From Mycobacterium kiyosense (GTDB lineage: Bacteria; Actinomycetota; Actinomycetes; Mycobacteriales; Mycobacteriaceae): DNA of 64,000 bases. Where the stretch lies: NCBI GenBank assembly GCA_021654635.1, contig AP025179.1, positions 682,001-746,000 of the forward strand, written 5' to 3'. The position numbers and the translations under genes are program-made. The stretch's first letter is position 1. Each line of letters starts with the position of its first letter. Positions 1 to 64,000 of the stretch are shown one piece after another. A model generated the notes under the pieces. It ran no database searches. It had not been told where the DNA came from and was given only the letters and a program-made list of their open reading frames with translations.

Positions 1-550
1 GACCTCGCGCCTGATGGGCGGTAACTTCGGTGCGCTCAAGGCCCTGGCGGAGCTGGAATCCAAGCCGCAGGGCAAGGGGCAGAAGGCGCTGTCCGGATTG
101 CGCGGCTCCTACGGCGGCGTGGTGATGATCGGCATGTTGTCCTCGGTGGCCGGACTGGGGTTGTTCAACCCGGTCTCGGTGGGGGCCGGGCTGTTGCTGG
201 GCCGGATGGCGTACAAGGAGGAAAAGCACAACCGGCTGTTGCGGGCACGCGCCGAGGCCAAAGCGAACTTGCGCCGCTTCGTCGACGAAGTGTCGTTCGT
301 GGTCGGTAAGGAGTCCCGGGACCGGCTCAAGACCATCCATCGCACACTGCGCGACCACTACCGTGACATTGCCATCGAACTCAGCCGATCGCTCAACGAG
401 TCGCTGCAGGCCATCGTCACCGCCGCACACATGGAAGACGTCGAGCGCGACACCCGGGCACGTGAGCTGGACCGTCAGTTGAACATCCTCAATCAGGTCG
501 CCGACAACCTGGACAAGTTGGGAGCCCCGGAGACGGTGGGACAAGCGTGA
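1..550 (+). CDS. iniA: IniA C-terminal part (dynamin-like GTPase), truncated by window edge
   Basis: The reading frame is open from the first bases, so only the last ~183 residues are present. The segment has a hydrophobic hairpin (roughly residues 38-70 of the visible part, around VVMIGMLSSVAGLG and VSVGAGLLLG) followed by a long charged helical stretch. This is the membrane paddle and trunk of the bacterial dynamin-like IniA. In mycobacteria IniA belongs to the isoniazid-inducible iniBAC operon and acts at the inner face of the plasma membrane during cell-wall stress. The stop overlaps the iniC start (GTGA, 547-550), so the two are translationally coupled. The GTPase domain lies outside the window. 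Confidence 0.9.
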   Translation, partial: TSRLMGGNFGALKALAELESKPQGKGQKALSGLRGSYGGVVMIGMLSSVAGLGLFNPVSVGAGLLLGRMAYKEEKHNRLLRARAEAKANLRRFVDEVSFVVGKESRDRLKTIHRTLRDHYRDIAIELSRSLNESLQAIVTAAHMEDVERDTRARELDRQLNILNQVADNLDKLGAPETVGQA

Positions 551-2043
551 CCACCAGCGCCCGGGTACGCGCGATTCTGGGCGGAACCATCCAGGCCTAT
601 CGGGGCGAGCCGGCATACCGCCAGCGGCCCGACGTCTTCTACGAGCTGGACCGAATCGGCGCAAGGCTGAACGAGCCCATCCGCATCGCCCTCGCCGGCA
701 CCCTCAAGGCAGGCAAGTCCACCTTGGTCAACGCCCTGGTCGGCGATGATATCGCGCCGACGGACGCGACCGAGGCCACCAGGATCATCACGTGGTTTCG
801 GCATGGGCCGACTCCGAAGGTCACCGCCATTCACCGTGGCGGACGGCGCAGCAACGTGCCGATCACCCACCGCGACGGGTTGAGCTTCGATCTGCGCAAT
901 TGCGATCCCGCCGACGTGATGCACCTGGACGTCGAATGGCCGGCCGAAGAACTGACCCAGGCCACGATCATCGACACTCCCGGTACGTCGTCGCTGACGC
1001 GAGAGGCGTCCGAGCGCACCCTGCAGTTGTTGGTTCCGCCCGACGGGGTGCCGAGGGTGGATGCGGTGGTGTTTTTGCTGCGCACCCTCAACGCGGCCGA
1101 TATCGCGCTGCTCAAGCAAATCGGCGGGCTGGTGGGCGGATCGGCCGGGGCGCTCGGCATTATCGGCGTGGCCTCGCGGGCCGACGAGATCGGCGCCGGC
1201 CGCATCGATGCGATGCTGTCGGCCAACGACGTGGCCAAGCGGTTCACCAGCGAACTGACCCAAACCGGCATCTGTCAGGCGGTGGTGCCGGTTTCCGGGT
1301 TGCTTGCCATGACCGCGCGCACCTTGCGGCAGGGGGGAATTCGTGGCGTTACAGAAGCTGGCCGGATCGGAAGCGACGGAACTCAACAAGGCGCTGTTGA
1401 GCGCGGATCGATTCGTGCGGCCGGACAGCCCGTTGCCTATCGACGCGGCCATCCGCGCGCAACTGCTGGAACGATTCGGCATGTTCGGTATCCGGATCTC
1501 GATTGCGATGCTGGCCGCGGGGAGTGACCACCGCCGCCGGGCTGGCCGCCGAACTGTTGGAACGCAGCGGGTTGGTGGCGCTGCGCAATGTCATCGACCA
1601 GCAATTCGCGCAGCGTTCCGACATGCTGAAGGCGCATACCGCACTGGTGTCGTTGCGCAGGTTCGTGGAGGCGCACCCGGTGCTGGCCACTCCGTACGTC
1701 ATCGCCGACATCGACCCGCTGCTGGCCGACACCCACGCCTTCGAGGAGCTTCGGCTGCTCAGCCTATTGCCAACGCGCACAATGACTTTGAGTGACGAAG
1801 ACATCGTGGCGCTGCGCCGGATCATCGGCGGCTCGGGCACCGATCCGGCCAGCAGGCTGGGCCTGGACCCCCAGGAGTGCGCGGCCAACCCGCAGGAGGC
1901 CCCGCGGGCGGCGTTCGCCGCGGCGCAATACTGGCGCCGGCGCGCCGACCATCCGCTCAACGATCCGTTCACCAGCAGGGCGTGCCGCGCCGCGGTGCGT
2001 AGCGCCGAGGCGATGATCGCCGAGTTTCTCCGCTCGGCGCTGA
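547..2043 (+). pseudogene. iniC: iniC, dynamin-like GTPase, with frame breaks
   Basis: GTG start overlaps the iniA stop. The first frame carries the GTPase motifs: P-loop AGTLKAGKST (~residues 50-60), DTPG, and SRAD in the G4 position. Similarity then moves to the second frame near 1332-1337 (six Gs; five would restore TLRQGEFVALQKLAG) and to the third frame near 1519-1522 (four Gs; three would restore MLAAGVTTAAGLAAELL). A third possible extra T at 2025-2027 would bring the frame to a TGA at 2041-2043, giving ~497 aa, close to the ~493 aa of M. tuberculosis IniC. Without it the third frame runs to 2219 into the convergent gene. Three single-base gains in homopolymers look like sequencing error, but a real pseudogene cannot be excluded. 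Confidence 0.85.
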
Positions 2044-2076
2044 CGGTCTGGTCGCGGTGCTCAGACCACGCTTGGC

Positions 2077-3921
2077 TCAGCCCCAGAGGGTTAGCGGCCA
2101 GACGATTAGCGGCCCGGCGCGTTCGGATTCACCGGGAAGAGAGGTTGCCGGGTCGGCGGCTGCCTGGTGGGTCCGGGGGCGGGTGGTGGTCGGAGCTGTG
2201 GTGGTCGGCGGATTGGTAGTGGTCGGCTGGGTGGTCGTCGGTTGAGTGGTCGTCGGCTGAGTTGTCGTTGTGGTGCTCGAACTCGTTGTCTCTGAGGTCG
2301 ACTGCGTGGTCGAGGTGGTGCTGGGTTCTTCGGTGGTTGTCGGGGTGACGGTTACCTCCGTCGTCACGACGACGGGCGGCGGTGTGATCACCGCCTGCGT
2401 GGGACTACCGTCCGGCCCCGTAGTGCTAGTGGTGATGGGCGGCGGCTGCGACGTGGTGACGACCGGCTTGGTATTGGTGCTCTGGCCCATGGTCAACGCC
2501 AGCACCACGGCGACCAGGATGGCCGCCGCCGCGCCGGCCAGGCTCAGCAGAATGGCCAGCCGCCGGTACCAAACCGGAACGTCGGTGTCCTCGGGTTCCG
2601 ACTCTGGCCGGGCAGCCGGCGCATAGTCCGGGGCGGGTGCGGGCTCGTTCGGGCTGGTGTAGTCGGCGGGCCCGGTGTAGGGGACCGGCTCGCCGCCGGT
2701 GCCCGAGTCCTCGGACCAGGCCAGCGCGCGGTCGGTGCTTTGTCGGGTCTCGTCGGGGAAGGCTTCGGTAGGCACCGCGCTGGTAGGTTCGCCGGACGGC
2801 ACCGCGGGCGCCGCCACGGTGGCCGGCGCGACTGCACCCACGACGCTGGTCGGTGCTCCGGCGGCGGGGGCCATGCCGGTGGCTGCTCCCGCCGACGTCT
2901 GCTCCTGCCCGAGCGCCGCGGCACCGATCGCCGCGCTGAAAAGCGGCTCCGGGGTAGTGAATACGGGCACCCGCAGACCGTCGGAGAGCCGGGTGGTGAT
3001 CAGCGGGATGCTGGCGCCTCCACCGACCGCCCCCACGGCTTCGAGGCGGGTAACTCCGTTGCGCTGCAGCACATCTGCGATCGCAGCGACGAAGCGATCC
3101 AGCGGCGTGGCGATGAGTTGCTCGAACTCGCTGCGGGTCAGCTGCCGATCGCCGCCGGGGGTTCCGGTCGCGACGCTGGCCACCGTGGTCGCCGAGAGTT
3201 GTTCCTTGGCGGCGCGGCAGCCGCCCAGCATGCGCGTCACCGAACCCATCGACGTCGCGGTGTTGGAGACGCTTGAGTCGTCGACGCCAGGGGAGACGGT
3301 CAGCAGGTGATTGAGGATGAGTTGGTCGATGTCGTCGCCGGAGAACTCGCTGTAGCGGACCGTGCTGCCGACCTGCCGGAATTCGGGACCCGCGTCGGCC
3401 AGGGTGATGCTGGTACCGCCGGCGCCGAAGTCGCACAGCGCGATCACGCCGCTGGTGGGAAAACCGGGCCTGGCCCTCAGCGTGGCCAGGGCGGCGGCGG
3501 CGTCGGAGATCAGGGTCGGGGTCCCGCCCTTGACGGCAAGGTCGGGTTGGGCGAACAATTCCTGGCGCAGCGCGGCGACCTGGGTTTCCGACCAGTAGGC
3601 GGGGAAGGCGATGGTGAGCGGCGCTCCGTAACCGACGATGCGCGCCATCGCCTCGAGCGCCTCGATGGTCAGCGCCTGGCCCAAATATTTGGTGCCGTCG
3701 GCGGCCACCAGCGGTGACGGGTCGCCGACCCGCTCGACAAACCCGCGTAACACCAGCCCGGACTCGTTGAGGTTCGGGTTCTCCGCGGGCAGACCGACCT
3801 CCGATGGCCGGTGGTCGAACAGGGTAAGGACCGGTGTGCGGGCCACCGGGACGCTACCGCCGCGGGCCGCGACCAGGTTGGCAACCCCGATCGACAAACC
3901 GAGCGACTCGCTCATATCCAC
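2077..3921 (-). CDS. Membrane-anchored Hsp70-like ATPase with Thr/Pro-rich tail
   Basis: A 614-aa protein. Residues ~1-340 resemble the Hsp70/actin-fold ATPase domain: an N-terminal phosphate-1-like region, the phosphate-2 motif DFGAGGTS, and the adenosine motif VGGGASIPLITTRL. There is no peptide-binding domain. A Pro/Ala linker leads to one transmembrane helix (~450-478, after VWYRR), then a ~130-residue Thr/Pro/Ser-rich tail with a TTTQP repeat. Positive charges before the helix predict ATPase inside and tail outside. It resembles the M. tuberculosis Rv0312/Rv2264c type of proline-threonine-rich proteins. It lies downstream of two smaller proteins with the same helix-plus-Thr-tail plan, probably in one transcript. 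Substrate or partner is unknown. Confidence 0.8.
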   Translation of the reverse strand: MDMSESLGLSIGVANLVAARGGSVPVARTPVLTLFDHRPSEVGLPAENPNLNESGLVLRGFVERVGDPSPLVAADGTKYLGQALTIEALEAMARIVGYGAPLTIAFPAYWSETQVAALRQELFAQPDLAVKGGTPTLISDAAAALATLRARPGFPTSGVIALCDFGAGGTSITLADAGPEFRQVGSTVRYSEFSGDDIDQLILNHLLTVSPGVDDSSVSNTATSMGSVTRMLGGCRAAKEQLSATTVASVATGTPGGDRQLTRSEFEQLIATPLDRFVAAIADVLQRNGVTRLEAVGAVGGGASIPLITTRLSDGLRVPVFTTPEPLFSAAIGAAALGQEQTSAGAATGMAPAAGAPTSVVGAVAPATVAAPAVPSGEPTSAVPTEAFPDETRQSTDRALAWSEDSGTGGEPVPYTGPADYTSPNEPAPAPDYAPAARPESEPEDTDVPVWYRRLAILLSLAGAAAAILVAVVLALTMGQSTNTKPVVTTSQPPPITTSTTGPDGSPTQAVITPPPVVVTTEVTVTPTTTEEPSTTSTTQSTSETTSSSTTTTTQPTTTQPTTTQPTTTNPPTTTAPTTTRPRTHQAAADPATSLPGESERAGPLIVWPLTLWG

Positions 3922-3997
3922 ACCCCTGTGTCTCTCTTTTTGCTGGCGGTCGGCGGCCGTCCCCCACCATAGCCGCCGCCGATCGGGCGAGGACGGG

Positions 3998-4459
3998 TCA
4001 CAGGCCGGGCGGCAAGTTGATGACGGTTGGTATCGACGGCAGCTTGATCTGCGACGGCAGACGGGGGATCAGGCCGGGCGCAGGGGAGTTGGCGGGCGTC
4101 GTTGTCTGCGAGCCCGACGTGGTGGTCGGCGACGTCGTCTCGGTGGCGGGCGTCGTCGTGCTGGTCGTCGTCGTCGTGGTCGTGGGCTGAGTCGTGGTGG
4201 TGGACGCCGGTGCCGTGGTGGTCGTCGTCGAGGTCACTGACGCCGGACTGGGGCGGCCTCGGGATAACAGCACGATGCCGTAGATGATCAGCCCGATCAG
4301 CACCGCGATCAGCACTCCCCACCCCACCAGGGCGAGCGGCTTGCGCCAGCCGGGGGTCGGCTCGGTTGTCGGGTCGTGCCCGTGCCCGCCGCCGTAGCCG
4401 TGGTTGCCGTACCCGGCCGGGTCGTGGGGGCCGAGTTGCGGCGGGTCGTACCTTGTCAC
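3998..4459 (-). CDS. Small single-pass membrane protein with Thr-rich tail
   Basis: A 153-aa protein: a short Gly/His/Tyr-rich N-terminus, a GWRKP juxtamembrane motif, one transmembrane helix (~residues 42-65), then a long Thr-dominated segment and a Pro/Leu/Ile C-terminus. No catalytic domain is visible. The juxtamembrane WRKP and helix resemble those of the next upstream gene (PWYRKPAALIGW), so the two look like paralogues. With the Hsp70-like protein they form a leftward three-gene set (gaps of ~75 nt). Positive-inside charge suggests an exported tail. Function unknown; the Thr-rich tail could be a mannosylation target, which is inference. Confidence 0.7.
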   Translation of the reverse strand: MTRYDPPQLGPHDPAGYGNHGYGGGHGHDPTTEPTPGWRKPLALVGWGVLIAVLIGLIIYGIVLLSRGRPSPASVTSTTTTTAPASTTTTQPTTTTTTTSTTTPATETTSPTTTSGSQTTTPANSPAPGLIPRLPSQIKLPSIPTVINLPPGL

Positions 4460-4533
4460 GGCCGCTGATGCTAGCCGTTACGCGTTACCCCCAGACGCAG
4501 CCACGCGGGCCCGTTGCCGATCGGTGACCTGCG

Positions 4534-5413
4534 TCAGGGCAGGTGCGGCACCGTGATTGTCGGCCCGCCGGGAATGGTGATCGTCGACGGGATGGGGGGT
4601 AGATGCGGGGCGCGGTGCGTCGGTTGCTGGGTGGGCTGCGGACCGGGTGGCTGGCTGCGCGGCGGGTTGGCCGGTGGCGGTTCGCTGGCCGAGCTGCTCT
4701 CGGTGCTGGGCGACTCGGTGGTGGTCGTGGTCGTGCTGGTGGTTTCCGTGGTGGTCGTGGTGGTGGTCGACGTGGACGTGCTGCTCGGGGCGGGGCTGGT
4801 GCCGCCCCCGCTGCCGAACAGTTGCAGCACGCCGTACGCGATCAGTCCCAGCAGGATCAACACCAGTAGCGCCCAGCCGATCAGCGCCGCGGGCTTGCGG
4901 TACCACGGTCGCGTGCCGGCGACGGCGTCGGGATCGTCAGGGTCCAACGGGCCGAACTGGTCCGGTGGCGGGCCTTCCACAGTCGGCTGATACATCAGGG
5001 ACGGATCGTCCTGCGGGTAGGCGCCAGACGGCGGCGGACCCTCCACCGTGGGCTGGTTCATCACCGACGGGCTCGGTGGCTGGTATGGACCGGGCGGCGG
5101 TCCCTGCACCGTCGGCTGATGCTGCAGCGGTGTGCCCGGGGCGGACCGTACGGGGGCCGCCGGGGGCGGGCCCTGAGGGGTGGCCCTGCGGTGGCGGGCC
5201 CTGCTGCGTCGGGCCCTGGGGAGTCGGGCCCGGATAAGGCGGCCCCTGCGGAGGTGGCCCCTGCGGAGGCGGACCTTGCTGAGTCGGGCCCTGGTGAGTC
5301 GGGCCCTGGTGAGTCGGGCCCTGGTGGGGCGGACCTTGTGGCGGCTGTGAACCGTAACCGCCGTATTGGGTCGGCTGCTCGTTGAAGTCGTCTGGTGGGC
5401 CGTAGCGTGCCAC
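4534..5413 (-). pseudogene. Pro/Gln-rich single-pass membrane protein, one frame break
   Basis: Two overlapping frames together make a protein of ~290 aa. The N-terminal frame starts at a GTG (5413, VARYGPPDDF) and encodes (GPTHQ)/(GPPPQ) repeats. The second frame carries three QPTVxGPPP repeats, a WYRKP juxtamembrane motif, one transmembrane helix, a Thr/Ser-rich region and a Pro-rich end. The frames join if one G of the run at 5177-5180 is removed. Without that change the shorter product begins at an ATG at 5109 (191 aa). The start is uncertain because the ribosome binding site is weak. It is a larger paralogue of the neighbouring Thr-rich protein and probably first in that operon. No enzymatic domain is seen. 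Confidence 0.65.
5281..5325 (+). repeat. Three exact 15-bp tandem repeats in coding sequence
   Basis: The unit gagtcgggccctggt occurs three times in a row without change. On the minus strand it encodes the HQGPT pentapeptide repeats of the Pro/Gln-rich protein. Degenerate copies continue on both sides. Because the unit is a multiple of three, copy-number change would keep the frame. Confidence 0.85.
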
Positions 5414-5532
5414 CGTTCGATCGTATAGGTCGCGGGGACCGTCGGCGCAGAACGTGTCGACCTTGGCGATGTGGAAAATAGTGACGTTGGGCAATCCCGT
5501 GCGTGTACGGCTGGGGAACGGCGATCCTGTGC

Positions 5533-6057
5533 ATGACTGAAGCAAGCGTCAGCAAGAGGTTGTGGCGCACCTGCGCCGCGGCCGTCGTCGCGCTCTCAGC
5601 CACGGGATGCAGCGTCGTGGATTCGTTGACAGGACAAGTGTCGAATCCCCTGACGCCCGCACAGTCCAGAGCTCAGGTGGTGGACGCGGCCCAAGAGATC
5701 GTCCATGCGCTGGGTATTCAGGTCGTCAAATCATACTTCTGGCGCGCCTCCTGCAACGATGACGGTGATCCCCCTTTCCGGGGTCGAGCCAACATCACGT
5801 ATCCGCTCGCGCCGAGTTTCGAGCAGTCCGATGCCGAGGTCGCCCATATGGTCGAACATCTCCAAACCCTTGGCTGGACTGGCGATTCCGGGTTCCACAG
5901 TCACTCCCCGGCGGTGAAGAAGGACAACGTGGTCGTTGTGTTCGACGTGCAGGCCGTCAGCGACCGCGTCAGAGGAATCGATCTGTACGGCGAGTGCCGG
6001 GACACCACAACGACCAAGGACACCAAAGGTTCGGACGAATTCCTTACCTACAGCTAG
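5533..6057 (+). CDS. Putative lipoprotein
   Basis: A 174-aa protein starting at ATG 5533 (an upstream in-frame ATG at 5503 would put extra residues before the signal peptide). The signal has KRLWR, a hydrophobic core and the lipobox LSATGC, so Cys is near residue 25. The mature part has no recognised catalytic motif. It contains ALGIQVVKSYFWRASCNDDG and a KKDNVVVVFDVQ strand, as in small mycobacterial secreted proteins. It is divergent from the Pro/Gln-rich membrane gene, with ~120 bp between the starts, and convergent with lpqJ. Function not recognised. Confidence 0.7.
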   Translation: MTEASVSKRLWRTCAAAVVALSATGCSVVDSLTGQVSNPLTPAQSRAQVVDAAQEIVHALGIQVVKSYFWRASCNDDGDPPFRGRANITYPLAPSFEQSDAEVAHMVEHLQTLGWTGDSGFHSHSPAVKKDNVVVVFDVQAVSDRVRGIDLYGECRDTTTTKDTKGSDEFLTYS

Positions 6058-6120
6058 GTCCCCTGTTGACCGAGGCCCGAAAGTTTCTTGCGCGCAGCAT
6101 ATTTCGATCTGATCAACCAG

Positions 6121-6707
6121 TCAGAACGTATCGACCTTTTCGATGCTGACGAACATGCCGTGGTGGGTGTCGTTGTTCTCGAAACGCGTGCCGTCCTTGG
6201 TGGCAACGATGGTCCAGCCCTGCGCGTCGTAGGTCTTGTAGTCGATCTGGACGGTCGGAATGGCGCCGAGGTTGCCCAGAATCCACTGCACCTTGCCGGC
6301 AGAGGTGATGTGCACGCCGTTGGTGTGCTCGCCGTCCTGCATCGGGGAGTTGGTGAACGGCGCCTCGCAGCCCACGCTGTCCTTATTGATCTGGCAGCGC
6401 GTCACACCGGTCTTGGTTTCGATGAAGACGTACCCGTTGTCGTCCGGCTTGAGCGGGATCGCCCGGGGGCCGGGTTGGGGGTGGGTCCGGGGTTGGTGGG
6501 CGGGAGTGCCACAGGTGTCGAGGTTCCCGCCGGCGGCGGGATGATGCTGGGCCGGGGAGTCGGAAACGCGGGTTCGGCGGGTCCGACGGTCCCGTGCCCG
6601 CCCGGCGCGGCGATCGGTCTGCCGTCCACGGTGGTACTGCATCCGGCAAGAAGCACCGCGACGGCCAGCAGGCCGACTCGTGCCTTCGGCAACAACCGCA
6701 CGCGCAC
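6121..6707 (-). pseudogene. lpqJ: LpqJ-like lipoprotein, one frame break
   Basis: The N-terminal frame starts at ATG 6707 with a signal peptide and lipobox LLAGC (~residues 18-22), then a Pro-rich linker. The C-terminal globular part, from RAIPLKPDDNGYVFIETKTG to KVDTF, is in another frame. One missing base in the run at 6465-6469 (five Gs on the plus strand) explains the shift and gives ~195 aa, similar to M. tuberculosis LpqJ (Rv0344c, 187 aa). As in M. tuberculosis, it lies near iniC and next to ansP2 on the minus strand. LpqJ is a surface lipoprotein of unknown role. The break is probably a sequencing artefact. Confidence 0.75.
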
Positions 6708-6818
6708 TCCCCGGAATCTCAGATATCAGGAAGCCAGCGTAAGCGCGCGGGCATGCAAGTTGGTGCAGTGACGCGCGTTTGGAACGGCGCCGTAGGCAAA
6801 GTGTGACCAGTGCCCCGG

Positions 6819-8234
6819 CTACTCCGGTGGCAGCCCGGCCGCCGCGGCCCGCACCCGGTTGCGCACCAGGAACCAGCCGCCGATCAGCGCCGGGATGCCG
6901 ACCGCCATCGCGGCCAGCATCCATTTGCCGTAGGTCTGGTCGAACATCATCAGCACCAGCACCGCCGCCAGGAACACCAGGGTGGCCCAACCGGTGTACG
7001 GCGACAACGGCATCCGGAAATTGGGGCGTTCCAGTTCACCGGCCTTGGCCAGCTGGTGGAACCGAAGCTGGCAGGCGACGATGGTCGCCCACGCCACGAT
7101 GACGCCCGTCGCCGCGATGTGCAGCACGATTTCGAAGGCGTGCTTCGGGGTGACGGCGTTGAGCGCGATGCCGAACAGGCCGATCCCCGCGGTCAGCAGG
7201 ATGCCGCCGAACGGCACCCCGTTCTTGGACATCACGGCGGTGAACTTGGGGCCGCTGCCGTTGATCGCCATCGACCGCAGGATCCGCCCGGTGGAATACA
7301 GGCCGGCGTTCAGGCTCGACAACGCGGCGGTGAGCACCACGAGGTTCATAAGGTCGTCGCCCCAGGAAATGCCGAGCTTGTTGAAGAACGTGACGAACGG
7401 ACTCTCGCCGGACTTGTAGGTGCTGTAGGGCAGCAGCAGCGCCAGCAGGACCGTCGACCCGATGTAGAAGACCGCGATACGGAACACCACCGAGTTGATC
7501 GCGCGCGGCATCATCTTCTCCGGATCCTCGGCCTCCCCGGCGGCGATGCCCACCAATTCGACTGCGGCGTAAGCGAATACCACCCCCGCGGTGACTAGGA
7601 CCAGGGACAGCAGGCCGGTCGGCAGCAGGCCGCCGTGGTTGGTCCACAGCGCCAGCCCGGTGTCGTGCCCGTCGATCTTGAACCGGCCGGCCAGAAACAC
7701 CGTGCCGACGACCAGGAACGTCACCAGCGCCAGCACCTTGATCAACGCGGCCCAGAACTCGAGCTCGCCGAACAGCTTGACCGAGATCAGATTCATCGAG
7801 AGCACCGCGACCAGGGCGATCAAGGCGAGCAGCCATTGGGGGACAACCTGGAACGCATGCCAGTAGCGGCAGTACTGCGCAATCGCGGTGGTATCCACGA
7901 TTCCGGTCATCGCCCAGTTCAGGAAATACATCCACCCGGCCGCGTAGGCCACTTTCTCACCGAAGAATTCGCGGGCATAGGAGACGAACGACCCCGACGA
8001 CGGCCGATGCAGCACCAGTTCGCCGAGCGCGCGCAGGATCAGGAAGACGAAGACGCCGCAGATGCCGAACACGATGAACAGGCCTGGCCCGGCCTTTGCG
8101 AGCCGTTCGCCGGCGCCCAGGAAAAGGCCCGTGCCGATCGCACCGCCCAGCGCGATCATCTGCAACTGCCGGTTTTTGAGGGCCTTGTGATAACCCTCGT
8201 CTTCGCGGCCGAGTGTGCTTTCCGACGGTGTCAT
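6819..8234 (-). CDS. ansP2: L-asparagine permease (AnsP2-like amino acid transporter)
   Basis: A 471-aa APC-family amino acid permease with about twelve transmembrane helices. The family signature [13 protein letters not shown] is near residue 30, and the motif [12 protein letters not shown], typical of the AnsP/AroP/GabP group, follows. The neighbourhood (minus strand, upstream of lpqJ and close to iniC) matches M. tuberculosis Rv0346c (ansP2). It is expected to import asparagine or a related amino acid by proton symport at the plasma membrane. It is divergent from the DUF4185 gene (113 bp between starts). Substrate assignment is by family and synteny. Confidence 0.85.
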
Positions 8235-8347
8235 CCAGTTCCTTGTCGCCGTAGCTAGCGGGGGACGCCGCGAGACTGGGAGTCAGGCTATCCCACCGCC
8301 GCCCTTCGGGCCGCTCACCGGCCGGAATCGGAGCCGATAATGGCTGC

Positions 8348-9397
8348 GTGGAGCACGGTGTGCGGCCCGGCGAGGTACGCAATCTCGGGCCGCTCGCCGG
8401 AACGGGCGCATCGGGTGGAATACCAGGTATCGGTGCTGCGGACCTCGGCGAGGTGGTGCGGCTCCCGAACGGTTCGCAGGTGGCCGTTTTCGGCGATTGC
8501 TTCGGCGGCGACCGAGTGGGCGCCGGCCCGCACTACCCGTCGACGGCGGTGCCGGTGACATTCGACGAGGGGGGCCGGCCTGTGTTCGGTGCGCCGCTGA
8601 CCGGCCCCAGGGGAAGCCGCAATCCGCTGTTCGTGCCCCCGCGCCGGGCGCGGGGGTTCAACACCCTGCCGGCGGGAGCCGTCGACCTCGCCGATCGGAC
8701 CTACCTGCTGGTGGTCGGCACTCATGCGCTGAGACCAGCTGGTGGTTCCTGGCTGGTGAAGGTCACCGACGATCCCTCCAGCGGCTGGAGACCGGTCCGC
8801 GGGTCGTGGCGCCCCGGCGACTACGCCGGCGGCGGACAATCACAGATCAGCGGCTACCGGGCCGAGGACGGCTACGTCTACATCGTCGCCGACTCGTTCG
8901 ATCGCACCCGGCCGGTCACCCTTTACCGCACCGAACCCGCTCGATTCACCAACCGTTCCGCCTGGCAACCGTATGTCCGGTTCGCGGACGGCGGCCTCGG
9001 TTGGGGTACGCCCAGGCAGGCGGCCGTCGGCCTCAGTGCCACCAACTTCGGTGAACTGAGCTTCCGGCAGGTCGACGGCGCCGCGGTGCTGGCCGGGTTC
9101 AACGTCCGCAGCGGTCCCGACGGTGCGGTGGAGATCTGGGTGGCCGACCACCCCACCGAGATTTTCCGGCGCGGCCGCAGGACCGTGCTCATGCAGCAGA
9201 GCGACCCGCACGGCCCGAACTTCGTGCCGCAGAACTACGGCGGGTACATCCTGCCCGGTTCAAGTCTGGATCGAATGAAAATCTTTGCCAGTCAATGGAA
9301 TACGCTGACCGACGAACGCGGGGTGCCGCTGGGCGCGCCGTACAACACGCAGCTGGTCGTCGCCAACGTGCGCCGCTTCAGGAGTTCACCGCTGTGA
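8348..9397 (+). CDS. DUF4185-type beta-propeller-like protein
   Basis: A 349-aa protein read from GTG 8348. It has repeated strands with VAVFGDCFGG, RNPLFVPP, GGGQSQISGY and FGELSFRQVDG, as in the DUF4185 family of mycobacterial secreted or surface proteins with a glycosidase-like five-bladed fold. No clear signal peptide follows the chosen start. The C-terminus ends ANVRRFRSSPL, and the stop overlaps the convergent enoyl-CoA hydratase end by ~20 nt. The biochemical role is unknown; some DUF4185 relatives act as arabinan-degrading enzymes, but substrate cannot be read here. Confidence 0.65.
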   Translation: MEHGVRPGEVRNLGPLAGTGASGGIPGIGAADLGEVVRLPNGSQVAVFGDCFGGDRVGAGPHYPSTAVPVTFDEGGRPVFGAPLTGPRGSRNPLFVPPRRARGFNTLPAGAVDLADRTYLLVVGTHALRPAGGSWLVKVTDDPSSGWRPVRGSWRPGDYAGGGQSQISGYRAEDGYVYIVADSFDRTRPVTLYRTEPARFTNRSAWQPYVRFADGGLGWGTPRQAAVGLSATNFGELSFRQVDGAAVLAGFNVRSGPDGAVEIWVADHPTEIFRRGRRTVLMQQSDPHGPNFVPQNYGGYILPGSSLDRMKIFASQWNTLTDERGVPLGAPYNTQLVVANVRRFRSSPL

Positions 9398-10042
9398 GTG
9401 CGCGGGCGGCGGGCCCGAACATGGTGTGCTTGATGGCGCCCAGTGTGCCGCGGTCCTTGTGCCCCAGCGGTCGCAGCAGCTCGGTGGCCGCAGCGGTCAC
9501 CTCGTCCGCACCGGCGGCGGCGTCCACGATCCCGATTTCTGCGGCGTCGGTACCGCCGAACCGCCGCCCGGTGGTCATCGAGGCGACGGCTGCGCCCGGG
9601 GTGAGTTTGGCCTGGATGATCGCGGCCATGCCGGGGGGTGAAGGGGATCCTGATGTCGACCTCGGGGAAGCAGAAGTAACCGCGGTCGGCACGCATTACC
9701 CGAAAGTCGTGTGCCAGGGCCAACATTGCCCCCGCGCCGAAAGCATGGCCCACGATCGCGGCGCATGTCGGTATCGGCAACGTCAGGATCCGCGCAAGCA
9801 GGGGTTTGGACCCGGCCGACGTACCACTGGGTCTGCTCACCGTGCGCGCCGAGCCAGTCCAGGTCCAGCCCGTTGGTGTAGAACTTACCGGTCGCCGTGG
9901 TGACCAGGCCCTGCGCGTCGCCGGCTTCGATGTCGTCGAGACGGGCGTTGATGTCGTCGAGAAACTCTGGTGAGAAACGGTTTTCGTCGTCACCGAGGTC
10001 GAGGACGGCGATCTTCTCGTCGTAGTCGACGGTGATGGTCAT
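9378..10042 (-). pseudogene. Enoyl-CoA hydratase/isomerase family protein, two frame breaks
   Basis: Three frames make one crotonase-fold protein of ~220 aa. Frame one starts at ATG 10042 behind an AGGAG-like site (MTITVDYDEKIAVLDLGD). Frame two contains TCAAIVGHAFGAGAMLALAHD, the crotonase oxyanion-hole region. Frame three contains AAIIQAKLTPGAA and the end. Removing one G from 9801-9804 and one from 9633-9638 joins them. The short length and the GHAFGAG core resemble delta3,delta2-enoyl-CoA isomerase-like members, which act in beta-oxidation of unsaturated acids. The start overlaps the TetR stop (ATGA), so it is cotranscribed with that regulator. Both breaks are in homopolymers and are probably artefacts. 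Confidence 0.75.
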
Positions 10043-10682
10043 GGTTGTCTCCTGTTGCGGGGTGGTGGGCCGACGTCGAGCACGGCGTGCACGGCCGCGC
10101 GCAGATGCGCGCGGGCTGTCTTGCTGTTCAACCGATTACGGCTGAGCAGGATCGCGGTGGGAAGGTCGACTATGCATTCGGTGATGGTGTCGACCGCCTC
10201 GGCGTCCTTGCGGTCCCATAGCCTGACGGCGAGGCGGATCATCAGGTCAATCAGCTGGCCCTCGAGTTCTTCGATCGCACTGAGGGTTTCACCGGGCAGA
10301 TCTATGTCCACCAAATCGGCGCGGGGCAGGGTCAACAGAAGACGGCCGGAGTTCGGATGGTGACTGACGAATTCCGCGGGCGCGTCCGCGGCGGCCAGCG
10401 CGGCCTTGACGCCGGCGTCTTGGGCGCGCGTCGACAGTGCGTCATCCACCAAGGCGGTTTGTGCGTCCCGGAATCGGCGGGCCGCCCGCAGCCATGCCTG
10501 CGCCAGCATCCGGCCCGCGACCCGAAGCTGTGGTACAGCGCGCCGTTGGAGACACCGACCGTCGTGCTGATCGCGCGGATGGTCACCGCTGCTGGGCCGG
10601 GGCTGACAGCCAGTGCCGCCACGGCATCGAGAACCCGATCGAGCTCATGGACGCGGGGTTGAGCTGCGCTGCGACGAATCAC
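10039..10682 (-). pseudogene. TetR-family transcriptional regulator, one frame break
   Basis: The N-terminal frame (from ATG 10682) has the TetR helix-turn-helix: TIRAISTTVGVSNGALYHSF. The ligand-binding part (LAQAWLRAARRFRDAQTALV to the end) is in another frame. One missing base at 10510-10511 would give RAGMLAQAWL and a ~214-aa protein. It overlaps the DUF1275 gene upstream (38 nt) and shares ATGA with the downstream enoyl-CoA hydratase, suggesting a three-gene leftward unit. The regulator probably controls this unit in response to an acyl-CoA-type ligand; that is inference from context. Confidence 0.75.
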
Positions 10683-11397
10683 TGCGCTGGCGACGCTGGC
10701 GGGCGAGCGCCAAATTGGCGCTGCCCACCATCAGGCAGATCCCGGCCGGAACGATCAGCGCATACCCGTCGAACTTCGCCCCCGCCACCAAGCCGCCCAC
10801 CGCACCGGTGATGAACAGCAACAGCGTCGCGGCCAGGACCGCAGCCTTCCACTTGTCGAATCCGTGCTGGCGGCTGCGGCCGAGCATCAACCCCAGGTCG
10901 GTGACCGTGCCGGTGAAGTGCGTGGTGCGGACGGCCATCTCGCGGAAGCTCGAGGTCAACCCGTTCTGCATGCCCAGCGCGGCTGCCGCGAAGAGTGCTT
11001 GCACCGCGGTTTCCTCGATCCCGAACAGAGCGATCTGGGTCTTGTCCGCGGTCACGCCCGCCGCGGCAGCAAGCAGGAGTACCGCCTCAAGGGTCAGCAC
11101 CGTGGCGTGGCGAGTTCCCAGTGGCGTTCGGGGGGACACCAGCACGGACCCGGAAATGGCCGCTCCGATGAGGAATCCGAGCAGGATCGCCCCGAGCACA
11201 TGGCTCTCGTAACGCCACGGATGGGCGGTGTCCATGCCGATCTGGGTTGTGACGCCGGTCAGGTTCCCTACCGGAACCGCCAACGTCAAAATGGCCACCG
11301 CATTTACCCAGCCCGCGGTCAGCGCCAGGACGGCGCTGTAGACGAGAATGCGCGCCGGCGCCGACAAGCCACGCATGCCGCGATCCCGCAGCCCCAT
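10645..11397 (-). CDS. DUF1275 (YoaK-like) membrane protein
   Basis: A 250-aa protein with about six transmembrane helices. Family features include GWVNAVAILTLAVPVGNLTGVTTQIG near the N-terminus, and LGMQNGLTSSFREMAVRTTHFTGT, which matches the conserved QNG...V.TTH.TG segment of DUF1275. Members are inner-membrane proteins of unknown function. The 3' end overlaps the TetR gene start. It is divergent from the DJ-1/PfpI gene across a ~220-bp gap. Confidence 0.8.
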   Translation of the reverse strand: MGLRDRGMRGLSAPARILVYSAVLALTAGWVNAVAILTLAVPVGNLTGVTTQIGMDTAHPWRYESHVLGAILLGFLIGAAISGSVLVSPRTPLGTRHATVLTLEAVLLLAAAAGVTADKTQIALFGIEETAVQALFAAAALGMQNGLTSSFREMAVRTTHFTGTVTDLGLMLGRSRQHGFDKWKAAVLAATLLLFITGAVGGLVAGAKFDGYALIVPAGICLMVGSANLALARQRRQRSDSSQRSSTPRP

Positions 11398-11620
11398 GCC
11401 AACCCCACTCTCGGCGTTCGAGTTCGCCGACCCCGCAGCTATCTAAACAGCAGTCCAGCGGGTAATTCCGTGCTTCTGGTCGTCTTCATAGAGACGCACG
11501 AGCAGCTCCGCCGGCATCGGAGTGGCTGCGCACTGCCCGCGCAGGCTCGGCGATCGCCGACGCGGCGGCAGAGTTGGCCGGCGGGTGGCGTTCTTCAGCC
11601 GCCGCCAGGATTGTTGAAGA

Positions 11621-12310
11621 ATGACCAAACGCATCCTGCATGTCGTCAGCAATGTCGCCCACTACGCGGATCCCGCCGAGCCGACCGGTCTGTGGCTCTC
11701 CGAGTTGACCCACGCCTACCACGTCTTCGCCGACGCAGGCTACGAGCAGAAGATCGCCAGCCCGAAGGGCGGCCGATCACCGCTCGAGCCGCGTTCGCTG
11801 AAGTTTCCGTACTACGACAAGACCGCGAAAGCGTGGCGCGCCGACGACGCCAGGATGGAACTGTTGGCCAACACCGCCTCTGCCGAGCAGATCGACTCGT
11901 CGGACTTCGATGCGATCTACTTCACCGGCGGCCACGCAGTGATGTTTGACTTCCCCGACAGCGAAGGTCTGCAGCGCATCACCCGGGAGATCTTCGAGCG
12001 CGGCGGAGTGGTGTCGTCGGTGTGTCACGGCTACTGCGGCCTGCTCAACACCAAACTGTCGGACGGATCGCTGCTGGTCGCCGGCCGCAAACTGACCGGG
12101 TTCGCCTGGGTGGAGGAAATCCTGGCCCGGGTCACCAAGTTGGTGCCCTACAACGCCGAAGAGGAAATGAAGAAGCGCGGCGCGCGGTATGAAAAGGGGC
12201 TGGTCCCCTTCCTGTCCCACGTCGTCGTCGACGGAAAACTGGTGACGGGACAAAACCCTCGCTCCGCCAAGGCGACGGCCAAGAAGGTCGTCTCCGTACT
12301 GCAGGGCTGA
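11621..12310 (+). CDS. DJ-1/PfpI family protein (class I glutamine amidotransferase-like)
   Basis: A 229-aa protein. It has FDAIYFTGGHAVMFDF and the nucleophile-elbow SSVCHGYCGLL, with the predicted reactive Cys near residue 128 next to His. This is typical of the Hsp31/glyoxalase III branch of the DJ-1/PfpI superfamily. Members detoxify methylglyoxal or act as holding chaperones or deglycases, and the exact activity cannot be told here. It lies just upstream of the HspR-controlled dnaK operon on the same strand, with ~190 bp between, so it has its own promoter. Confidence 0.8.
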   Translation: MTKRILHVVSNVAHYADPAEPTGLWLSELTHAYHVFADAGYEQKIASPKGGRSPLEPRSLKFPYYDKTAKAWRADDARMELLANTASAEQIDSSDFDAIYFTGGHAVMFDFPDSEGLQRITREIFERGGVVSSVCHGYCGLLNTKLSDGSLLVAGRKLTGFAWVEEILARVTKLVPYNAEEEMKKRGARYEKGLVPFLSHVVVDGKLVTGQNPRSAKATAKKVVSVLQG

Positions 12311-12380
12311 GCTGCAGGTAAGGGATGATGCGTGACCCGGGGAACAAACCCCGCCACGCTGCCGTTAGCATGATCGACAA

Positions 12381-12401
12381 GTTGAGTGCATCGGACTCAA
12401 G
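12381..12401 (+). promoter_or_regulatory. HAIR element (HspR operator) upstream of dnaK
   Basis: Arms GTTGAGT and ACTCAAG are separated by 7 nt. The HspR-associated inverted repeat consensus is CTTGAGT-N7-ACTCAAG, so 13 of 14 arm bases match. It lies ~98 bp before the dnaK start. The last gene of this operon encodes HspR, giving the usual autorepression loop with DnaK as corepressor. Confidence 0.85.
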
Positions 12402-12498
12402 TCTCGGTTGACAGCCAAGCGTCGCCGGAGCAGGCTTGAGCGGGGTTCACTCAGCATAGTGCAGTAAACGAAGCTCAAGATATTCAGGAGGAATCACC

Positions 12499-14370
<1,872 letters not shown>

Positions 14371-14419
14371 CCGCGCGCCGCGACGATGCAGAGCGAAGCG
14401 ATGAGGAGGAGCGGCGCCA
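14371..14419 (+). repeat. MIRU-like interspersed repeat between dnaK and grpE
   Basis: The 49 bp between the dnaK stop and grpE start contain gccgcgacgatgcagagcg followed by aagcgatgaggaggagcggcgcc, the known core of mycobacterial interspersed repetitive units. As in other MIRUs, it sits exactly between a TGA and an ATG in an operon. Its gaggagg provides the grpE ribosome binding site. It is read through in the operon mRNA. Confidence 0.75.
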
Positions 14420-15046
14420 ATGACCGACGGGAATCAGCAACAGGAACCGGTGACGGTCACCGACAAACGGCGGATCGACCCCGAGACTGGTGAAGTGCGG
14501 CACGACCTTCCCGGCGCTGGTTCAGCGTCGGGAGGGCCGTTCGCCGGCGAATCGCCGGAAGAGGCCGGCAAGGCCGCCGAACTGCTCGGCGACCTACAGC
14601 GGGTGCAAGCCGACTTCGCCAACTATCGCAAGCGGGCGCTGCGCGACCAGCAGGTCGCGGCCGACCGGGCCAAGGCTAACGTGGTCAGCCAATTGCTGGG
14701 CGTGCTCGACGATCTCGAGCGGGCACGCAAGCACGGCGACCTGGAGTCGGGGCCGATGAAATCGGTCGCGGACAAGCTGACGAACGTGCTGACCGGGCTC
14801 GGGCTGACGGCATTCGGTGTCGAGGGCGAGGATTTCGACCCCGCCCTGCACGAGGCCGTGCAGCACGAAGGCGACGGCGGCCCGGGCTCCAAGCCGGTGA
14901 TCGGCACCGTCATGCGGCAGGGCTACCAGCTCGGCGAGCAGGTGCTGCGGCACGCGATGGTCGGAGTGGTCGACACGGTCGCCGGCGAGACCGGCGAAAC
15001 CGGGCCGGGCGACACGAGTGATAACGCCGACGACTCCGGTGACTAG
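14420..15046 (+). CDS. grpE: Nucleotide exchange factor GrpE
   Basis: A 208-aa protein. The acidic, low-complexity N-terminus is followed by a long coiled coil ([24 protein letters not shown]) and the C-terminal beta domain with [12 protein letters not shown] and [24 protein letters not shown], the GrpE signature. It releases ADP from DnaK. It is somewhat shorter than M. tuberculosis GrpE (235 aa), mainly in the tails. It lies between dnaK and dnaJ1 in the heat-shock operon. Confidence 0.97.
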
Positions 15047-15069
15047 GACACACAATCAACGAGAGAGCT

Positions 15070-15079
15070 AAGGAGGTGA
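15070..15079 (+). promoter_or_regulatory. Perfect Shine-Dalgarno for dnaJ1
   Basis: The sequence aaggaggtga is fully complementary to the 16S rRNA 3' end and sits 6 nt before the dnaJ1 ATG. Such a complete match is uncommon in this window and fixes the start. Confidence 0.8.
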
Positions 15080-15085
15080 CGCGAT

Positions 15086-16258
15086 ATGGCCCAGCGTGAA
15101 TGGGTCGAGAAGGACTTCTACAAGGAGCTCGGCGTCTCCTCTGATGCCAGCGCCAAAGAGATCAAGACGGCGTACCGCAAGCTGGCTTCCGATCTGCATC
15201 CGGATAAGAACCCCGCCGGAGCCGACCGGTTCAAGGCAGTGTCCGAGGCGTACAGCGTCTTGTCTGATGAGGCCAAGCGCAAGGAGTACGACGAGACCCG
15301 CCGGCTGTTCGCCGGCGGTGGTTTCGGTGGCGGCCGCCGCTTCGACACGGGCGGCTTCGGCGGTTTCGGCGGTGGCGGCGACGGTGCCGAGTTCAACCTC
15401 AACGACTTGTTCGAGGCGGCTGGGCGGTCCGGCGGCGCCAACATCGGCGACCTGTTCGGCGGCTTGTTCGGGCGCGGCGGTAGTCAGCGTCCCAGCCGGC
15501 CGCGCCGCGGCAACGACTTGGAGACCGAGACGGAAGTGGATTTCGTCGAGGCCGCTAAAGGCGTCGCGATGCCGCTGCGGCTGACCAGCCCGGCTCCGTG
15601 CACCAACTGTCACGGCAGCGGCGCACGCCCGGGCACCAGCCCCAAGGTATGCCCCAACTGCAACGGCGCCGGCGTGATCAACCGCAACCAGGGCGCGTTC
15701 GGTTTCTCCGAACCCTGCACCGAGTGCCGTGGCAGCGGCTCGATCATCGAGCACCCCTGCGAGGAGTGCAAAGGCACCGGCGTCACCACCCGCACCCGCA
15801 CCATCAACGTGCGGATCCCGCCGGGGGTGGAGGACGGACAGCGGATCAGGCTGGCCGGCCAGGGCGAGGCCGGGTTGCGGGGGGCCCCGTCGGGAGATCT
15901 GTACGTGACCGTGCACGTGCGTCCGGACAAGGTGTTCGGCCGCGACGGCGACGACCTCACCGTGACCGTGCCCGTCAGCTTCACCGAATTGGCTTTGGGC
16001 TCAACGCTTTCGGTGCCCACGCTGGACGGCAAGGTCGGAGTCCGGGTGCCCAAAGGCACCGCCGACGGCCGCATCCTGCGGGTGCGCGGACGTGGGGTGC
16101 CCAAGCGCAGCGGCGGTGCCGGCGACCTGCTGGTCACCGTCAAGGTGGCGGTGCCCCCGAACGTGGAAGGTGCCGCCCAGGAGGCGCTGGAAGCCTACGC
16201 CGAGGCCGAGCGGGCCAGCGGGTTCGACCCGCGGGCAGGTTGGGCGGGTAACCGCTGA
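15086..16258 (+). CDS. dnaJ1: Chaperone DnaJ1 (Hsp40)
   Basis: A 390-aa class I J-protein. The J domain holds the HPD motif (LHPDKNPAG, ~residue 35). A Gly/Phe-rich region follows ([20 protein letters not shown]). The zinc domain has four CxxCxGxG repeats: [24 protein letters not shown] and CEECKGTG. The C-terminal substrate domains end at RAGWAGNR. It delivers clients to DnaK and stimulates its ATPase. The stop overlaps the hspR start by one base (TGATG). Confidence 0.97.
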
Positions 16259-16641
16259 TGGCTCCGATGTCCAACAACAACGAGGAATCGCGGACGTTCC
16301 TGATCTCGGTGGCCGCCGAGCTGGCCGGTATGCATGCGCAGACGCTGCGCACCTACGACCGGCTCGGCCTGGTCCGCCCGCAGCGCACCCCCGGCGGTGG
16401 GCGCCGGTATTCCGAGCATGACGTCAACTTGCTGCGTGAGGTGCAGCGACTGTCGCAGGACGAAGGCGTGAACCTGGCCGGCATCAAACGCATCATCGAG
16501 CTGACCAATCACGTCGAGGCGCTGCAGTCCCGGCTCAAGGAGATGTCGGAGGAGCTGGCCAGGCTGCGGGCCGGTCAGCGCCGCGAACTTGCGGTGGTGC
16601 CGAAGAACACCGCCCTGGTCGTCTGGCAACCGCGCCGATAA
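16258..16641 (+). CDS. hspR: Heat-shock repressor HspR (MerR family)
   Basis: A 127-aa MerR-type regulator. The winged helix-turn-helix holds FLISVAAELAGMHAQTLRTY and the wing GGGRRYSEHDVNLL, followed by a short helical C-terminus. It represses the dnaK operon and clpB by binding HAIR sites, with DnaK as corepressor. Both HAIR sites are present in this window (12381 and 18811). It is translationally coupled to dnaJ1. Length matches M. tuberculosis HspR (126 aa). ATG 16258 is preferred; a second ATG lies at 16267. Confidence 0.97.
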   Translation: MAPMSNNNEESRTFLISVAAELAGMHAQTLRTYDRLGLVRPQRTPGGGRRYSEHDVNLLREVQRLSQDEGVNLAGIKRIIELTNHVEALQSRLKEMSEELARLRAGQRRELAVVPKNTALVVWQPRR

Positions 16642-16661
16642 TCCGGCCGGCGCCATCCGTG

Positions 16662-17546
16662 TCAGACGCGGATGGAGAAGACCGCTTCGGCCGGCTCGCC
16701 CGGACGGGCGCAGCGGTAGCCGGAGCGGCGCAGTGCGTCGGTCGGGGCGGCCATCGGCTCGAAGCACACCACGTCCTCACCCGGCGGCGCGAAGATCTGC
16801 GCCGCCGGGTAGCCGCGGTCGAAACACACTTCCAGTCGACGATCCCCGCCGCGCACCGCGAACACCGACCCCTCGGCAACCTGATCGTAGGCGTCGTCGA
16901 AACTGTTGTCGCCCAACCGTTCTGAGCGGGCGGTCTGCTCAGTGGTGCGGCCGGTCGGCAGGCCGTGCTGGTCAAGAGACAGGTGCCGCAGCGCCGGTGT
17001 CTCGATGACCCAGTCTGCGCGCTCGGTACCCGGCAGCTGAAGGTAGGGGTGATACCCGAAGCACAGCGGCACGGCGCGCTCCGCCGTCGCCGTCACGGTG
17101 GTGCACACCGTCAGGGTCCGCTGCGCGAGCCTGACGTTCACGGTCAGCAGGTGCGGGAAGGGAAAGCTGGCCAGCAGCCGCGGATCGGCACCGAAATCCA
17201 CTTCGGCGGTCAGTTCATTCTCCGATTCGGCTGTCACGCGCCAGCCCGGGTACGCGGCCAGTACGCCGTGAATGGGCAGTCCGGCGGGGTCGGTCCGCAC
17301 CCCGTTGGCGCCGGGCGTCAGCGTCACCGTCACGTTCTCGGCAGTAAAAGTGTTGCCGCCCAAGCGATTTGCCCACGGATACAGGATGGGGATGCCCATC
17401 GTCTTGCCCGCGCTCAGGTAGGCGTCTAGGCCGCGTCGCTGGCCGAGCAGTTCGACCCCGGCATCCTGCAGTGACGTGCCGATCATGCCGGCCTCGGGCA
17501 CGAACTGCGCCGTGACCGGCGGGTCGCTCACGGTGATGACGCGCAC
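16662..17546 (-). CDS. Aldose 1-epimerase (galactose mutarotase-like)
   Basis: A 294-aa protein of the galactose mutarotase-like fold. Substrate-site residues are visible: NRLGG near residue 60, the catalytic His in CFGYHPYLQLPG (~residue 166), DDAYDQ, and the general-base Glu in VVCFEPMAAPTDAL near the C-terminus. It interconverts alpha and beta anomers of hexoses or related sugar phosphates. It is convergent with hspR (20 nt between stops) and just downstream of the flavohaemoglobin. The physiological sugar cannot be told. Confidence 0.85.
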   Translation of the reverse strand: MRVITVSDPPVTAQFVPEAGMIGTSLQDAGVELLGQRRGLDAYLSAGKTMGIPILYPWANRLGGNTFTAENVTVTLTPGANGVRTDPAGLPIHGVLAAYPGWRVTAESENELTAEVDFGADPRLLASFPFPHLLTVNVRLAQRTLTVCTTVTATAERAVPLCFGYHPYLQLPGTERADWVIETPALRHLSLDQHGLPTGRTTEQTARSERLGDNSFDDAYDQVAEGSVFAVRGGDRRLEVCFDRGYPAAQIFAPPGEDVVCFEPMAAPTDALRRSGYRCARPGEPAEAVFSIRV

Positions 17547-17562
17547 CGGGCCAGCCTAGCCT

Positions 17563-18719
17563 TCAGCGCGACAACGGATCGTGCTGAATGCGTTCCGGGG
17601 GGGCGCCTTTGGCCATCAGGGCGGCCTTGGTCGCCTGCACCATCGCCGGTCCGCCGCAGATCAGGATCTGCCGGTCACCCCAGCTGCCGTACCGGGCGAC
17701 GACGTCGGGCAGCCGTCCGGTTTGGCGCACGTGCAGTCCGCGGGGCGGGGACACGTCGGGGTAGTCGGCGGCCCAGGACGGGTCGCTGTTGTACTCCGAT
17801 ACCGGCGACACCGACAGCCAGGGGTTGTGTGCCGCGATCTGCCACAGGGTCCGCAGGTCGTAGAGCTCGCACGGGTAACGCGCGCCGAAGAACAGGTGCA
17901 CCCGCGGATTCTCGGCGAAGCGACTGAGATCCATGATCAGGGCTCGCAGCGGCGCCAGGCCGGTGCTGCCGGCGACCATCAGCACGTCGTCGCCGTCGCG
18001 GTCGACGTGGAAGCCGCCGTGTGGACTCGACAACCGCCACCGGTCGCCGGGCCGCGTTTCGGTGACGACGGCGTTGCTGACCAGTCCGCCCGGCACCACC
18101 CGCACGTGGAACTCGATGCCGCGCGGGTCGGCGGGGATTGCGGGGGACAGGTAGCGCCAGCGGCGGGGCACTGCGGGACATGCACGTTGACGTACTGCCC
18201 GGGGTGATAGTCCAGGGGGCGGTCCAGGCGCAGCCGGACCACCGCGAGATCGCGCGACACCCGGGTGTGCTCGACGACGGTGCCGTCCCACCAGGCGGGC
18301 GAGTCGTCGGAATCCGCCGCCCCGCTCATCACCCCGACGAACAGGTTCAGCGACTGCTCGGCCGCCGCGGCAACGGCATCGGTCCAGGCGCCGGCCAGGT
18401 GAGCGCGCAGTGTTGCGTACAGTGCCCGGCGCAGCGTCTGGTAGTGCGCCGGCCGCACCCCGTATTTGCGGTGGTCGCGACCCAGCTGCGCCAGGAAGGC
18501 CACCGGCTGCTCGGCGCGCTGATCGACCAGCTCGCCGTAGAGCCAATGCATCGCGTGCGCGAAAGCGGCTCGCTGGCTGTGCATTTCGGGTGGGAACAGG
18601 TCGCGCACCGAGGTGTCGATGGCGAACCAGTGGGTGTAGAAGCGGTGCACCAGTTCTTGGTCCTCGGGGCCGAAGGCGTCGCGCAGCACCTGCAACGCAT
18701 GCCGATCCTCGAGGCTCAC
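17563..18719 (-). pseudogene. Flavohaemoglobin-type oxidoreductase (Rv0385-like), one frame break
   Basis: GTG 18719 starts a globin domain (VSLEDRHALQVLRDAF; haem region around RDHRKYGVRPAHYQTL). It leads to the FAD domain (DYHPGQYVNVHVP, then RRWRYLSPA) and the NAD(P)H domain (GSTGLAPLRALI and ILICGGPAMVQATKAAL). One C is missing on the coding strand at 18165-18168, which splits globin/FAD from the rest. Restored length is ~386 aa, like M. tuberculosis Rv0385, a type II flavohaemoglobin. Such proteins join a haem globin to a flavin reductase. The FAD motif RYLS differs slightly from the usual RxYS. It is divergent from clpB. Confidence 0.8.
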
Positions 18720-18810
18720 GGACGCCGATTCTAGGCCGGGCCGCTGGGCCGCGGGCGCGCGCCGACAGCGGAGAGCCAGGTCGGGGGCAGGCCCCGGCGA
18801 ACCGGCGGAA

Positions 18811-18831
18811 GTTGAGCGGAATAGACTCAAC
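18811..18831 (+). promoter_or_regulatory. HAIR-like HspR operator upstream of clpB
   Basis: Arms GTTGAGC and ACTCAAC flank a 7-nt spacer, 11 of 14 matches to CTTGAGT-N7-ACTCAAG. A -35-like TTGACG begins 2 nt after it (18833). It lies ~57 bp before clpB, as expected for an HspR target in actinobacteria. Confidence 0.75.
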
Positions 18832-18887
18832 CTTGACGCGGTTCTACAACGCGACAAGATTTTATTAGCTACTAGAACGGAGGTGTC

Positions 18888-21434
18888 GTGGACTCTTTCA
18901 ACCCGACAACCAAGACCCAGGCGGCTCTGACGTCGGCGCTGCAGGCGGCATCAGCCGCGGGCAACCCCGAGATCCGGCCCGCTCATCTGCTGATGGCGCT
19001 GCTGACGCAAAACGACGGCATCGCCGTGCCGCTGCTGGAAGCTGTCGGGGTCGAGCCCGCCACTATCCGCACCGAGAACCAGCGCCTGCTGGAGCGGTTG
19101 CCCCAGATCAGCGGCTCCAGCTCGCAGCCTCAGCTGTCCCGGGAGTCGCTGGCGGCGATCACCACCGCACAGCAGCTGGCCACCGAGATGGACGACGAGT
19201 TCGTCTCCACCGAGCACCTGATGGTCGGGCTGGCCACCGGTGACTCCGAGGTCGCCAAGCTGCTCACCGGCCACGGCGCCTCCCCGCAGGCGCTGCGGGA
19301 TGCGTTCGTCAAGGTGCGCGGCAGCGCCCGCGTCACCAGCGCCGACCCCGAGGCCACCTACCAGGCGCTGGAAAAGTACTCCACCGACCTGACGGCCCGC
19401 GCCCGGGAGGGCAAGCTCGACCCGGTCATCGGGCGCGACAACGAGATTCGGCGGGTGGTGCAGGTGCTGTCCCGGCGCACCAAGAACAACCCGGTGCTCA
19501 TCGGCGAACCCGGCGTCGGCAAGACCGCGATCGTGGAAGGCCTGGCCCAGCGGATCGTGGCCGGCGACGTGCCGGACAGCCTGCGCGACAAGACCGTCGT
19601 CTCCCTCGACATGGGCTCGATGGTCGCCGGCGCCAAGTACCGCGGTGAGTTCGAGGAACGGCTCAAGGCCGTGCTCGACGACATCAAGAACTCGGCCGGG
19701 CAGATCATCACGTTCATCGACGAACTGCACACCATCGTCGGCGCCGGCGCGACCGGCGAGGGCGCGATGGACGCCGGCAACATGATCAAGCCGATGCTGG
19801 CCCGCGGCGAACTGCGACTCGTCGGCGCCACCACACTCGACGAGTACCGCAAGTACATCGAGAAGGACGCCGCGCTGGAGCGCCGCTTCCAGCAGGTGTT
19901 CGTCGGGGAGCCGTCGGTGGAGGACACCGTCGGCATCCTGCGCGGCCTCAAGGACCGCTACGAGGTGCATCACGGCGTGCGCATCACCGACTCCGCGCTG
20001 GTCGCGGCGGCCACCCTGTCCGACCGCTACATCACCGCGCGGTTCCTGCCGGACAAGGCGATCGACCTGGTGGACGAGGCCGCCAGCCGGTTGAAGATGG
20101 AGATCGACTCCCGGCCCGTCGAGATCGACGAGGTCGAGCGGTTGGTGCGTCGCCTCGAGATCGAGGAAATGGCGCTGTCCAAGGAAGAGGACGCAGCCTC
20201 CAAGGAACGGTTGGAGAAGCTGCGCGCCGAACTGGCCGACCAGAAGGAAAAGCTGGCCGAGCTGACCACCAGGTGGCAGAACGAGAAGCACGCCATCGAC
20301 GCCGTCCGCGAGCTCAAGGAACAGCTGGAGGAGTTGCGCGGCGAGTCCGAGCGCGCCGAACGTGACGGCGACCTGGCCAAGGCCGCCGAGCTGCGCTATG
20401 GCCGTATCCCCGAGGTGGAGAAGAAGCTCGAGGCGGCGGTGCCGCAGGCCGAGGCTCGCGAGAACGTGATGCTCAAGGAAGAGGTCGGTCCCGACGACAT
20501 TGCCGACGTGGTGTCGGCCTGGACCGGCATCCCGGCCGGCCGGCTGCTGGAGGGTGAGACGGCCAAGCTGCTGCGCATGGAGGACGAGCTGGGCAAGCGC
20601 GTCGTCGGGCAGCGCAAGGCCGTGCAAGCGGTGTCCGACGCGGTACGGCGGTCCAGGGCCGGTGTTGCCGACCCGAACCGCCCCACCGGCTCGTTCCTGT
20701 TCCTCGGCCCCACCGGTGTCGGCAAGACGGAGCTGGCAAAAGCGTTGGCGGACTTCCTGTTCGACGACGAACGCGCCATGGTCCGCATCGACATGAGCGA
20801 ATACGGCGAGAAGCACTCGGTGGCCCGGCTGGTCGGGGCGCCGCCCGGTTACATCGGCTACGACCAGGGTGGTCAGCTGACCGAGGCGGTGCGCCGCCGG
20901 CCCTACACCGTGGTGCTGTTCGACGAGGTGGAAAAGGCCCACCCGGACGTGTTCGACGTGCTGCTGCAGGTGCTCGACGAGGGCCGGTTGACCGACGGCC
21001 AAGGCCGCACGGTCGACTTCCGCAACACCATCCTCATCCTGACCTCGAACCTGGGGTCCGGCGGCACCGAGGAGATGGTGATGGCCGCGGTGCGCTCGGC
21101 CTTCAAGCCGGAGTTCATCAACCGCCTCGACGACGTGCTGATCTTCGAGGGACTCAACCCCGAGGAGCTGGTGCAGATCGTCGACATCCAGCTGGCCCAG
21201 CTGGCCAAGCGGCTCGCTCAGCGGCGCCTGCAACTCGAGGTGTCGCTGCCCGCCAAGCAGTGGTTGGCCCAGCGCGGCTTCGACCCGGTATACGGGGCCC
21301 GTCCGCTGCGGCGGCTGGTCCAGCAGGCGATCGGGGACCAGCTGGCCAAGATGCTGCTGGCCGGCGAGGTGCACGACGGCGACGTGGTGCCCGTCAACGT
21401 CAGCGCGGACGGCGACTCGCTGGTCCTGGGCTGA
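18888..21434 (+). CDS. clpB: Disaggregase ClpB
   Basis: An 848-aa Hsp100 protein, the same length as M. tuberculosis ClpB. Order: Clp N-domain (two repeats, ~1-145), AAA-1 with Walker [10 protein letters not shown] and Walker [11 protein letters not shown], the coiled-coil middle domain (~400-520), AAA-2 with GPTGVGKTE and [15 protein letters not shown], and the C-terminal D2 small domain. It extracts proteins from aggregates together with DnaK/DnaJ. GTG start behind GGAGG. It is regulated with the dnaK operon through the upstream HAIR site and followed by a strong hairpin. Confidence 0.98.
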
Positions 21435-21447
21435 CCCGGACGGGCGG

Positions 21448-21477
21448 ATCCGGGCCGGGGCGTGCCCCGGCCCGGAT
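21448..21477 (+). terminator. Strong GC hairpin after clpB
   Basis: The arms atccgggccggggc and gccccggcccggat are perfect 14-nt complements separated by two bases, 14 nt after the clpB stop. There is no long U-tract, as is normal for mycobacterial intrinsic terminators. It probably ends clpB transcription and also protects against read-through from the convergent enoyl-CoA hydratase gene. Confidence 0.75.
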
Positions 21478-21568
21478 TCTGGCCCGTCGACCGTGAACCC
21501 TGCGCGTCCCACCAGCGCGTCGCGTCGTGAATTCCACAAGTCGGCGGGCAACGGCCTGTCGGGAAGGG

Positions 21569-22381
21569 TTACCGAGGGCCGCCGACCTCGAAGTCCCTGG
21601 TCTGAGCACCGGCGTCGATCACGGCCTGCAGCCGTTGCCGGGCAACGGGCTGGGCCAGAGTCTGGCGGAACAGCTGATCTTCGGTGCGCAGTCCGGCGGC
21701 GAGATCGGTGGACAGCGCGGCGTCGACCGCGCGTTTGGCCGCCGCGATGGTGCCCACCGGCGCCGCGGCGACGCGGGCGGCGAGCTTGTCCACGAACCGC
21801 CGCAACTTCTCCGGTGGCAACGCGCGATTGACATATCCCCAGGCTTCGGCGGTCGCCGCATCGACGTCCCGGCAGCCCAGGATGACCTCCAAAGCACGCC
21901 CCCGGCCGACCAGCCGGGGCAATCGCTGGGTGCCACCCCCGCCGGGGATGATCCCCAGCGCGACCTCCGGCTGGCCGAAGACGGCTTGCCCGAGCGCCGC
22001 ATAGCGCATGTCGAACGCCATCGCCCACTCGCTGCCGCCACCCCGGCAGATGCCTTCTATGACGGCGATGGTGGCCTTCGGCATGGTCCGGAAGTCCTCC
22101 ATCACGGTATGGAAGAAGCTCAGCTCGTCGTGCAGTCCGGTGTCGTCCGTAGGTAGGTCCAGGATCATGCCGACGTCTGCGTGGGCGACGAAGAAGTCCG
22201 GGTCGGCCGAGTCGACCACCAGCACGCGCACGTCGTCGTCGGCCGCCACCTGCTGCGTGAGGCGGACGATCTCCTCAGCCAGCGGCACATCCAGCAAGTT
22301 GATCGGCGGATTGTCGATGGTGGCCCGGCAAATCCCGTCGACACTGGAGACGCGCAATAGCCGATAATCGGCGTAACTCAT
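21569..22381 (-). CDS. Enoyl-CoA hydratase/isomerase family protein
   Basis: A 270-aa crotonase-fold protein from ATG 22381 (MSYADYRLL); an ATG four codons upstream is also possible. Oxyanion-hole regions are visible as FFVAHADVGMILD and IEGICRGGGSEWAMAFDMRYAA. The catalytic segment FGQPEVALGIIPGGGGTQRLPRL has the family signature, with Glu in QPEV. It hydrates or isomerises enoyl-CoA esters in fatty-acid breakdown. It is divergent from ttfA (~107 bp between starts). Substrate chain length cannot be inferred. Confidence 0.85.
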   Translation of the reverse strand: MSYADYRLLRVSSVDGICRATIDNPPINLLDVPLAEEIVRLTQQVAADDDVRVLVVDSADPDFFVAHADVGMILDLPTDDTGLHDELSFFHTVMEDFRTMPKATIAVIEGICRGGGSEWAMAFDMRYAALGQAVFGQPEVALGIIPGGGGTQRLPRLVGRGRALEVILGCRDVDAATAEAWGYVNRALPPEKLRRFVDKLAARVAAAPVGTIAAAKRAVDAALSTDLAAGLRTEDQLFRQTLAQPVARQRLQAVIDAGAQTRDFEVGGPR

Positions 22382-22488
22382 GACCGTCAACACTACGCAG
22401 CCGCCCCGCGGGGGTATTCACTCCTGTGATTCGGTTGTGACCTGCTCGGATTCTGTGTTCGGTACTGAGAGCAGATAGGCTGTTCGGG

Positions 22489-23370
22489 ATGGTCCCGCTC
22501 TGGTTCACGCTCTCCGCGCTGTGTTTCGTCGGCGCGGCGGTGCTGCTGTACATCGATATCGATCGACGTCGCGGCCGCAGCAGGCGCCGCAAGTCCTGGG
22601 CCAGGTCGCACGGCTTCGACTACGAGCGCGAATCCACCGACATCCTGCACCGCTGGAAGCGTGGCGTGATCTCGTCGGTCGGCAACGTTCCGGCCCAAAA
22701 CGTCGTCCTGGGCCAGATCCGCGGTGAAGCGGTCTACATCTTCGACCTCGAGGAAGTCGCCACCGTCATCGCGCTGCACCGCAAGGTCGGCACCAACGTC
22801 GTGGTGGACCTGCGGCTCAAAGGCCTCAAGGAGCCCCGCGAGAGCGACATCTGGCTGCTGGGCGCGATCGGCCCGCGGATGGTGTACTCGACCAACCTCG
22901 ACGCCGCCCGGCGCGCCTGCGACCGGCGCATGGTCACCTTCGCCCACACCGCGCCCGACTGCGCCGAGATCATGTGGAACGAACAGCACTGGACGCTGGT
23001 GGCCATGCCGATCGCCAGTACCCGCGCCCAGTGGGACGAGGGCCTGCGCGCCGTCCGCCAGTTCAACGACCTGCTGCGGGTGCTGCCGCCGCTGCCCGCG
23101 GACACTCCCCAAGAGGTCGGCGAATCCGAGGGGCGTCGCGCCCCCGGCCGTCCGTTGGCCCCGGCTGCCCGTGCGGAGTTGCCGGCGCGGCGCACGCAGG
23201 CGGACCCGATCGCGGGCGTGCTGCCCGACCCGGCTCGCCGGGTGGCCGAGCCCGTTCCGTCGAGGAGAGCCGCTCGGAAGGCGTTCGGCGTCCACCGCGG
23301 ACGGAACGCAACGGCCACCAGGCCAGCAACTACCAGCACTGAGAGCACATGCCCCGTCCTGTTGCGCTGA
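22489..23370 (+). CDS. ttfA: TtfA-like trehalose monomycolate transport factor
   Basis: A 293-aa protein similar to M. tuberculosis Rv0383c (TtfA), an essential accessory protein of the MmpL3 mycolate exporter. It has one N-terminal transmembrane helix (~residues 3-22), a basic stretch RRRGRSRRRK, then a cytoplasmic alpha/beta domain (GFDYERESTDILHRWKRG to RQFNDLLRVLPPLP). The C-terminal ~90 residues are Pro/Arg/Ala-rich and probably disordered. The 3' end overlaps the next gene by 22 nt. It acts at the inner membrane at growth poles, based on work on its homologues. Confidence 0.8.
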   Translation: MVPLWFTLSALCFVGAAVLLYIDIDRRRGRSRRRKSWARSHGFDYERESTDILHRWKRGVISSVGNVPAQNVVLGQIRGEAVYIFDLEEVATVIALHRKVGTNVVVDLRLKGLKEPRESDIWLLGAIGPRMVYSTNLDAARRACDRRMVTFAHTAPDCAEIMWNEQHWTLVAMPIASTRAQWDEGLRAVRQFNDLLRVLPPLPADTPQEVGESEGRRAPGRPLAPAARAELPARRTQADPIAGVLPDPARRVAEPVPSRRAARKAFGVHRGRNATATRPATTSTESTCPVLLR

Positions 23371-24122
23371 TCACTGGGCCGACGTCGGGCATCGGTGCCG
23401 GGTATGCCCGCCGGTACGCCCGCGACGGCTACGACCTGGTTCTGGTCGCTCGCGACGCCGAACGGCTGAAACAGCTGGCGGGCGAGCTGGAGTCGCGGGT
23501 GGGCAGCATCGAGATACTGCAGGCCGACCTCGCCTTGGCCGCCGACCGCGCCAAGGTTGCCGAACGGTTGGCCGAAGGCGTGCGGGTGCTGGTGAACAAC
23601 GCCGGGCTGGGCACGTCCGGTGATTTCTGGACGGCCGATCCCGCATTGCTGCAGCGACAACTCGACGTCAATGTGACCGCGGTGATGCACCTGACCCGCG
23701 CCGCACTGCCGGCCATGCTGGCCGCGGGTACGGGCACCGTCGTCAACATCGCCAGCGTCGCCGGCCTGCTGCCGGGCCGCGGATCGACCTATTCGGCGTC
23801 CAAGGCTTGGGTGATCTCGTTCACCGAAGGACTCGCCAACGGCTTGCAGGGCACCGGCGTCGGGGTGCACGCCGTGTGCCCGGGCTACGTGCGCACCGAG
23901 TTCCACAGCCGGGCCGGGCTCGACATGGCCGGGGTGCCGTCGTTCATGTGGCTCGAGGTCGACGACGTGGTCAACGAGAGCCTCGCCGACGTGGCGCGCG
24001 GCAAGGTGATCAGCATCCCGGGCCGCGAGTACAAGTTCCTGGTCGCCACCGGCCGTGCGATGCCGCGGCGGCTGGCGCGTCTGGTCACCAAGCGATTTGG
24101 CAGTGGCAGTGGCCGAACCTGA
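23349..24122 (+). CDS. Short-chain dehydrogenase/reductase
   Basis: A 257-aa classical SDR. The cofactor motif is TGPTSGIG (~residues 8-15), followed by Arg residues favouring NADP(H). NNAG is present (~87), and the catalytic Ser-Tyr-Lys set is in NIASVAG, TYSASK (~150). PGYVRTEF follows. The C-terminal basic tail (MPRRLARLVTKRF) resembles mycobacterial reductases of the Rv2509 type. It overlaps ttfA upstream and pyrE downstream. Proximity to ttfA suggests an envelope-lipid substrate, but this is inference. Confidence 0.8.
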   Translation: MPRPVALITGPTSGIGAGYARRYARDGYDLVLVARDAERLKQLAGELESRVGSIEILQADLALAADRAKVAERLAEGVRVLVNNAGLGTSGDFWTADPALLQRQLDVNVTAVMHLTRAALPAMLAAGTGTVVNIASVAGLLPGRGSTYSASKAWVISFTEGLANGLQGTGVGVHAVCPGYVRTEFHSRAGLDMAGVPSFMWLEVDDVVNESLADVARGKVISIPGREYKFLVATGRAMPRRLARLVTKRFGSGSGRT

Positions 24123-24663
24123 CCCGCGGTCCGATGACCGCGCCGAACTGGCCGACCTGGTGCGGCGGCTGTCGGTGATCCACGGCCGCGTCACGCTGTC
24201 GTCGGGCAAGGAGGCGGACTACTACGTCGACCTGCGCCGTGCCACTCTCCATCACCGCGCGTCGGCGCTGATCGGCCGGCTGATGCGCGACCTCACCGAG
24301 GACTGGGACTACGCGCTCGTCGGCGGCCTGACGCTGGGGGCCGACCCGGTCGCGACTGCGATCATGCACGCTCCGGGCCGTCCGATCGACGCGTTCGTGG
24401 TGCGTAAGTCGGCCAAAGCGCATGGCCTGCAACGACTTATCGAGGGATCCGAGGTGGCCGGCCAGCGGGTGCTGGTGGTCGAGGACACCAGCACCACCGG
24501 GAATTCGGCGCTGACGGCGGTGCGCGCCGTCCAGGACGCCGGCGGCGAGGTCGTGGGCGTCGCGACCGTGGTCGATCGCGCGACCGGTGCCGCGCAGGCC
24601 ATCGAAGCCGAGGGGCTGCCCTATCGCAGCGTGCTGGGCCTGGCCGAGCTGGGGCTGGGCTAG
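24109..24663 (+). CDS. pyrE: Orotate phosphoribosyltransferase
   Basis: A 184-aa type I phosphoribosyltransferase. It has the PRPP-binding loop RVLVVEDTSTTGNSAL (~residues 118-133), VTLSSGKEADYYVDLR near the N-terminus, and VVRKSAKAHG with catalytic Lys residues. It converts orotate and PRPP to OMP in pyrimidine synthesis. It is nearly identical in layout to M. tuberculosis PyrE (Rv0382c, 179 aa). GTG 24109 is chosen; GTG 24103 is equally in frame. The gene overlaps the SDR end by ~14 nt. Confidence 0.95.
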   Translation: MAEPDPRSDDRAELADLVRRLSVIHGRVTLSSGKEADYYVDLRRATLHHRASALIGRLMRDLTEDWDYALVGGLTLGADPVATAIMHAPGRPIDAFVVRKSAKAHGLQRLIEGSEVAGQRVLVVEDTSTTGNSALTAVRAVQDAGGEVVGVATVVDRATGAAQAIEAEGLPYRSVLGLAELGLG

Positions 24664-24673
24664 GTCGCTGGCG

Positions 24674-25570
24674 GTGCGCGTTCTCCTGGTGTTGGCTGTG
24701 GTCTTGGCCTGCCTGGCCGGATGCTCGAATCCGGGCCGTCGCAACGACATCTACGGAGCGCCTGACGCCCATATCGGCGAATCGCAGGCGGTGCTGGGCT
24801 GGAACGTCGCGGTATCGAATCTGCGCTGGTCGGATGACTACGTGCTGGTGGACGTCGACGCCTCGCCCACCGACCTCAAGGCGCCGCACGCCAAGGCCGA
24901 GGACATCCGCTTCGGCCTGTACGGCGCCCTGTCGCATCCGATGGAGGCGACCGGGCTGGGCAGCTGTGACGACGCGATGACCAAGGTGCACGACATCGGC
25001 TCGCCGCTGAACGCGCCGCCGGACCGGCTGACCGGCACGGTGTGCCTGGGCCCGCTGAAGGATCGCAGTGCGGTGCGCGGGGTGTACGTCTACTCGCCGC
25101 ATGACCGGATCGCCGGCACCGTTGCCGCCTACCCGGCCGCGTTCCCGGTGGGGCTGCTCCCGACCCCGGAGAGCGACACCGGGCTGGTAGTGCAGAGCAC
25201 CAGCGTGTCCGCTTGGCGCGCCGACGGCATGCCGGTGACCAAGGCCCAGCTGGGTGACCCGGCAGCGTTCAACGGCAACGGCTACATGCTGCTGGGCCTG
25301 CAGGCCGGCGCGGTGGCCGGCCGCTACCGCGACGACTCCGCCAAGCGTGGCGGGCCCATGATGCTGGCCGCCACCCCGACGCTGCCCGGCAAGGGGCTGA
25401 GCCCGGCCTGCGCGGCCTACGGCTCCACCGTGCTGGTGCTGCCCGACACGTCGCGCGACGCCGTCCAGGTCACCGCGTCGCTGTGTACGCAGGGCGAGAT
25501 CAACCAGGCGCTGCTGTTCGCGACGGTGACGGTCGTCGGCACCCACGCCGCGGTGTGGACGTCCAAGTGA
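24674..25570 (+). CDS. Lipoprotein, Rv0381c-like
   Basis: A 298-aa protein from GTG 24674, with a signal peptide and lipobox CLAGC (Cys ~residue 16). The exported part has an N-terminal segment (LGWNVAVSNLRWSDDYVLVDVDA) and paired Cys residues (GSCDD; TVCLG; PACAA; SLCTQ) that could form disulfides. It is the homologue of M. tuberculosis Rv0381c by position between pyrE and the RNA methyltransferase. Function unknown. Its TGA overlaps the next GTG (GTGA). Confidence 0.75.
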   Translation: MRVLLVLAVVLACLAGCSNPGRRNDIYGAPDAHIGESQAVLGWNVAVSNLRWSDDYVLVDVDASPTDLKAPHAKAEDIRFGLYGALSHPMEATGLGSCDDAMTKVHDIGSPLNAPPDRLTGTVCLGPLKDRSAVRGVYVYSPHDRIAGTVAAYPAAFPVGLLPTPESDTGLVVQSTSVSAWRADGMPVTKAQLGDPAAFNGNGYMLLGLQAGAVAGRYRDDSAKRGGPMMLAATPTLPGKGLSPACAAYGSTVLVLPDTSRDAVQVTASLCTQGEINQALLFATVTVVGTHAAVWTSK

Positions 25571-26211
25571 CCGAGCCGGGGCCTACCGAGTGGGGTGCGC
25601 CCGCCACCGGCGTCGGACCCTGGACCGCAGACCTGCCCGACGACCCCCGCTACGACCCAGATCTGTTGCGCGACGGCGATTCTCGCAATGTCGTCGACGC
25701 CTACCGGTACTGGACCCGGGAGGCCATCGTCGCCGACATCGACCAGCGCCGGCACCCGCTGCACATCGCGATCGAGAACTTCGGCCATGACGCCAACATC
25801 GGCTCGGTGGTGCGCACCGCGAACGCGTTCGCCGTGCACACCGTGCACATCGTGGGCCGGCGCCGGTGGAACCGGCGCGGCGCCATGGTGACCGATCGTT
25901 ATCAGCGCCTGTGTCACCACGACAGCACCGCCGAACTGATGGACTTCGCTGCCGGCGCGGGCCTGACGGTGGTCGCGGTGGACAACGTGCCCGGCGCGGC
26001 GCGCCTGGAAGAGACGGCGCTGCCCCGGGACTGCCTGCTGGTGTTCGGTCAGGAAGGACCCGGCATCACCGACGACACCCGCGGCGGTGCGGCGATCACC
26101 GTATCGATCGCCCAGTTCGGCTCGACCCGCAGCATCAACGCCGGGGTGGCCGCGGGGATTGCCATGCACGCCTGGATCCGGCAGCACGGCGACCTGACCC
26201 GGGCTTGGTGA
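25567..26211 (+). CDS. SPOUT-family RNA 2'-O-methyltransferase (TrmH/SpoU type)
   Basis: A 214-aa protein with the three SpoU motifs. Motif 1 is HDANIGSVVRTANAF (~residues 75-89). Motif 2 is CLLVFGQEGPGITDD. Motif 3 is SIAQFGSTRSINAGVAAGIAMHAW, which forms the SAM-binding trefoil knot. It methylates a ribose in tRNA or rRNA using SAM; the target base is not deducible. It corresponds to M. tuberculosis Rv0380c. GTG start overlaps the lipoprotein stop. Confidence 0.88.
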   Translation: MTEPGPTEWGAPATGVGPWTADLPDDPRYDPDLLRDGDSRNVVDAYRYWTREAIVADIDQRRHPLHIAIENFGHDANIGSVVRTANAFAVHTVHIVGRRRWNRRGAMVTDRYQRLCHHDSTAELMDFAAGAGLTVVAVDNVPGAARLEETALPRDCLLVFGQEGPGITDDTRGGAAITVSIAQFGSTRSINAGVAAGIAMHAWIRQHGDLTRAW

Positions 26212-26252
26212 CGGCCTACCTGGCCCCGAAGCGGTAGGGCAGGATCTCAGGT

Positions 26253-27374
26253 ATGGATCAGCTTTGGGCGAACCGGGCGGCCAGCTCCGAGGCCGCCGTC
26301 ACGCAGCGCCACCTCCGAAAGCTGTGGGGGCTGCCCGGCACCCAGCTCGGCGTGGTGGCCTGGCCCTCCGAGCGCCGGGACCGGTTGTTCGGCGGCTGGC
26401 ATTACTGGTGGCAGGCGCATCTGCTGGATTGCCTGATCGACGCGCAGCTGCGCGACCCGCGGTCCGAGCGGCACACTCGGATCAAACGCCAGATCCGCTC
26501 GCACCGGTTGCGCAACGTGATGCGCTGGACCAACGCCTATTACGACGACATGGCGTGGCTGGCGCTGGCGCTGGAGCGGGCTGCGATGTACGTGGGCGTC
26601 GAGCGCCGCGGGGCGCTGGCCAAGCTCGCCGACGAGTTCGTCGACGGCTGGGCCCCTGACGCCGGCGGCGGCATCCCGTGGCGCAAGCAGGACCAGTTCT
26701 TCAACGCCCCTGCCAACGGTCCGGCGGGGATCTTCCTGGCCCGCTACCCGGGCCGGTTGCGGCTGGCCCAACAGATCGCCGACTGGATCGACGAAACCCT
26801 GATCGACCCGGACAACCATCTGGTGTTCGACGGCATCCGGGACGGTTCGCTGGTCCGCCCGCAGTACACCTACTGCCAGGGTGTGGTGCTGGGGTTGGAA
26901 ACCGAGCTGGCCAAGCGCACCCACGACGACCGGCATGCACCCCGGGTGCATCGCCTGGTGGCGGCCGTCGACAAAGAGATGGCTCCCGGCGGCGTACTCA
27001 AGAGCGGCGGCGGTGGTGACGGCGGGCTGTTCCCCGGCGTCACGGTGCGGTACCTGGCTCTGGTCGCCACCGATCTGCCGGGTGATTCCGCCGCGGATGT
27101 CGCCGCCCGGGAAACCGCCGCCAAGATCGTGTTGACGTCGGCCAAGTCGGCGTGGGACAACCGCCAAACATTGGATGGCCTACCGGTTTTCGGCGCGTTC
27201 TGGGATCGCGACGCCGAACTGCCCACCACCGGCGGCCAGCAGGCGCAGTTCGTGGCGGGTGCCGTCAACAGCTCGGAGATTCCCGAGCGTGACCTGTCGG
27301 TGCAGTTGTCGGGCTGGATGCTGATGGAGGCGGCGCACAACGTCGCGACGGCGAAATCAGTCGGGCAAGGGTAG
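26253..27374 (+). CDS. Glycoside hydrolase family 76 (alpha-1,6-mannanase-like), Rv0365c-like
   Basis: A 373-aa (alpha/alpha)6-barrel protein. The GH76 catalytic Asp pair is visible in NAYYDDMAWLALAL (~residues 92-105). Other family landmarks are GIPWRKQDQFFNAPANGPAG, YTYCQGVVLG and GLFPGVTVRYL. GH76 members cut alpha-1,6-mannan, which in mycobacteria suggests the mannan backbone of lipomannan or PIMs. No signal peptide is seen, so it may act in the cytoplasm or on intermediates. It overlaps the convergent dedA gene by 18 nt. Confidence 0.8.
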   Translation: MDQLWANRAASSEAAVTQRHLRKLWGLPGTQLGVVAWPSERRDRLFGGWHYWWQAHLLDCLIDAQLRDPRSERHTRIKRQIRSHRLRNVMRWTNAYYDDMAWLALALERAAMYVGVERRGALAKLADEFVDGWAPDAGGGIPWRKQDQFFNAPANGPAGIFLARYPGRLRLAQQIADWIDETLIDPDNHLVFDGIRDGSLVRPQYTYCQGVVLGLETELAKRTHDDRHAPRVHRLVAAVDKEMAPGGVLKSGGGGDGGLFPGVTVRYLALVATDLPGDSAADVAARETAAKIVLTSAKSAWDNRQTLDGLPVFGAFWDRDAELPTTGGQQAQFVAGAVNSSEIPERDLSVQLSGWMLMEAAHNVATAKSVGQG

Positions 27375-28034
27375 CGGGTCGGGCTCGTCTTTGGGGGCCC
27401 GCCGGCGGGACCGGTAACCGCGCCAGGCGGCGATGAACGCCGGGATCATCGACACGAACAGGATGCCCAGGATGATCTTTTCCAGGTTCTGGTGCACGAA
27501 GGGCACGTTGCCCAGGAAGTATCCGGCGATCGTGACGCCGCCGCCCCACAGCACGCCGCCGACGATGTCGAAAGCCAGATACACCGGATAGCGCATGTAG
27601 GACACGCCCGCCACCACCGGGGTGAACGTTCGGACGAACGGCATGAAGCGGGCCAGGATGATCGCCCACGGACCGTACTTTTCAAAGAACGCGTGCGACT
27701 CGGTGACGTAGTGCTGCTTGAAGAAGCGCGAATCTTCTCGCTTGAACAGGGCCGGCCCGATGCGCCGGCCGATGAAATACCCGGTCTGATCACCCAGGAT
27801 GGCCACCAGCGCGACCGACGGCGCCAACACCCAGATGTCGAGGGTGCCCTTGGCCGCGAGCAGCCCGCCGGTGAACAACAACGACTCGCCGGGCAGCAGC
27901 GGGAACAGCAGACCGGTCTCGACGAAGACGATGACCAGGATCGTCGGCAGTACCGCGGAGGCGAACAGGCCCTCGGGGCCGATCCAGAACATCGGGTCGA
28001 GGATGCTTCCCGACGCCACCAGAGTGGTGCTCAT
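27357..28034 (-). CDS. DedA family membrane protein (Rv0364-like)
   Basis: A 225-aa protein with about five membrane segments and the DedA/SNARE-associated signature: FVETGLLFPLLPGESLLF (~residues 37-54), GYFIGRRIG, and RFMPFVRTFTPVVAGVSYM. DedA proteins are inner-membrane transporters tied to undecaprenyl-phosphate or phospholipid recycling and to proton-motive-force upkeep. It is divergent from fba, with starts ~60 bp apart. Confidence 0.88.
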   Translation of the reverse strand: MSTTLVASGSILDPMFWIGPEGLFASAVLPTILVIVFVETGLLFPLLPGESLLFTGGLLAAKGTLDIWVLAPSVALVAILGDQTGYFIGRRIGPALFKREDSRFFKQHYVTESHAFFEKYGPWAIILARFMPFVRTFTPVVAGVSYMRYPVYLAFDIVGGVLWGGGVTIAGYFLGNVPFVHQNLEKIILGILFVSMIPAFIAAWRGYRSRRRAPKDEPDPLPLPD

Positions 28035-28094
28035 GATGCTTCAACATACCGGCGTTGCAATACTGAGTGGACCAGTCTTCGAGAGGAACCTTCC

Positions 28095-29129
<1,035 letters not shown>

Positions 29130-29132
29130 CGC

Positions 29133-29163
29133 GCGCGGCGGGGTGCGTTCGACTTCGCCGCGC
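29133..29163 (+). terminator. Hairpin between convergent fba and Rv0361-like gene
   Basis: GCGCGGCG and CGCCGCGC arms are separated by 15 nt, 3 nt after the fba stop. Further short inverted repeats (cgcctcgcc and ggcgaggcg) follow in the 129-bp gap. Probably a bidirectional terminator region; no U-tract. Confidence 0.45.
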
Positions 29164-29258
29164 CTCGCCACTCTGCCTCGCCCTGAAACGACGGCGGAAA
29201 TCGGCTGCGATTTGCGCCCTGGTTACACGCGAGGCGAGGCGAAACAGGCGCGGAGTCC

Positions 29259-30077
29259 TCAGTTGGACTGGCAGATCTTCCACTGGTCGTCGCGGAACTG
29301 CAGGTCCAGGCTGCGCGTCGAGCGGACCTGCGGGTCGTAGGCCATGAACGTGGTGACGTTGGCCTCGGCGTGCTCGCCGTTGACGACGATCTGATCGATG
29401 CTGGCGATCATCGGGTACTGCTTGGCCGCCGAGACCCGCCGGTAGGTTTCGGCCCACGCCTTTTCGTCGTAGTCCACATAGCCGTCGCGAGTGGTGCCGC
29501 AGGTGATGCTGCGCAGCGCGGTCAGGTCACCCCGTTGAATCGCGACGTCGAAATTCTGGATGGTCTGCCTGACCTGGTCCTCCTGCGAGGCCTTCTCGTG
29601 CTTGCCGCGGGTCAGCAGCACGGTCCCGAAGATCGCGATCGCGGCCAGCGCCAGCACGATGACCACGATGGCCAGCACCCAACCCCAGTTGCGATTCTTG
29701 GCCGCCTGGGTCTGGTTTACCCCGCCACGCGCCGGAATCGACTGCGCAGTAACGTTCGGTGGCAATGGCGGCGCCGGCGGGATGGGTGGAGCGGGTGACG
29801 CAGCGGTCGGCCCAGCCGCCGGCGCGGGACGCGTCTCGAAAACCTCGGTGGGCGCCTCGGTGGCGGTGGCGAACACCTGTGTCTCTTTTTCGTCGAAACC
29901 CGGTGCGGTGAACCGGCGCTCGGGCTGCCCGTCAGGCACCGTCGCCTCGGTGCTCTCCTCCGGTTGCCGCTTGACGATGGCGACGGTCTCGGTTTCGGCG
30001 TTGTCAGGGTTGCGCTGCGGGCCCGGTGTGCCGCTGGAACCTGTGCCGCCGCGATCTGGCTCGGGTGCGTTGGGCAT
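29259..30077 (-). CDS. Single-pass membrane protein, Rv0361-like
   Basis: A 272-aa protein. The N-terminal ~125 residues are Pro/Ala/Glu-rich and probably disordered in the cytoplasm. One transmembrane helix follows (~131-155, WGWVLAIVVIVLALAAIAIF). The exported C-terminal domain (~165-272) looks like a small NTF2/DUF4878-type fold (QEDQVRQTIQNFDVAIQRGDLTALRS, ending RDDQWKICQSN) with two Cys residues. M. tuberculosis Rv0361 (275 aa) has the same layout. Function unknown. Confidence 0.75.
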   Translation of the reverse strand: MPNAPEPDRGGTGSSGTPGPQRNPDNAETETVAIVKRQPEESTEATVPDGQPERRFTAPGFDEKETQVFATATEAPTEVFETRPAPAAGPTAASPAPPIPPAPPLPPNVTAQSIPARGGVNQTQAAKNRNWGWVLAIVVIVLALAAIAIFGTVLLTRGKHEKASQEDQVRQTIQNFDVAIQRGDLTALRSITCGTTRDGYVDYDEKAWAETYRRVSAAKQYPMIASIDQIVVNGEHAEANVTTFMAYDPQVRSTRSLDLQFRDDQWKICQSN

Positions 30078-30148
30078 GAAAGGAGCTTAGCGACCCAACC
30101 CGCGGTTGGCGTGATCCCCGAGGTAGCGGTGTTGGCACAATGTGTCCC

Positions 30149-30562
30149 ATGACTCCGATGGGTGATCTGCTGGGACCTGATCCGATTCTGCTGCCGGGCG
30201 ACAGTGAGGCTGAAGCGGAGCTACTCGCGAACGAGCGGCCGGGAATCGTGGCGGCGGCGCATCCGTCGGCTTCGGTGGCCTGGGCCGCGCTGGCCGAGGA
30301 GGCGCTGGCCGAGGACCGGGCCATCACGGCCTACGCCTATGCCCGTACCGGCTACCACCGGGGCCTGGACCAGCTGCGCCGCAACGGCTGGAAGGGATTC
30401 GGCCCGGTGCCGTTCTCGCACGAGCCGAACCGCGGTTTTCTGCGCTGTGTGGCGGCCCTGGCGCGCGCCGCCGACGCGATCGGCGAGACCGACGAGTATC
30501 GCCGCTGCGTGGATCTGCTCGACGACTGCGACCCCGCCGCCCGCACTGCGCTGCGCCTTTAG
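30149..30562 (+). CDS. DUF3151 protein, Rv0360c-like
   Basis: A 137-aa soluble helical protein. Family features are LLGPDPILLPGD at the N-terminus, VAAAHPSASVAWAALAEEAL, AYARTGYHRGLDQLRRNGWK and PNRGFLRCVAALARAA. It is predicted to be an all-helical, TPR-like cytoplasmic protein conserved in actinobacteria, with no assigned function. ATG 30149 is chosen over an upstream ATG three codons earlier. It overlaps the convergent cation exporter end by 4 nt. Confidence 0.8.
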   Translation: MTPMGDLLGPDPILLPGDSEAEAELLANERPGIVAAAHPSASVAWAALAEEALAEDRAITAYAYARTGYHRGLDQLRRNGWKGFGPVPFSHEPNRGFLRCVAALARAADAIGETDEYRRCVDLLDDCDPAARTALRL

Positions 30563-31454
30563 AACGTCTCCTCGCAGTGCCCGTCCGGACAGTCGATCTG
30601 GACGGTCGCGTGGTCCAGTCCGCGGGCCGACAGCACCGCGCGCGCGTCACTGAGTACCCGGGCGGATTCGCCGACGCTGGTCAGATGCGCGGTGGCCATG
30701 TCTTTGCCGGGCGACAGCGTCCACACGTGCAGGTCGTGCACATCGGTGACGCCGTCGACCGCGCCGAGCGCCGAGCGCAATTCCTCGACGTCGATATGAG
30801 CCGGCGACGACTCGGACAAGATGCGTAGCGCAGCGCGGGCCAGGGCGATCGCCCGCGGCAGCACCCACAGTGCAACCAGCACCGCGACCACCACGTCGGC
30901 GTACGGCCAGTGCGTGGTGACGGTCACGATGCCGGCGATCAGCACGCCGATGCTGCCGACGGTGTCGGCGACGACTTCCATGTAGGCGCCCTTGACGGCC
31001 AGGCTGGCCTCGGAATGCGAGCGCAGCAGCATCGCCACGGCGAAGTTCGCCGCCACCCCGGCCAGTGCGACCACGATCATGGGCACACCGGGTACCGCCG
31101 GCGCTTCCCTGAGCCGGTCGATCGCCTCGTAGAGGATGAACATCGCGACGCCGACCAGTAGTACCGCGTTGGCCACCGCGGTGAACACTTCGGCCCGATG
31201 CCAGCCGTAGGTGCGACCGGGCGACGAGCTGCCGCGGCGAGCCAGCACCACGGCAGCCAACCCCATGAACACCGCGACCACATCGGTGAGCATGTGTCCG
31301 GCGTCGGCCAGCAGCGCGATCGAGTTGATCAACAGCGCGGTGGTCAGCTCGACGACGAAGAACGTCGCCAGGATGGCCGCGGCGCCGACCATGCGGCGGA
31401 TCATCCGCGACGCGTCCGCCTCGGCGGGGGGGTGTGGCTGTGTCCGGCGCCCAT
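30559..31454 (-). pseudogene. Cation diffusion facilitator (metal exporter), probable N-terminal frame break
   Basis: The body is a complete CDF transporter: six helices, metal-site motifs LLADAGHMLTDV (~residue 45) and MEVVADTVGSIG, plus a cytoplasmic domain with VTDVHDLHVWTLS and a His/Cys end (DCPDGHCEETF). The open frame begins at 31491 with an unlikely leader. ATG 31454 in another frame gives the typical MGAGHSHTP start and joins the body if one C is added to the run of seven at 31426-31432. It likely exports Zn, Co or another divalent metal. A perfect 9-bp inverted repeat lies immediately upstream. Confidence 0.8.
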
Positions 31455-31462
31455 GCCGCTTA

Positions 31463-31486
31463 ATATATGCGCAATTTCGCATATAT
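31463..31486 (-). promoter_or_regulatory. Perfect inverted repeat, probable ArsR/SmtB-type metal operator
   Basis: Arms ATATATGCG and CGCATATAT are exact complements with a 6-nt spacer. The site ends 8 bp before the proposed ATG of the metal exporter. AT-rich 'ATAT...ATAT' palindromes of this kind are typical of ArsR/SmtB metal sensors, including those controlling mycobacterial CDF genes. Its AT content contrasts with the GC-rich surroundings. No such regulator gene lies in this window. Confidence 0.65.
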
Positions 31487-31494
31487 CGCAATGG

Positions 31495-32247
31495 TCAGGC
31501 CCAGGCGCTCCAGAAGCGGGTCAATATCCCGCCGGCCTGAGCCAGCCGCGGCGGCACGCCGGAAAGGCCGAAAAGCCAGTACACCGACTCGAAGAACCAC
31601 TGATTCAACCCCGGCGCCAACAGCACGACCAGCAGGACGAACAGGCCGAACTGCTTGGCCGGCGCCACCGCGCGCTGCGTCTGCGGGCTCAGGTGCGGCT
31701 CCAGCGCGTCATAGCCGTCCAAGCCCGGAATCGGCAACAGGTTCAGCACTACCGCGGTGACCTGCAGAAAACCCAGAAACGCCAGACCCGCCGCCAGCAC
31801 CCAGTGCGCCGGATCGTAGAACACCCGTGTCGCCGTCAAAAGCAGCACTGCCAGAACAAGATTCATCGTCGGGCCGGCCAGGCTGACCAGGGTCCGGCGT
31901 GCCGGCGTCATGAACGAGGTCTGTAAATACACCGCGGCGCCCGGCAGCCCGATCCCGCCCAGCGCGATGAAGATCATCGGCAGCACCAGCGACAGCCCGG
32001 GGCTGGCGTAGCGCCGCGGATCCAGGTCCAGGTAGCCGCGGACGGCCACATCGTGGTCGCCGAAGCGCCAGGCGGTGTAGGCGTGCCCGAACTCGTGTAG
32101 GCACAGCGACACCAGCCACCCGGCGATGACGAGGATGAACACCCCCGCGTACGCCATCGGCCGCACCGATGATCCGGCGGTCCAGGCCAGCGCCGCACCC
32201 ACGGCCGTCGCTCCGATCAGGCCGAGGAAGACCGGGCTGGGGCGCAC
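31495..32247 (-). CDS. rip2: Site-2-type intramembrane metalloprotease (Rip2-like, M50)
   Basis: A 250-aa multi-pass membrane protein with the M50 zinc motif LHEFGHAYTAW (HExxH, ~residues 51-61). The second active-site motif is LLPIPGLDGYDAL (~170), supplying the Asp ligand. It is the homologue of M. tuberculosis Rv0359 (Rip2). It lacks a PDZ domain, like the SpoIVFB/Rip2-Rip3 group. It probably cuts transmembrane segments of regulatory proteins; its substrate is not known from context. Confidence 0.85.
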   Translation of the reverse strand: MRPSPVFLGLIGATAVGAALAWTAGSSVRPMAYAGVFILVIAGWLVSLCLHEFGHAYTAWRFGDHDVAVRGYLDLDPRRYASPGLSLVLPMIFIALGGIGLPGAAVYLQTSFMTPARRTLVSLAGPTMNLVLAVLLLTATRVFYDPAHWVLAAGLAFLGFLQVTAVVLNLLPIPGLDGYDALEPHLSPQTQRAVAPAKQFGLFVLLVVLLAPGLNQWFFESVYWLFGLSGVPPRLAQAGGILTRFWSAWA

Positions 32248-32256
32248 CGGTCGAAA

Positions 32257-32910
32257 CTACCGAACCTGTAGCCACCCTTCGACGTTGCGGTAGAACGTCG
32301 AGCGTCGCACCGCCCGCGGCGCCGGCACCCCGTCGCGCAGCACGGTCGCTCCGGTGGTGCCGAGCTGGGCCGCGCGCCCGCCGACCCAGCGTCTGATCCA
32401 GCGGCCCGGCAGACAGGCCCGCAGGCCCGGCACCGCCAGCGTCGGCTCGACCCACAGCTCGGCGGCCTCGCCGTCGAACAGCACCGCGTCGTCGACCACC
32501 GCCTCGCCGCGGATCGTCGTGGCCCCCTCGACCGGCAGCCAGCGGGCGCGCCCGACCAGCACCGTGCCGGTCTCGTCGCGGATCAACGGCACCCGGCTGG
32601 CGCTGCCGTGCCGCGCCCGACGCGCCGCACGCCGACCGGCCGGCAACCGGTAGGCGCGGGTGGCACGGGTCCGCCGCCGGGGCGCATACGCCACCTCGAC
32701 ATCCAGCCGGTCGGCGCGCAGCAGGCGACGCAGCACCATGGCCAGGTCGGCGTCGGAACCCACCACCACCAGCCGCTGGCAGTCGGCCAGCAGCGCGTCG
32801 ACGCCGTCGGACGTCGCAGCGCGGTGGGTGGGCAGATCAGCCAGGCCGCGCGGCACCGGCTTGTCGTCGAACAGCAAGACGGCGGCGGGCGGCTGATGGT
32901 CGGCTTTCAT
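32257..32910 (-). CDS. Conserved hypothetical protein, Rv0358-like
   Basis: A 217-aa protein from ATG 32910 (MKADHQPPAAVLLFDDKP). An internal stretch LVVVGSDADLAMVLRRLLRADRLDVEVAY resembles the N-terminal part of lipid/diacylglycerol kinase-like folds. An Arg-rich turn and a beta-rich C-terminal half follow (TVLVGRARWLPVEGATTIRGEAVVDD). This matches M. tuberculosis Rv0358 by size and position. No catalytic residues can be assigned. It is divergent from purA (~105 bp between starts). Confidence 0.7.
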   Translation of the reverse strand: MKADHQPPAAVLLFDDKPVPRGLADLPTHRAATSDGVDALLADCQRLVVVGSDADLAMVLRRLLRADRLDVEVAYAPRRRTRATRAYRLPAGRRAARRARHGSASRVPLIRDETGTVLVGRARWLPVEGATTIRGEAVVDDAVLFDGEAAELWVEPTLAVPGLRACLPGRWIRRWVGGRAAQLGTTGATVLRDGVPAPRAVRRSTFYRNVEGWLQVR

Positions 32911-32955
32911 GCGTTTTGGCAGCATTTTTGAGGTTCTCGGGGCACCGCAGGATAG

Positions 32956-34958
<2,003 letters not shown>

Positions 34959-35123
34959 CAGCGCCCTAACGCCGCCCTGGGGTCCGGCGCGGTGATACGT
35001 CGCGGCTGGTCTCGAAGCACATTTGGCACTCATATGCGTCGCGAAATGAGTCAAGACGCGGCGTTCTCGCCCCCCGCACCTATCCTTGTCGGCGAGACAA
35101 CTCACGACGGAGGGGGTGACTGC

Positions 35124-36404
35124 TTGACCGAGCGGCAGGAGACCGGCGCGCAGGATCGCCCAGCGGCTGAGGGTGCTACGGCGATCTGGTCCGTCGAGAA
35201 ACCGACGGAAGCGCCCGCGACAGCCGAACCGCTCGAGCCGCAAGACCCGGAACCGGAAAACGAGGCCGGGCCGAGATTGCTGCTGCTGGGCACCGACGAC
35301 GCCGGCGAGGAGTTGACCGTCGCGCTGCAGCGGCTTGGCGCGGAGGTAATGACCGCCGACGCCGAGACGCTCACCGACGCCGAGGAGCTCACCGCGGTGC
35401 TGGTTAGCCTGCAACCTGACTTCGTGGTGACGCGCACCGATGCGGTCGTGTTCGGGGCCCTCGAAGCGTTCGAGTCGGCCGAGGGCCAAGACGTCGAGTG
35501 GGTACCGAGTTTGCGTGCGGCCCGGCTCATCGCCGACCGCGAGGGCCTGCGCCGCCACGCCGCCGATGAGCTGGGCCTGCCGACTGCGCCGTTCTGGTTC
35601 GTCGACTCGCTGGCCGAACTGGAGGCGGTGGCCGCGCACGCCGGCTTCCCGTTGCTGGTCAAACCGGTCGCCGGTCCGAGCGGGCAGGGCCGATCGGTGG
35701 TGCGGACGCCCGAGGAGGTCGCGCCGGCCTGGGAGCGCGCGGGCCGGGGTGGCCGGGTGTGGGCCGAGACAGTGGTCGATGTCGAGTTTTTTGGTCACGC
35801 TGATCGTTGTCCGCAGCGAAGGCCCGTCCGGGCCGGTCATCGAGTTCTGCAGCCCGATCGGTCATCGCAGCAACGGCGCCGACGGGCTGGAGTCCTGGCA
35901 GCCTCAGCAAATGAGCACCGCCGCGCTGGACGCGGCCAAGTCGATCGCCGCGCGCATCGTTAAGTCCTTGGGTGGGCGCGGCGTCTTCGGCGTCGAACTG
36001 ATGATCAACGGGGACGAGGTGTACTTCAGCGAGGTCGCTGCGGGTCCCAGCGACAGCGCCTGGGTGACGCTGCGTAGCCAGCGGCTTTCGGCGTTCGAGT
36101 TGCAGGCCCGGGCGATTCTGGGGGTAGCGGTGGACACCATGATGGTGTCGCCGGGCGCCGCCCGGGTGTGATCACCCGTGGCCCCTCCGCGCCGGGCGCC
36201 GCGCCCAGCGGCGATTTGCTCGCCGCGGCCCTGGCCGTGCCCGAGAGCGACGTGCGGGTGTTCGATCCGGCCGCCTCGGCTGGCTCGGATGCGGCGCCGC
36301 CCAGCTCGGGGCTGGCGCTGGCCACCGCGCCCGAGTTGGCCGTCGCCCGGGACCGCGCCCGGCAGGTCGCTGCCAGGCTGAATGTGCGAGACTCGCGCGC
36401 GTGA
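35124..36404 (+). pseudogene. purT: Formate-dependent GAR transformylase PurT, two frame breaks
   Basis: ATP-grasp protein. TTG 35124 is chosen because GGAGGGGG lies 8 nt upstream. Frame one holds the N-terminal Rossmann-like domain (RLLLLGTDDAGEELTVALQRLGAEV) and the ATP-grasp start (GFPLLVKPVAGPSGQGRSVV). Removing one T from 35787-35792 joins the second frame (FLVTLIVVRSEG; GVFGVELMINGDEVYFSEVA). A second break at 36166-36170 (GTGTG) separates the end (VITRGPSAP... NVRDSR). Restored length is ~425 aa (M. tuberculosis PurT, 419). It formylates GAR using formate and ATP in purine synthesis. Its last bases overlap the rhodanese start. Confidence 0.85.
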
Positions 36405-36820
36405 GTTACGCAGGAGACATCACGCCGCTCGAGGCCTGGAAAGTGTTGACCGAGAATCCGCACGCCGTGCTGGTGGACGTGCGCACCGATGCCGAATGGA
36501 GTTTCGTCGGCGTCCCGGATCTGTCCAGCCTCGGCCGTGACGTGGTGTTCGTCGAGTGGAACAAGTCCAGCGGTCAGCACAACGAGAATTTCCTCGCCGA
36601 GCTCCAAGAGCAGATCCCGGACTCCGGCGAGACCGAGCGGCCGCTGGTGTTCCTGTGCCGTTCGGGTAACCGGTCCATCGGCGCCGCCGAGGTGGCCACC
36701 GAGGCGGGCCTGACGCCGTCGTACAACGTGCTGGACGGCTTCGAAGGTCAGCTCGACGCCCAGGGCCATCGTGGCGGAACGGGGTGGCGCGCGGTCGGAC
36801 TGCCGTGGAAGCAAGGTTGA
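36401..36820 (+). CDS. Rhodanese-like sulfurtransferase, Rv0390-like
   Basis: A 139-aa single rhodanese domain: VLVDVRTDAEWSFVGVPDL (~residues 23-41), and the active-site loop LVFLCRSGNRSIGAAEVA with catalytic Cys near residue 86. It carries persulfide sulfur. It overlaps purT (GTGA) and metZ (TGATG). The coupling to metZ, which incorporates sulfide into homocysteine, suggests a role in sulfur delivery or sulfide handling for that reaction (inference). Confidence 0.85.
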   Translation: MSYAGDITPLEAWKVLTENPHAVLVDVRTDAEWSFVGVPDLSSLGRDVVFVEWNKSSGQHNENFLAELQEQIPDSGETERPLVFLCRSGNRSIGAAEVATEAGLTPSYNVLDGFEGQLDAQGHRGGTGWRAVGLPWKQG

Positions 36821-38013
36821 TGAACGGGCTGCCGGACGGTGTCAGCCAGGCCACTCTCGGGGTGCGCGGCGGCCTGACCCGCTCGGGGTTCGAAGAGACC
36901 TCCGAGGCGATGTTTCTGACGTCGGGTTACGTGTATCCGTCGGCGTCGGTGGCCGAGCAGTCGTTCACCGGCGAGGTCGACCACTACGTCTACTCGCGCT
37001 ACGGCAATCCGACGGTGAACATGTTCCAGGAACGCCTGCGGCTGATCGAGGGCGCTCCGGCGGCGTTCGCGACGGCCAGTGGGATGGCCGCGGTGTTCGT
37101 GTCGCTGGGTGCGCTGCTGGGCGCCGGTGACCGGTTGGTGGCCGCGCGCAGCCTGTTCGGCTCGTGTTTCGTGGTGTGCAACGAGATCCTGCCGCGCTGG
37201 GGCGTGCAGACCGTGTTCGTCGACGGCGACGACCTGTCCCAGTGGGAGCAGGCTCTCTCGGTACCCACCCAGGCGGTGTTCTTCGAGACGCCGTCCAATC
37301 CGATGCAGTCGCTGGTCGACATCGCCGCGGTGACCGAGCTGGCGCATGCCGCCGGAGCAAAGGTGGTGTTGGACAACGTCTTCGCCACTCCTTTGCTACA
37401 GCAGGGTTTCCCGCTCGGGGTGGACGTGGTGGTTTATTCCGGCACCAAGCACATCGACGGGCAGGGCCGGGTACTCGGTGGCGCCATTCTGGGCGACAAA
37501 GAATACATCGACGGCCCGGTGCAGAAACTGATGCGGCACACCGGCCCGGCGATGAGCGCCTTCAATGCGTGGGTGCTGCTCAAAGGCCTTGAGACGCTTG
37601 CGGTTCGAGTCCAGTACAGCAACGCTTCCGCGCAGCGCATCGCCGAATTCCTGGAAGGTCATCCGGCGGTGAGTTGGGTGCGCTACCCGTTCCTGCCGTC
37701 ACATCCGCAGTACGACCTCGCCAAGCGGCAGATGTCCGGCGGCGGAACGGTTGTCACGTTCGAACTTAAGGCCGACGACGGCGACTACAAGCAACGCGCC
37801 TTCGAGGTGCTGGACAAGTTGCAGTTGATCGACATCTCCAACAACCTCGGTGACGCGAAATCGCTTGTGACGCACCCGGCTACGACAACGCACCGGGCGA
37901 TGGGACCAGAGGGCCGGGCCGCGATCGGGCTCGGCGACGGCGTGGTGCGCATCTCGGTGGGCCTGGAGGGCACCGACGACCTGATCGCCGATATCGATAG
38001 GGCGCTGCGTTAG
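36820..38013 (+). CDS. metZ: O-succinylhomoserine sulfhydrylase
   Basis: A 397-aa Cys/Met-metabolism PLP enzyme. The PLP lysine is in VVYSGTKHIDGQGRVLGG (~residue 210). YSRYGNPTVNMFQERL binds substrate and cofactor phosphate, and ATASGMAAVF is present. The C-terminal SLVTHPATTTHRAM matches the family. It forms homocysteine from O-succinyl- or O-acetylhomoserine and sulfide. Same position as M. tuberculosis Rv0391. It is translationally coupled to the rhodanese. Confidence 0.93.
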   Translation: MNGLPDGVSQATLGVRGGLTRSGFEETSEAMFLTSGYVYPSASVAEQSFTGEVDHYVYSRYGNPTVNMFQERLRLIEGAPAAFATASGMAAVFVSLGALLGAGDRLVAARSLFGSCFVVCNEILPRWGVQTVFVDGDDLSQWEQALSVPTQAVFFETPSNPMQSLVDIAAVTELAHAAGAKVVLDNVFATPLLQQGFPLGVDVVVYSGTKHIDGQGRVLGGAILGDKEYIDGPVQKLMRHTGPAMSAFNAWVLLKGLETLAVRVQYSNASAQRIAEFLEGHPAVSWVRYPFLPSHPQYDLAKRQMSGGGTVVTFELKADDGDYKQRAFEVLDKLQLIDISNNLGDAKSLVTHPATTTHRAMGPEGRAAIGLGDGVVRISVGLEGTDDLIADIDRALR

Positions 38014-38035
38014 CCCGCGTTGGACCGCGCGAGAG

Positions 38036-38152
38036 TCAGCCGTGCGTCGCTTCGGATGCCGCGGTATTGGCAGAACCCAATGTCGAACCGATGTCGGCGA
38101 TCGTGCGCGACGCGGCGGCGAGCGCGTCGGGCGCAGCATTCAGAAAGGACAT
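38036..38152 (-). pseudogene. Truncated PE-family gene remnant
   Basis: A 38-codon frame from ATG 38152 reads MSFLNAAPDALAAASRTIAD and then IGSTLGSANTAASEATHG, followed by TGA. This matches the N-terminus of mycobacterial PE proteins (MSF..AAPE.L.AAA.DL..IGS.L..AN.AA..PT). A full PE domain is ~110 residues, so about two thirds are missing, cut off against the metZ 3' end. No PPE or ESX gene is adjacent. The 218 bp between this and ndhA show no other gene. It may be too short to function; expression is not known. Confidence 0.75.
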
Positions 38153-38370
38153 GTCATCCCCAGCCCGCTGTAAGCGATTGTGAACACCGTCCCGAAACGG
38201 TGAGCTGACGTTAAGCGCCGTCCGCGTTGCAAATGTCCGATTTCCGAACCTGGCAGGCTATCTCAAGCTGATTCACAGCAAACTGCCAAAGGCTCGGTCG
38301 GCCACGTTCCCGCGGTCCACCGCCCGTCGCAGGATGTGCAGGCGAACACCAGGCCGGCGGCGGGAGCGAG

Positions 38371-39783
38371 CTACCCCGCCGCCTTGCGTTCGGCCTCGTC
38401 GGTTTGTTCGGCGGCGGCCAGCGCCCCCTGCTCGGCTTGCTCCTCCATCCAGTTGGTCACCACGCGGGCGTAGATCATCTGGCTGGTGATGGCCATCTGC
38501 CCGCGGGTGCGGCCCAGGAACGAGATGCCCCAGGAGAACATGGCGGCGAGTCGGTTGCGGTGGCCGACCAGGTAGATGAGGTGCAGCAGCAGCCACGCCA
38601 ACCAGGCGAAGAAGCCGGCGAACTCGATCTTGCCGATCTGCGCGACGGCGCTGTACCGCGAGACCAGCGCCATGCTGCCCTTGTCGTGGTACTTGAAGGG
38701 CTCGCGGGTGGCGGGATCGTCGTGGCCCTTGACGATGTGTTTGATGACATTGGTGACGTAGCGTGCGCCCTGGATGGCGCCCTGGGCCATGCCGGGCACC
38801 CCGGGTACCGAGGTGAGGTCGCCGACGACGAAGACGTTCGGGTGTCCCTTCACGGTCAGGTCGGGCTCGACGATCACTCGTCCGGCGCGGTCGGTTTCGG
38901 TGCCGTCGGACTGCTCGGCGAGCATCTTGCCCAGCGGGCTGGCTTGCACGCCGGCCGCCCAGACTTTGCAGGCGCAGCCGATGCGACGCTCGGTGCCGTC
39001 TTTGTCCTTGACGGTGATGCCCTGGTAGTCGACGGCGGTCACCATCGCGTTGAGCTGGACCTCGACGTCCATCTTCTCCAGCCGCCGCTGCGCTTTGAGG
39101 CCCAGCTTCTCGCCCATCGGCGGCAGCACCGCGGGTGCGGCGTCGAGCAGGATCACCCGGCAATCCGTGGGGGTGATGGTGCGAAACGCCCCGGCCAGGG
39201 TGCGCTCGGCGAGCTGGACGATCTCGCCGGCCAACTCGACGCCGGTGGGCCCGGCGCCGACCACCACAAAGGTCAGCCGTCGTTCCCGCTCGGCCGGGTC
39301 GAGCGCGACCTCGGCGGCCTCGAACGAGCTCAGGATGCGGCCGCGCAGTTCCAGGGCGTCGTCGATGGTCTTCATGCCGGGGGCGTAGGTGGCGAATTCG
39401 TCGTTGCCGAAGTAGGACTGCTGCGCACCCGACGCCACGATCAGGCTGTCGTAGGACGTCACGGTCCACATGCCCATCAGGTGCGACGTGACCGTCTTCG
39501 CGTTCAGATCGACCTCGCTGACCTCGCCCCACAGCACCCGCACGTTCTTCTGCTTGCGCAGGATGAGCCGGGTGGTGGGGGCGATGTCGCCTTCGGACAG
39601 AATGCCGGTCGCCACCTGGTACAGCAGCGGCTGGAACAGGTGGGTGGTGGTCTTGGAGATCAGTGTGACCCGCACGTCGGCCCGCTTGAGATTCCTGGCC
39701 GCGTTCAAGCCGCCGAACCCGCTTCCGATGATGACGACGTGATGGCGTTTGTCGGCCGAGGGTTCGCTGGCTACGGGCGTCAT
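38371..39783 (-). CDS. ndhA: Type II NADH dehydrogenase
   Basis: A 470-aa non-proton-pumping NADH:menaquinone oxidoreductase, the same length as M. tuberculosis NdhA (Rv0392c), also next to metZ. The FAD motif is VVIIGSGFGGLNAARNL (~residues 18-34), the NADH motif FVVVGAGPTGVELAGEI (~170-186), and the second FAD site NVFVVGDLTSVPG. A C-terminal amphipathic/hydrophobic region (FAWLAWLLLHLIYLVGH) anchors it to the membrane. ATG 39783 has AGGAGG just upstream, so a longer in-frame extension is rejected. Confidence 0.92.
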   Translation of the reverse strand: MTPVASEPSADKRHHVVIIGSGFGGLNAARNLKRADVRVTLISKTTTHLFQPLLYQVATGILSEGDIAPTTRLILRKQKNVRVLWGEVSEVDLNAKTVTSHLMGMWTVTSYDSLIVASGAQQSYFGNDEFATYAPGMKTIDDALELRGRILSSFEAAEVALDPAERERRLTFVVVGAGPTGVELAGEIVQLAERTLAGAFRTITPTDCRVILLDAAPAVLPPMGEKLGLKAQRRLEKMDVEVQLNAMVTAVDYQGITVKDKDGTERRIGCACKVWAAGVQASPLGKMLAEQSDGTETDRAGRVIVEPDLTVKGHPNVFVVGDLTSVPGVPGMAQGAIQGARYVTNVIKHIVKGHDDPATREPFKYHDKGSMALVSRYSAVAQIGKIEFAGFFAWLAWLLLHLIYLVGHRNRLAAMFSWGISFLGRTRGQMAITSQMIYARVVTNWMEEQAEQGALAAAEQTDEAERKAAG

Positions 39784-39931
39784 GGTCCTCCTTGGAGTCG
39801 CATCGGGTGACTGCGGCGCAGTTACACCGTACGTCGCCGCGCCGAGTGCCGTCTGCAGGCGGGTGCGCTCATATGGCCCGGTCCGGCCGGGCGGCGACGC
39901 GATTCGCGGCGGACTTCGCCGACACGGTAAC

Positions 39932-39950
39932 TTAGGCATGCCTAACGAAA
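39932..39950 (+). promoter_or_regulatory. DtxR/IdeR-like palindrome before the P450 gene
   Basis: The core TTAGGCATGCCTAA is a perfect 14-bp palindrome. Read as a 19-mer on the minus strand, it matches 14 of 19 bases of the IdeR box TTAGGTTAGGCTAACCTAA. It ends 12 bp before the P450 TTG start and lies ~150 bp from the divergent ndhA start. The half-site spacing differs from a classic iron box, so a related regulator such as MntR is possible. Confidence 0.45.
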
Positions 39951-39962
39951 GGGTGTGACACG

Positions 39963-41516
39963 TTGACCGCTGCGGAAGAGCCGCTGTATCGGCCGTTCGA
40001 GCCGGCGGGCGAGGACACTCACGCGGACCTGCCGCCGGTGATCGCGCCCGTCGTGCCGGATGAGGGCCGGTTGTCCAGCGGCCGGCTCAGCGTGGTCGGT
40101 GCGCTACGGGAAGATCCGCTGTGGCCCACCCGGCTGTCGGTACCCACCCTGCTGGGCGCCGTACGCGGGTACGGGCGTCCGTTGCCGTTGCCGCCGGGAC
40201 CGGCCGGGCTGCCGGTCGTCGGCTCCTTCTTCGAGCTGCGCCGCGACCCCTTCGAGCTGATCAGCCGCGGCGCCGCCACTTACGGCGACATGTTCCGCAT
40301 CCCGATGCCGCTGCTGGACATGGTCGCGGTCACTCACCCGGACCTGTTGCGCGAGTTCATGGACGACGCCGACGGCCGGTACAGCCGCTACGACCTGCTG
40401 GGTCCGCTGCTGAAGGTGATCGGCGCCAACAGCATCATGCTGGAAGGCCCGAAATTGCGGGAGCGCCGCAAGATGCTGATGCCGATGTTCACCCGTCGGC
40501 ACCTGACGACGATGGCCGACGTGTTCTGCAGCGAGTTCGACGAACGCCTCGCCGGCTGGTCGTCGTTCGCCGGGACCGGTCAGCCGGTGGACCTGCAGTA
40601 CGAGATCTCGCTGATGACGTTGAAGGTCTACCTGAAGACGTTGTTCTCCGCCTCGATCGGGGAGCAGGAGTTGCGCCGGCTCGACGCCGACATGCGGGCC
40701 ATCACCGGACTGCTCGGCCTGACCACGCTGATGGTCCCGTTCCCCAATCTCCTTCCGCGCAAAGGCCGTTCGAGTCTGCTGCCGGCGTTGGCACGGATCT
40801 ACCGGCTGGTCGGCCGGCTGATCAAGGACCGCAAGAAACACCCGTCGGAGACGCCGGACTTCCTGGACACTTTGCTCGACGCGCGGTACGAGGACGGCTC
40901 GCCGATCAACCGGGCCGACCTGGCGGCCGAGATCGTCGGCCTGCTCGGCGGCGCCTACGACCCCACCGGCGCGGCCCTGACCTGGACGGTGGCCCTGCTG
41001 CTGAAGAACCCCGACAGCCTGACCAGGCTGTACGGCGAGGTCGACGCGCTGAACGGCGCGTTGCCCAACTTCGACGACGTGTCGCGGCTGAGCTGGACCA
41101 AAGCGTGCTTCGACGAGGGTCAGCGCATGCAGGGGCACCCGTTCTTCCCGCGGTTCTGCATGGCCGACAACGAACTCGGCGGCTACCGGCTGCCGAAACT
41201 CACGCTGGTGGGGGCCTCGATGTCGGTGGTGCACCGCGACCCGCGCTGGTGGCCGGAGCCCGACCGCTTCGACCCGATGCGGTTCCTGGACCCCGAGCAG
41301 GTGCGGGCGCGGCCGAGGCTGGCGTTCATGCCGTTCAGCTCCGGCCAGCATTTCTGCCTCGGCACCACCATGGCCTATATGGCGGCGCAGTTCTTCCTGA
41401 CGATGCTGTTCCAGCGTTTCCGGCTCAGCGTGCCCGACGGCTGGCAGCCCGAGCCGCAGTTCACCTTCTCGGTGATGGTGAAGGGCGGTCTGCCGGCGGT
41501 CTTGACCCGCGCTTGA
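39963..41516 (+). CDS. Cytochrome P450
   Basis: A 517-aa P450. The haem-thiolate loop is FMPFSSGQHFCLGTTMAY (Cys ~residue 464). The ExxR motif is in FDEGQRMQG. The I-helix reads GLLGGAYDPTGAALTW, with Pro replacing the first Thr of the usual D-T-T. The first ~60 residues are an acidic/Pro extension before PLPPGPAGLPVVGSF, making it longer than most bacterial P450s. TTG start with GAAAGGG upstream. It is convergent with the TPP-enzyme operon and carries an IdeR-like site at its start, so it may belong to the same system. Substrate unknown. Confidence 0.88.
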   Translation: MTAAEEPLYRPFEPAGEDTHADLPPVIAPVVPDEGRLSSGRLSVVGALREDPLWPTRLSVPTLLGAVRGYGRPLPLPPGPAGLPVVGSFFELRRDPFELISRGAATYGDMFRIPMPLLDMVAVTHPDLLREFMDDADGRYSRYDLLGPLLKVIGANSIMLEGPKLRERRKMLMPMFTRRHLTTMADVFCSEFDERLAGWSSFAGTGQPVDLQYEISLMTLKVYLKTLFSASIGEQELRRLDADMRAITGLLGLTTLMVPFPNLLPRKGRSSLLPALARIYRLVGRLIKDRKKHPSETPDFLDTLLDARYEDGSPINRADLAAEIVGLLGGAYDPTGAALTWTVALLLKNPDSLTRLYGEVDALNGALPNFDDVSRLSWTKACFDEGQRMQGHPFFPRFCMADNELGGYRLPKLTLVGASMSVVHRDPRWWPEPDRFDPMRFLDPEQVRARPRLAFMPFSSGQHFCLGTTMAYMAAQFFLTMLFQRFRLSVPDGWQPEPQFTFSVMVKGGLPAVLTRA

Positions 41517-41587
41517 TTTATCCCGCGAGTGTGACGATCCCGACGCACGCGCGGCGGGTTGCGACGTGAAATTCGCTGTCGGCCAGG

Positions 41588-44523
41588 CTAATCCGCTGGT
41601 TTCCACTCGTCCAGCTTGCCGCGGACGACGGCGCGGGTCACCTCGCCGAACGTCGCGGCGCCCGGCCGCCCCTCTTTCGACCACGCCACGAAGAACCCGA
41701 TCACCTGTCGCCAGTGCTTGCGCCCGGCCTGCACCGGTGCGTCGTTCAGCACACAGCGTGCGTCGATCAGGTAGGGCCGTGGCGCGCCGATAGCCTCTTG
41801 GAAGGCGGCCCGGAAATCGCGAAGTGTGTCGACGCGGCGCGACTTGATCTCGACGGATGCGGCGTACTGCGCGAAGTTGATGTCCGGGATAGCCGAGCCG
41901 CGGTCCGGCCAGCCCATGATCTCGCTCTCGAACTTGATCGCGGCGAGCGCCAGATTGTTGACGACGACGAACACCACCGGTTTGGTGACGTTCACTGCCG
42001 ACTGAATCTGGCTGAGTGTCACCGAGGTTCCGCCGTCGCCGGCCACCGCGACGGCCACCCGCGTGTCGGTGTTCTTCGCCGCCGCGATCGCCGCGGGCAC
42101 CGCGAAGCCCATGGTCCCGAACGACGCCGACCAGATACTGCGCGTCATCGACGTGAGGTACCGGTACACCCACAGCGTATTCACGCCGACGTCCGCGCAG
42201 ACCGTGCTAGAGCCGTCGAAGTCGGCCAGCTCCTCATCGATCGCCCGGGTCAGCCGCGAGGCCCGCAGCGGGGCCCGTTCGGCCCATCGGCTGCGCCTGC
42301 TGCGGCGGGGCGCCCGGGTAGCCCGTTGGGCACGTGGGGGTTCGCGCAGCGCACCGACCATCGTCTCCAAAGCCGCCATCGCGTCGCCCAGCACGCCGAT
42401 ATCCCGATCTCCCAGGCGCAGCATCGAATTGGGGTCGACGTTGACCACGATGGTTCGGCCGGCGGCGCCCAGATCGAACGCCGAGCCCCGGTTCGACACC
42501 CCCCACCAACAGCAGCACGCCGGCCTTGGCAACGTCGTGGTACGCCCGCAGATCGCCCGAGCCGCCGACCCTGCCGTGCGCGCGCAGGCCAGGGTCGTCG
42601 ACCACCGAATCGCCACCCCATCGTCAGATGCACCTTGCAGTCCAGCGCAGCGGCCAGTTCGGCGAGCAACTCCGAGCAACCCGCGGCGCCGCGACCCGCG
42701 ACGATGGCCACCCGTTCGGCGTCCCGCAGCGCGGTGATCGCCTCGGTGACCGCCGATTCGTCGGGCGCCGGTGGTCGGAAAGCAGCGGGTTGTCCTGCAG
42801 CGAAACCGATTTCAGGCCACGCTGAATTCAGCGCCGTGCCCCGCACCCGCAGATGCACCACGCCCGACCCCGGCGCGGCCGCGGCGGCGCAGGCCCGACG
42901 CACCGTGGCGGCGGCGGTCGCGGGGTCCTCGACGAGATAGGTTGCCAGGCTCACTTCGTCGAGCAGTCGACCGGCGTCGAGTTGCCAGCTCTGCGTTTCC
43001 ACCGTGACAACCAGGATCGGGGCATGATCGAGTGCCGCATCGTAGATCCCGTTGAGCTGCAACAGAAGTGCGGTCCCGCTGGCCACCACGGTTGCCGCTG
43101 ACACGCAGCCCGCCTTGCGCAGCGCGGCGGCACTCATCGACGGTGCCTGCGCGTTGGCGCTGCGCTGGGCGGTGTCGAAACCGGGCAGCAACGGTGCGCA
43201 GAATTGGCTGATCTGCACCGGCGCCGCCAGATTGGCGTCCAGGCAGCGGGCCAGCGAACGTTCGCCGGGTCGCGGCTCGCGACGAGTTGTCACCACCTCC
43301 CGAGGCACTGCGATGATGTCTTGCTGCAGTCCGAACGCGGTCCCCAGTTTGCTTAGGCCGCTGAGCTTTTCGGCGCGGTCGACACAGCGGATCTGCACGT
43401 CGGCGTCCGCGCTGACCAACGTGGCGATTTCGGCGACGAACTGGCCCAGCTGGGCATGGTCGGTGACGACCACGCTGCGCGTATCGCCGGCCAGGGCGGC
43501 GCCGATCCCCAACGGCAGTGCCGCGCTGGGAATGCCCGCCATGCTGGCAGCCTCATCGAGGTCACTGAACACGGTTTCGGCGACGTTCTCGAGGGGTTGC
43601 GGTTGGGAGTCCAGGATCGTGTGCAGGGTCGCTTCGACGTCACAGACGACCTGCCTGATGTAGGGCAGCCGTCTGCTGGTGAGGCGACGGTCGGTGAGCT
43701 CCAACAGGTTCGCGTGTGCCGGCACGCGTTGGTTGAGTAGCGGGCTGACGCGCCCCACCACCAGCACGTCGCCGGCGCTGAGTACACCGGTGTCGCGGAC
43801 ATCGGACAGTGGGCAGGCCAGGCGTTGCGAAAGCTGCTGAGCGAGTTGGGTTTGGCCGACCTCGGCACAGGACAGCACGATGGCCAGATCGTCGGATTCC
43901 AGGAACTCGGCGACCAAGCCCAGCTCTTCCTTGCTCGCCAGTCGCGGCTCCGGCGGCTTGGGGACGTGCCAGCCGGTGTCCGCCGCGCTGATCGGAGCGT
44001 AGAGCACGTCGCCGGGGATGGCCACATGGCATGCGGTGGACTCGTGCATTGCCAGCACGGCCGAACGGGCCAGGCGCTCAAACTGACTGGTGGCCTGGAT
44101 CTGTACCGAGGACGCGGTGCACGGCTTGAACAGTGCTTCGGAGTCGATCTCCTGGAACGCGTCCCGGCCGATACTGGCAACCGGGACCTGACCACTGATG
44201 GCCAGCAACGGGACTCGCCCGAGATACGCCTCGTAGGCGCCCGCGACCAGGTTGGTGGCGCCCGGCCCGGCGGTGCCGAAGCACACCCCCAATCGCCCGG
44301 AAGCCTTGGCGTAACCGACCGCCATCAGGGCGGCGGCCGTCTCATGCCGGGTGGTGACCACCCGTATCTCGGTGCGCTGGCTCGCCGCGTGCACCAACGA
44401 ATTCACCGACTCCGCAGGCATTCCGAAGATGTACTCGACACCGAGCGCGATCAGGTAGTCCACCAGCTCGTCGGCGAACCGCCGCCGCCCGAGCGCATTG
44501 GAGAACAGGTGCCGGTTATGCAT
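41588..44523 (-). pseudogene. Giant thiamine-diphosphate enzyme, two frame breaks
   Basis: Restored length is ~977 aa; typical family members have 550-600. The N-terminal PYR domain (~1-180) holds the cofactor Glu in TTRHETAAALMAVGYAKASG (Glu61), FGTAGPGATNLVAGAYEA, and a middle domain. A second PYR-like stretch (~480-580, ASGTALLLQLNGIYDAALDH... ILVVTVE) lacks the Glu. A middle domain and the PP domain follow, with the cofactor motif GDGGTSVTLSQIQSAV... NN (~828-857). Extra Gs on the coding strand (42616-42619; 42499-42504) split it into three frames. The ATG overlaps the HisC-like stop by 8 nt. It resembles acetolactate-synthase/decarboxylase enzymes; the reaction is unknown. Confidence 0.75.
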
Positions 44524-45517
44524 TGACGCGACTATGCGTTGTCAGCGACCCGATGACGGCATCCACGGATGCTTCGGATTGCACGGTGATCCGCACGCCC
44601 AACCCCGGATACTCCCGCACCAGGATGCCGTCGGCGAGCACTTGCTGCGCCAGCGCGTGCGAGTCCGGGGTGGGCACCCACACGAAGTTTCCCTGCGAGA
44701 CGACCCCGCTGAACAGGCCGTGCCGAAGCAGGAAGGCTTCCAGCCGTTTCCGGCTGCCGATCACGCGGGTTACCCGCTCGCGTAACTGCCGCTGATGCCG
44801 CAGCGACTCCGTGGCCGCGGTGATGCCGACCGAGTTGACCGCGTATGTCGGGACGGCGGCGCGGACCCGCGCGGCCAGTGCCCCACTGCTGAACACACCG
44901 AAACCGATCCGCAGCCCGGCCAGCCCGTAGGCTTTGGAGAAGCTCCGCAGCACCACCACGCCGTCCATATCGGTCACCAGTCGGCGCACAGCGCCGTCCG
45001 GCAGTGTCTCGTCGAACTCCGCGTAGGCCTGATCCACAACCAGCAGAACCGGTTTCGGCAACAACCGCCGGAACTCGACAAGCTCGTCCACTGTCACCGC
45101 GGCGCCGCTCGGGTTGTGCGGCGTCGCGATGATCACCTGCCGCGTGGACTCGTCGACTCGAGCCAGAATGGCCTCGAGCGACTGACCGCCAGGCGGGTCG
45201 CTGACCGCCCCGACCGGGAGACCCCCGGCCCGCGACACCAGGCTCGCGTACTCGTCGAACGTGGGTGTTCCGAATACCGTGGCGCCCTTGGCTTCCGCAT
45301 GCAGCACCGCGTCCAGCACGCCGACACTGCCGGGTCCGACGACCACCCTGTCCTGCGGAACACCGTGCAGCTCGCCGATCTGCGCCGTCAACTGCATGAC
45401 GCACTCGTCCTCGGGATAACAGCGGATCCTGTCCGCGCTGGACTCGAGGATGCTGCGCACCTGCGGCAGCGGGTCGAACGGCAGCTCGTTGCGCGACAGA
45501 TCGAAATCGATTCTCAT
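44516..45517 (-). CDS. HisC-like class I/II PLP aminotransferase
   Basis: A 333-aa fold-type I enzyme. It has the N-terminal SRNELPFDPLPQV, VVGPGSVGVLDAVLHA, ATPHNPSGAAV (substrate/PLP), LLVVDQAYAEF (Asp to PLP N1), and the lysine motif LRSFSKAYGLAGLRIGFG (Lys ~residue 200). This is the histidinol-phosphate-aminotransferase group. A biosynthetic operon with UbiA and a TPP enzyme, far from his genes, argues for a dedicated substrate rather than histidine synthesis. It starts inside the UbiA stop (ATGA) and ends over the TPP gene start. Confidence 0.85.
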   Translation of the reverse strand: MRIDFDLSRNELPFDPLPQVRSILESSADRIRCYPEDECVMQLTAQIGELHGVPQDRVVVGPGSVGVLDAVLHAEAKGATVFGTPTFDEYASLVSRAGGLPVGAVSDPPGGQSLEAILARVDESTRQVIIATPHNPSGAAVTVDELVEFRRLLPKPVLLVVDQAYAEFDETLPDGAVRRLVTDMDGVVVLRSFSKAYGLAGLRIGFGVFSSGALAARVRAAVPTYAVNSVGITAATESLRHQRQLRERVTRVIGSRKRLEAFLLRHGLFSGVVSQGNFVWVPTPDSHALAQQVLADGILVREYPGLGVRITVQSEASVDAVIGSLTTHSRVNA

Positions 45518-46611
45518 GGCACGTCGAAGTCTTCGGTTCTTCTGGTGTCCAGCCGCAGCCGGTCGGTGAGCAACATGATCGCGATGCCGACGACTACCAC
45601 CGTCACCGACACAACCGAGATCCGCTCGATCAGGACGAGGGTCGACAGGTAGCCGACGGAGACGAACATGTCGTCGCGCAGCATGTCGTTCGACGATTTC
45701 TGGTCGACGGTGTGCACCAGACGCCAGGCCTGAAAACAGGCCACCGGCAACCAGATCAGGGCAAGAAGGTATTTCGGAGCGAGAAAGCCGAACACTACCG
45801 GGAGTACGACGGCGCCGTAGACCACGACCGTCGCCACCGCCGCGATGATCGCCGCGCGGCGCCGAGTGGCGCTCAGCGTCGCCGACGTGGTCACGTTGAC
45901 TCGTTTGTCGCCTTCGTAATCGGGCACGTTCTTGGTCAGACCCTTGGCGCAGAACCAGCCGAACAGGTAGAGCGCCAGCGCGCAGTACTCGCGATTGGTC
46001 AGCACCTGCCACTTGAAATCGGATGCCAGCACCGCGCTCACGTACGGGTAGGCCACCGCGTTGGCGAAGTACAGAATCCCGATCCGGGGCCGCGCCTTCA
46101 TCCGCAAGGGCCGGAACGAATACTGTTGGCAGCCAATCAATGCCAGGAAAGTCAGACCCGCGAACCACGGGTTCACCAGCAGGGACAGCAAGAAGTTGAA
46201 GGCGGCCAGCAGATGGGCGTGCCGCAGCAGCCGGTCGCGGCCGTAGCGGCTGAGTTCGTATACCCGCGACGGGATGTTCTCGTTGTCCTCGCTGATGTCG
46301 GTGTAGATGTTGTACAGGTTGGCGATCGCGGCGATGTGATAGGACACCACCATTCCCACCGCGAGCGCCAGCGGTGAGACGCCTCCGGCGACGACGCTGG
46401 CCAGGTAGAAGCCCAACATGCCCGGAATGCACGTCCTGGGGCGGGAGAACGCCACGAATTGTGCGAGCCGCCACGCGGGTGGCAGCGCGATGCCGGGGGA
46501 TGTCTGGACCCACGCCAGCCGCTGTTCGCTGCTCATCCGCAGGAATCCGGGCAGCGAACTCGGTTGTGCCGGTTCGGTCCCGGTGCCGGACAACAGTTGA
46601 CTCTTCTCCAT
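45514..46611 (-). CDS. UbiA-family prenyltransferase
   Basis: A 365-aa polytopic membrane protein with ~8-9 helices. First Asp-rich motif: NLYNIYTDISEDNENIPSR (~residue 97). Second: NVPDYEGDKRVN (~227). These bind the Mg-prenyl diphosphate in UbiA enzymes. They attach isoprenyl chains to aromatic or other acceptors in the membrane. The N-terminal ~45 residues are cytoplasmic. It is not MenA by context, and its acceptor could be a product of the neighbouring HisC-like and TPP enzymes (inference). The start is 3 nt after the FtsX stop and the end overlaps the aminotransferase ATG. Confidence 0.85.
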   Translation of the reverse strand: MEKSQLLSGTGTEPAQPSSLPGFLRMSSEQRLAWVQTSPGIALPPAWRLAQFVAFSRPRTCIPGMLGFYLASVVAGGVSPLALAVGMVVSYHIAAIANLYNIYTDISEDNENIPSRVYELSRYGRDRLLRHAHLLAAFNFLLSLLVNPWFAGLTFLALIGCQQYSFRPLRMKARPRIGILYFANAVAYPYVSAVLASDFKWQVLTNREYCALALYLFGWFCAKGLTKNVPDYEGDKRVNVTTSATLSATRRRAAIIAAVATVVVYGAVVLPVVFGFLAPKYLLALIWLPVACFQAWRLVHTVDQKSSNDMLRDDMFVSVGYLSTLVLIERISVVSVTVVVVGIAIMLLTDRLRLDTRRTEDFDVP

Positions 46612-46614
46612 TGG

Positions 46615-49119
46615 TCACTCCACTTCCAGCGCGTCCACGATCGTCGACTTCGCGGCCCGAGACGCGGGTAGCAATGCCCCGCTCCAACAAAGGATCACCG
46701 CCACCAGGACGGTGAGAAGGTCGAGAGGGGAGAACGAATACCGCACCGTGATGGCGGTCACCGAACTCATGATCAGCGTGCCCAACCGGTGCACCACCAC
46801 GCTGGTCAGCATGCCGAGCACACCGCCCAACAGCGCAATGCTGGTGGCCTCCACCAGAATCGACTTCGTCACGTAGCGTCGCGAGGCACCCATGGCGCGC
46901 AGCACGCCGATCTCCCGGGTGCGCTCGATCACCGAGATCATGAACGCGTTGAACAGCGCCATCGCCGCCAGCAGTGCGACGATCCACTGCACGAAGACGG
47001 CCAGGGATCCGATCTGGGCGACTGCGCCCTTGCCCGAGTCCACTGCGTCCTGACCGCTGAATGCGTACAGCCCCCTTGCGGCAGCGATCTTTTCGAGTTG
47101 GTTCAGGATTGCGGGCGCATTCTTCGGGTTGTCGACGTGGACTTCCAGGTAGGTCGCCCCGTCGCGCTGGAACCATGACTTCATGTGATCCAGCGACATC
47201 GCGATCATGCCGCGCTCGGTGGTGAGATAGTCGACCACGCCGAGGATGGGCACCGCCTGCTCGCCGGAGGGGGTGCTCAGCGTCAGTTTGTCGCCGACCC
47301 CGCGGTGCAGGTGTCGGCTGAGTTGGCGGGAGATCACCACGCCGTCACCGGCTTCGACCTGGGCCCGCACCGACTTGTCCATGGCGGCGAAGGCGGGTGT
47401 CACGGTGCCGGGGTCGGAGCCCACCACCAGTACCCGGTCGCTGCCGACGTTGACGTAGGCGTACTGGACGGGCTTCACGGCGACGACGCCCGGGATGGCC
47501 CGAACTTCGCCGTCGGTGCCGTGGGGAATCAGCGGACTGATCGGGACGACGTCCTTGGACGCGGCGGACAGGTACATGTCCGCACCGGCCAGCGAGGAGA
47601 AGAAGCCACCGGTCGAGTCGACCACGTCGGTCAGCACGCCGCTGGTCACACTGCCCAGTGCCACGGCGATTGTGACGATCATCAGGTTCGCCCAGGTCCG
47701 CTTGGCCGACGCGGTCATGGTCGAGCGACTGACCTGACCGCTGGGCCCCATCAGCGCCGCGATCCGGCTACCGAGTACCACCAGCGTGGGCCCCAGCGCC
47801 CAACACAGTGTCAGGATGCCAGCCAGCACCAAAATGCCTGCGGCGAAAGTTTTTTCGTCGTGCAGCCGGGTTGCGGTGAAAAACGCCAGCGCCATCAGCA
47901 GCACGCCGACCGCCACGCCGGCCCGGTGCGGTTTGGTTCGATCGTCGCCCAGGCTCTCCAGCTCGACCGGGCGCATCGCGGCGATGGGCGAAGCCCGGAA
48001 GACCATCATCGCCGGCCAGGCGGCGCCCAGCACGCAGGCCACCACGCCCAAAGCGACCACCACGGCGATCGCGCTGCCCGGGAAGAAGTAATCCGGCTTG
48101 ACGTCCACCGACTGCAGCATCAGCGGGGGCAAACGCTTGATCGCGAGGTAGCTCATCGCGGCACCCAGCGGCGCGCCCAGCAGTCCGCCGAGCAAGCCGA
48201 GCAGTGTCACTTCGGCCAGCAGGTCGCGGGCCAGGTCACCGCGTTTGGCGCCGAGCGCCCGCAGCGTGGCGATCATCGGGCGGCGTTGCACCACAGCCAT
48301 GTTCATCGTGTTGAACACGATGAACATCGCGACGACCAGCGCGATCGACCCGACCAGCAGCAACGTGTCGCGGGTCAGCGAGACCGAGTTGTCGGTCTGG
48401 GCAACCCGGAACTGCGGTTCGGCCACCACTGCCCGGTGGTCGACCACCCGCACCAGGTCGGTGCTCAACGCGTTGAGGTCGGCGCCGGGCTTGGCCACCA
48501 CGAACACCGACGTCACCCGGCCGGGCTGGTGTAAGAGGTTCTGCGCCAACGGAAGTGGGACGATCACGTAGTCGCCGGCGTTGTACTTCTCGGCGAGGTC
48601 GCCCTTGGGCACGAACACCACGTTGACGCGGACGCCGTTGACCTCGACCTGGCCGCCCGGCGCCGTTCCGAGGCCGGGACCGGCGATAGCCCCGTCCGCC
48701 AGCGAGCCGTGCGACTTGTCCTGATCCGCCTGCTGCACCAGCTCGTTGCCCACCCGGTTGTCCAGCACCCGGATGTCCGGGCCGACACCCAAAAGCGTTG
48801 TGCCGGAACGGGGAGTATTCACCGTGGCTTTCACGATCGGCTCGGCCGCGGCCACCCCGTCGACGGCGCGCAGCTGCGCGACCAGCGAGTCGGGCATGCC
48901 GCTGTCGGCCGCGCCGGTGACCTCGAAAGCGGCCTTGCCGTAGAGGTCTTCGGACATCGTGGCCACCGACTTGGTCAGCGAGCTGTAGATGCCGGCGATG
49001 GCCACCAGCAGCGCGGAGGCGATCATCACCGCAGCCACGCAGCTCAGCGATCGCTTCCAGTGCGCAACCGCGTACCGCAGGTTGAGCAGTTTGAAGCGGA
49101 CGGCCGCCGAGGCGATCAT
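46615..49119 (-). CDS. ABC transporter permease, FtsX/MacB type
   Basis: An 834-aa permease with two FtsX modules. The first helix is at ~20-42. A large extracytoplasmic domain follows. Helices lie around RDTLLLVGSIALVVAMFIVFNTMNM and after RRPMIATLRALGAKRGDLARD. A second set ends with VIERTREIGVLRAMGASRRYV and a final helix before SRAAKSTIVDALEVE. Such permeases, paired with a LolD/MacB-type ATPase, export lipids, peptides or other products, or signal across the membrane. ATG 49119 overlaps the ATPase stop (ATGA). In this operon it is the obvious export module. Confidence 0.88.
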   Translation of the reverse strand: MIASAAVRFKLLNLRYAVAHWKRSLSCVAAVMIASALLVAIAGIYSSLTKSVATMSEDLYGKAAFEVTGAADSGMPDSLVAQLRAVDGVAAAEPIVKATVNTPRSGTTLLGVGPDIRVLDNRVGNELVQQADQDKSHGSLADGAIAGPGLGTAPGGQVEVNGVRVNVVFVPKGDLAEKYNAGDYVIVPLPLAQNLLHQPGRVTSVFVVAKPGADLNALSTDLVRVVDHRAVVAEPQFRVAQTDNSVSLTRDTLLLVGSIALVVAMFIVFNTMNMAVVQRRPMIATLRALGAKRGDLARDLLAEVTLLGLLGGLLGAPLGAAMSYLAIKRLPPLMLQSVDVKPDYFFPGSAIAVVVALGVVACVLGAAWPAMMVFRASPIAAMRPVELESLGDDRTKPHRAGVAVGVLLMALAFFTATRLHDEKTFAAGILVLAGILTLCWALGPTLVVLGSRIAALMGPSGQVSRSTMTASAKRTWANLMIVTIAVALGSVTSGVLTDVVDSTGGFFSSLAGADMYLSAASKDVVPISPLIPHGTDGEVRAIPGVVAVKPVQYAYVNVGSDRVLVVGSDPGTVTPAFAAMDKSVRAQVEAGDGVVISRQLSRHLHRGVGDKLTLSTPSGEQAVPILGVVDYLTTERGMIAMSLDHMKSWFQRDGATYLEVHVDNPKNAPAILNQLEKIAAARGLYAFSGQDAVDSGKGAVAQIGSLAVFVQWIVALLAAMALFNAFMISVIERTREIGVLRAMGASRRYVTKSILVEATSIALLGGVLGMLTSVVVHRLGTLIMSSVTAITVRYSFSPLDLLTVLVAVILCWSGALLPASRAAKSTIVDALEVE

Positions 49120-49790
49120 GCGTGTTCGACGACCTTGCCGTCGCGCATCACGATCTCGCGGTCGGCCGCGGCCGCGATGTTCGGGTCGTGCGTGACCATG
49201 AGCACCGAGCACGCGCCGTCGTCGGCGATCTTGCGCAGCAGCGCCAGGATGTTGCGGCCGGACTCGGAGTCCAGGTTCCCGGTCGGCTCGTCGGCCAGCA
49301 CCACGCCCGGCTTCATGATCAGCGAGCGGGCGATTGCGACGCGTTGCATCTGACCGCCGGACAGCTGCGAGGGTTTGTGGTCGATGCGGTCGCCCAGCCC
49401 GACCATCGCCAGCAGTTCGCAGGCGTCGTTGCGGGCCTCCTTGATCGAGGACCCGTCCAGAACCCGGGGCATCGCCACGTTCTCCCAGGCGGTCAGGGTG
49501 GGCAGCAGGTTGAAGAACTGGAAGATGAACGACACCTTGCGGCGGCGGTACTCGGACTGCTCGTCGTCGCTCTTGCGGGACAGCTCCTCGCCGTCGACTT
49601 TGATGGAGCCCTCGTCGGGCCGGTCGATGCCGCCGATCAGGTGCAGCAGCGTGCTCTTGCCGGAACCGGACTGACCGGTGATGGCGACCAGCTTCTCGTT
49701 GCCCAGCGTGAGGGTGACGTTGTCGACCGCCTTGACCAGTTCCTGGCCCCGTTGATAGGTCCTGCTCACCGCCGCGATCTCGATAAGCAT
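49116..49790 (-). CDS. ABC transporter ATP-binding protein, LolD/MacB type
   Basis: A 224-aa ATPase: Walker A GQSGSGKST (~residues 38-46), Q-loop FIFQFFNLLPTLTAWENV, signature LSGGQMQRVAIAR, Walker B GVVLADEPTGNLD, and the H-loop in VTHDPNI. It drives the FtsX permease encoded next. It is the first gene of the five-gene operon and sits ~50 bp downstream of a strong IdeR-box match, so the entire set is likely iron-controlled. Confidence 0.93.
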   Translation of the reverse strand: MLIEIAAVSRTYQRGQELVKAVDNVTLTLGNEKLVAITGQSGSGKSTLLHLIGGIDRPDEGSIKVDGEELSRKSDDEQSEYRRRKVSFIFQFFNLLPTLTAWENVAMPRVLDGSSIKEARNDACELLAMVGLGDRIDHKPSQLSGGQMQRVAIARSLIMKPGVVLADEPTGNLDSESGRNILALLRKIADDGACSVLMVTHDPNIAAAADREIVMRDGKVVEHA

Positions 49791-49840
49791 GCAGCAGCCC
49801 CTGAGGTGTAAGTGACGAAGGTAAAGGCCGTCCCGGACGC

Positions 49841-49859
49841 GCAGGACAGGCTAACCTAA
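49841..49859 (-). promoter_or_regulatory. Probable IdeR iron box upstream of the ABC-UbiA-HisC-TPP operon
   Basis: GCAGGACAGGCTAACCTAA matches the consensus TTAGGTTAGGCTAACCTAA at 15 of 19 positions, with one half-site and the whole centre intact. It lies between the monooxygenase stop (49870) and the ATPase start (49790), with its near edge ~50 bp upstream of the start. Iron-bound IdeR would be expected to repress the operon here. This is a sequence match only. Confidence 0.65.
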
Positions 49860-49869
49860 CACACCTGCG

Positions 49870-51003
49870 TTACTTGCCGGAGCGAAATTGCCACTCCTGT
49901 AAACGAGTGGTTCGGCGACTGAAGACCCAGTTCGGGGCCAGCGTCATGCCTGTTTTGCGGCACCAGACCAGCACCGGGTTGCTCCACTGGCCGGCGATCC
50001 CGATGTTGTGCGATTCGCGGGCGATGCGCTGGGTTCGGGGCCGGCGCAGCCGGTCATAGCGGTGCAGCGCCGGTTCGATTTCGGTGCGGTCCTGCACCGG
50101 TGCCAGCAACGCGCAGAGGGTTGCTGCGTCTTCGAGCGCCTGGTTGGCGCCCTGGCCGAGGTTGGGTGACATCGCGTGCGCCGCGTCGCCGATCAACACG
50201 GTGCGGCCGTGCACGTAGGACCGCAGCGGGCCGTCGAGCTCCTCGCTGTGGGTGTAGTGCACGGCTTCGGGCTCGGTGGCGTCGATCAGCTCGGCGATCG
50301 GCTCGTGCCAGCCGCCGAACAAGGACCGGACCTCGTCGAGGGCGGCGGCGCCGGTTTCGTTGCGCGCGCTGGTCACCACGGCGAACCAGTAGACCCGGCC
50401 GTCCTTGAGCGGCACCAGACCGAACCGTTGGCCGCTGCCCCAGGTCTCCCCGCCGGCTCCCACGGGTACCGGCCGCGCGGTTATGGCCCGCCAGACGCCG
50501 TAGCCGCTACGCCGGGTCGGACGGTCCTGCGGCAGGCTGGCGCGGACGCGGCTGCGGATCCCGTCGGCGCCGACGATCAGGTCGGCTTCGGCGTGGTGCC
50601 CGTCGTCGGTGTGGACGCCGTCCGTTCCGGCTTCGGCTACTCGCTGTCCCCAGTGCACGGAGCCTGCACGCAGGGTGGCCAACATCGCCGCGTGCAGCTC
50701 GGTGCGGTCGACGGCGCGCAGGTTCTGATACGTCGTCGGGGCGAACGTGACCAGAAACCGGCCGTTCGGCTTGCGGATGCCCGACTTGGTGTAGGGGGGT
50801 TCGTCGGCGCTTATCGCCCGCACGGCAGAGCCCAGACCGAGCTCGTCGAGAGCGCGAAAACCGTTGCCGAATATGGATAATCCGGCCGGAGCCGGTTGTG
50901 AATCGGCCGCTCGCTCCAGTACGGAGACATCCCACCCGGCGCGCTGCAGTCCGCTGGCCACCGCGAGTCCGGCGATTCCCGCGCCCACCACGACAGCTTT
51001 CAT
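49870..51003 (-). CDS. FAD-dependent aromatic-type monooxygenase
   Basis: A 377-aa group A flavoprotein hydroxylase. GxGxxG is in VVVGAGIAGLAVASGL (~residues 4-19), the DG motif in LIVGADGIRSRVRASL (~155), and GD in VLIGDAAHAMSPNLGQGANQALEDA (~270). It hydroxylates an aromatic or similar substrate using NAD(P)H and oxygen. It lies upstream of the ABC operon on the same strand, with the iron box between, so it may be separately transcribed. Substrate unknown. A ~200-bp gap with no convincing gene lies on its 5' side. Confidence 0.88.
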   Translation of the reverse strand: MKAVVVGAGIAGLAVASGLQRAGWDVSVLERAADSQPAPAGLSIFGNGFRALDELGLGSAVRAISADEPPYTKSGIRKPNGRFLVTFAPTTYQNLRAVDRTELHAAMLATLRAGSVHWGQRVAEAGTDGVHTDDGHHAEADLIVGADGIRSRVRASLPQDRPTRRSGYGVWRAITARPVPVGAGGETWGSGQRFGLVPLKDGRVYWFAVVTSARNETGAAALDEVRSLFGGWHEPIAELIDATEPEAVHYTHSEELDGPLRSYVHGRTVLIGDAAHAMSPNLGQGANQALEDAATLCALLAPVQDRTEIEPALHRYDRLRRPRTQRIARESHNIGIAGQWSNPVLVWCRKTGMTLAPNWVFSRRTTRLQEWQFRSGK

Positions 51004-51205
51004 GTGCCGAGAGCGTAATCAGTGGTTGGAGGTGCGCTGGCTCAGGGGCGCCTGCTGAGCTGCGGGTGCGGGCAGGACGACTGCCCGGCCGGGGCCACGG
51101 CCACCGCGCAGGACGCGGCCGAACTCTCGGCGGACTGGGTCCCCCGTTTACGGCCCTCCGGAACCCCTGCCCGACGACCCGCCGTTTTAGTGGACGGCCC
51201 GCCCG

Positions 51206-51802
51206 CTAAGTGGGCCAGGAACTCGCGGTGGTCCGCAGGTTCGCGTTCGGACCGGTGCAGAAGTCCGAGTTGGTTCCGGCCAGCAGGACGTAATAGCCCT
51301 CGCCCTTGCGACCGCTGAACGGGGGATAGGTCCACCCGCTGTTACACATCGACGTCGGCGTGCCAACCGAAGCCTTGCGCCAGCTGGATTTGGCGCAGGC
51401 GTTCAGCGCGTCGACGTCGGAGACAGCGCTCTTGGCGATCACCAACATCCCGCCGCCCCACTGCCCGTCGTTGCGACGATAGGCCCGCGCCCCGAACCCG
51501 GCCCCGTTCACCTGGCACCCCAGCATCCGTTGCAACGGCTGGAAGGGCGCGGCGAGGTCCCGATTGCTGACACCCGTTGCCGCATTGAAGAATTGGGCCG
51601 CGTCCGACCCGTCGACCTCCTGGATATTGGGGTCGTGGAAACTGAACAGCTGCTGGCCGATCGCCCCGCCGCTGCCCCCGCCGCCGATCACCGGGCCACC
51701 GCCGGTGGAGTTCATCGGGGGCAGCGTGGGGTCGGCCGTCGCAGCGGGCGCCATCGTCACCAGTACCGGCAGCAGCGCAGCGGCAAACACAAGAGCTTTC
51801 AT
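51206..51802 (-). CDS. Secreted protein, Rv0398c-like
   Basis: A 198-aa protein with a classical signal peptide (MKALVFAAALLPVLVTMAPA, cleavage near ATADP). A Gly-rich linker follows, then a globular domain with four Cys (MLGCQVNG, NACAKSSW, SMCNSGWTY, DFCTGPN) that may form two disulfides. It has the size and position of M. tuberculosis Rv0398c, near fadE7. No enzymatic motif is seen. The start is 11 nt from the fadE7 stop, suggesting cotranscription. Confidence 0.75.
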   Translation of the reverse strand: MKALVFAAALLPVLVTMAPAATADPTLPPMNSTGGGPVIGGGGSGGAIGQQLFSFHDPNIQEVDGSDAAQFFNAATGVSNRDLAAPFQPLQRMLGCQVNGAGFGARAYRRNDGQWGGGMLVIAKSAVSDVDALNACAKSSWRKASVGTPTSMCNSGWTYPPFSGRKGEGYYVLLAGTNSDFCTGPNANLRTTASSWPT

Positions 51803-51812
51803 GATCTGCTTT

Positions 51813-52994
51813 CTACCTGAACGCGGACAGTCCGGTAAACGCCTGCCCGAGGACCAGTTGGTGCATCTCCGGGGTGCCCTCGTAGGTGAGCACCGACTCC
51901 AGGTTCACCATGTGCCGGATCACCGGATACTCCAGCGATATTCCGTTGCCGCCGAGGATGGTTCGGGCCGTCCGGCAGATCTCGAGTGCTTCCCGGGTGT
52001 TGTTCAGCTTGCCGAAGCTGACCTGCTCGGGCCGCAGGCCCACGCTGTCCTTCAACCGGCCCAGGTGCAGCGACAGCAGCTGTCCCTTGTGCAACTCGAC
52101 GGCCATGTCGACCAGCTTGGCCTGGGTCAGCTGAAATCCGGCGATCGGACGGTCGAACTGGGTGCGCTGGGTCGCGTAGTCCAATGCGGCCTGCCACGCC
52201 GAGCGGGCCGCACCCATCGCGCCCCAGACGATCCCGTACCGCGCCTCCGACAGGCACGACAGCGGTCCCTTCAAACCGCTGGCGCCGGGCAACATCGACT
52301 CGGCGGGCAGGCGCACGTCGTCCAGCACCAATTCACTGGTGATCGACGCCCGCAACGACAGCTTGTGATGGATGGTGTTGGCGGAGAAGCCCGCGGTGTC
52401 GGTCGGGACCAGGAAACCGCGCACGCCGTCATCGGTGGCGGCCCACACCACGGCTACGTCGGCGATCGAGCCATTGGTGATCCACATCTTGCGGCCGTTG
52501 AGCACCCAGTCGGATCCATCGCGCCGGGCCCGGGTTTTCATCGCGGCCGGATCGGAGCCGGCGTCAGGCTCGGTCAACCCGAAGCAGCCGATCAACTCAC
52601 CGGCAGCCATCCCCGGCAACCACTGTTGCTTCTGCTCCTCCGAACCGTTGTTCCAGATCGCGAACATCGCCAGCGAACCCTGCACCGACACCAGCGACCT
52701 GATGCCGGAATCCGCAGCCTCCAATTCCAGACACGCCAGCCCGTAATGCACCGCCGAGGCCCCGCCGCACCCGTACCCCTCCAGATGCATACCGAGCAGG
52801 CCCAATTCGCCGAACTGCTTGGCCAGCTCGCGCGCCACCGGCAGGTCACCGTCCTCGAACCACCCGGCCACGTGCGGAAGTACGTGCTCGGCGCAGAACG
52901 CGCGGACGGTGTCGCGTACGGCGACCTCATCGCTGGACAATGATGCGTCCAGGCCCAGCGGGTCGTAGGGATCGAACGACGGCGGTGTGCTCAT
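51813..52994 (-). CDS. fadE7: Acyl-CoA dehydrogenase (FadE7-like)
   Basis: A 393-aa flavoenzyme. FAD and substrate motifs are GCFGLTEPDAGSDPAAMKT (~residues 132-150), KMWITNGSIADVAVVWA, and the C-terminal RTILGGNGISLEYPVIRH. A catalytic Glu follows in VLTYEGTPEMHQLVLG (~376), the glutaryl-CoA-dehydrogenase-like position. It oxidises acyl-CoA to enoyl-CoA. The next gene (DUF3054, Rv0401-like) supports the fadE7 identity (Rv0400c). It is divergent from that gene with ~35 bp between starts. Confidence 0.85.
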   Translation of the reverse strand: MSTPPSFDPYDPLGLDASLSSDEVAVRDTVRAFCAEHVLPHVAGWFEDGDLPVARELAKQFGELGLLGMHLEGYGCGGASAVHYGLACLELEAADSGIRSLVSVQGSLAMFAIWNNGSEEQKQQWLPGMAAGELIGCFGLTEPDAGSDPAAMKTRARRDGSDWVLNGRKMWITNGSIADVAVVWAATDDGVRGFLVPTDTAGFSANTIHHKLSLRASITSELVLDDVRLPAESMLPGASGLKGPLSCLSEARYGIVWGAMGAARSAWQAALDYATQRTQFDRPIAGFQLTQAKLVDMAVELHKGQLLSLHLGRLKDSVGLRPEQVSFGKLNNTREALEICRTARTILGGNGISLEYPVIRHMVNLESVLTYEGTPEMHQLVLGQAFTGLSAFR

Positions 52995-53029
52995 CCCTTA
53001 ATCCTGCCCGGTGCCGGTAGTCTCGCTGC

Positions 53030-53401
53030 ATGCAACCGCGGCGATCCCCGGCCTGGCTCGGGGTGGATGTGGTGGCCGTGGTGGTCTTCTGCGCCCTCGG
53101 GCGTCGCAGCCACGACGAGGGTGTCACCGTTTCTGGCCTGGCGACCACCGCCTGGCCGTTCCTGAGTGGGACCCTGGTCGGCTGGTTGCTGTCCCGCGCC
53201 TGGCGCCGGCCCACCGACGTGGCGCCGACCGGTGTGGTTGTCTGGGCGTCGACCGTGCTGGTCGGCATGTTGCTACGCAAGGCCAGCTCGGCCAGCGTGG
53301 CAGGGGCCTTCGTGATCGTCGCATCGACTGTGACCGCGGTGTTGCTGCTCGGGTGGCGCGCCACCGCGACACTTGTCAGACAGCGTCGCTCGGATAGCTG
53401 A
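53030..53401 (+). CDS. DUF3054 membrane protein, Rv0401-like
   Basis: A 123-aa protein with four predicted membrane segments (VDVVAVVVFCALG; TAWPFLSGTLVGWLLS; VVVWASTVLVGMLL; AFVIVASTVTAVLLLGW) and short Arg-rich loops. The GRRSHDEG segment after the first helix is the DUF3054 signature. Function unknown. Same position as M. tuberculosis Rv0401, divergent from fadE7. Confidence 0.8.
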   Translation: MQPRRSPAWLGVDVVAVVVFCALGRRSHDEGVTVSGLATTAWPFLSGTLVGWLLSRAWRRPTDVAPTGVVVWASTVLVGMLLRKASSASVAGAFVIVASTVTAVLLLGWRATATLVRQRRSDS

Positions 53402-53414
53402 GCGACGGACCCAG

Positions 53415-54329
53415 ATGGCACGCACCGACGGCGACACCTGGGACCTGACCACCGGCGTCGGGATCACCGCTACCTTCAGCGCCGCCGCCCGGGCGGTGGC
53501 CACCACAAAAGGCCTGATCAACGACCCGTTCGCCGAGTCGTTGGTGCGCGCCGCCGGGGTGGAATATTTCGTCCGGCTGATCGAGGACCATGCGTATTCG
53601 ACCGACGGCGGCATCGACCCGGTGACGACCGGAATGATCAATGTGCTGGCCGTGCACGGCCGATTCCTGGACGGGTTCCTGACTCAATCCGTGCGGGCCG
53701 GCATTCGTCAGGTGGTGAACCTGGGTGCGGGCCTGGATACCCGCGCGTATCGGCTGTGGTGGCCAGTGGGCACGACGGTGTACGAGCTGGACCGGCCCGA
53801 CGTGACTGACTTCAAGGTTCGGATGATGCGCGAGTTGGGCGCCAAGCTGTCGGTGAACCGGTGCGCCGTGGGCGTGGACCTGCGGGACGACTGGCTGACC
53901 GCGCTGCTGCGCACCGGCTTCGACCCCGTGCAACCCACCCTGTGGATCGCCGAGAATCTGCTGCTCGGCTACCTGCCGCCGGATGCGCAGGACCGGCTGC
54001 TGCGCGACATCACCGGCGTGAGCGCCGCCGGGAGTCAATTTGCCGCCGATCACCTGCCCTGGACTCAGTTGCAGTTGCAGGAGGGACATGCCTTCATCGA
54101 CTTGTGGCGTCGGCAGGGCTTGGACGTGGATTTGACCAAACTCACCTACACGGCCGAATTCCCTTCGGTCCCAGAGAATCTGGCTGCCCAGCGCTGGCAG
54201 ATCTGCGACCGCGACATCGTCGAGTTGCTGGGGGTCGTGGGTCTGGGGGGACGCCGTCGGATGCGGCCCCGCGATATCGCGGCCAGCCCGCGCTACGTCA
54301 CCGGAATGCTGCCAGGCGACACGCGTTAG
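53415..54329 (+). CDS. SAM-dependent methyltransferase, mycobacterial TIGR00027 family
   Basis: A 304-aa protein from ATG 53415. The family N-terminus is WDLTTGVGITATFSAAARAVATT. The SAM motif VVNLGAGLDTRAYRLWWP is at ~100-117. ELDRPDVTDFK carries the ribose-binding acid, and LWIAENLLLGYLPPDAQD follows. This is the large mycobacterial family of putative O-methyltransferases with unknown substrates. It lies 11 nt before the GNAT gene on the same strand. Confidence 0.85.
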   Translation: MARTDGDTWDLTTGVGITATFSAAARAVATTKGLINDPFAESLVRAAGVEYFVRLIEDHAYSTDGGIDPVTTGMINVLAVHGRFLDGFLTQSVRAGIRQVVNLGAGLDTRAYRLWWPVGTTVYELDRPDVTDFKVRMMRELGAKLSVNRCAVGVDLRDDWLTALLRTGFDPVQPTLWIAENLLLGYLPPDAQDRLLRDITGVSAAGSQFAADHLPWTQLQLQEGHAFIDLWRRQGLDVDLTKLTYTAEFPSVPENLAAQRWQICDRDIVELLGVVGLGGRRRMRPRDIAASPRYVTGMLPGDTR

Positions 54330-54340
54330 ACAGTTACGTG

Positions 54341-54850
54341 ATGTCCGCACCGTCTTCACCTCCCACCGATTCCGACGCTGTGCAGTTCGTGCCCGTCGCG
54401 CTGGACGACCCGCTGGCGCAGCCGCTGCTCGAGGAGTTGGCCGACGAGTACGCGCAACGCTACGGCGGGGAGCGCCGGCTTTATCGGCAATGGATTGTCA
54501 GCGGGCCGGACGGCCAGTTCACCGCTCCGCACGGCGGAATGCTGATCGGTGTGCTGGATGGCACTCCGGTGACCGGGGGTGCCTTCTGCCGCTACGACGC
54601 CGAGACCGCCGAACTCAAACGGGTGTGGACGCACCGCGACCATCGGCGCCGGGGCTACGCAAAGGCACTGCTGCGGCAGCTGGAAGCCGAGATTGCGATC
54701 TGCGGTTACAAAAGGGTGTACCTCGTCACCGGTGACCGCCAACCTGAGGCCGTGGAACTGTATGCGTCGACCGGTTACACCCGGCTGGCCGAACCGCTGC
54801 CCGCCCGCGGCCCGGTACTCCCGATCGCCTTCCTGAAAGCGCTGGCATGA
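54341..54850 (+). CDS. GNAT-family N-acetyltransferase
   Basis: A 169-aa protein. The acetyl-CoA pyrophosphate loop is in HRRRGYAKALLRQLEAE (~residues 104-120), preceded by strand AELKRVWTHRD. The C-terminal VYLVTGDRQPEAVELYASTGY is the usual GNAT motif B. It moves an acetyl group to an amine of unknown identity. It overlaps the first luciferase-like gene by ATGA, so it is part of a four-gene coupled unit. Confidence 0.85.
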   Translation: MSAPSSPPTDSDAVQFVPVALDDPLAQPLLEELADEYAQRYGGERRLYRQWIVSGPDGQFTAPHGGMLIGVLDGTPVTGGAFCRYDAETAELKRVWTHRDHRRRGYAKALLRQLEAEIAICGYKRVYLVTGDRQPEAVELYASTGYTRLAEPLPARGPVLPIAFLKALA

Positions 54851-55890
54851 CGTTTCACCTCGGTGTCGCGCTCGACGGCTACGGCTGGCACACGCAGGCG
54901 TGGGAGCTCTTCGACGAGCCGCGGTCGGTGCTCAGCGGCCGCTACTGGACAGATCTCGCCGCCACGGCCGAGCGCGGGCTGCTGGACTTCCTCACCATCG
55001 ACGACACCCTGATGCCGCAGCCGGGACGGCGGGAACGGATCGACCCGAAGCGGCTGGCCGGACGCGGCGACGCGGTGCTGGTCGCTGCCCGCATCGCTCC
55101 GGGCACACGGCACATCGGGTTGATCCCGGTGGCCACCGTCACCCACACCGAGCCATTCCACATCTCCAAAGCCATTGCCACCCTTGACTTTGTCTCGCAC
55201 GGGCGGGCGGGCTGGCAGCCTCGGGTCAGCGCCACCAGCCACGAGGCGGCGCTGTTCGGCCGCCGCACCGTCGATCCCGCCGAGTTGTTCGCCGAAGCCC
55301 GCGACTACGTCGAGGTGGTACGCAGACTCTGGCACAGCTGGGAGGACGACGCGGTGATCCGCGACGCAGCGACCGGACGCTACATCGACGTCGACAAGGT
55401 GCACTACATCGACTTCACCGGAAAGTACTTCTCGGTGAAGGGACCCTCGATCACGCCGCGCCCGCCGCAGGGTCAGCCGGTGGTCGCGGTGCTGGCACAC
55501 GCCGGCCCGGTGTACGAATTCGCCTCCGACACCGCCGATCTGGTGTTCATCACGCCCGCTGACGCCTCGATAAGCGACCTCCTGAAGCAGGTGCGGGACG
55601 TCTCGGAGAAGCTAAAGGTCTTCGCCGACATCGTGGTTTCATTCCACGGTCAGGACGACTTCCGCTCCGACACCTGGGTGTGGTCGGGCAACGCTGCCGA
55701 GTTGGTCGACCTACTGCTGCAGTGGCAGCGCGTAGGTGTCGACGGCGCCCGGCTGCGTCCCGCCGTGCACGCCACCGACCTGCCGGTGATCGTCGACGAG
55801 GTGGTGCCGCTGCTGCAGCGCGCAGGCGAGTTCCGCGACAGTTACCGGGACGGCGAGACGCTGCGCGAAAGGCTGGGTCTGACAGCATGA
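54847..55890 (+). CDS. Luciferase-like flavin monooxygenase (LLM family) 1
   Basis: A 347-aa TIM-barrel protein of the bacterial luciferase-like family, NtaA/SnaA/DszA-like. Landmarks: LGVALDGYGWHTQAW at the start, RWTDLAATAERGLLDF-like helix (YWTDLAATAERGLLDFLTID), FHISKAIATLDFVSHGRAGW (the SxGR region), and ARDYVEVVRRLWHSWEDDAV. It probably uses FMNH2 (or F420) and oxygen on an organosulfur, amine or aromatic substrate. ATG overlaps the GNAT stop, and its stop overlaps the next ATG. Confidence 0.8.
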   Translation: MTFHLGVALDGYGWHTQAWELFDEPRSVLSGRYWTDLAATAERGLLDFLTIDDTLMPQPGRRERIDPKRLAGRGDAVLVAARIAPGTRHIGLIPVATVTHTEPFHISKAIATLDFVSHGRAGWQPRVSATSHEAALFGRRTVDPAELFAEARDYVEVVRRLWHSWEDDAVIRDAATGRYIDVDKVHYIDFTGKYFSVKGPSITPRPPQGQPVVAVLAHAGPVYEFASDTADLVFITPADASISDLLKQVRDVSEKLKVFADIVVSFHGQDDFRSDTWVWSGNAAELVDLLLQWQRVGVDGARLRPAVHATDLPVIVDEVVPLLQRAGEFRDSYRDGETLRERLGLTA

Positions 55891-57002
55891 TTCCGCTCTC
55901 GATCCTGGACCTGGCGCCGATCAGCGCCGGCAGTGACCCGGCTACCGCGTTGCGCAACACCATCGAACTGGCTCAGCACGCCGAATATCTGGGTTACCGT
56001 CGCTACTGGGTCGCCGAGCATCACTTCGTCGCGGTCGCCAGCGCGGCACCTGCGGTGCTGATCGGACAGATTGCGGCCAATACCAAGCGGATTCAAGTGG
56101 GCGCCGCGGCGGTCCAGCTGGGTTACACCACCGCCGTCGCGGTGGTCGAAAGCTTCGGCATGCTCGACGCGTTCTACCCTGGCCGGATCGATCTCGGGAT
56201 CGGCCGATCCGGGCAGCGTCGTTCCGAGGAGCGCAAACCGAAGCCACCCAGGGAGCACAGGCCGCCGCGTCGGTGGCACGAAGTCGACGGGGTGGTGGTG
56301 CCAACGCCTTTCGACGTGCGTGAGCTGCTCGACCTGGAACGGCTGCAGGCCACCATGGAAATCCTGCAACAGCCCGAAGCGCTGTCGCCGGACTTCGCCG
56401 AGCAGGTCGGCGACATCCTAGCGTTGCTCGAAGGCCGCTACCGGGTAGGCGAATTCGACGTGCACGCGGTACCCGGCGAAGGATCCGGACTGCGGCCGTG
56501 GATTTTCGGCAGCACCCGGGGGCAGAGTGCGCGGGTGGCCGGGGCGCTGGGGTTGCCGTTCGTGGCCAGCTATCACATCACACCCGCCACCGCCTTGGAA
56601 GCGATCGAGGCCTACCGCGACACGTTCCAGCCGTCGGCAGCCCTGGCCGAGCCCTACGTGGTGGTTTCGGCCGACATCGTGGTAGCCGAGGACACCGCGA
56701 CCGCCCGGCAGCTCGCCACCGGCTACGGCCATTGGGTGTACTCGATCCGCACGGGCATCGGGGCCATGCCCTACCCCGCCCCCGAGGACTGCCCACCGCT
56801 GACCGACGAGCAGTACGAGGTGGTGAAAGACCGGCTGGCAACACAATTCGTCGGCGATCCCGACGAGGTCGCCGACCGGCTCGCCGCGCTGGCGCGGGTC
56901 TGTGGGGCCGACGAACTGGTCGTCACCTCGGTTACTCACCGGCATCAAGACCGACTTCGCTCCCATGAACTGATCGCCCGGCGATGGGGGTTGAACCCAT
57001 GA
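55887..57002 (+). CDS. Luciferase-like flavin monooxygenase (LLM family) 2
   Basis: A 371-aa protein of the 'alkanal monooxygenase-like' LLM branch: IPLSILDLAPISAGS at the N-terminus (typical of that branch), HAEYLGYRRYWVAEHHFVA, and FGMLDAFYPGRIDLGIGRS. A basic Pro-rich insertion (RRSEERKPKPPREHRPPRRW) interrupts the barrel near residue 115. The C-terminal DPDEVADRLAALARVCGADELVVT is the usual closing helix/strand. Start and stop both overlap neighbours (ATGA), so the four genes are cotranslated. Substrate unknown. Confidence 0.82.
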   Translation: MIPLSILDLAPISAGSDPATALRNTIELAQHAEYLGYRRYWVAEHHFVAVASAAPAVLIGQIAANTKRIQVGAAAVQLGYTTAVAVVESFGMLDAFYPGRIDLGIGRSGQRRSEERKPKPPREHRPPRRWHEVDGVVVPTPFDVRELLDLERLQATMEILQQPEALSPDFAEQVGDILALLEGRYRVGEFDVHAVPGEGSGLRPWIFGSTRGQSARVAGALGLPFVASYHITPATALEAIEAYRDTFQPSAALAEPYVVVSADIVVAEDTATARQLATGYGHWVYSIRTGIGAMPYPAPEDCPPLTDEQYEVVKDRLATQFVGDPDEVADRLAALARVCGADELVVTSVTHRHQDRLRSHELIARRWGLNP

Positions 57003-58324
57003 GTCGCAAGCCGATTCACCTGGCCGCGCATTTCCCCGGTGTCAACAACACCACGGTGTGGACCGACCCGACAGCGGGCAGCCAGATCGAGTTCGAATCG
57101 TTCGTGCATCTGGCCCGGACCGCTGAGCGTGGTTTGTTCGACTTCTTCTTCTTGGCTGAGGGACTGCGGTTGCGCGAGCACCGCGGCCGCATCTACGACC
57201 TGGACGTGGTCGGCCGCCCCGACACCTTCACCGTGCTGGCCGCGCTGGCCGCCGTCACCGAGCGGATCGGTCTGACCGGCACCATCAACACCACCTTCAA
57301 CGAACCCTTTGAAGTGGCAAGGCAATTCGCCACCCTGGATCACCTGTCCGAAGGAAGGTCCGGCTGGAACATCGTCACCTCGTCAGATGCCTTCACCGGG
57401 GCCAACTTTCGGCGCGGCGGTTTTCTGGCGCACTCCGACCGATATGCGCGTGCCGAAGAATTCGTCGAGGTGGCGCGCAGGTTCTGGGACAGCTGGGCCC
57501 CGGATGCGGTGGTGCGGCGTAACGGCGTCTATGTGGACCCGGCCGGGATTCGCAGGGTCGAATACCAGGGTGCGCATTTCGACGTCAGCGGTTTCGCGAC
57601 ATTGCCTGCCGGCCCGCAAGGCCATCCGGTGTTGTTGCAGGCCGGCGATTCCGACGAAGGGCGCAACTTCGGTGCCCGGTATGCCGACGCGCTGTTCACC
57701 CTGCACGGGTCGCTGGAAGACGGTCAGCGGTATTACGCCGACGTGAAGGGCCGGGCCCGGCGATTCGGCCGGGATCCCAACCAGCTCAAGGTTTTTCCGG
57801 CAGCGACGTTCGTGCTCGGTGACACCGCCGACGAGGCCCGCGAGAAGGCGCACCACGTGCGGCGCCAACAGGTGAGCGGTCCCACCGCGATAGCCATGCT
57901 GGAGCAGATCTGGGGTCGTGAACTGTCCGGCTACGACCCGGACGGTCCGCTGCCGGACTTCGATCCGGTGATCGACAGCGACATCACCCAGGGCCGGGTC
58001 CGGCACGGCGACCCGGTCGCGGTGGCGCGACGCTTCCGGGAACGCGCCGAGGCCGCGAACCTGTCCATTCGGGAAGTGGTGATCGCGATGACCAGCCGAG
58101 AGCAATTCGTCGGCACCGCAACGCATATCGCCGACGAGATCGACCGTTACGTCCAAGCTGACGCCTGCGACGGGTTCATCCTGGTGCCGCACCTCACCCC
58201 GCACGGCCTCGACGAATTCGTCGACAAGGTAGTGCCGCTGCTGCAGGAGCGCGGCGCCTACCGCACCGAGTACAGCGGTCAGACGCTGCGCGAGAACCTG
58301 GGCTTGGGTGCCCGGAGCCGCTAG
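56999..58324 (+). CDS. Luciferase-like flavin monooxygenase (LLM family) 3, NtaA/DszA-like
   Basis: A 441-aa protein of the nitrilotriacetate/dibenzothiophene monooxygenase group: HLAAHFPGVNNTTVWTDP, ERGLFDFFFLAEGLRLREH, EPFEVARQFATLDHLSEGRS, GWNIVTSSD and QAGDSDEGRNFGARYADALF. These enzymes use FMNH2 and oxygen to cleave C-N or C-S bonds or oxidise sulfur. The set suggests use of an organic sulfur or nitrogen compound (inference). Its TAG shares the palindrome CTAG (58321-58324) with the stop of the convergent gene. Confidence 0.85.
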   Translation: MSRKPIHLAAHFPGVNNTTVWTDPTAGSQIEFESFVHLARTAERGLFDFFFLAEGLRLREHRGRIYDLDVVGRPDTFTVLAALAAVTERIGLTGTINTTFNEPFEVARQFATLDHLSEGRSGWNIVTSSDAFTGANFRRGGFLAHSDRYARAEEFVEVARRFWDSWAPDAVVRRNGVYVDPAGIRRVEYQGAHFDVSGFATLPAGPQGHPVLLQAGDSDEGRNFGARYADALFTLHGSLEDGQRYYADVKGRARRFGRDPNQLKVFPAATFVLGDTADEAREKAHHVRRQQVSGPTAIAMLEQIWGRELSGYDPDGPLPDFDPVIDSDITQGRVRHGDPVAVARRFRERAEAANLSIREVVIAMTSREQFVGTATHIADEIDRYVQADACDGFILVPHLTPHGLDEFVDKVVPLLQERGAYRTEYSGQTLRENLGLGARSR

Positions 58325-59073
58325 ATCGCGCCGGCCTTACGGAGCGCGGTGTCGGTGGCCTCGCGGATCGGGCCGCGCCACAGCGGTCCGTGCCCGGGAG
58401 CCAGGATCTCCGATTCCACCTGCGCCAGCGCCGACAGGGTGCGGATGCACTGTTGCTGGCTGTAGCTGAAGATCGCGGGCAGCAGCTGCGGCCCGTCGTG
58501 GACGATCAGCGGATGCCCGGTGATCAGGGCGTCACCACTGACCAGCACCCCGTCCACCAGATACGAGCAGTGCCCGTTGGTGTGACCGGGACTGAATACG
58601 GCGCGCGGGCGGCCGGGCAGTCCGGCGGCGACGTCGTCGGTCAGCGGCAGGGCGGTCGGGATGCCGGTGCGGTTCAGGCCGCCGCTGCGCACCACGTGCA
58701 GGGTCCACAACGCCCAGCGCGGCCGCCACAGTCGCAGTGCGAGCGCCGGTATGGACACCTGCTCCAGGTATTCGCGCTTGACGTGACCCACCTCGTCGGC
58801 GTGGCAGTACACCGGGGTGCGGTGCTCGCGGGCGAACCAGATCGCGGTGCCCAGGTGGTCGATGTGGGCGTGGGTGAGCAGGATGGCGCGCACGTCTGCG
58901 GGCCCGTAGCCGAGCCTGCGCAGCGAGGCCAGCACCTCTTCGCGGTCGCCGGGGTAGCCGGCGTCGATCAGCATGACCCCGGTGTGGTCGGCGACCAGCG
59001 TCCAGTTGACCGCGGGTCCCTGCGCGAGATGAACCCTGTCGGTGATCTGCACCAGCTGTGTCTGCTCACCCAT
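58321..59073 (-). CDS. Metallo-beta-lactamase-fold hydrolase, Rv0406c-like
   Basis: A 250-aa protein from ATG 59073 (MGEQTQLVQITDRVHLAQG). Zinc motifs: HAHIDHLG (HxHxDH, ~residue 66), PGHTNGHCSYLVDG (~168), SGDALITGHP, and LAPGHGP near the end. It probably hydrolyses a thioester, lactone or similar bond. In M. tuberculosis Rv0406c is likewise next to fgd1. The frame stays open upstream through the 55-bp repeat array, but homology starts at this ATG. Confidence 0.85.
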   Translation of the reverse strand: MGEQTQLVQITDRVHLAQGPAVNWTLVADHTGVMLIDAGYPGDREEVLASLRRLGYGPADVRAILLTHAHIDHLGTAIWFAREHRTPVYCHADEVGHVKREYLEQVSIPALALRLWRPRWALWTLHVVRSGGLNRTGIPTALPLTDDVAAGLPGRPRAVFSPGHTNGHCSYLVDGVLVSGDALITGHPLIVHDGPQLLPAIFSYSQQQCIRTLSALAQVESEILAPGHGPLWRGPIREATDTALRKAGAI

Positions 59074-59083
59074 TCCGGAGAGT

Positions 59084-59336
59084 GTAGGAGCGATCGCGAG
59101 CGCGGCGTAGCCGGGCGTAGCGGGTCGCGACCATGGGGGTAGGAGCGATCGCGAGCGCGGCGTAGCCGGGCGTAGCGGGTCGCGACCATGGGGGTAGGAG
59201 CGATCGCGAGCGCGGCGTAGCCGGGCGTAGCGGGTCGCGACCATGGGGGTAGGAGCGATCGCGAGCGCGGCGTAGCCGGGCGTAGCGGGTCGCGACCATA
59301 GGGGTAGGAGCGATCGCGAGCGCGGTGTAGCCGGGC
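59084..59336 (+). repeat. 55-bp direct tandem repeat, about 4.6 copies
   Basis: Copies begin at 59084, 59139, 59194, 59249 and 59304 (each starts gtaggagcgatcgcgagcg); the last is partial (33 bp). The first four are nearly identical. Each unit holds the palindromes GCGATCGC and GGTCGCGACC. It fills almost the whole gap between the lactamase-fold gene and the LuxR-type gene, so promoters of both must lie in or beside it. As 55 is not a multiple of three, all three minus-strand frames run through it without a stop. It is a VNTR-type locus; no spacers, so not CRISPR. Confidence 0.92.
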
Positions 59337-59337
59337 A

Positions 59338-62141
59338 GTGCGGGCCGGTGCTGGTTCCTGCGAGGATTGCTGGGTGGCGGGGAACATCGTGCAGCGGTTG
59401 GCTGAGGACCGGGCCGTCACGGATCTTCTCGTGCGTGCACAGAGTGGTCCTGCGACGTTGCTGGTCGAGGGCGAGGCCGGTATCGGCAAGACAACCCTGA
59501 TGCTCGACGCGCAAAGCCAGGCCGAGCGCCTGGGCTTTCGGGTCCTCTCGGCGCGCGGCTCGGCCGCGGAGGTGTTCTACGCCTATGCCGCGGTCGCGGA
59601 CCTGCTGACGGATATCGACGCCGCGGTGGTCGCCGAACTGCCCGCGGTCCAACAGCTGGCGTTGAATCGTGCCCGCACCGGCGAGGCCGGTTCGAGCGGA
59701 CCAGCAACCGACGAGCGCACCCTGGCGACCGCGTTCCTATCCGTGGTCGAACGCATCGGCGCGCAGTCTCCGGTGCTGTTGGCCGTCGACGACGCGCAGT
59801 GGCTGGATGCGTCGAGTCGTGCAGTGATCGGGTTTTGCGCGCGCCGGCTCCGCGGCTCCGTCGGGATGATGCTGAGTTTTCGGACCGAGGAGCCGGGCGC
59901 GGCGCGCTCGAACTCGTGGCTGGACTTTCGTAGTCCCGAGACCACCACTCGGGTGTGTCTACGGCCATTCAGCCTCGGGGGTGTGCACGCGGTGGTGGCG
60001 GCGCGGCTGGGTCGTACGCTGCCGCGCCCGGTGATTACCCGGATCTACGAAATGTCTGGTGGTAACCCGCTTTTCGCGATCGAGCTGGCTGCGAGCACGT
60101 TCGCCGACCCGACGTCCTCCGCGCCGGGCATGCCGAGCAGTCTGGCGGCGATGGTGCGCCGCAGGATCGGGGATGTCGGCGAGGACGTCGGGCAGGTGTT
60201 GCTGGCCGCGGCGACCGCCGCCGAGCCGACGGTGGAGCTGGTGAGTCGGGCGGCCGGCATGTCGCCGTTGCAAGTAATGCAGCTACTCGAGACTGTGGAA
60301 AGCCGCGGCGTGATCACCCTGGATGGACATGCGCTCAGGTTCACCCATCCGCTGTTCGCCGCCGGTGCGTACGCCACAGCCGGTCCAGCGCGCCGACGAG
60401 CCATGCATCGAACGCTCGCCTCGCTAGTCGAACAGCCAGAGCTCAGGGCACGCCATCTGGCACTGGCCGCGGTCACCGGCGATCCCGCCACGCTGTCAGC
60501 TCTGGATGCGGCGGCCGAGGCCAGCGTCTCCAGGGGCGCCCCCGCCGCGGCTGCCGAATTGCTGGAACTGGCTCTGAAACTGGGCGGAGACACCCCGCCC
60601 CGGCGCATCCGCGCGGCCGAGCATCATTTCCGCTCGGGCGACCTAGACGCGGCGCGCGCGCTGCTGGAGCCGACCATCGACAGCCTGCCGAGGGGCGCGA
60701 TGCGCTGCCTCGCGCTGATGCTGCTCGGTGCGGTCCAGGGCTACGGAGATGACACGGTGGGAGCCGTGCAGACGCTGACCCAAGCGGCCGACGAGGCCGA
60801 AGACGGCACCGAACTGCGGCTGCATTGCCTGCTGCGGGTGGTGCTGGCCACCGTGATGATCGGGCGCGTCGGCCGAGCGGTCGACCACGCCAGGACCGCG
60901 GTTGCCCTGGCCGACCGGCTCGATGTCCCCGATCTGCGCAGCCGGGCGCTGTCGATCTGGGTCAGCGCCGCGTTCGTGTACGGGTTGGGGGTGGATGAGC
61001 CGGCATTGCGGACCGCGCTGGAGTTTGGAGGATCCGGCTGCTGGCGCGACCACCTGGTATCAGGCCAGTGCGGTGCGGGCAATAGTCTCCGCCTGGACCG
61101 GCGACCTGGCCGAGGCGCGCGATCAGATGAGCGCGGTGTGTCGCCGAATGCTCAACGGCGGCACCGAAATTGACATCATTTGGGCGTTCAACCACCTCGC
61201 GACCATCGACGTGTGGTTGGGGCGCTACGCCGACGCGGCGGAGGCTTCCCGCGAGGCGGTCGAGCGCGCGGAACAGACGGGCGGACGGCATCTGCTGGTC
61301 ACGGCTTGGGGGATGGCGGGCGGCGGTCGCCGCCTACCGCGGCCTCGAGGACGAGGCGCGAACCGCTGCCGGCGCGGCGGTCGCCGCGGCAAACGAGATC
61401 GGCGCGATCTACCTTGCCGACGCGCCGTCGGCGACGCTGGCGTTCGTGGAGGTGTCCCTGGGCCGCTACGACCAAGCGATGACGGTGTTGGAACCGCTGT
61501 TGGCGACCTTCGACCCCGCCCACGACACCGAGATCATGCAGGGTGGCTACCTTCCCGACGCGATCGAGGCACTCGCCGGCCTGGGTCGTGTCGACGAGGC
61601 TGAACAGTTGTCAAATGCGTTGGCAGAAAACGGTACTCGACTGAATCGTCGGTGGATGCTGGCCATGGCTGCACGGGGCCGCGCGCTATGCCTGGCCGCG
61701 CGGGGCAACCTCGCCGCCGCAGAGGAAGCTGCCGTCGCTGCGATCGCGCATCATCAACTGCTTGCCATGCCGTTCGAGACCGCTCGTAGCCGGCTTCTCC
61801 TCGGCCAGGTACAGCGACGCCGCCGGCGCAGGCAGGATGCTTCGGCCTCGCTGCGTGCGGCTCTGCAGACCTTCGAGCAACTCGGCACGCCATGGTGGGC
61901 ATCGCGGGCACGCTCGGAACTCGCCCGTCTGAGCAGTACCAGCGGGGGCAGCGATGGGCTGACCCCCGCCGAGCGGCGTGTCGCCGAACTCGCCGCGACG
62001 GGACGATCCAACAAGGAGATCGCCGCCGAGCTGTTCATCTCGGATAAGACCGTCGAGATGGCGCTGAGCCGCGTGTACCGCAAGCTCGGAATACGGTCCC
62101 GCGGCGGTCTGTCGATGGCGCTCCGATCCGGCGACATTTAG
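59338..62141 (+). pseudogene. Large AAA/LuxR-type (LAL) transcriptional regulator, two frame breaks
   Basis: Restored length is ~930 aa. The N-terminal ATPase has Walker A VEGEAGIGKTT (~residues 42-52) and Walker B VLLAVDDAQWLD (~143). A long TPR-like helical middle follows, then a C-terminal LuxR helix-turn-helix: LTPAERRVAELAATGRSNKE and KTVEMALSRVYRKLGIRSRG. Frames join by removing one G at 61027-61028 and one at 61318-61320. The start may be GTG 59338 or GTG 59374 (VAGNIVQRLAED). The GTG at 59338 directly abuts the 55-bp array. LAL proteins activate genes on binding a small inducer; the target may be neighbouring genes. Confidence 0.82.
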
Positions 62142-62161
62142 CAGGGGAGTAGAAAGAACAC

Positions 62162-63172
62162 GTGGCTGAACTGAAACTCGGATACAAAGCGTCCGCCGAA
62201 CAATTCGCACCTCGCGAGCTCGTCGAACTGGCCGTCCTCGCCGAAGCGCACGGCATGGACAGCGCCACCGTCAGCGACCACTTCCAGCCGTGGCGGCACG
62301 AGGGCGGGCACGCCCCGTTCTCACTGGCCTGGATGACGGCGGTGGGGGAGCGCACCAAGCGCCTACAGCTGGGCACCTCGGTGCTCACCCCGACCTTCCG
62401 GTACAACCCGGCCGTCATCGCCCAAGCCTTCGCCACCATGGGCTGCCTGTACCCGGGGCGCATCTTCCTGGGCGTCGGCACCGGCGAGGCGCTCAACGAG
62501 ATAGCCACCGGCTACCAGGGCTCCTGGCCGGAGTTCAAGGAGCGGTTCGCGCGGCTGCGTGAGTCGGTGCGGTTGATGCGCGAATTGTGGCGCGGCGACC
62601 GGGTCGACTTCGACGGCGAGTACTACCGGCTCAAAGGCGCCTCGATCTACGACGTGCCCGAGGGCGGTGTGCCGATCTACATCGCCGCCGGCGGCCCCGC
62701 GGTGGCCAAGTACGCGGGCCGGGCCGGCGACGGTTTCATCTGCACCTCCGGGAAGGGCGAAGAGCTCTACACCGAGAAACTGATGCCGGCCGTCCTGGAA
62801 GGGGCGGCGGCCAACGACCGCAACCCCGACGACATCGACAAGATGATCGAGATCAAGATCTCCTACGACACCGACCCCGAGCTGGCGCTGAACAACACTC
62901 GGTTCTGGGCGCCGCTGTCGCTGTCGGCCGAACAGAAGCACAGCATCGACGACCCGATCGAGATGGAGAAGGCCGCCGACGCGCTGCCGATCGAGCAGAT
63001 CGCCAAGCGCTGGATCGTGGCCTCCGACCCCGACGAAGCCGTCGAAAAAGTGGGCCAGTACGTGCAGTGGGGACTGAACCACCTGGTGTTCCACGCGCCC
63101 GGACACGACCAGCGCAGGTTCCTGGAACTGTTCGAGAAAGACCTCGAGCCCAGGTTGCGCAGACTTGGCTGA
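62162..63172 (+). CDS. fgd1: F420-dependent glucose-6-phosphate dehydrogenase
   Basis: A 336-aa protein, the length of M. tuberculosis FGD1 (Rv0407). Landmarks: [14 protein letters not shown], the catalytic [17 protein letters not shown] (Asp39, His40, with Trp44), [35 protein letters not shown], and [18 protein letters not shown]. It oxidises glucose-6-phosphate and reduces F420, supplying F420H2 to many reductases. GTG start. The stop overlaps the pta start by 8 nt. Confidence 0.97.
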
Positions 63173-64000
63173 CGCGGGGGCCCTGGCGAAGGCGATCTAC
63201 ATTGCCGCTCCCGAGGCGGAGACCGGCAAGTCCACGATCGCACTGGGCTTGCTGCACCGGCTGGCCGCCACCGTCGCCAAAGTCGGTGTGTTCCGGCCGA
63301 TTACGCGGCTCGGGGAACAGCGCGACTACATCTTGGAGTTGCTGCTCGACCACGCCACCGCGGGCCTGTCCTACGAGCAGTGCGTCGGCGTGAGCTACCA
63401 GCAGGTGCACGACGACGTCGAGGCCGCGATCGCCACCATCGCCGACGCCTACCACGCGATGGCCGAGCAATGCGACGCCGTGGTGATCGTCGGCAGCGAC
63501 TTCACCGATATCGGCGGGGCGACGAGCCCGGCCGGGTTCGCGACGAACGCCCGGATCGCGGTCAACCTGGGTGCGCCGGTGCTGCTGATGGTGCGCGGGT
63601 GGAACCGCACGCCGCAGGACGTCGCCGACGTCGTCGAGGCATGTCTGTCTGAGCTTTCAGCGCTGCGTGCGCACGCCGCGGCGGTGGTGGTCAACCGGTG
63701 CGCGCCCGACGAGCTGGACGCGGTTCGTGAGGCTTTGCGCAAGTTCACCCCGCGCGGCTACGTGCTGCCCGAGGCGCCGCTGCTGGCCGCGCCGACGGTG
63801 ACCGAGCTCAAGGACGCGGTACAGGGGACGCCGGTAAGCGGAGACATCTCGCTGCGCGACCGCGAGGTGATGGGTGTGATGGTCGCCGGGATGACGGCCG
63901 ACCACGTGCTGGAACGGCTGCGCGACGGCATGGCGGTGATCACCCCGGGCGACCGGTCCGACGTGGTGCTCGCGGTGGCCAGTGCCCATGCGGCCGAAGG
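63165..64000 (+). CDS. pta: Phosphate acetyltransferase, 5' part (runs off window)
   Basis: TTG 63165 starts a frame open to the window end (~278 codons). The N-terminal DRTGG/BioD-like domain has [20 protein letters not shown] (P-loop-like GKS). [20 protein letters not shown] and [21 protein letters not shown] follow, then the DRTGG segment [19 protein letters not shown]. Pta makes acetyl phosphate from acetyl-CoA; the catalytic C-terminal domain is beyond the window. It is translationally coupled to fgd1, as in M. tuberculosis (Rv0407-Rv0408). Confidence 0.93.

What the first reader, a model, noticed from the sequence alone, without database searches (positions are those of the whole stretch)
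39932..49859. Candidate undescribed iron-controlled biosynthesis and export system (P450 + TPP enzyme + HisC-like + UbiA + FtsX/ABC)
Five leftward genes are joined by ATGA, 8-nt and 3-nt junctions: ABC ATPase, FtsX permease, UbiA prenyltransferase, HisC-like aminotransferase, very large TPP enzyme. A P450 faces them tail to tail. Iron-box-like sites sit at the P450 start and the operon start. UbiA motifs, PLP lysine, TPP motifs and the P450 haem loop are all visible. I know of no named mycobacterial pathway with this set. Inference: a prenylated or amino-bearing small molecule made and exported when iron is scarce.
Basis: partly seen in the sequence, partly recalled or inferred. Interest (0 to 1): 0.85.

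Follow-up and report, generated by a model that had tools for sequence, protein, structure and literature searches.

The report
Iron-boxed prenyl-quinolone gene cluster in mycobacteria
A few mycobacteria carry a gene set, marked by what look like iron-sensor boxes, that probably builds and exports a greasy quinolone from tryptophan, related to an antibiotic pathway described in 2026 in another actinomycete.

Summary
The gene set is real and its junctions are as described. ABC-FtsX-UbiA-HisC-TPP-P450 is complete in all six mycobacterial loci compared (all found through UbiA), at three chromosomal sites, and is rare: UbiA in 5 of 396 genus genomes, the TPP enzyme in 4 of 297. The iron boxes hold up: the window's only sites within 4 of 19 mismatches of the IdeR consensus are the two named. 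Five relative loci have boxes at the operon head, in three of them before an added PPE-PPW gene.

It is not wholly undescribed. UbiA and the tandem TPP enzyme are homologues of ZigC and ZigE of the zigralone cluster (Micromonospora zingiberis, JACS June 2026), where ZigE turns a prenylated indole-pyruvate into a 4-quinolone. Best reading: HisC makes indole-pyruvate, UbiA prenylates it, the TPP enzyme expands the ring, P450 and a flavin monooxygenase oxidise it, ABC/FtsX exports it when iron is scarce. Methylase, terpene cyclase and polyprenyl synthase are missing from the cluster, so the product must differ; it may be an iron-binding, PQS-like quinolone (inference).

In this assembly the TPP gene is broken by two frame changes; an intact near-identical protein is on record.

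The parts
39927..39950 (.). IdeR-like box (two overlapping registers, 5 and 4 mismatches of 19) just upstream of the P450
   Evidence: TTAGGC[A/G]TGCCTAA kept in L049 and L050 (5 mismatches), related box TTAGGTAACCCTAACGAGA in L005 (4)
39963..41516 (+). cytochrome P450 (517 aa, TTG start)
   Evidence: PF00067 E 2.3e-73; present in 6 of 6 mycobacterial loci compared
41588..44523 (-). ZigE-type tandem TPP enzyme; the frame changes twice near 42.5-42.6 kb in this assembly
   Evidence: PF02776 and PF02775 on the two large pieces; intact P0022 maps in three frames; P0022 is 32% identical to the Micromonospora zingiberis enzyme
44516..45517 (-). HisC-like class I/II aminotransferase, proposed tryptophan to indole-3-pyruvate
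   Evidence: PF00155 E 1.2e-37; best solved relative 4r2n, 'Putative phenylalanine aminotransferase', 155 bits against 98 for the next
45514..46611 (-). UbiA prenyltransferase, homologue of ZigC
   Evidence: PF01040; 34% over 356 aa to L016; tree
46615..49119 (-). FtsX/MacB-type permease with two FtsX stretches (834 aa)
   Evidence: PF02687 two stretches, PF12704
49116..49790 (-). ABC ATPase of the LolD/MacB type
   Evidence: PF00005; LolD model 245 bits, under its cut-off of 308
49841..49859 (-). IdeR-like box upstream of the ABC-FtsX-UbiA-HisC-TPP operon (4 mismatches of 19)
   Evidence: conserved in L049 (4 mismatches) and L050 (3)
49870..51003 (-). FAD monooxygenase, proposed tailoring enzyme
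   Evidence: PF01494; adjacent to ABC also in L049, L050 and L031, absent from L005 and replaced by a 36%-identical one in L006; its orthologues share five contigs with UbiA/TPP hits; in L031 it overlaps the PPE gene by 4 nt and runs into ABC

Best explanation
An iron-regulated biosynthesis-and-export cluster for a prenylated 4-quinolone made from tryptophan. Proposed steps: the HisC-like aminotransferase turns tryptophan into indole-3-pyruvate. UbiA attaches a polyprenyl chain to the indole. The tandem TPP enzyme does the ZigE reaction (oxidative opening of the indole C2-C3 bond, re-closure on the side-chain carbon, loss of the keto acid), giving a 2-prenyl-4-quinolone. P450 and the flavin monooxygenase oxidise it. 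The ABC/FtsX pair exports it. IdeR-type repression at each transcription start holds the set off when iron is plentiful. Shown here: gene content, co-inheritance, homology to ZigC/ZigE, catalytic motifs, box conservation. Inferred: substrate, product, export and iron response.
Against: The cluster lacks ZigD (side-chain methylase), ZigF (cyclase), DUF6875 and a polyprenyl synthase among the nine sequences scanned; the rest of the window was not scanned. The paper reports that the zigD deletion accumulates a shunt product, so ZigE itself may need the methylated substrate. Identity to ZigE is only 32%. In 26 of 31 TPP sequences, including every one named Mycobacterium or Nocardia, the second-half glutamate of ZigE is Gln. 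The UbiA tree is not clean: L016 sits on a long, weakly placed branch; the Kocuria locus L019 has the TPP enzyme but groups with nine Streptomyces UbiA proteins that lack it; four loci on the ZigC side (L008, L010, L018, L020) show no TPP match. P450: the two matches in L016 are only 26-28% identical. Nocardia-type loci show no box at 4 or fewer mismatches. The TPP gene is broken in this assembly.
Confidence: 0.55

Rival explanations
1. Same early steps without ring expansion: a prenylated indole or aryl-pyruvate derivative (acyloin, aldehyde or acid) made by a TPP enzyme that acts as an acyloin synthase or decarboxylase.
For: General TPP families of acetolactate synthase and pyruvate oxidase type match best. 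No methylase is in the cluster, and in the zig system loss of ZigD diverts flux to an indole-carbaldehyde (paper). Locus L008 (Nocardia higoensis) has HisC-UbiA-P450 and exporter but no match to the TPP enzyme within 20.9 kb. The second-half glutamate differs from ZigE.
Against: The unusual tandem form is shared with ZigE along its whole length. Quinolones lacking the 3-methyl group are known from Pseudonocardia (PMC7731028 passages).
Confidence: 0.25
2. On function, and compatible with the best chemistry: a competition compound rather than an iron carrier, i.e. a prenylated quinolone that blocks the quinone sites of neighbours' respiratory chains, made under iron stress.
For: Zigralones 2 and 3 inhibit Staphylococcus aureus at 2 ug/mL. 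Geranylated quinolones are antibacterial and aurachins block NADH oxidation (PMC7731028 passages). A dedicated exporter is present.
Against: A PPE-PPW gene heads the operon in 3 of 6 loci, one of them 58% identical over 441 aa to a box-bearing PPE beside a his-type gene in this genome. That points to iron uptake rather than attack, but does not exclude it.
Confidence: 0.4
3. A menaquinone- or ubiquinone-like redox lipid pathway.
For: UbiA family; flavin monooxygenase with a UbiH-type match; the Nocardia transvalensis relative carries a polyprenyl synthase and a geranylgeranyl-reductase-like protein.
Against: The genome has three other UbiA proteins, one scoring far better. NCBIfam gives no menaquinone or ubiquinone UbiA model for this protein. 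Only 5 of 396 genus genomes have it, so it is not core respiration.
Confidence: 0.06
4. A dead cluster in this strain, since the TPP gene is broken.
For: Two frame changes in the TPP gene.
Against: A purT-like gene in the same window shows the same double frame change against its relative, which suggests assembly indels. P0022, intact, is 100% identical over the first 636 residues. The other cluster genes read in one frame against L049.
Confidence: 0.15

Closest known systems
zig (zigralone) cluster of Micromonospora zingiberis PLAI 1-1 (Kakumu and Helfrich, JACS 2026, PMC13307353; abstract and main text read, supplement not seen)
   Same: UbiA (ZigC) plus atypical tandem TPP enzyme (ZigE), aminotransferase, P450; tryptophan-derived prenylated product expected
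   Different: No methylase, polyprenyl synthase, Pyr4-like cyclase or DUF6875 in the cluster; one P450; unrelated aminotransferase class (class I/II against class III); adds ABC/FtsX exporter, flavin monooxygenase, IdeR-like boxes and, in some species, a PPE gene
Geranylated 4-quinolones of Pseudonocardia (review PMC7731028, passages read); intervenolin of Nocardia (structure and source recalled; one search was a search listing only)
   Same: 2-prenyl-4-quinolone skeleton expected here; some natural examples lack the 3-methyl group
   Different: No gene cluster is linked to them in what I read; geranyl chains
Pseudomonas alkylquinolones / PQS
   Same: 2-substituted 4-quinolone; PQS complexes Fe(III) (PMC11768086 passages)
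   Different: Made by the unrelated pqsABCDE route from anthranilate (recalled); alkyl, not prenyl, chain
IdeR regulon, PPE37 (Rv2123)
   Same: Boxes of the same consensus; PPE-PPW protein at the head of the operon in three relatives; PPE37 is reported to be under IdeR (PMC5784249 passages)
   Different: Binding and iron response not measured here

Membership tests
zig-type prenyl-quinolone pathway | Tandem TPP enzyme of ZigE type | tested here: met
   homologous along the length, PYR1 glutamate and second-half GDGG kept; met by the intact relatives, broken into pieces in the window; the second-half glutamate of ZigE is Gln here
zig-type prenyl-quinolone pathway | UbiA prenyltransferase related to ZigC | tested here: met
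   34% over 356 aa, E 1e-47; same side of a 99/99 split in the tree, though the L016 row itself is on a long, weakly placed branch
zig-type prenyl-quinolone pathway | Aminotransferase in the cluster | tested here: met
   Present, but class I/II (PF00155) where ZigA is class III (PF00202)
zig-type prenyl-quinolone pathway | Polyprenyl synthase in the cluster | tested here: not met
   None among the nine sequences scanned, 39963-51802; present in L007, L009, L011 and L016
zig-type prenyl-quinolone pathway | ZigD-type methylase, Pyr4-like cyclase, DUF6875, two or more P450s | tested here: not met
   None apart from one P450; so it is not filed as a zigralone cluster
zig-type prenyl-quinolone pathway | Indole-to-quinolone conversion | not testable with these tools
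   Needs the enzyme assay
IdeR regulon | Consensus box at the promoter, conserved between species | tested here: met
   11 sites with at most 4 mismatches in 163 kb (window plus five loci), all just upstream of the cluster's first genes or of P450; reversed motif 1. At 5 mismatches: 6 against 7 for the reversed motif, so 5-mismatch sites count for nothing alone
IdeR regulon | IdeR binding and iron-dependent transcription | not testable with these tools
   Needs experiment
Siderophore system | Product binds Fe(III) and returns it to the cell | not testable with these tools
   Structure of the product unknown
Menaquinone/ubiquinone UbiA | Matches a MenA or UbiA equivalog model | tested here: not met
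   five matches, all to other UbiA-family models and all under cut-off

The most novel reading that the evidence does not exclude
Some mycobacteria make a further kind of iron-scavenging lipid besides mycobactin: a 2-polyprenyl-3-hydroxy-4-quinolone (PQS-like) built by an indole-expanding TPP enzyme, exported by ABC/FtsX and, in three of the six loci compared, handled at the cell surface by a dedicated PPE-PPW protein, all under IdeR.
Probability: 0.2. Interest if true: 0.9.

Novelty: new variant of a known kind. Interest (0 to 1): 0.72.

Why it matters
It predicts prenylated 4-quinolones, a class with antibacterial and iron-binding members, in the genus Mycobacterium and places their synthesis under iron control. 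It gives natural homologues for studying the newly found ZigE reaction. It may also help explain the geranylated quinolones of related actinomycetes, and it ties a PPE protein to one small-molecule pathway, which would make PPE function testable.

Tried and rejected
Plasmid DNA search: no match. Rfam at gathering thresholds: none at 38-52 kb. Sigma-70 promoter pattern: none at 39.7-50.1 kb. Literature for a mycobacterial version: the listings showed none by title and abstract start; the zig paper's main text names neither Mycobacterium nor Nocardia, and its supplement (Figure S3) was not seen. Only open-access PMC papers were searchable.

Considered and dropped: menaquinone pathway; carbazole-type condensation (recalled CqsB/Nzs chemistry; no cyclase among the sequences). 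PqsH identity of the flavin monooxygenase: not shown. The nearest solved relatives were a flavoprotein monooxygenase (3rp6) and tropone 2-monooxygenase, names in the 120 listed of 986 hits are generic, and no PqsH sequence was compared.

Structure comparison: the 50 listed VIA rows cover residues 415-977 only, so the first half is barely tested there. Some Foldseek rows run over 940 or more columns but at 17-21 A rmsd, so they do not show that PYR1 packs on the second PP domain; the distance between the two half-sites in the model was not measured.

The 5-mismatch P450 boxes of L049 and L050 are not significant alone.

Rows left out: the TPP alignment A3 holds 30 of the 34 proteins P0022-P0055 plus L016; P0035, P0049, P0050 and P0051 (shorter) were not included. 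Of four other-genus genomes with the TPP enzyme three were fetched. Structure prediction was polled many times before it finished.

Full report
WHAT IS THERE. The window lies at C1:682001-746000 of a single-contig Mycobacterium genome of 6.35 Mb. Its UbiA is 92% identical to that of M. vicinigordonae, so it is a close relative of that species. Minus strand, in order: ABC ATPase 49116-49790, FtsX/MacB permease 46615-49119, UbiA 45514-46611, HisC-like aminotransferase 44516-45517, TPP enzyme 44523-41588. A P450 (39963-41516, plus) faces them. Junctions are an ATGA overlap, a 3-nt gap, an ATGA overlap and an 8-nt overlap. A flavin monooxygenase (49870-51003, minus) lies directly upstream.

THE TPP GENE IS BROKEN IN THIS ASSEMBLY. 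P0022, an intact 977-aa protein returned by the database search with its source not shown, maps onto the window in three successive frames: residues 1-636 (100%), 636-674 (100%) and 674-977 (99.7%). A purT-like gene at about 35.1-36.4 kb also changes frame twice against its relative in L054. Two such pairs in one window suggest assembly indels rather than decay, but this is not proved. The gene has no inner stop in the other genomes with a match.

IT IS A CO-INHERITED UNIT. UbiA at E<=1e-30: 5 of 396 genomes of the genus, own included (an earlier, smaller draw gave 3 of 198 at E<=1e-20). TPP enzyme at E<=1e-60: 4 of 297, all four also UbiA-positive; a first attempt failed. In the family: 5 of 401, namely the own genome and four of one other genus. 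Mycobacterial loci compared, all found through UbiA: window, L049, L050 (same contig as L004, by length), L005 (same as L030, by length), L006, L031. All six hold ABC, FtsX, UbiA, HisC, TPP and P450. In four, P450 faces the operon; in two (L006, L031) it follows TPP in the same direction. Window, L049/L054 and L050 lie beside ndh-type genes. L005 and L006 lie between a molybdenum-cofactor-like gene with an Rpf-like gene and a saccharopine-dehydrogenase-like gene (names by eye from translations). L031 has other genes upstream. So the unit sits at three sites and has probably moved. The flavin monooxygenase is next to ABC in window, L049, L050 and L031; L005 lacks it and L006 has a different one (36%). 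Its orthologues of 64% identity or more (P0142-P0154; the next protein is 51%) share five contigs, recognised by length, with UbiA or TPP hits.

IRON BOXES. Consensus TWAGGTWAGSCTWACCTWA (recalled IdeR consensus). In the window the only sites with at most 5 mismatches are at 39927/39932 (P450) and 49841 (ABC). Head-of-operon boxes in relatives: L049 4 mismatches, L050 3, L005 2 and 3, L006 2 and 3, L031 3 and 4. In L005, L006 and L031 they stand before a PPE gene (PF00823 plus PF18878 PPE-PPW) that heads the set; the window, L049 and L050 show no match to these PPE proteins. P450 boxes: window 4, L005 4, L049 and L050 5; none in L006 and L031, where P450 may need no promoter of its own. Count: 11 sites with at most 4 mismatches in 163 kb, all upstream of the cluster's first gene or of P450, against 1 for the reversed motif; at 5 mismatches 6 against 7. 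In 519 kb of non-mycobacterial loci there is 1, and 1 for the reversed motif; in L054 (12 kb) 0 and 1. Positive control: with at most 3 mismatches the own genome has 9 sites (reversed control 2). Of the eight loci read, five have genes nearby that look like classical IdeR targets: a PPE gene beside a his-type gene, a gene beside a pheA-type gene, two further PPE genes, and an NRPS with a formyltransferase (identities by eye and from memory). The other three showed no evident iron link. Nocardia-type loci have none at 4 or fewer.

WHAT THE ENZYMES ARE. Searching papers led to the zigralone cluster of Micromonospora zingiberis PLAI 1-1 (PMC13307353; abstract and main text read). The locus L016, already fetched by the UbiA alignment, is from that strain and has a matching set: class III aminotransferase, polyprenyl synthase, UbiA, TPP enzyme and DUF6875, with methylase-, cyclase- and P450-like genes by eye or by match; the Pyr4-like cyclase model was tested on L012 only. 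Window UbiA is 34% identical to that of L016 over 356 aa. The TPP pieces are 44% (217 aa) and 38% (239 aa) identical, and P0022 as a whole is 32%. Of the 26 UbiA loci, 13 match both TPP pieces. The UbiA tree splits 23 rows, with the window, Nocardia and L016, from 10 (99/99; root arbitrary). It is not a clean mark of the pathway: on the 23-row side 12 of 16 loci have the TPP enzyme, on the other side one of ten does (Kocuria, L019), and L016 is on a long, weakly placed branch. Mycobacterium plus Nocardia form a supported group (100/99). According to the paper, ZigE converts a prenylated beta-methyl-indole-3-pyruvate into a 4-quinolone.

MECHANISM PROPOSED. Tryptophan to indole-3-pyruvate (HisC-like; nearest solved relative 4r2n). 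Prenylation (UbiA; donor unknown, no polyprenyl synthase in the cluster). Ring expansion to a 2-prenyl-4-quinolone (TPP). Oxidation (P450, flavin monooxygenase). Export (ABC/FtsX). If the flavin enzyme hydroxylates C3 the product would be PQS-like. PQS forms an Fe(III) complex (PMC11768086 passages), which would make sense of the iron boxes and of the PPE gene; the PPE of L031 is 58% identical over 441 aa to the box-bearing PPE beside a his-type gene. PPE37 is reported to be under IdeR (PMC5784249 passages). This last part is inference. Against it: no methylase in the cluster, and the zigD deletion in the paper gave a shunt product. Quinolones without the 3-methyl group are known (PMC7731028 passages).

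VERDICT. A real, rare, iron-boxed mycobacterial variant of the zigC/zigE kind of pathway with its own exporter. The core chemistry is newly known elsewhere; the mycobacterial branch, its regulation and its PPE partner appear new in the sources searched.

Noticed in passing
window 35124-36401 (+): A purT-like gene reads in three successive pieces with two frame changes against the intact relative in L054, the same pattern as in the TPP gene; probably assembly indels.
   Followed up: partly
L021-L029: Another UbiA group in nine Streptomyces: a P450 match lies just before UbiA in each and no ZigE-type match is seen; L021 and L028 also show an acyl-ligase-like gene and L028 a UbiE-like methylase by eye. 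A separate conserved set of unknown product.
   Followed up: no
L008 8826-17156: Nocardia higoensis has HisC, UbiA, P450, DUF6875, ABC and FtsX, then a DXS gene at 17190-19067, but no match to the TPP enzyme in the 20.9-kb locus; perhaps a prenylated tryptophan product without ring expansion.
   Followed up: no
L005 5091-6542, L006 5220-6716, L031 2784-4241: PPE-PPW genes behind paired IdeR-like boxes at the head of the biosynthetic operon; a PPE protein tied to one small-molecule pathway.
   Followed up: partly
L007 2338-4780: Nocardia transvalensis carries a polyprenyl synthase and a flavoprotein with a weak geranylgeranyl-reductase match upstream of ABC-FtsX-HisC-UbiA-TPP, suggesting a partly saturated chain.
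   Followed up: no
L019 10001-15171: A Kocuria contig pairs a divergent UbiA, which groups with the Streptomyces UbiA set, with a ZigE-type TPP enzyme.
   Followed up: no
L010 9866-11626: A Myxococcales contig has a distant UbiA followed by a 184-aa gene that looks START-like by eye.
   Followed up: no
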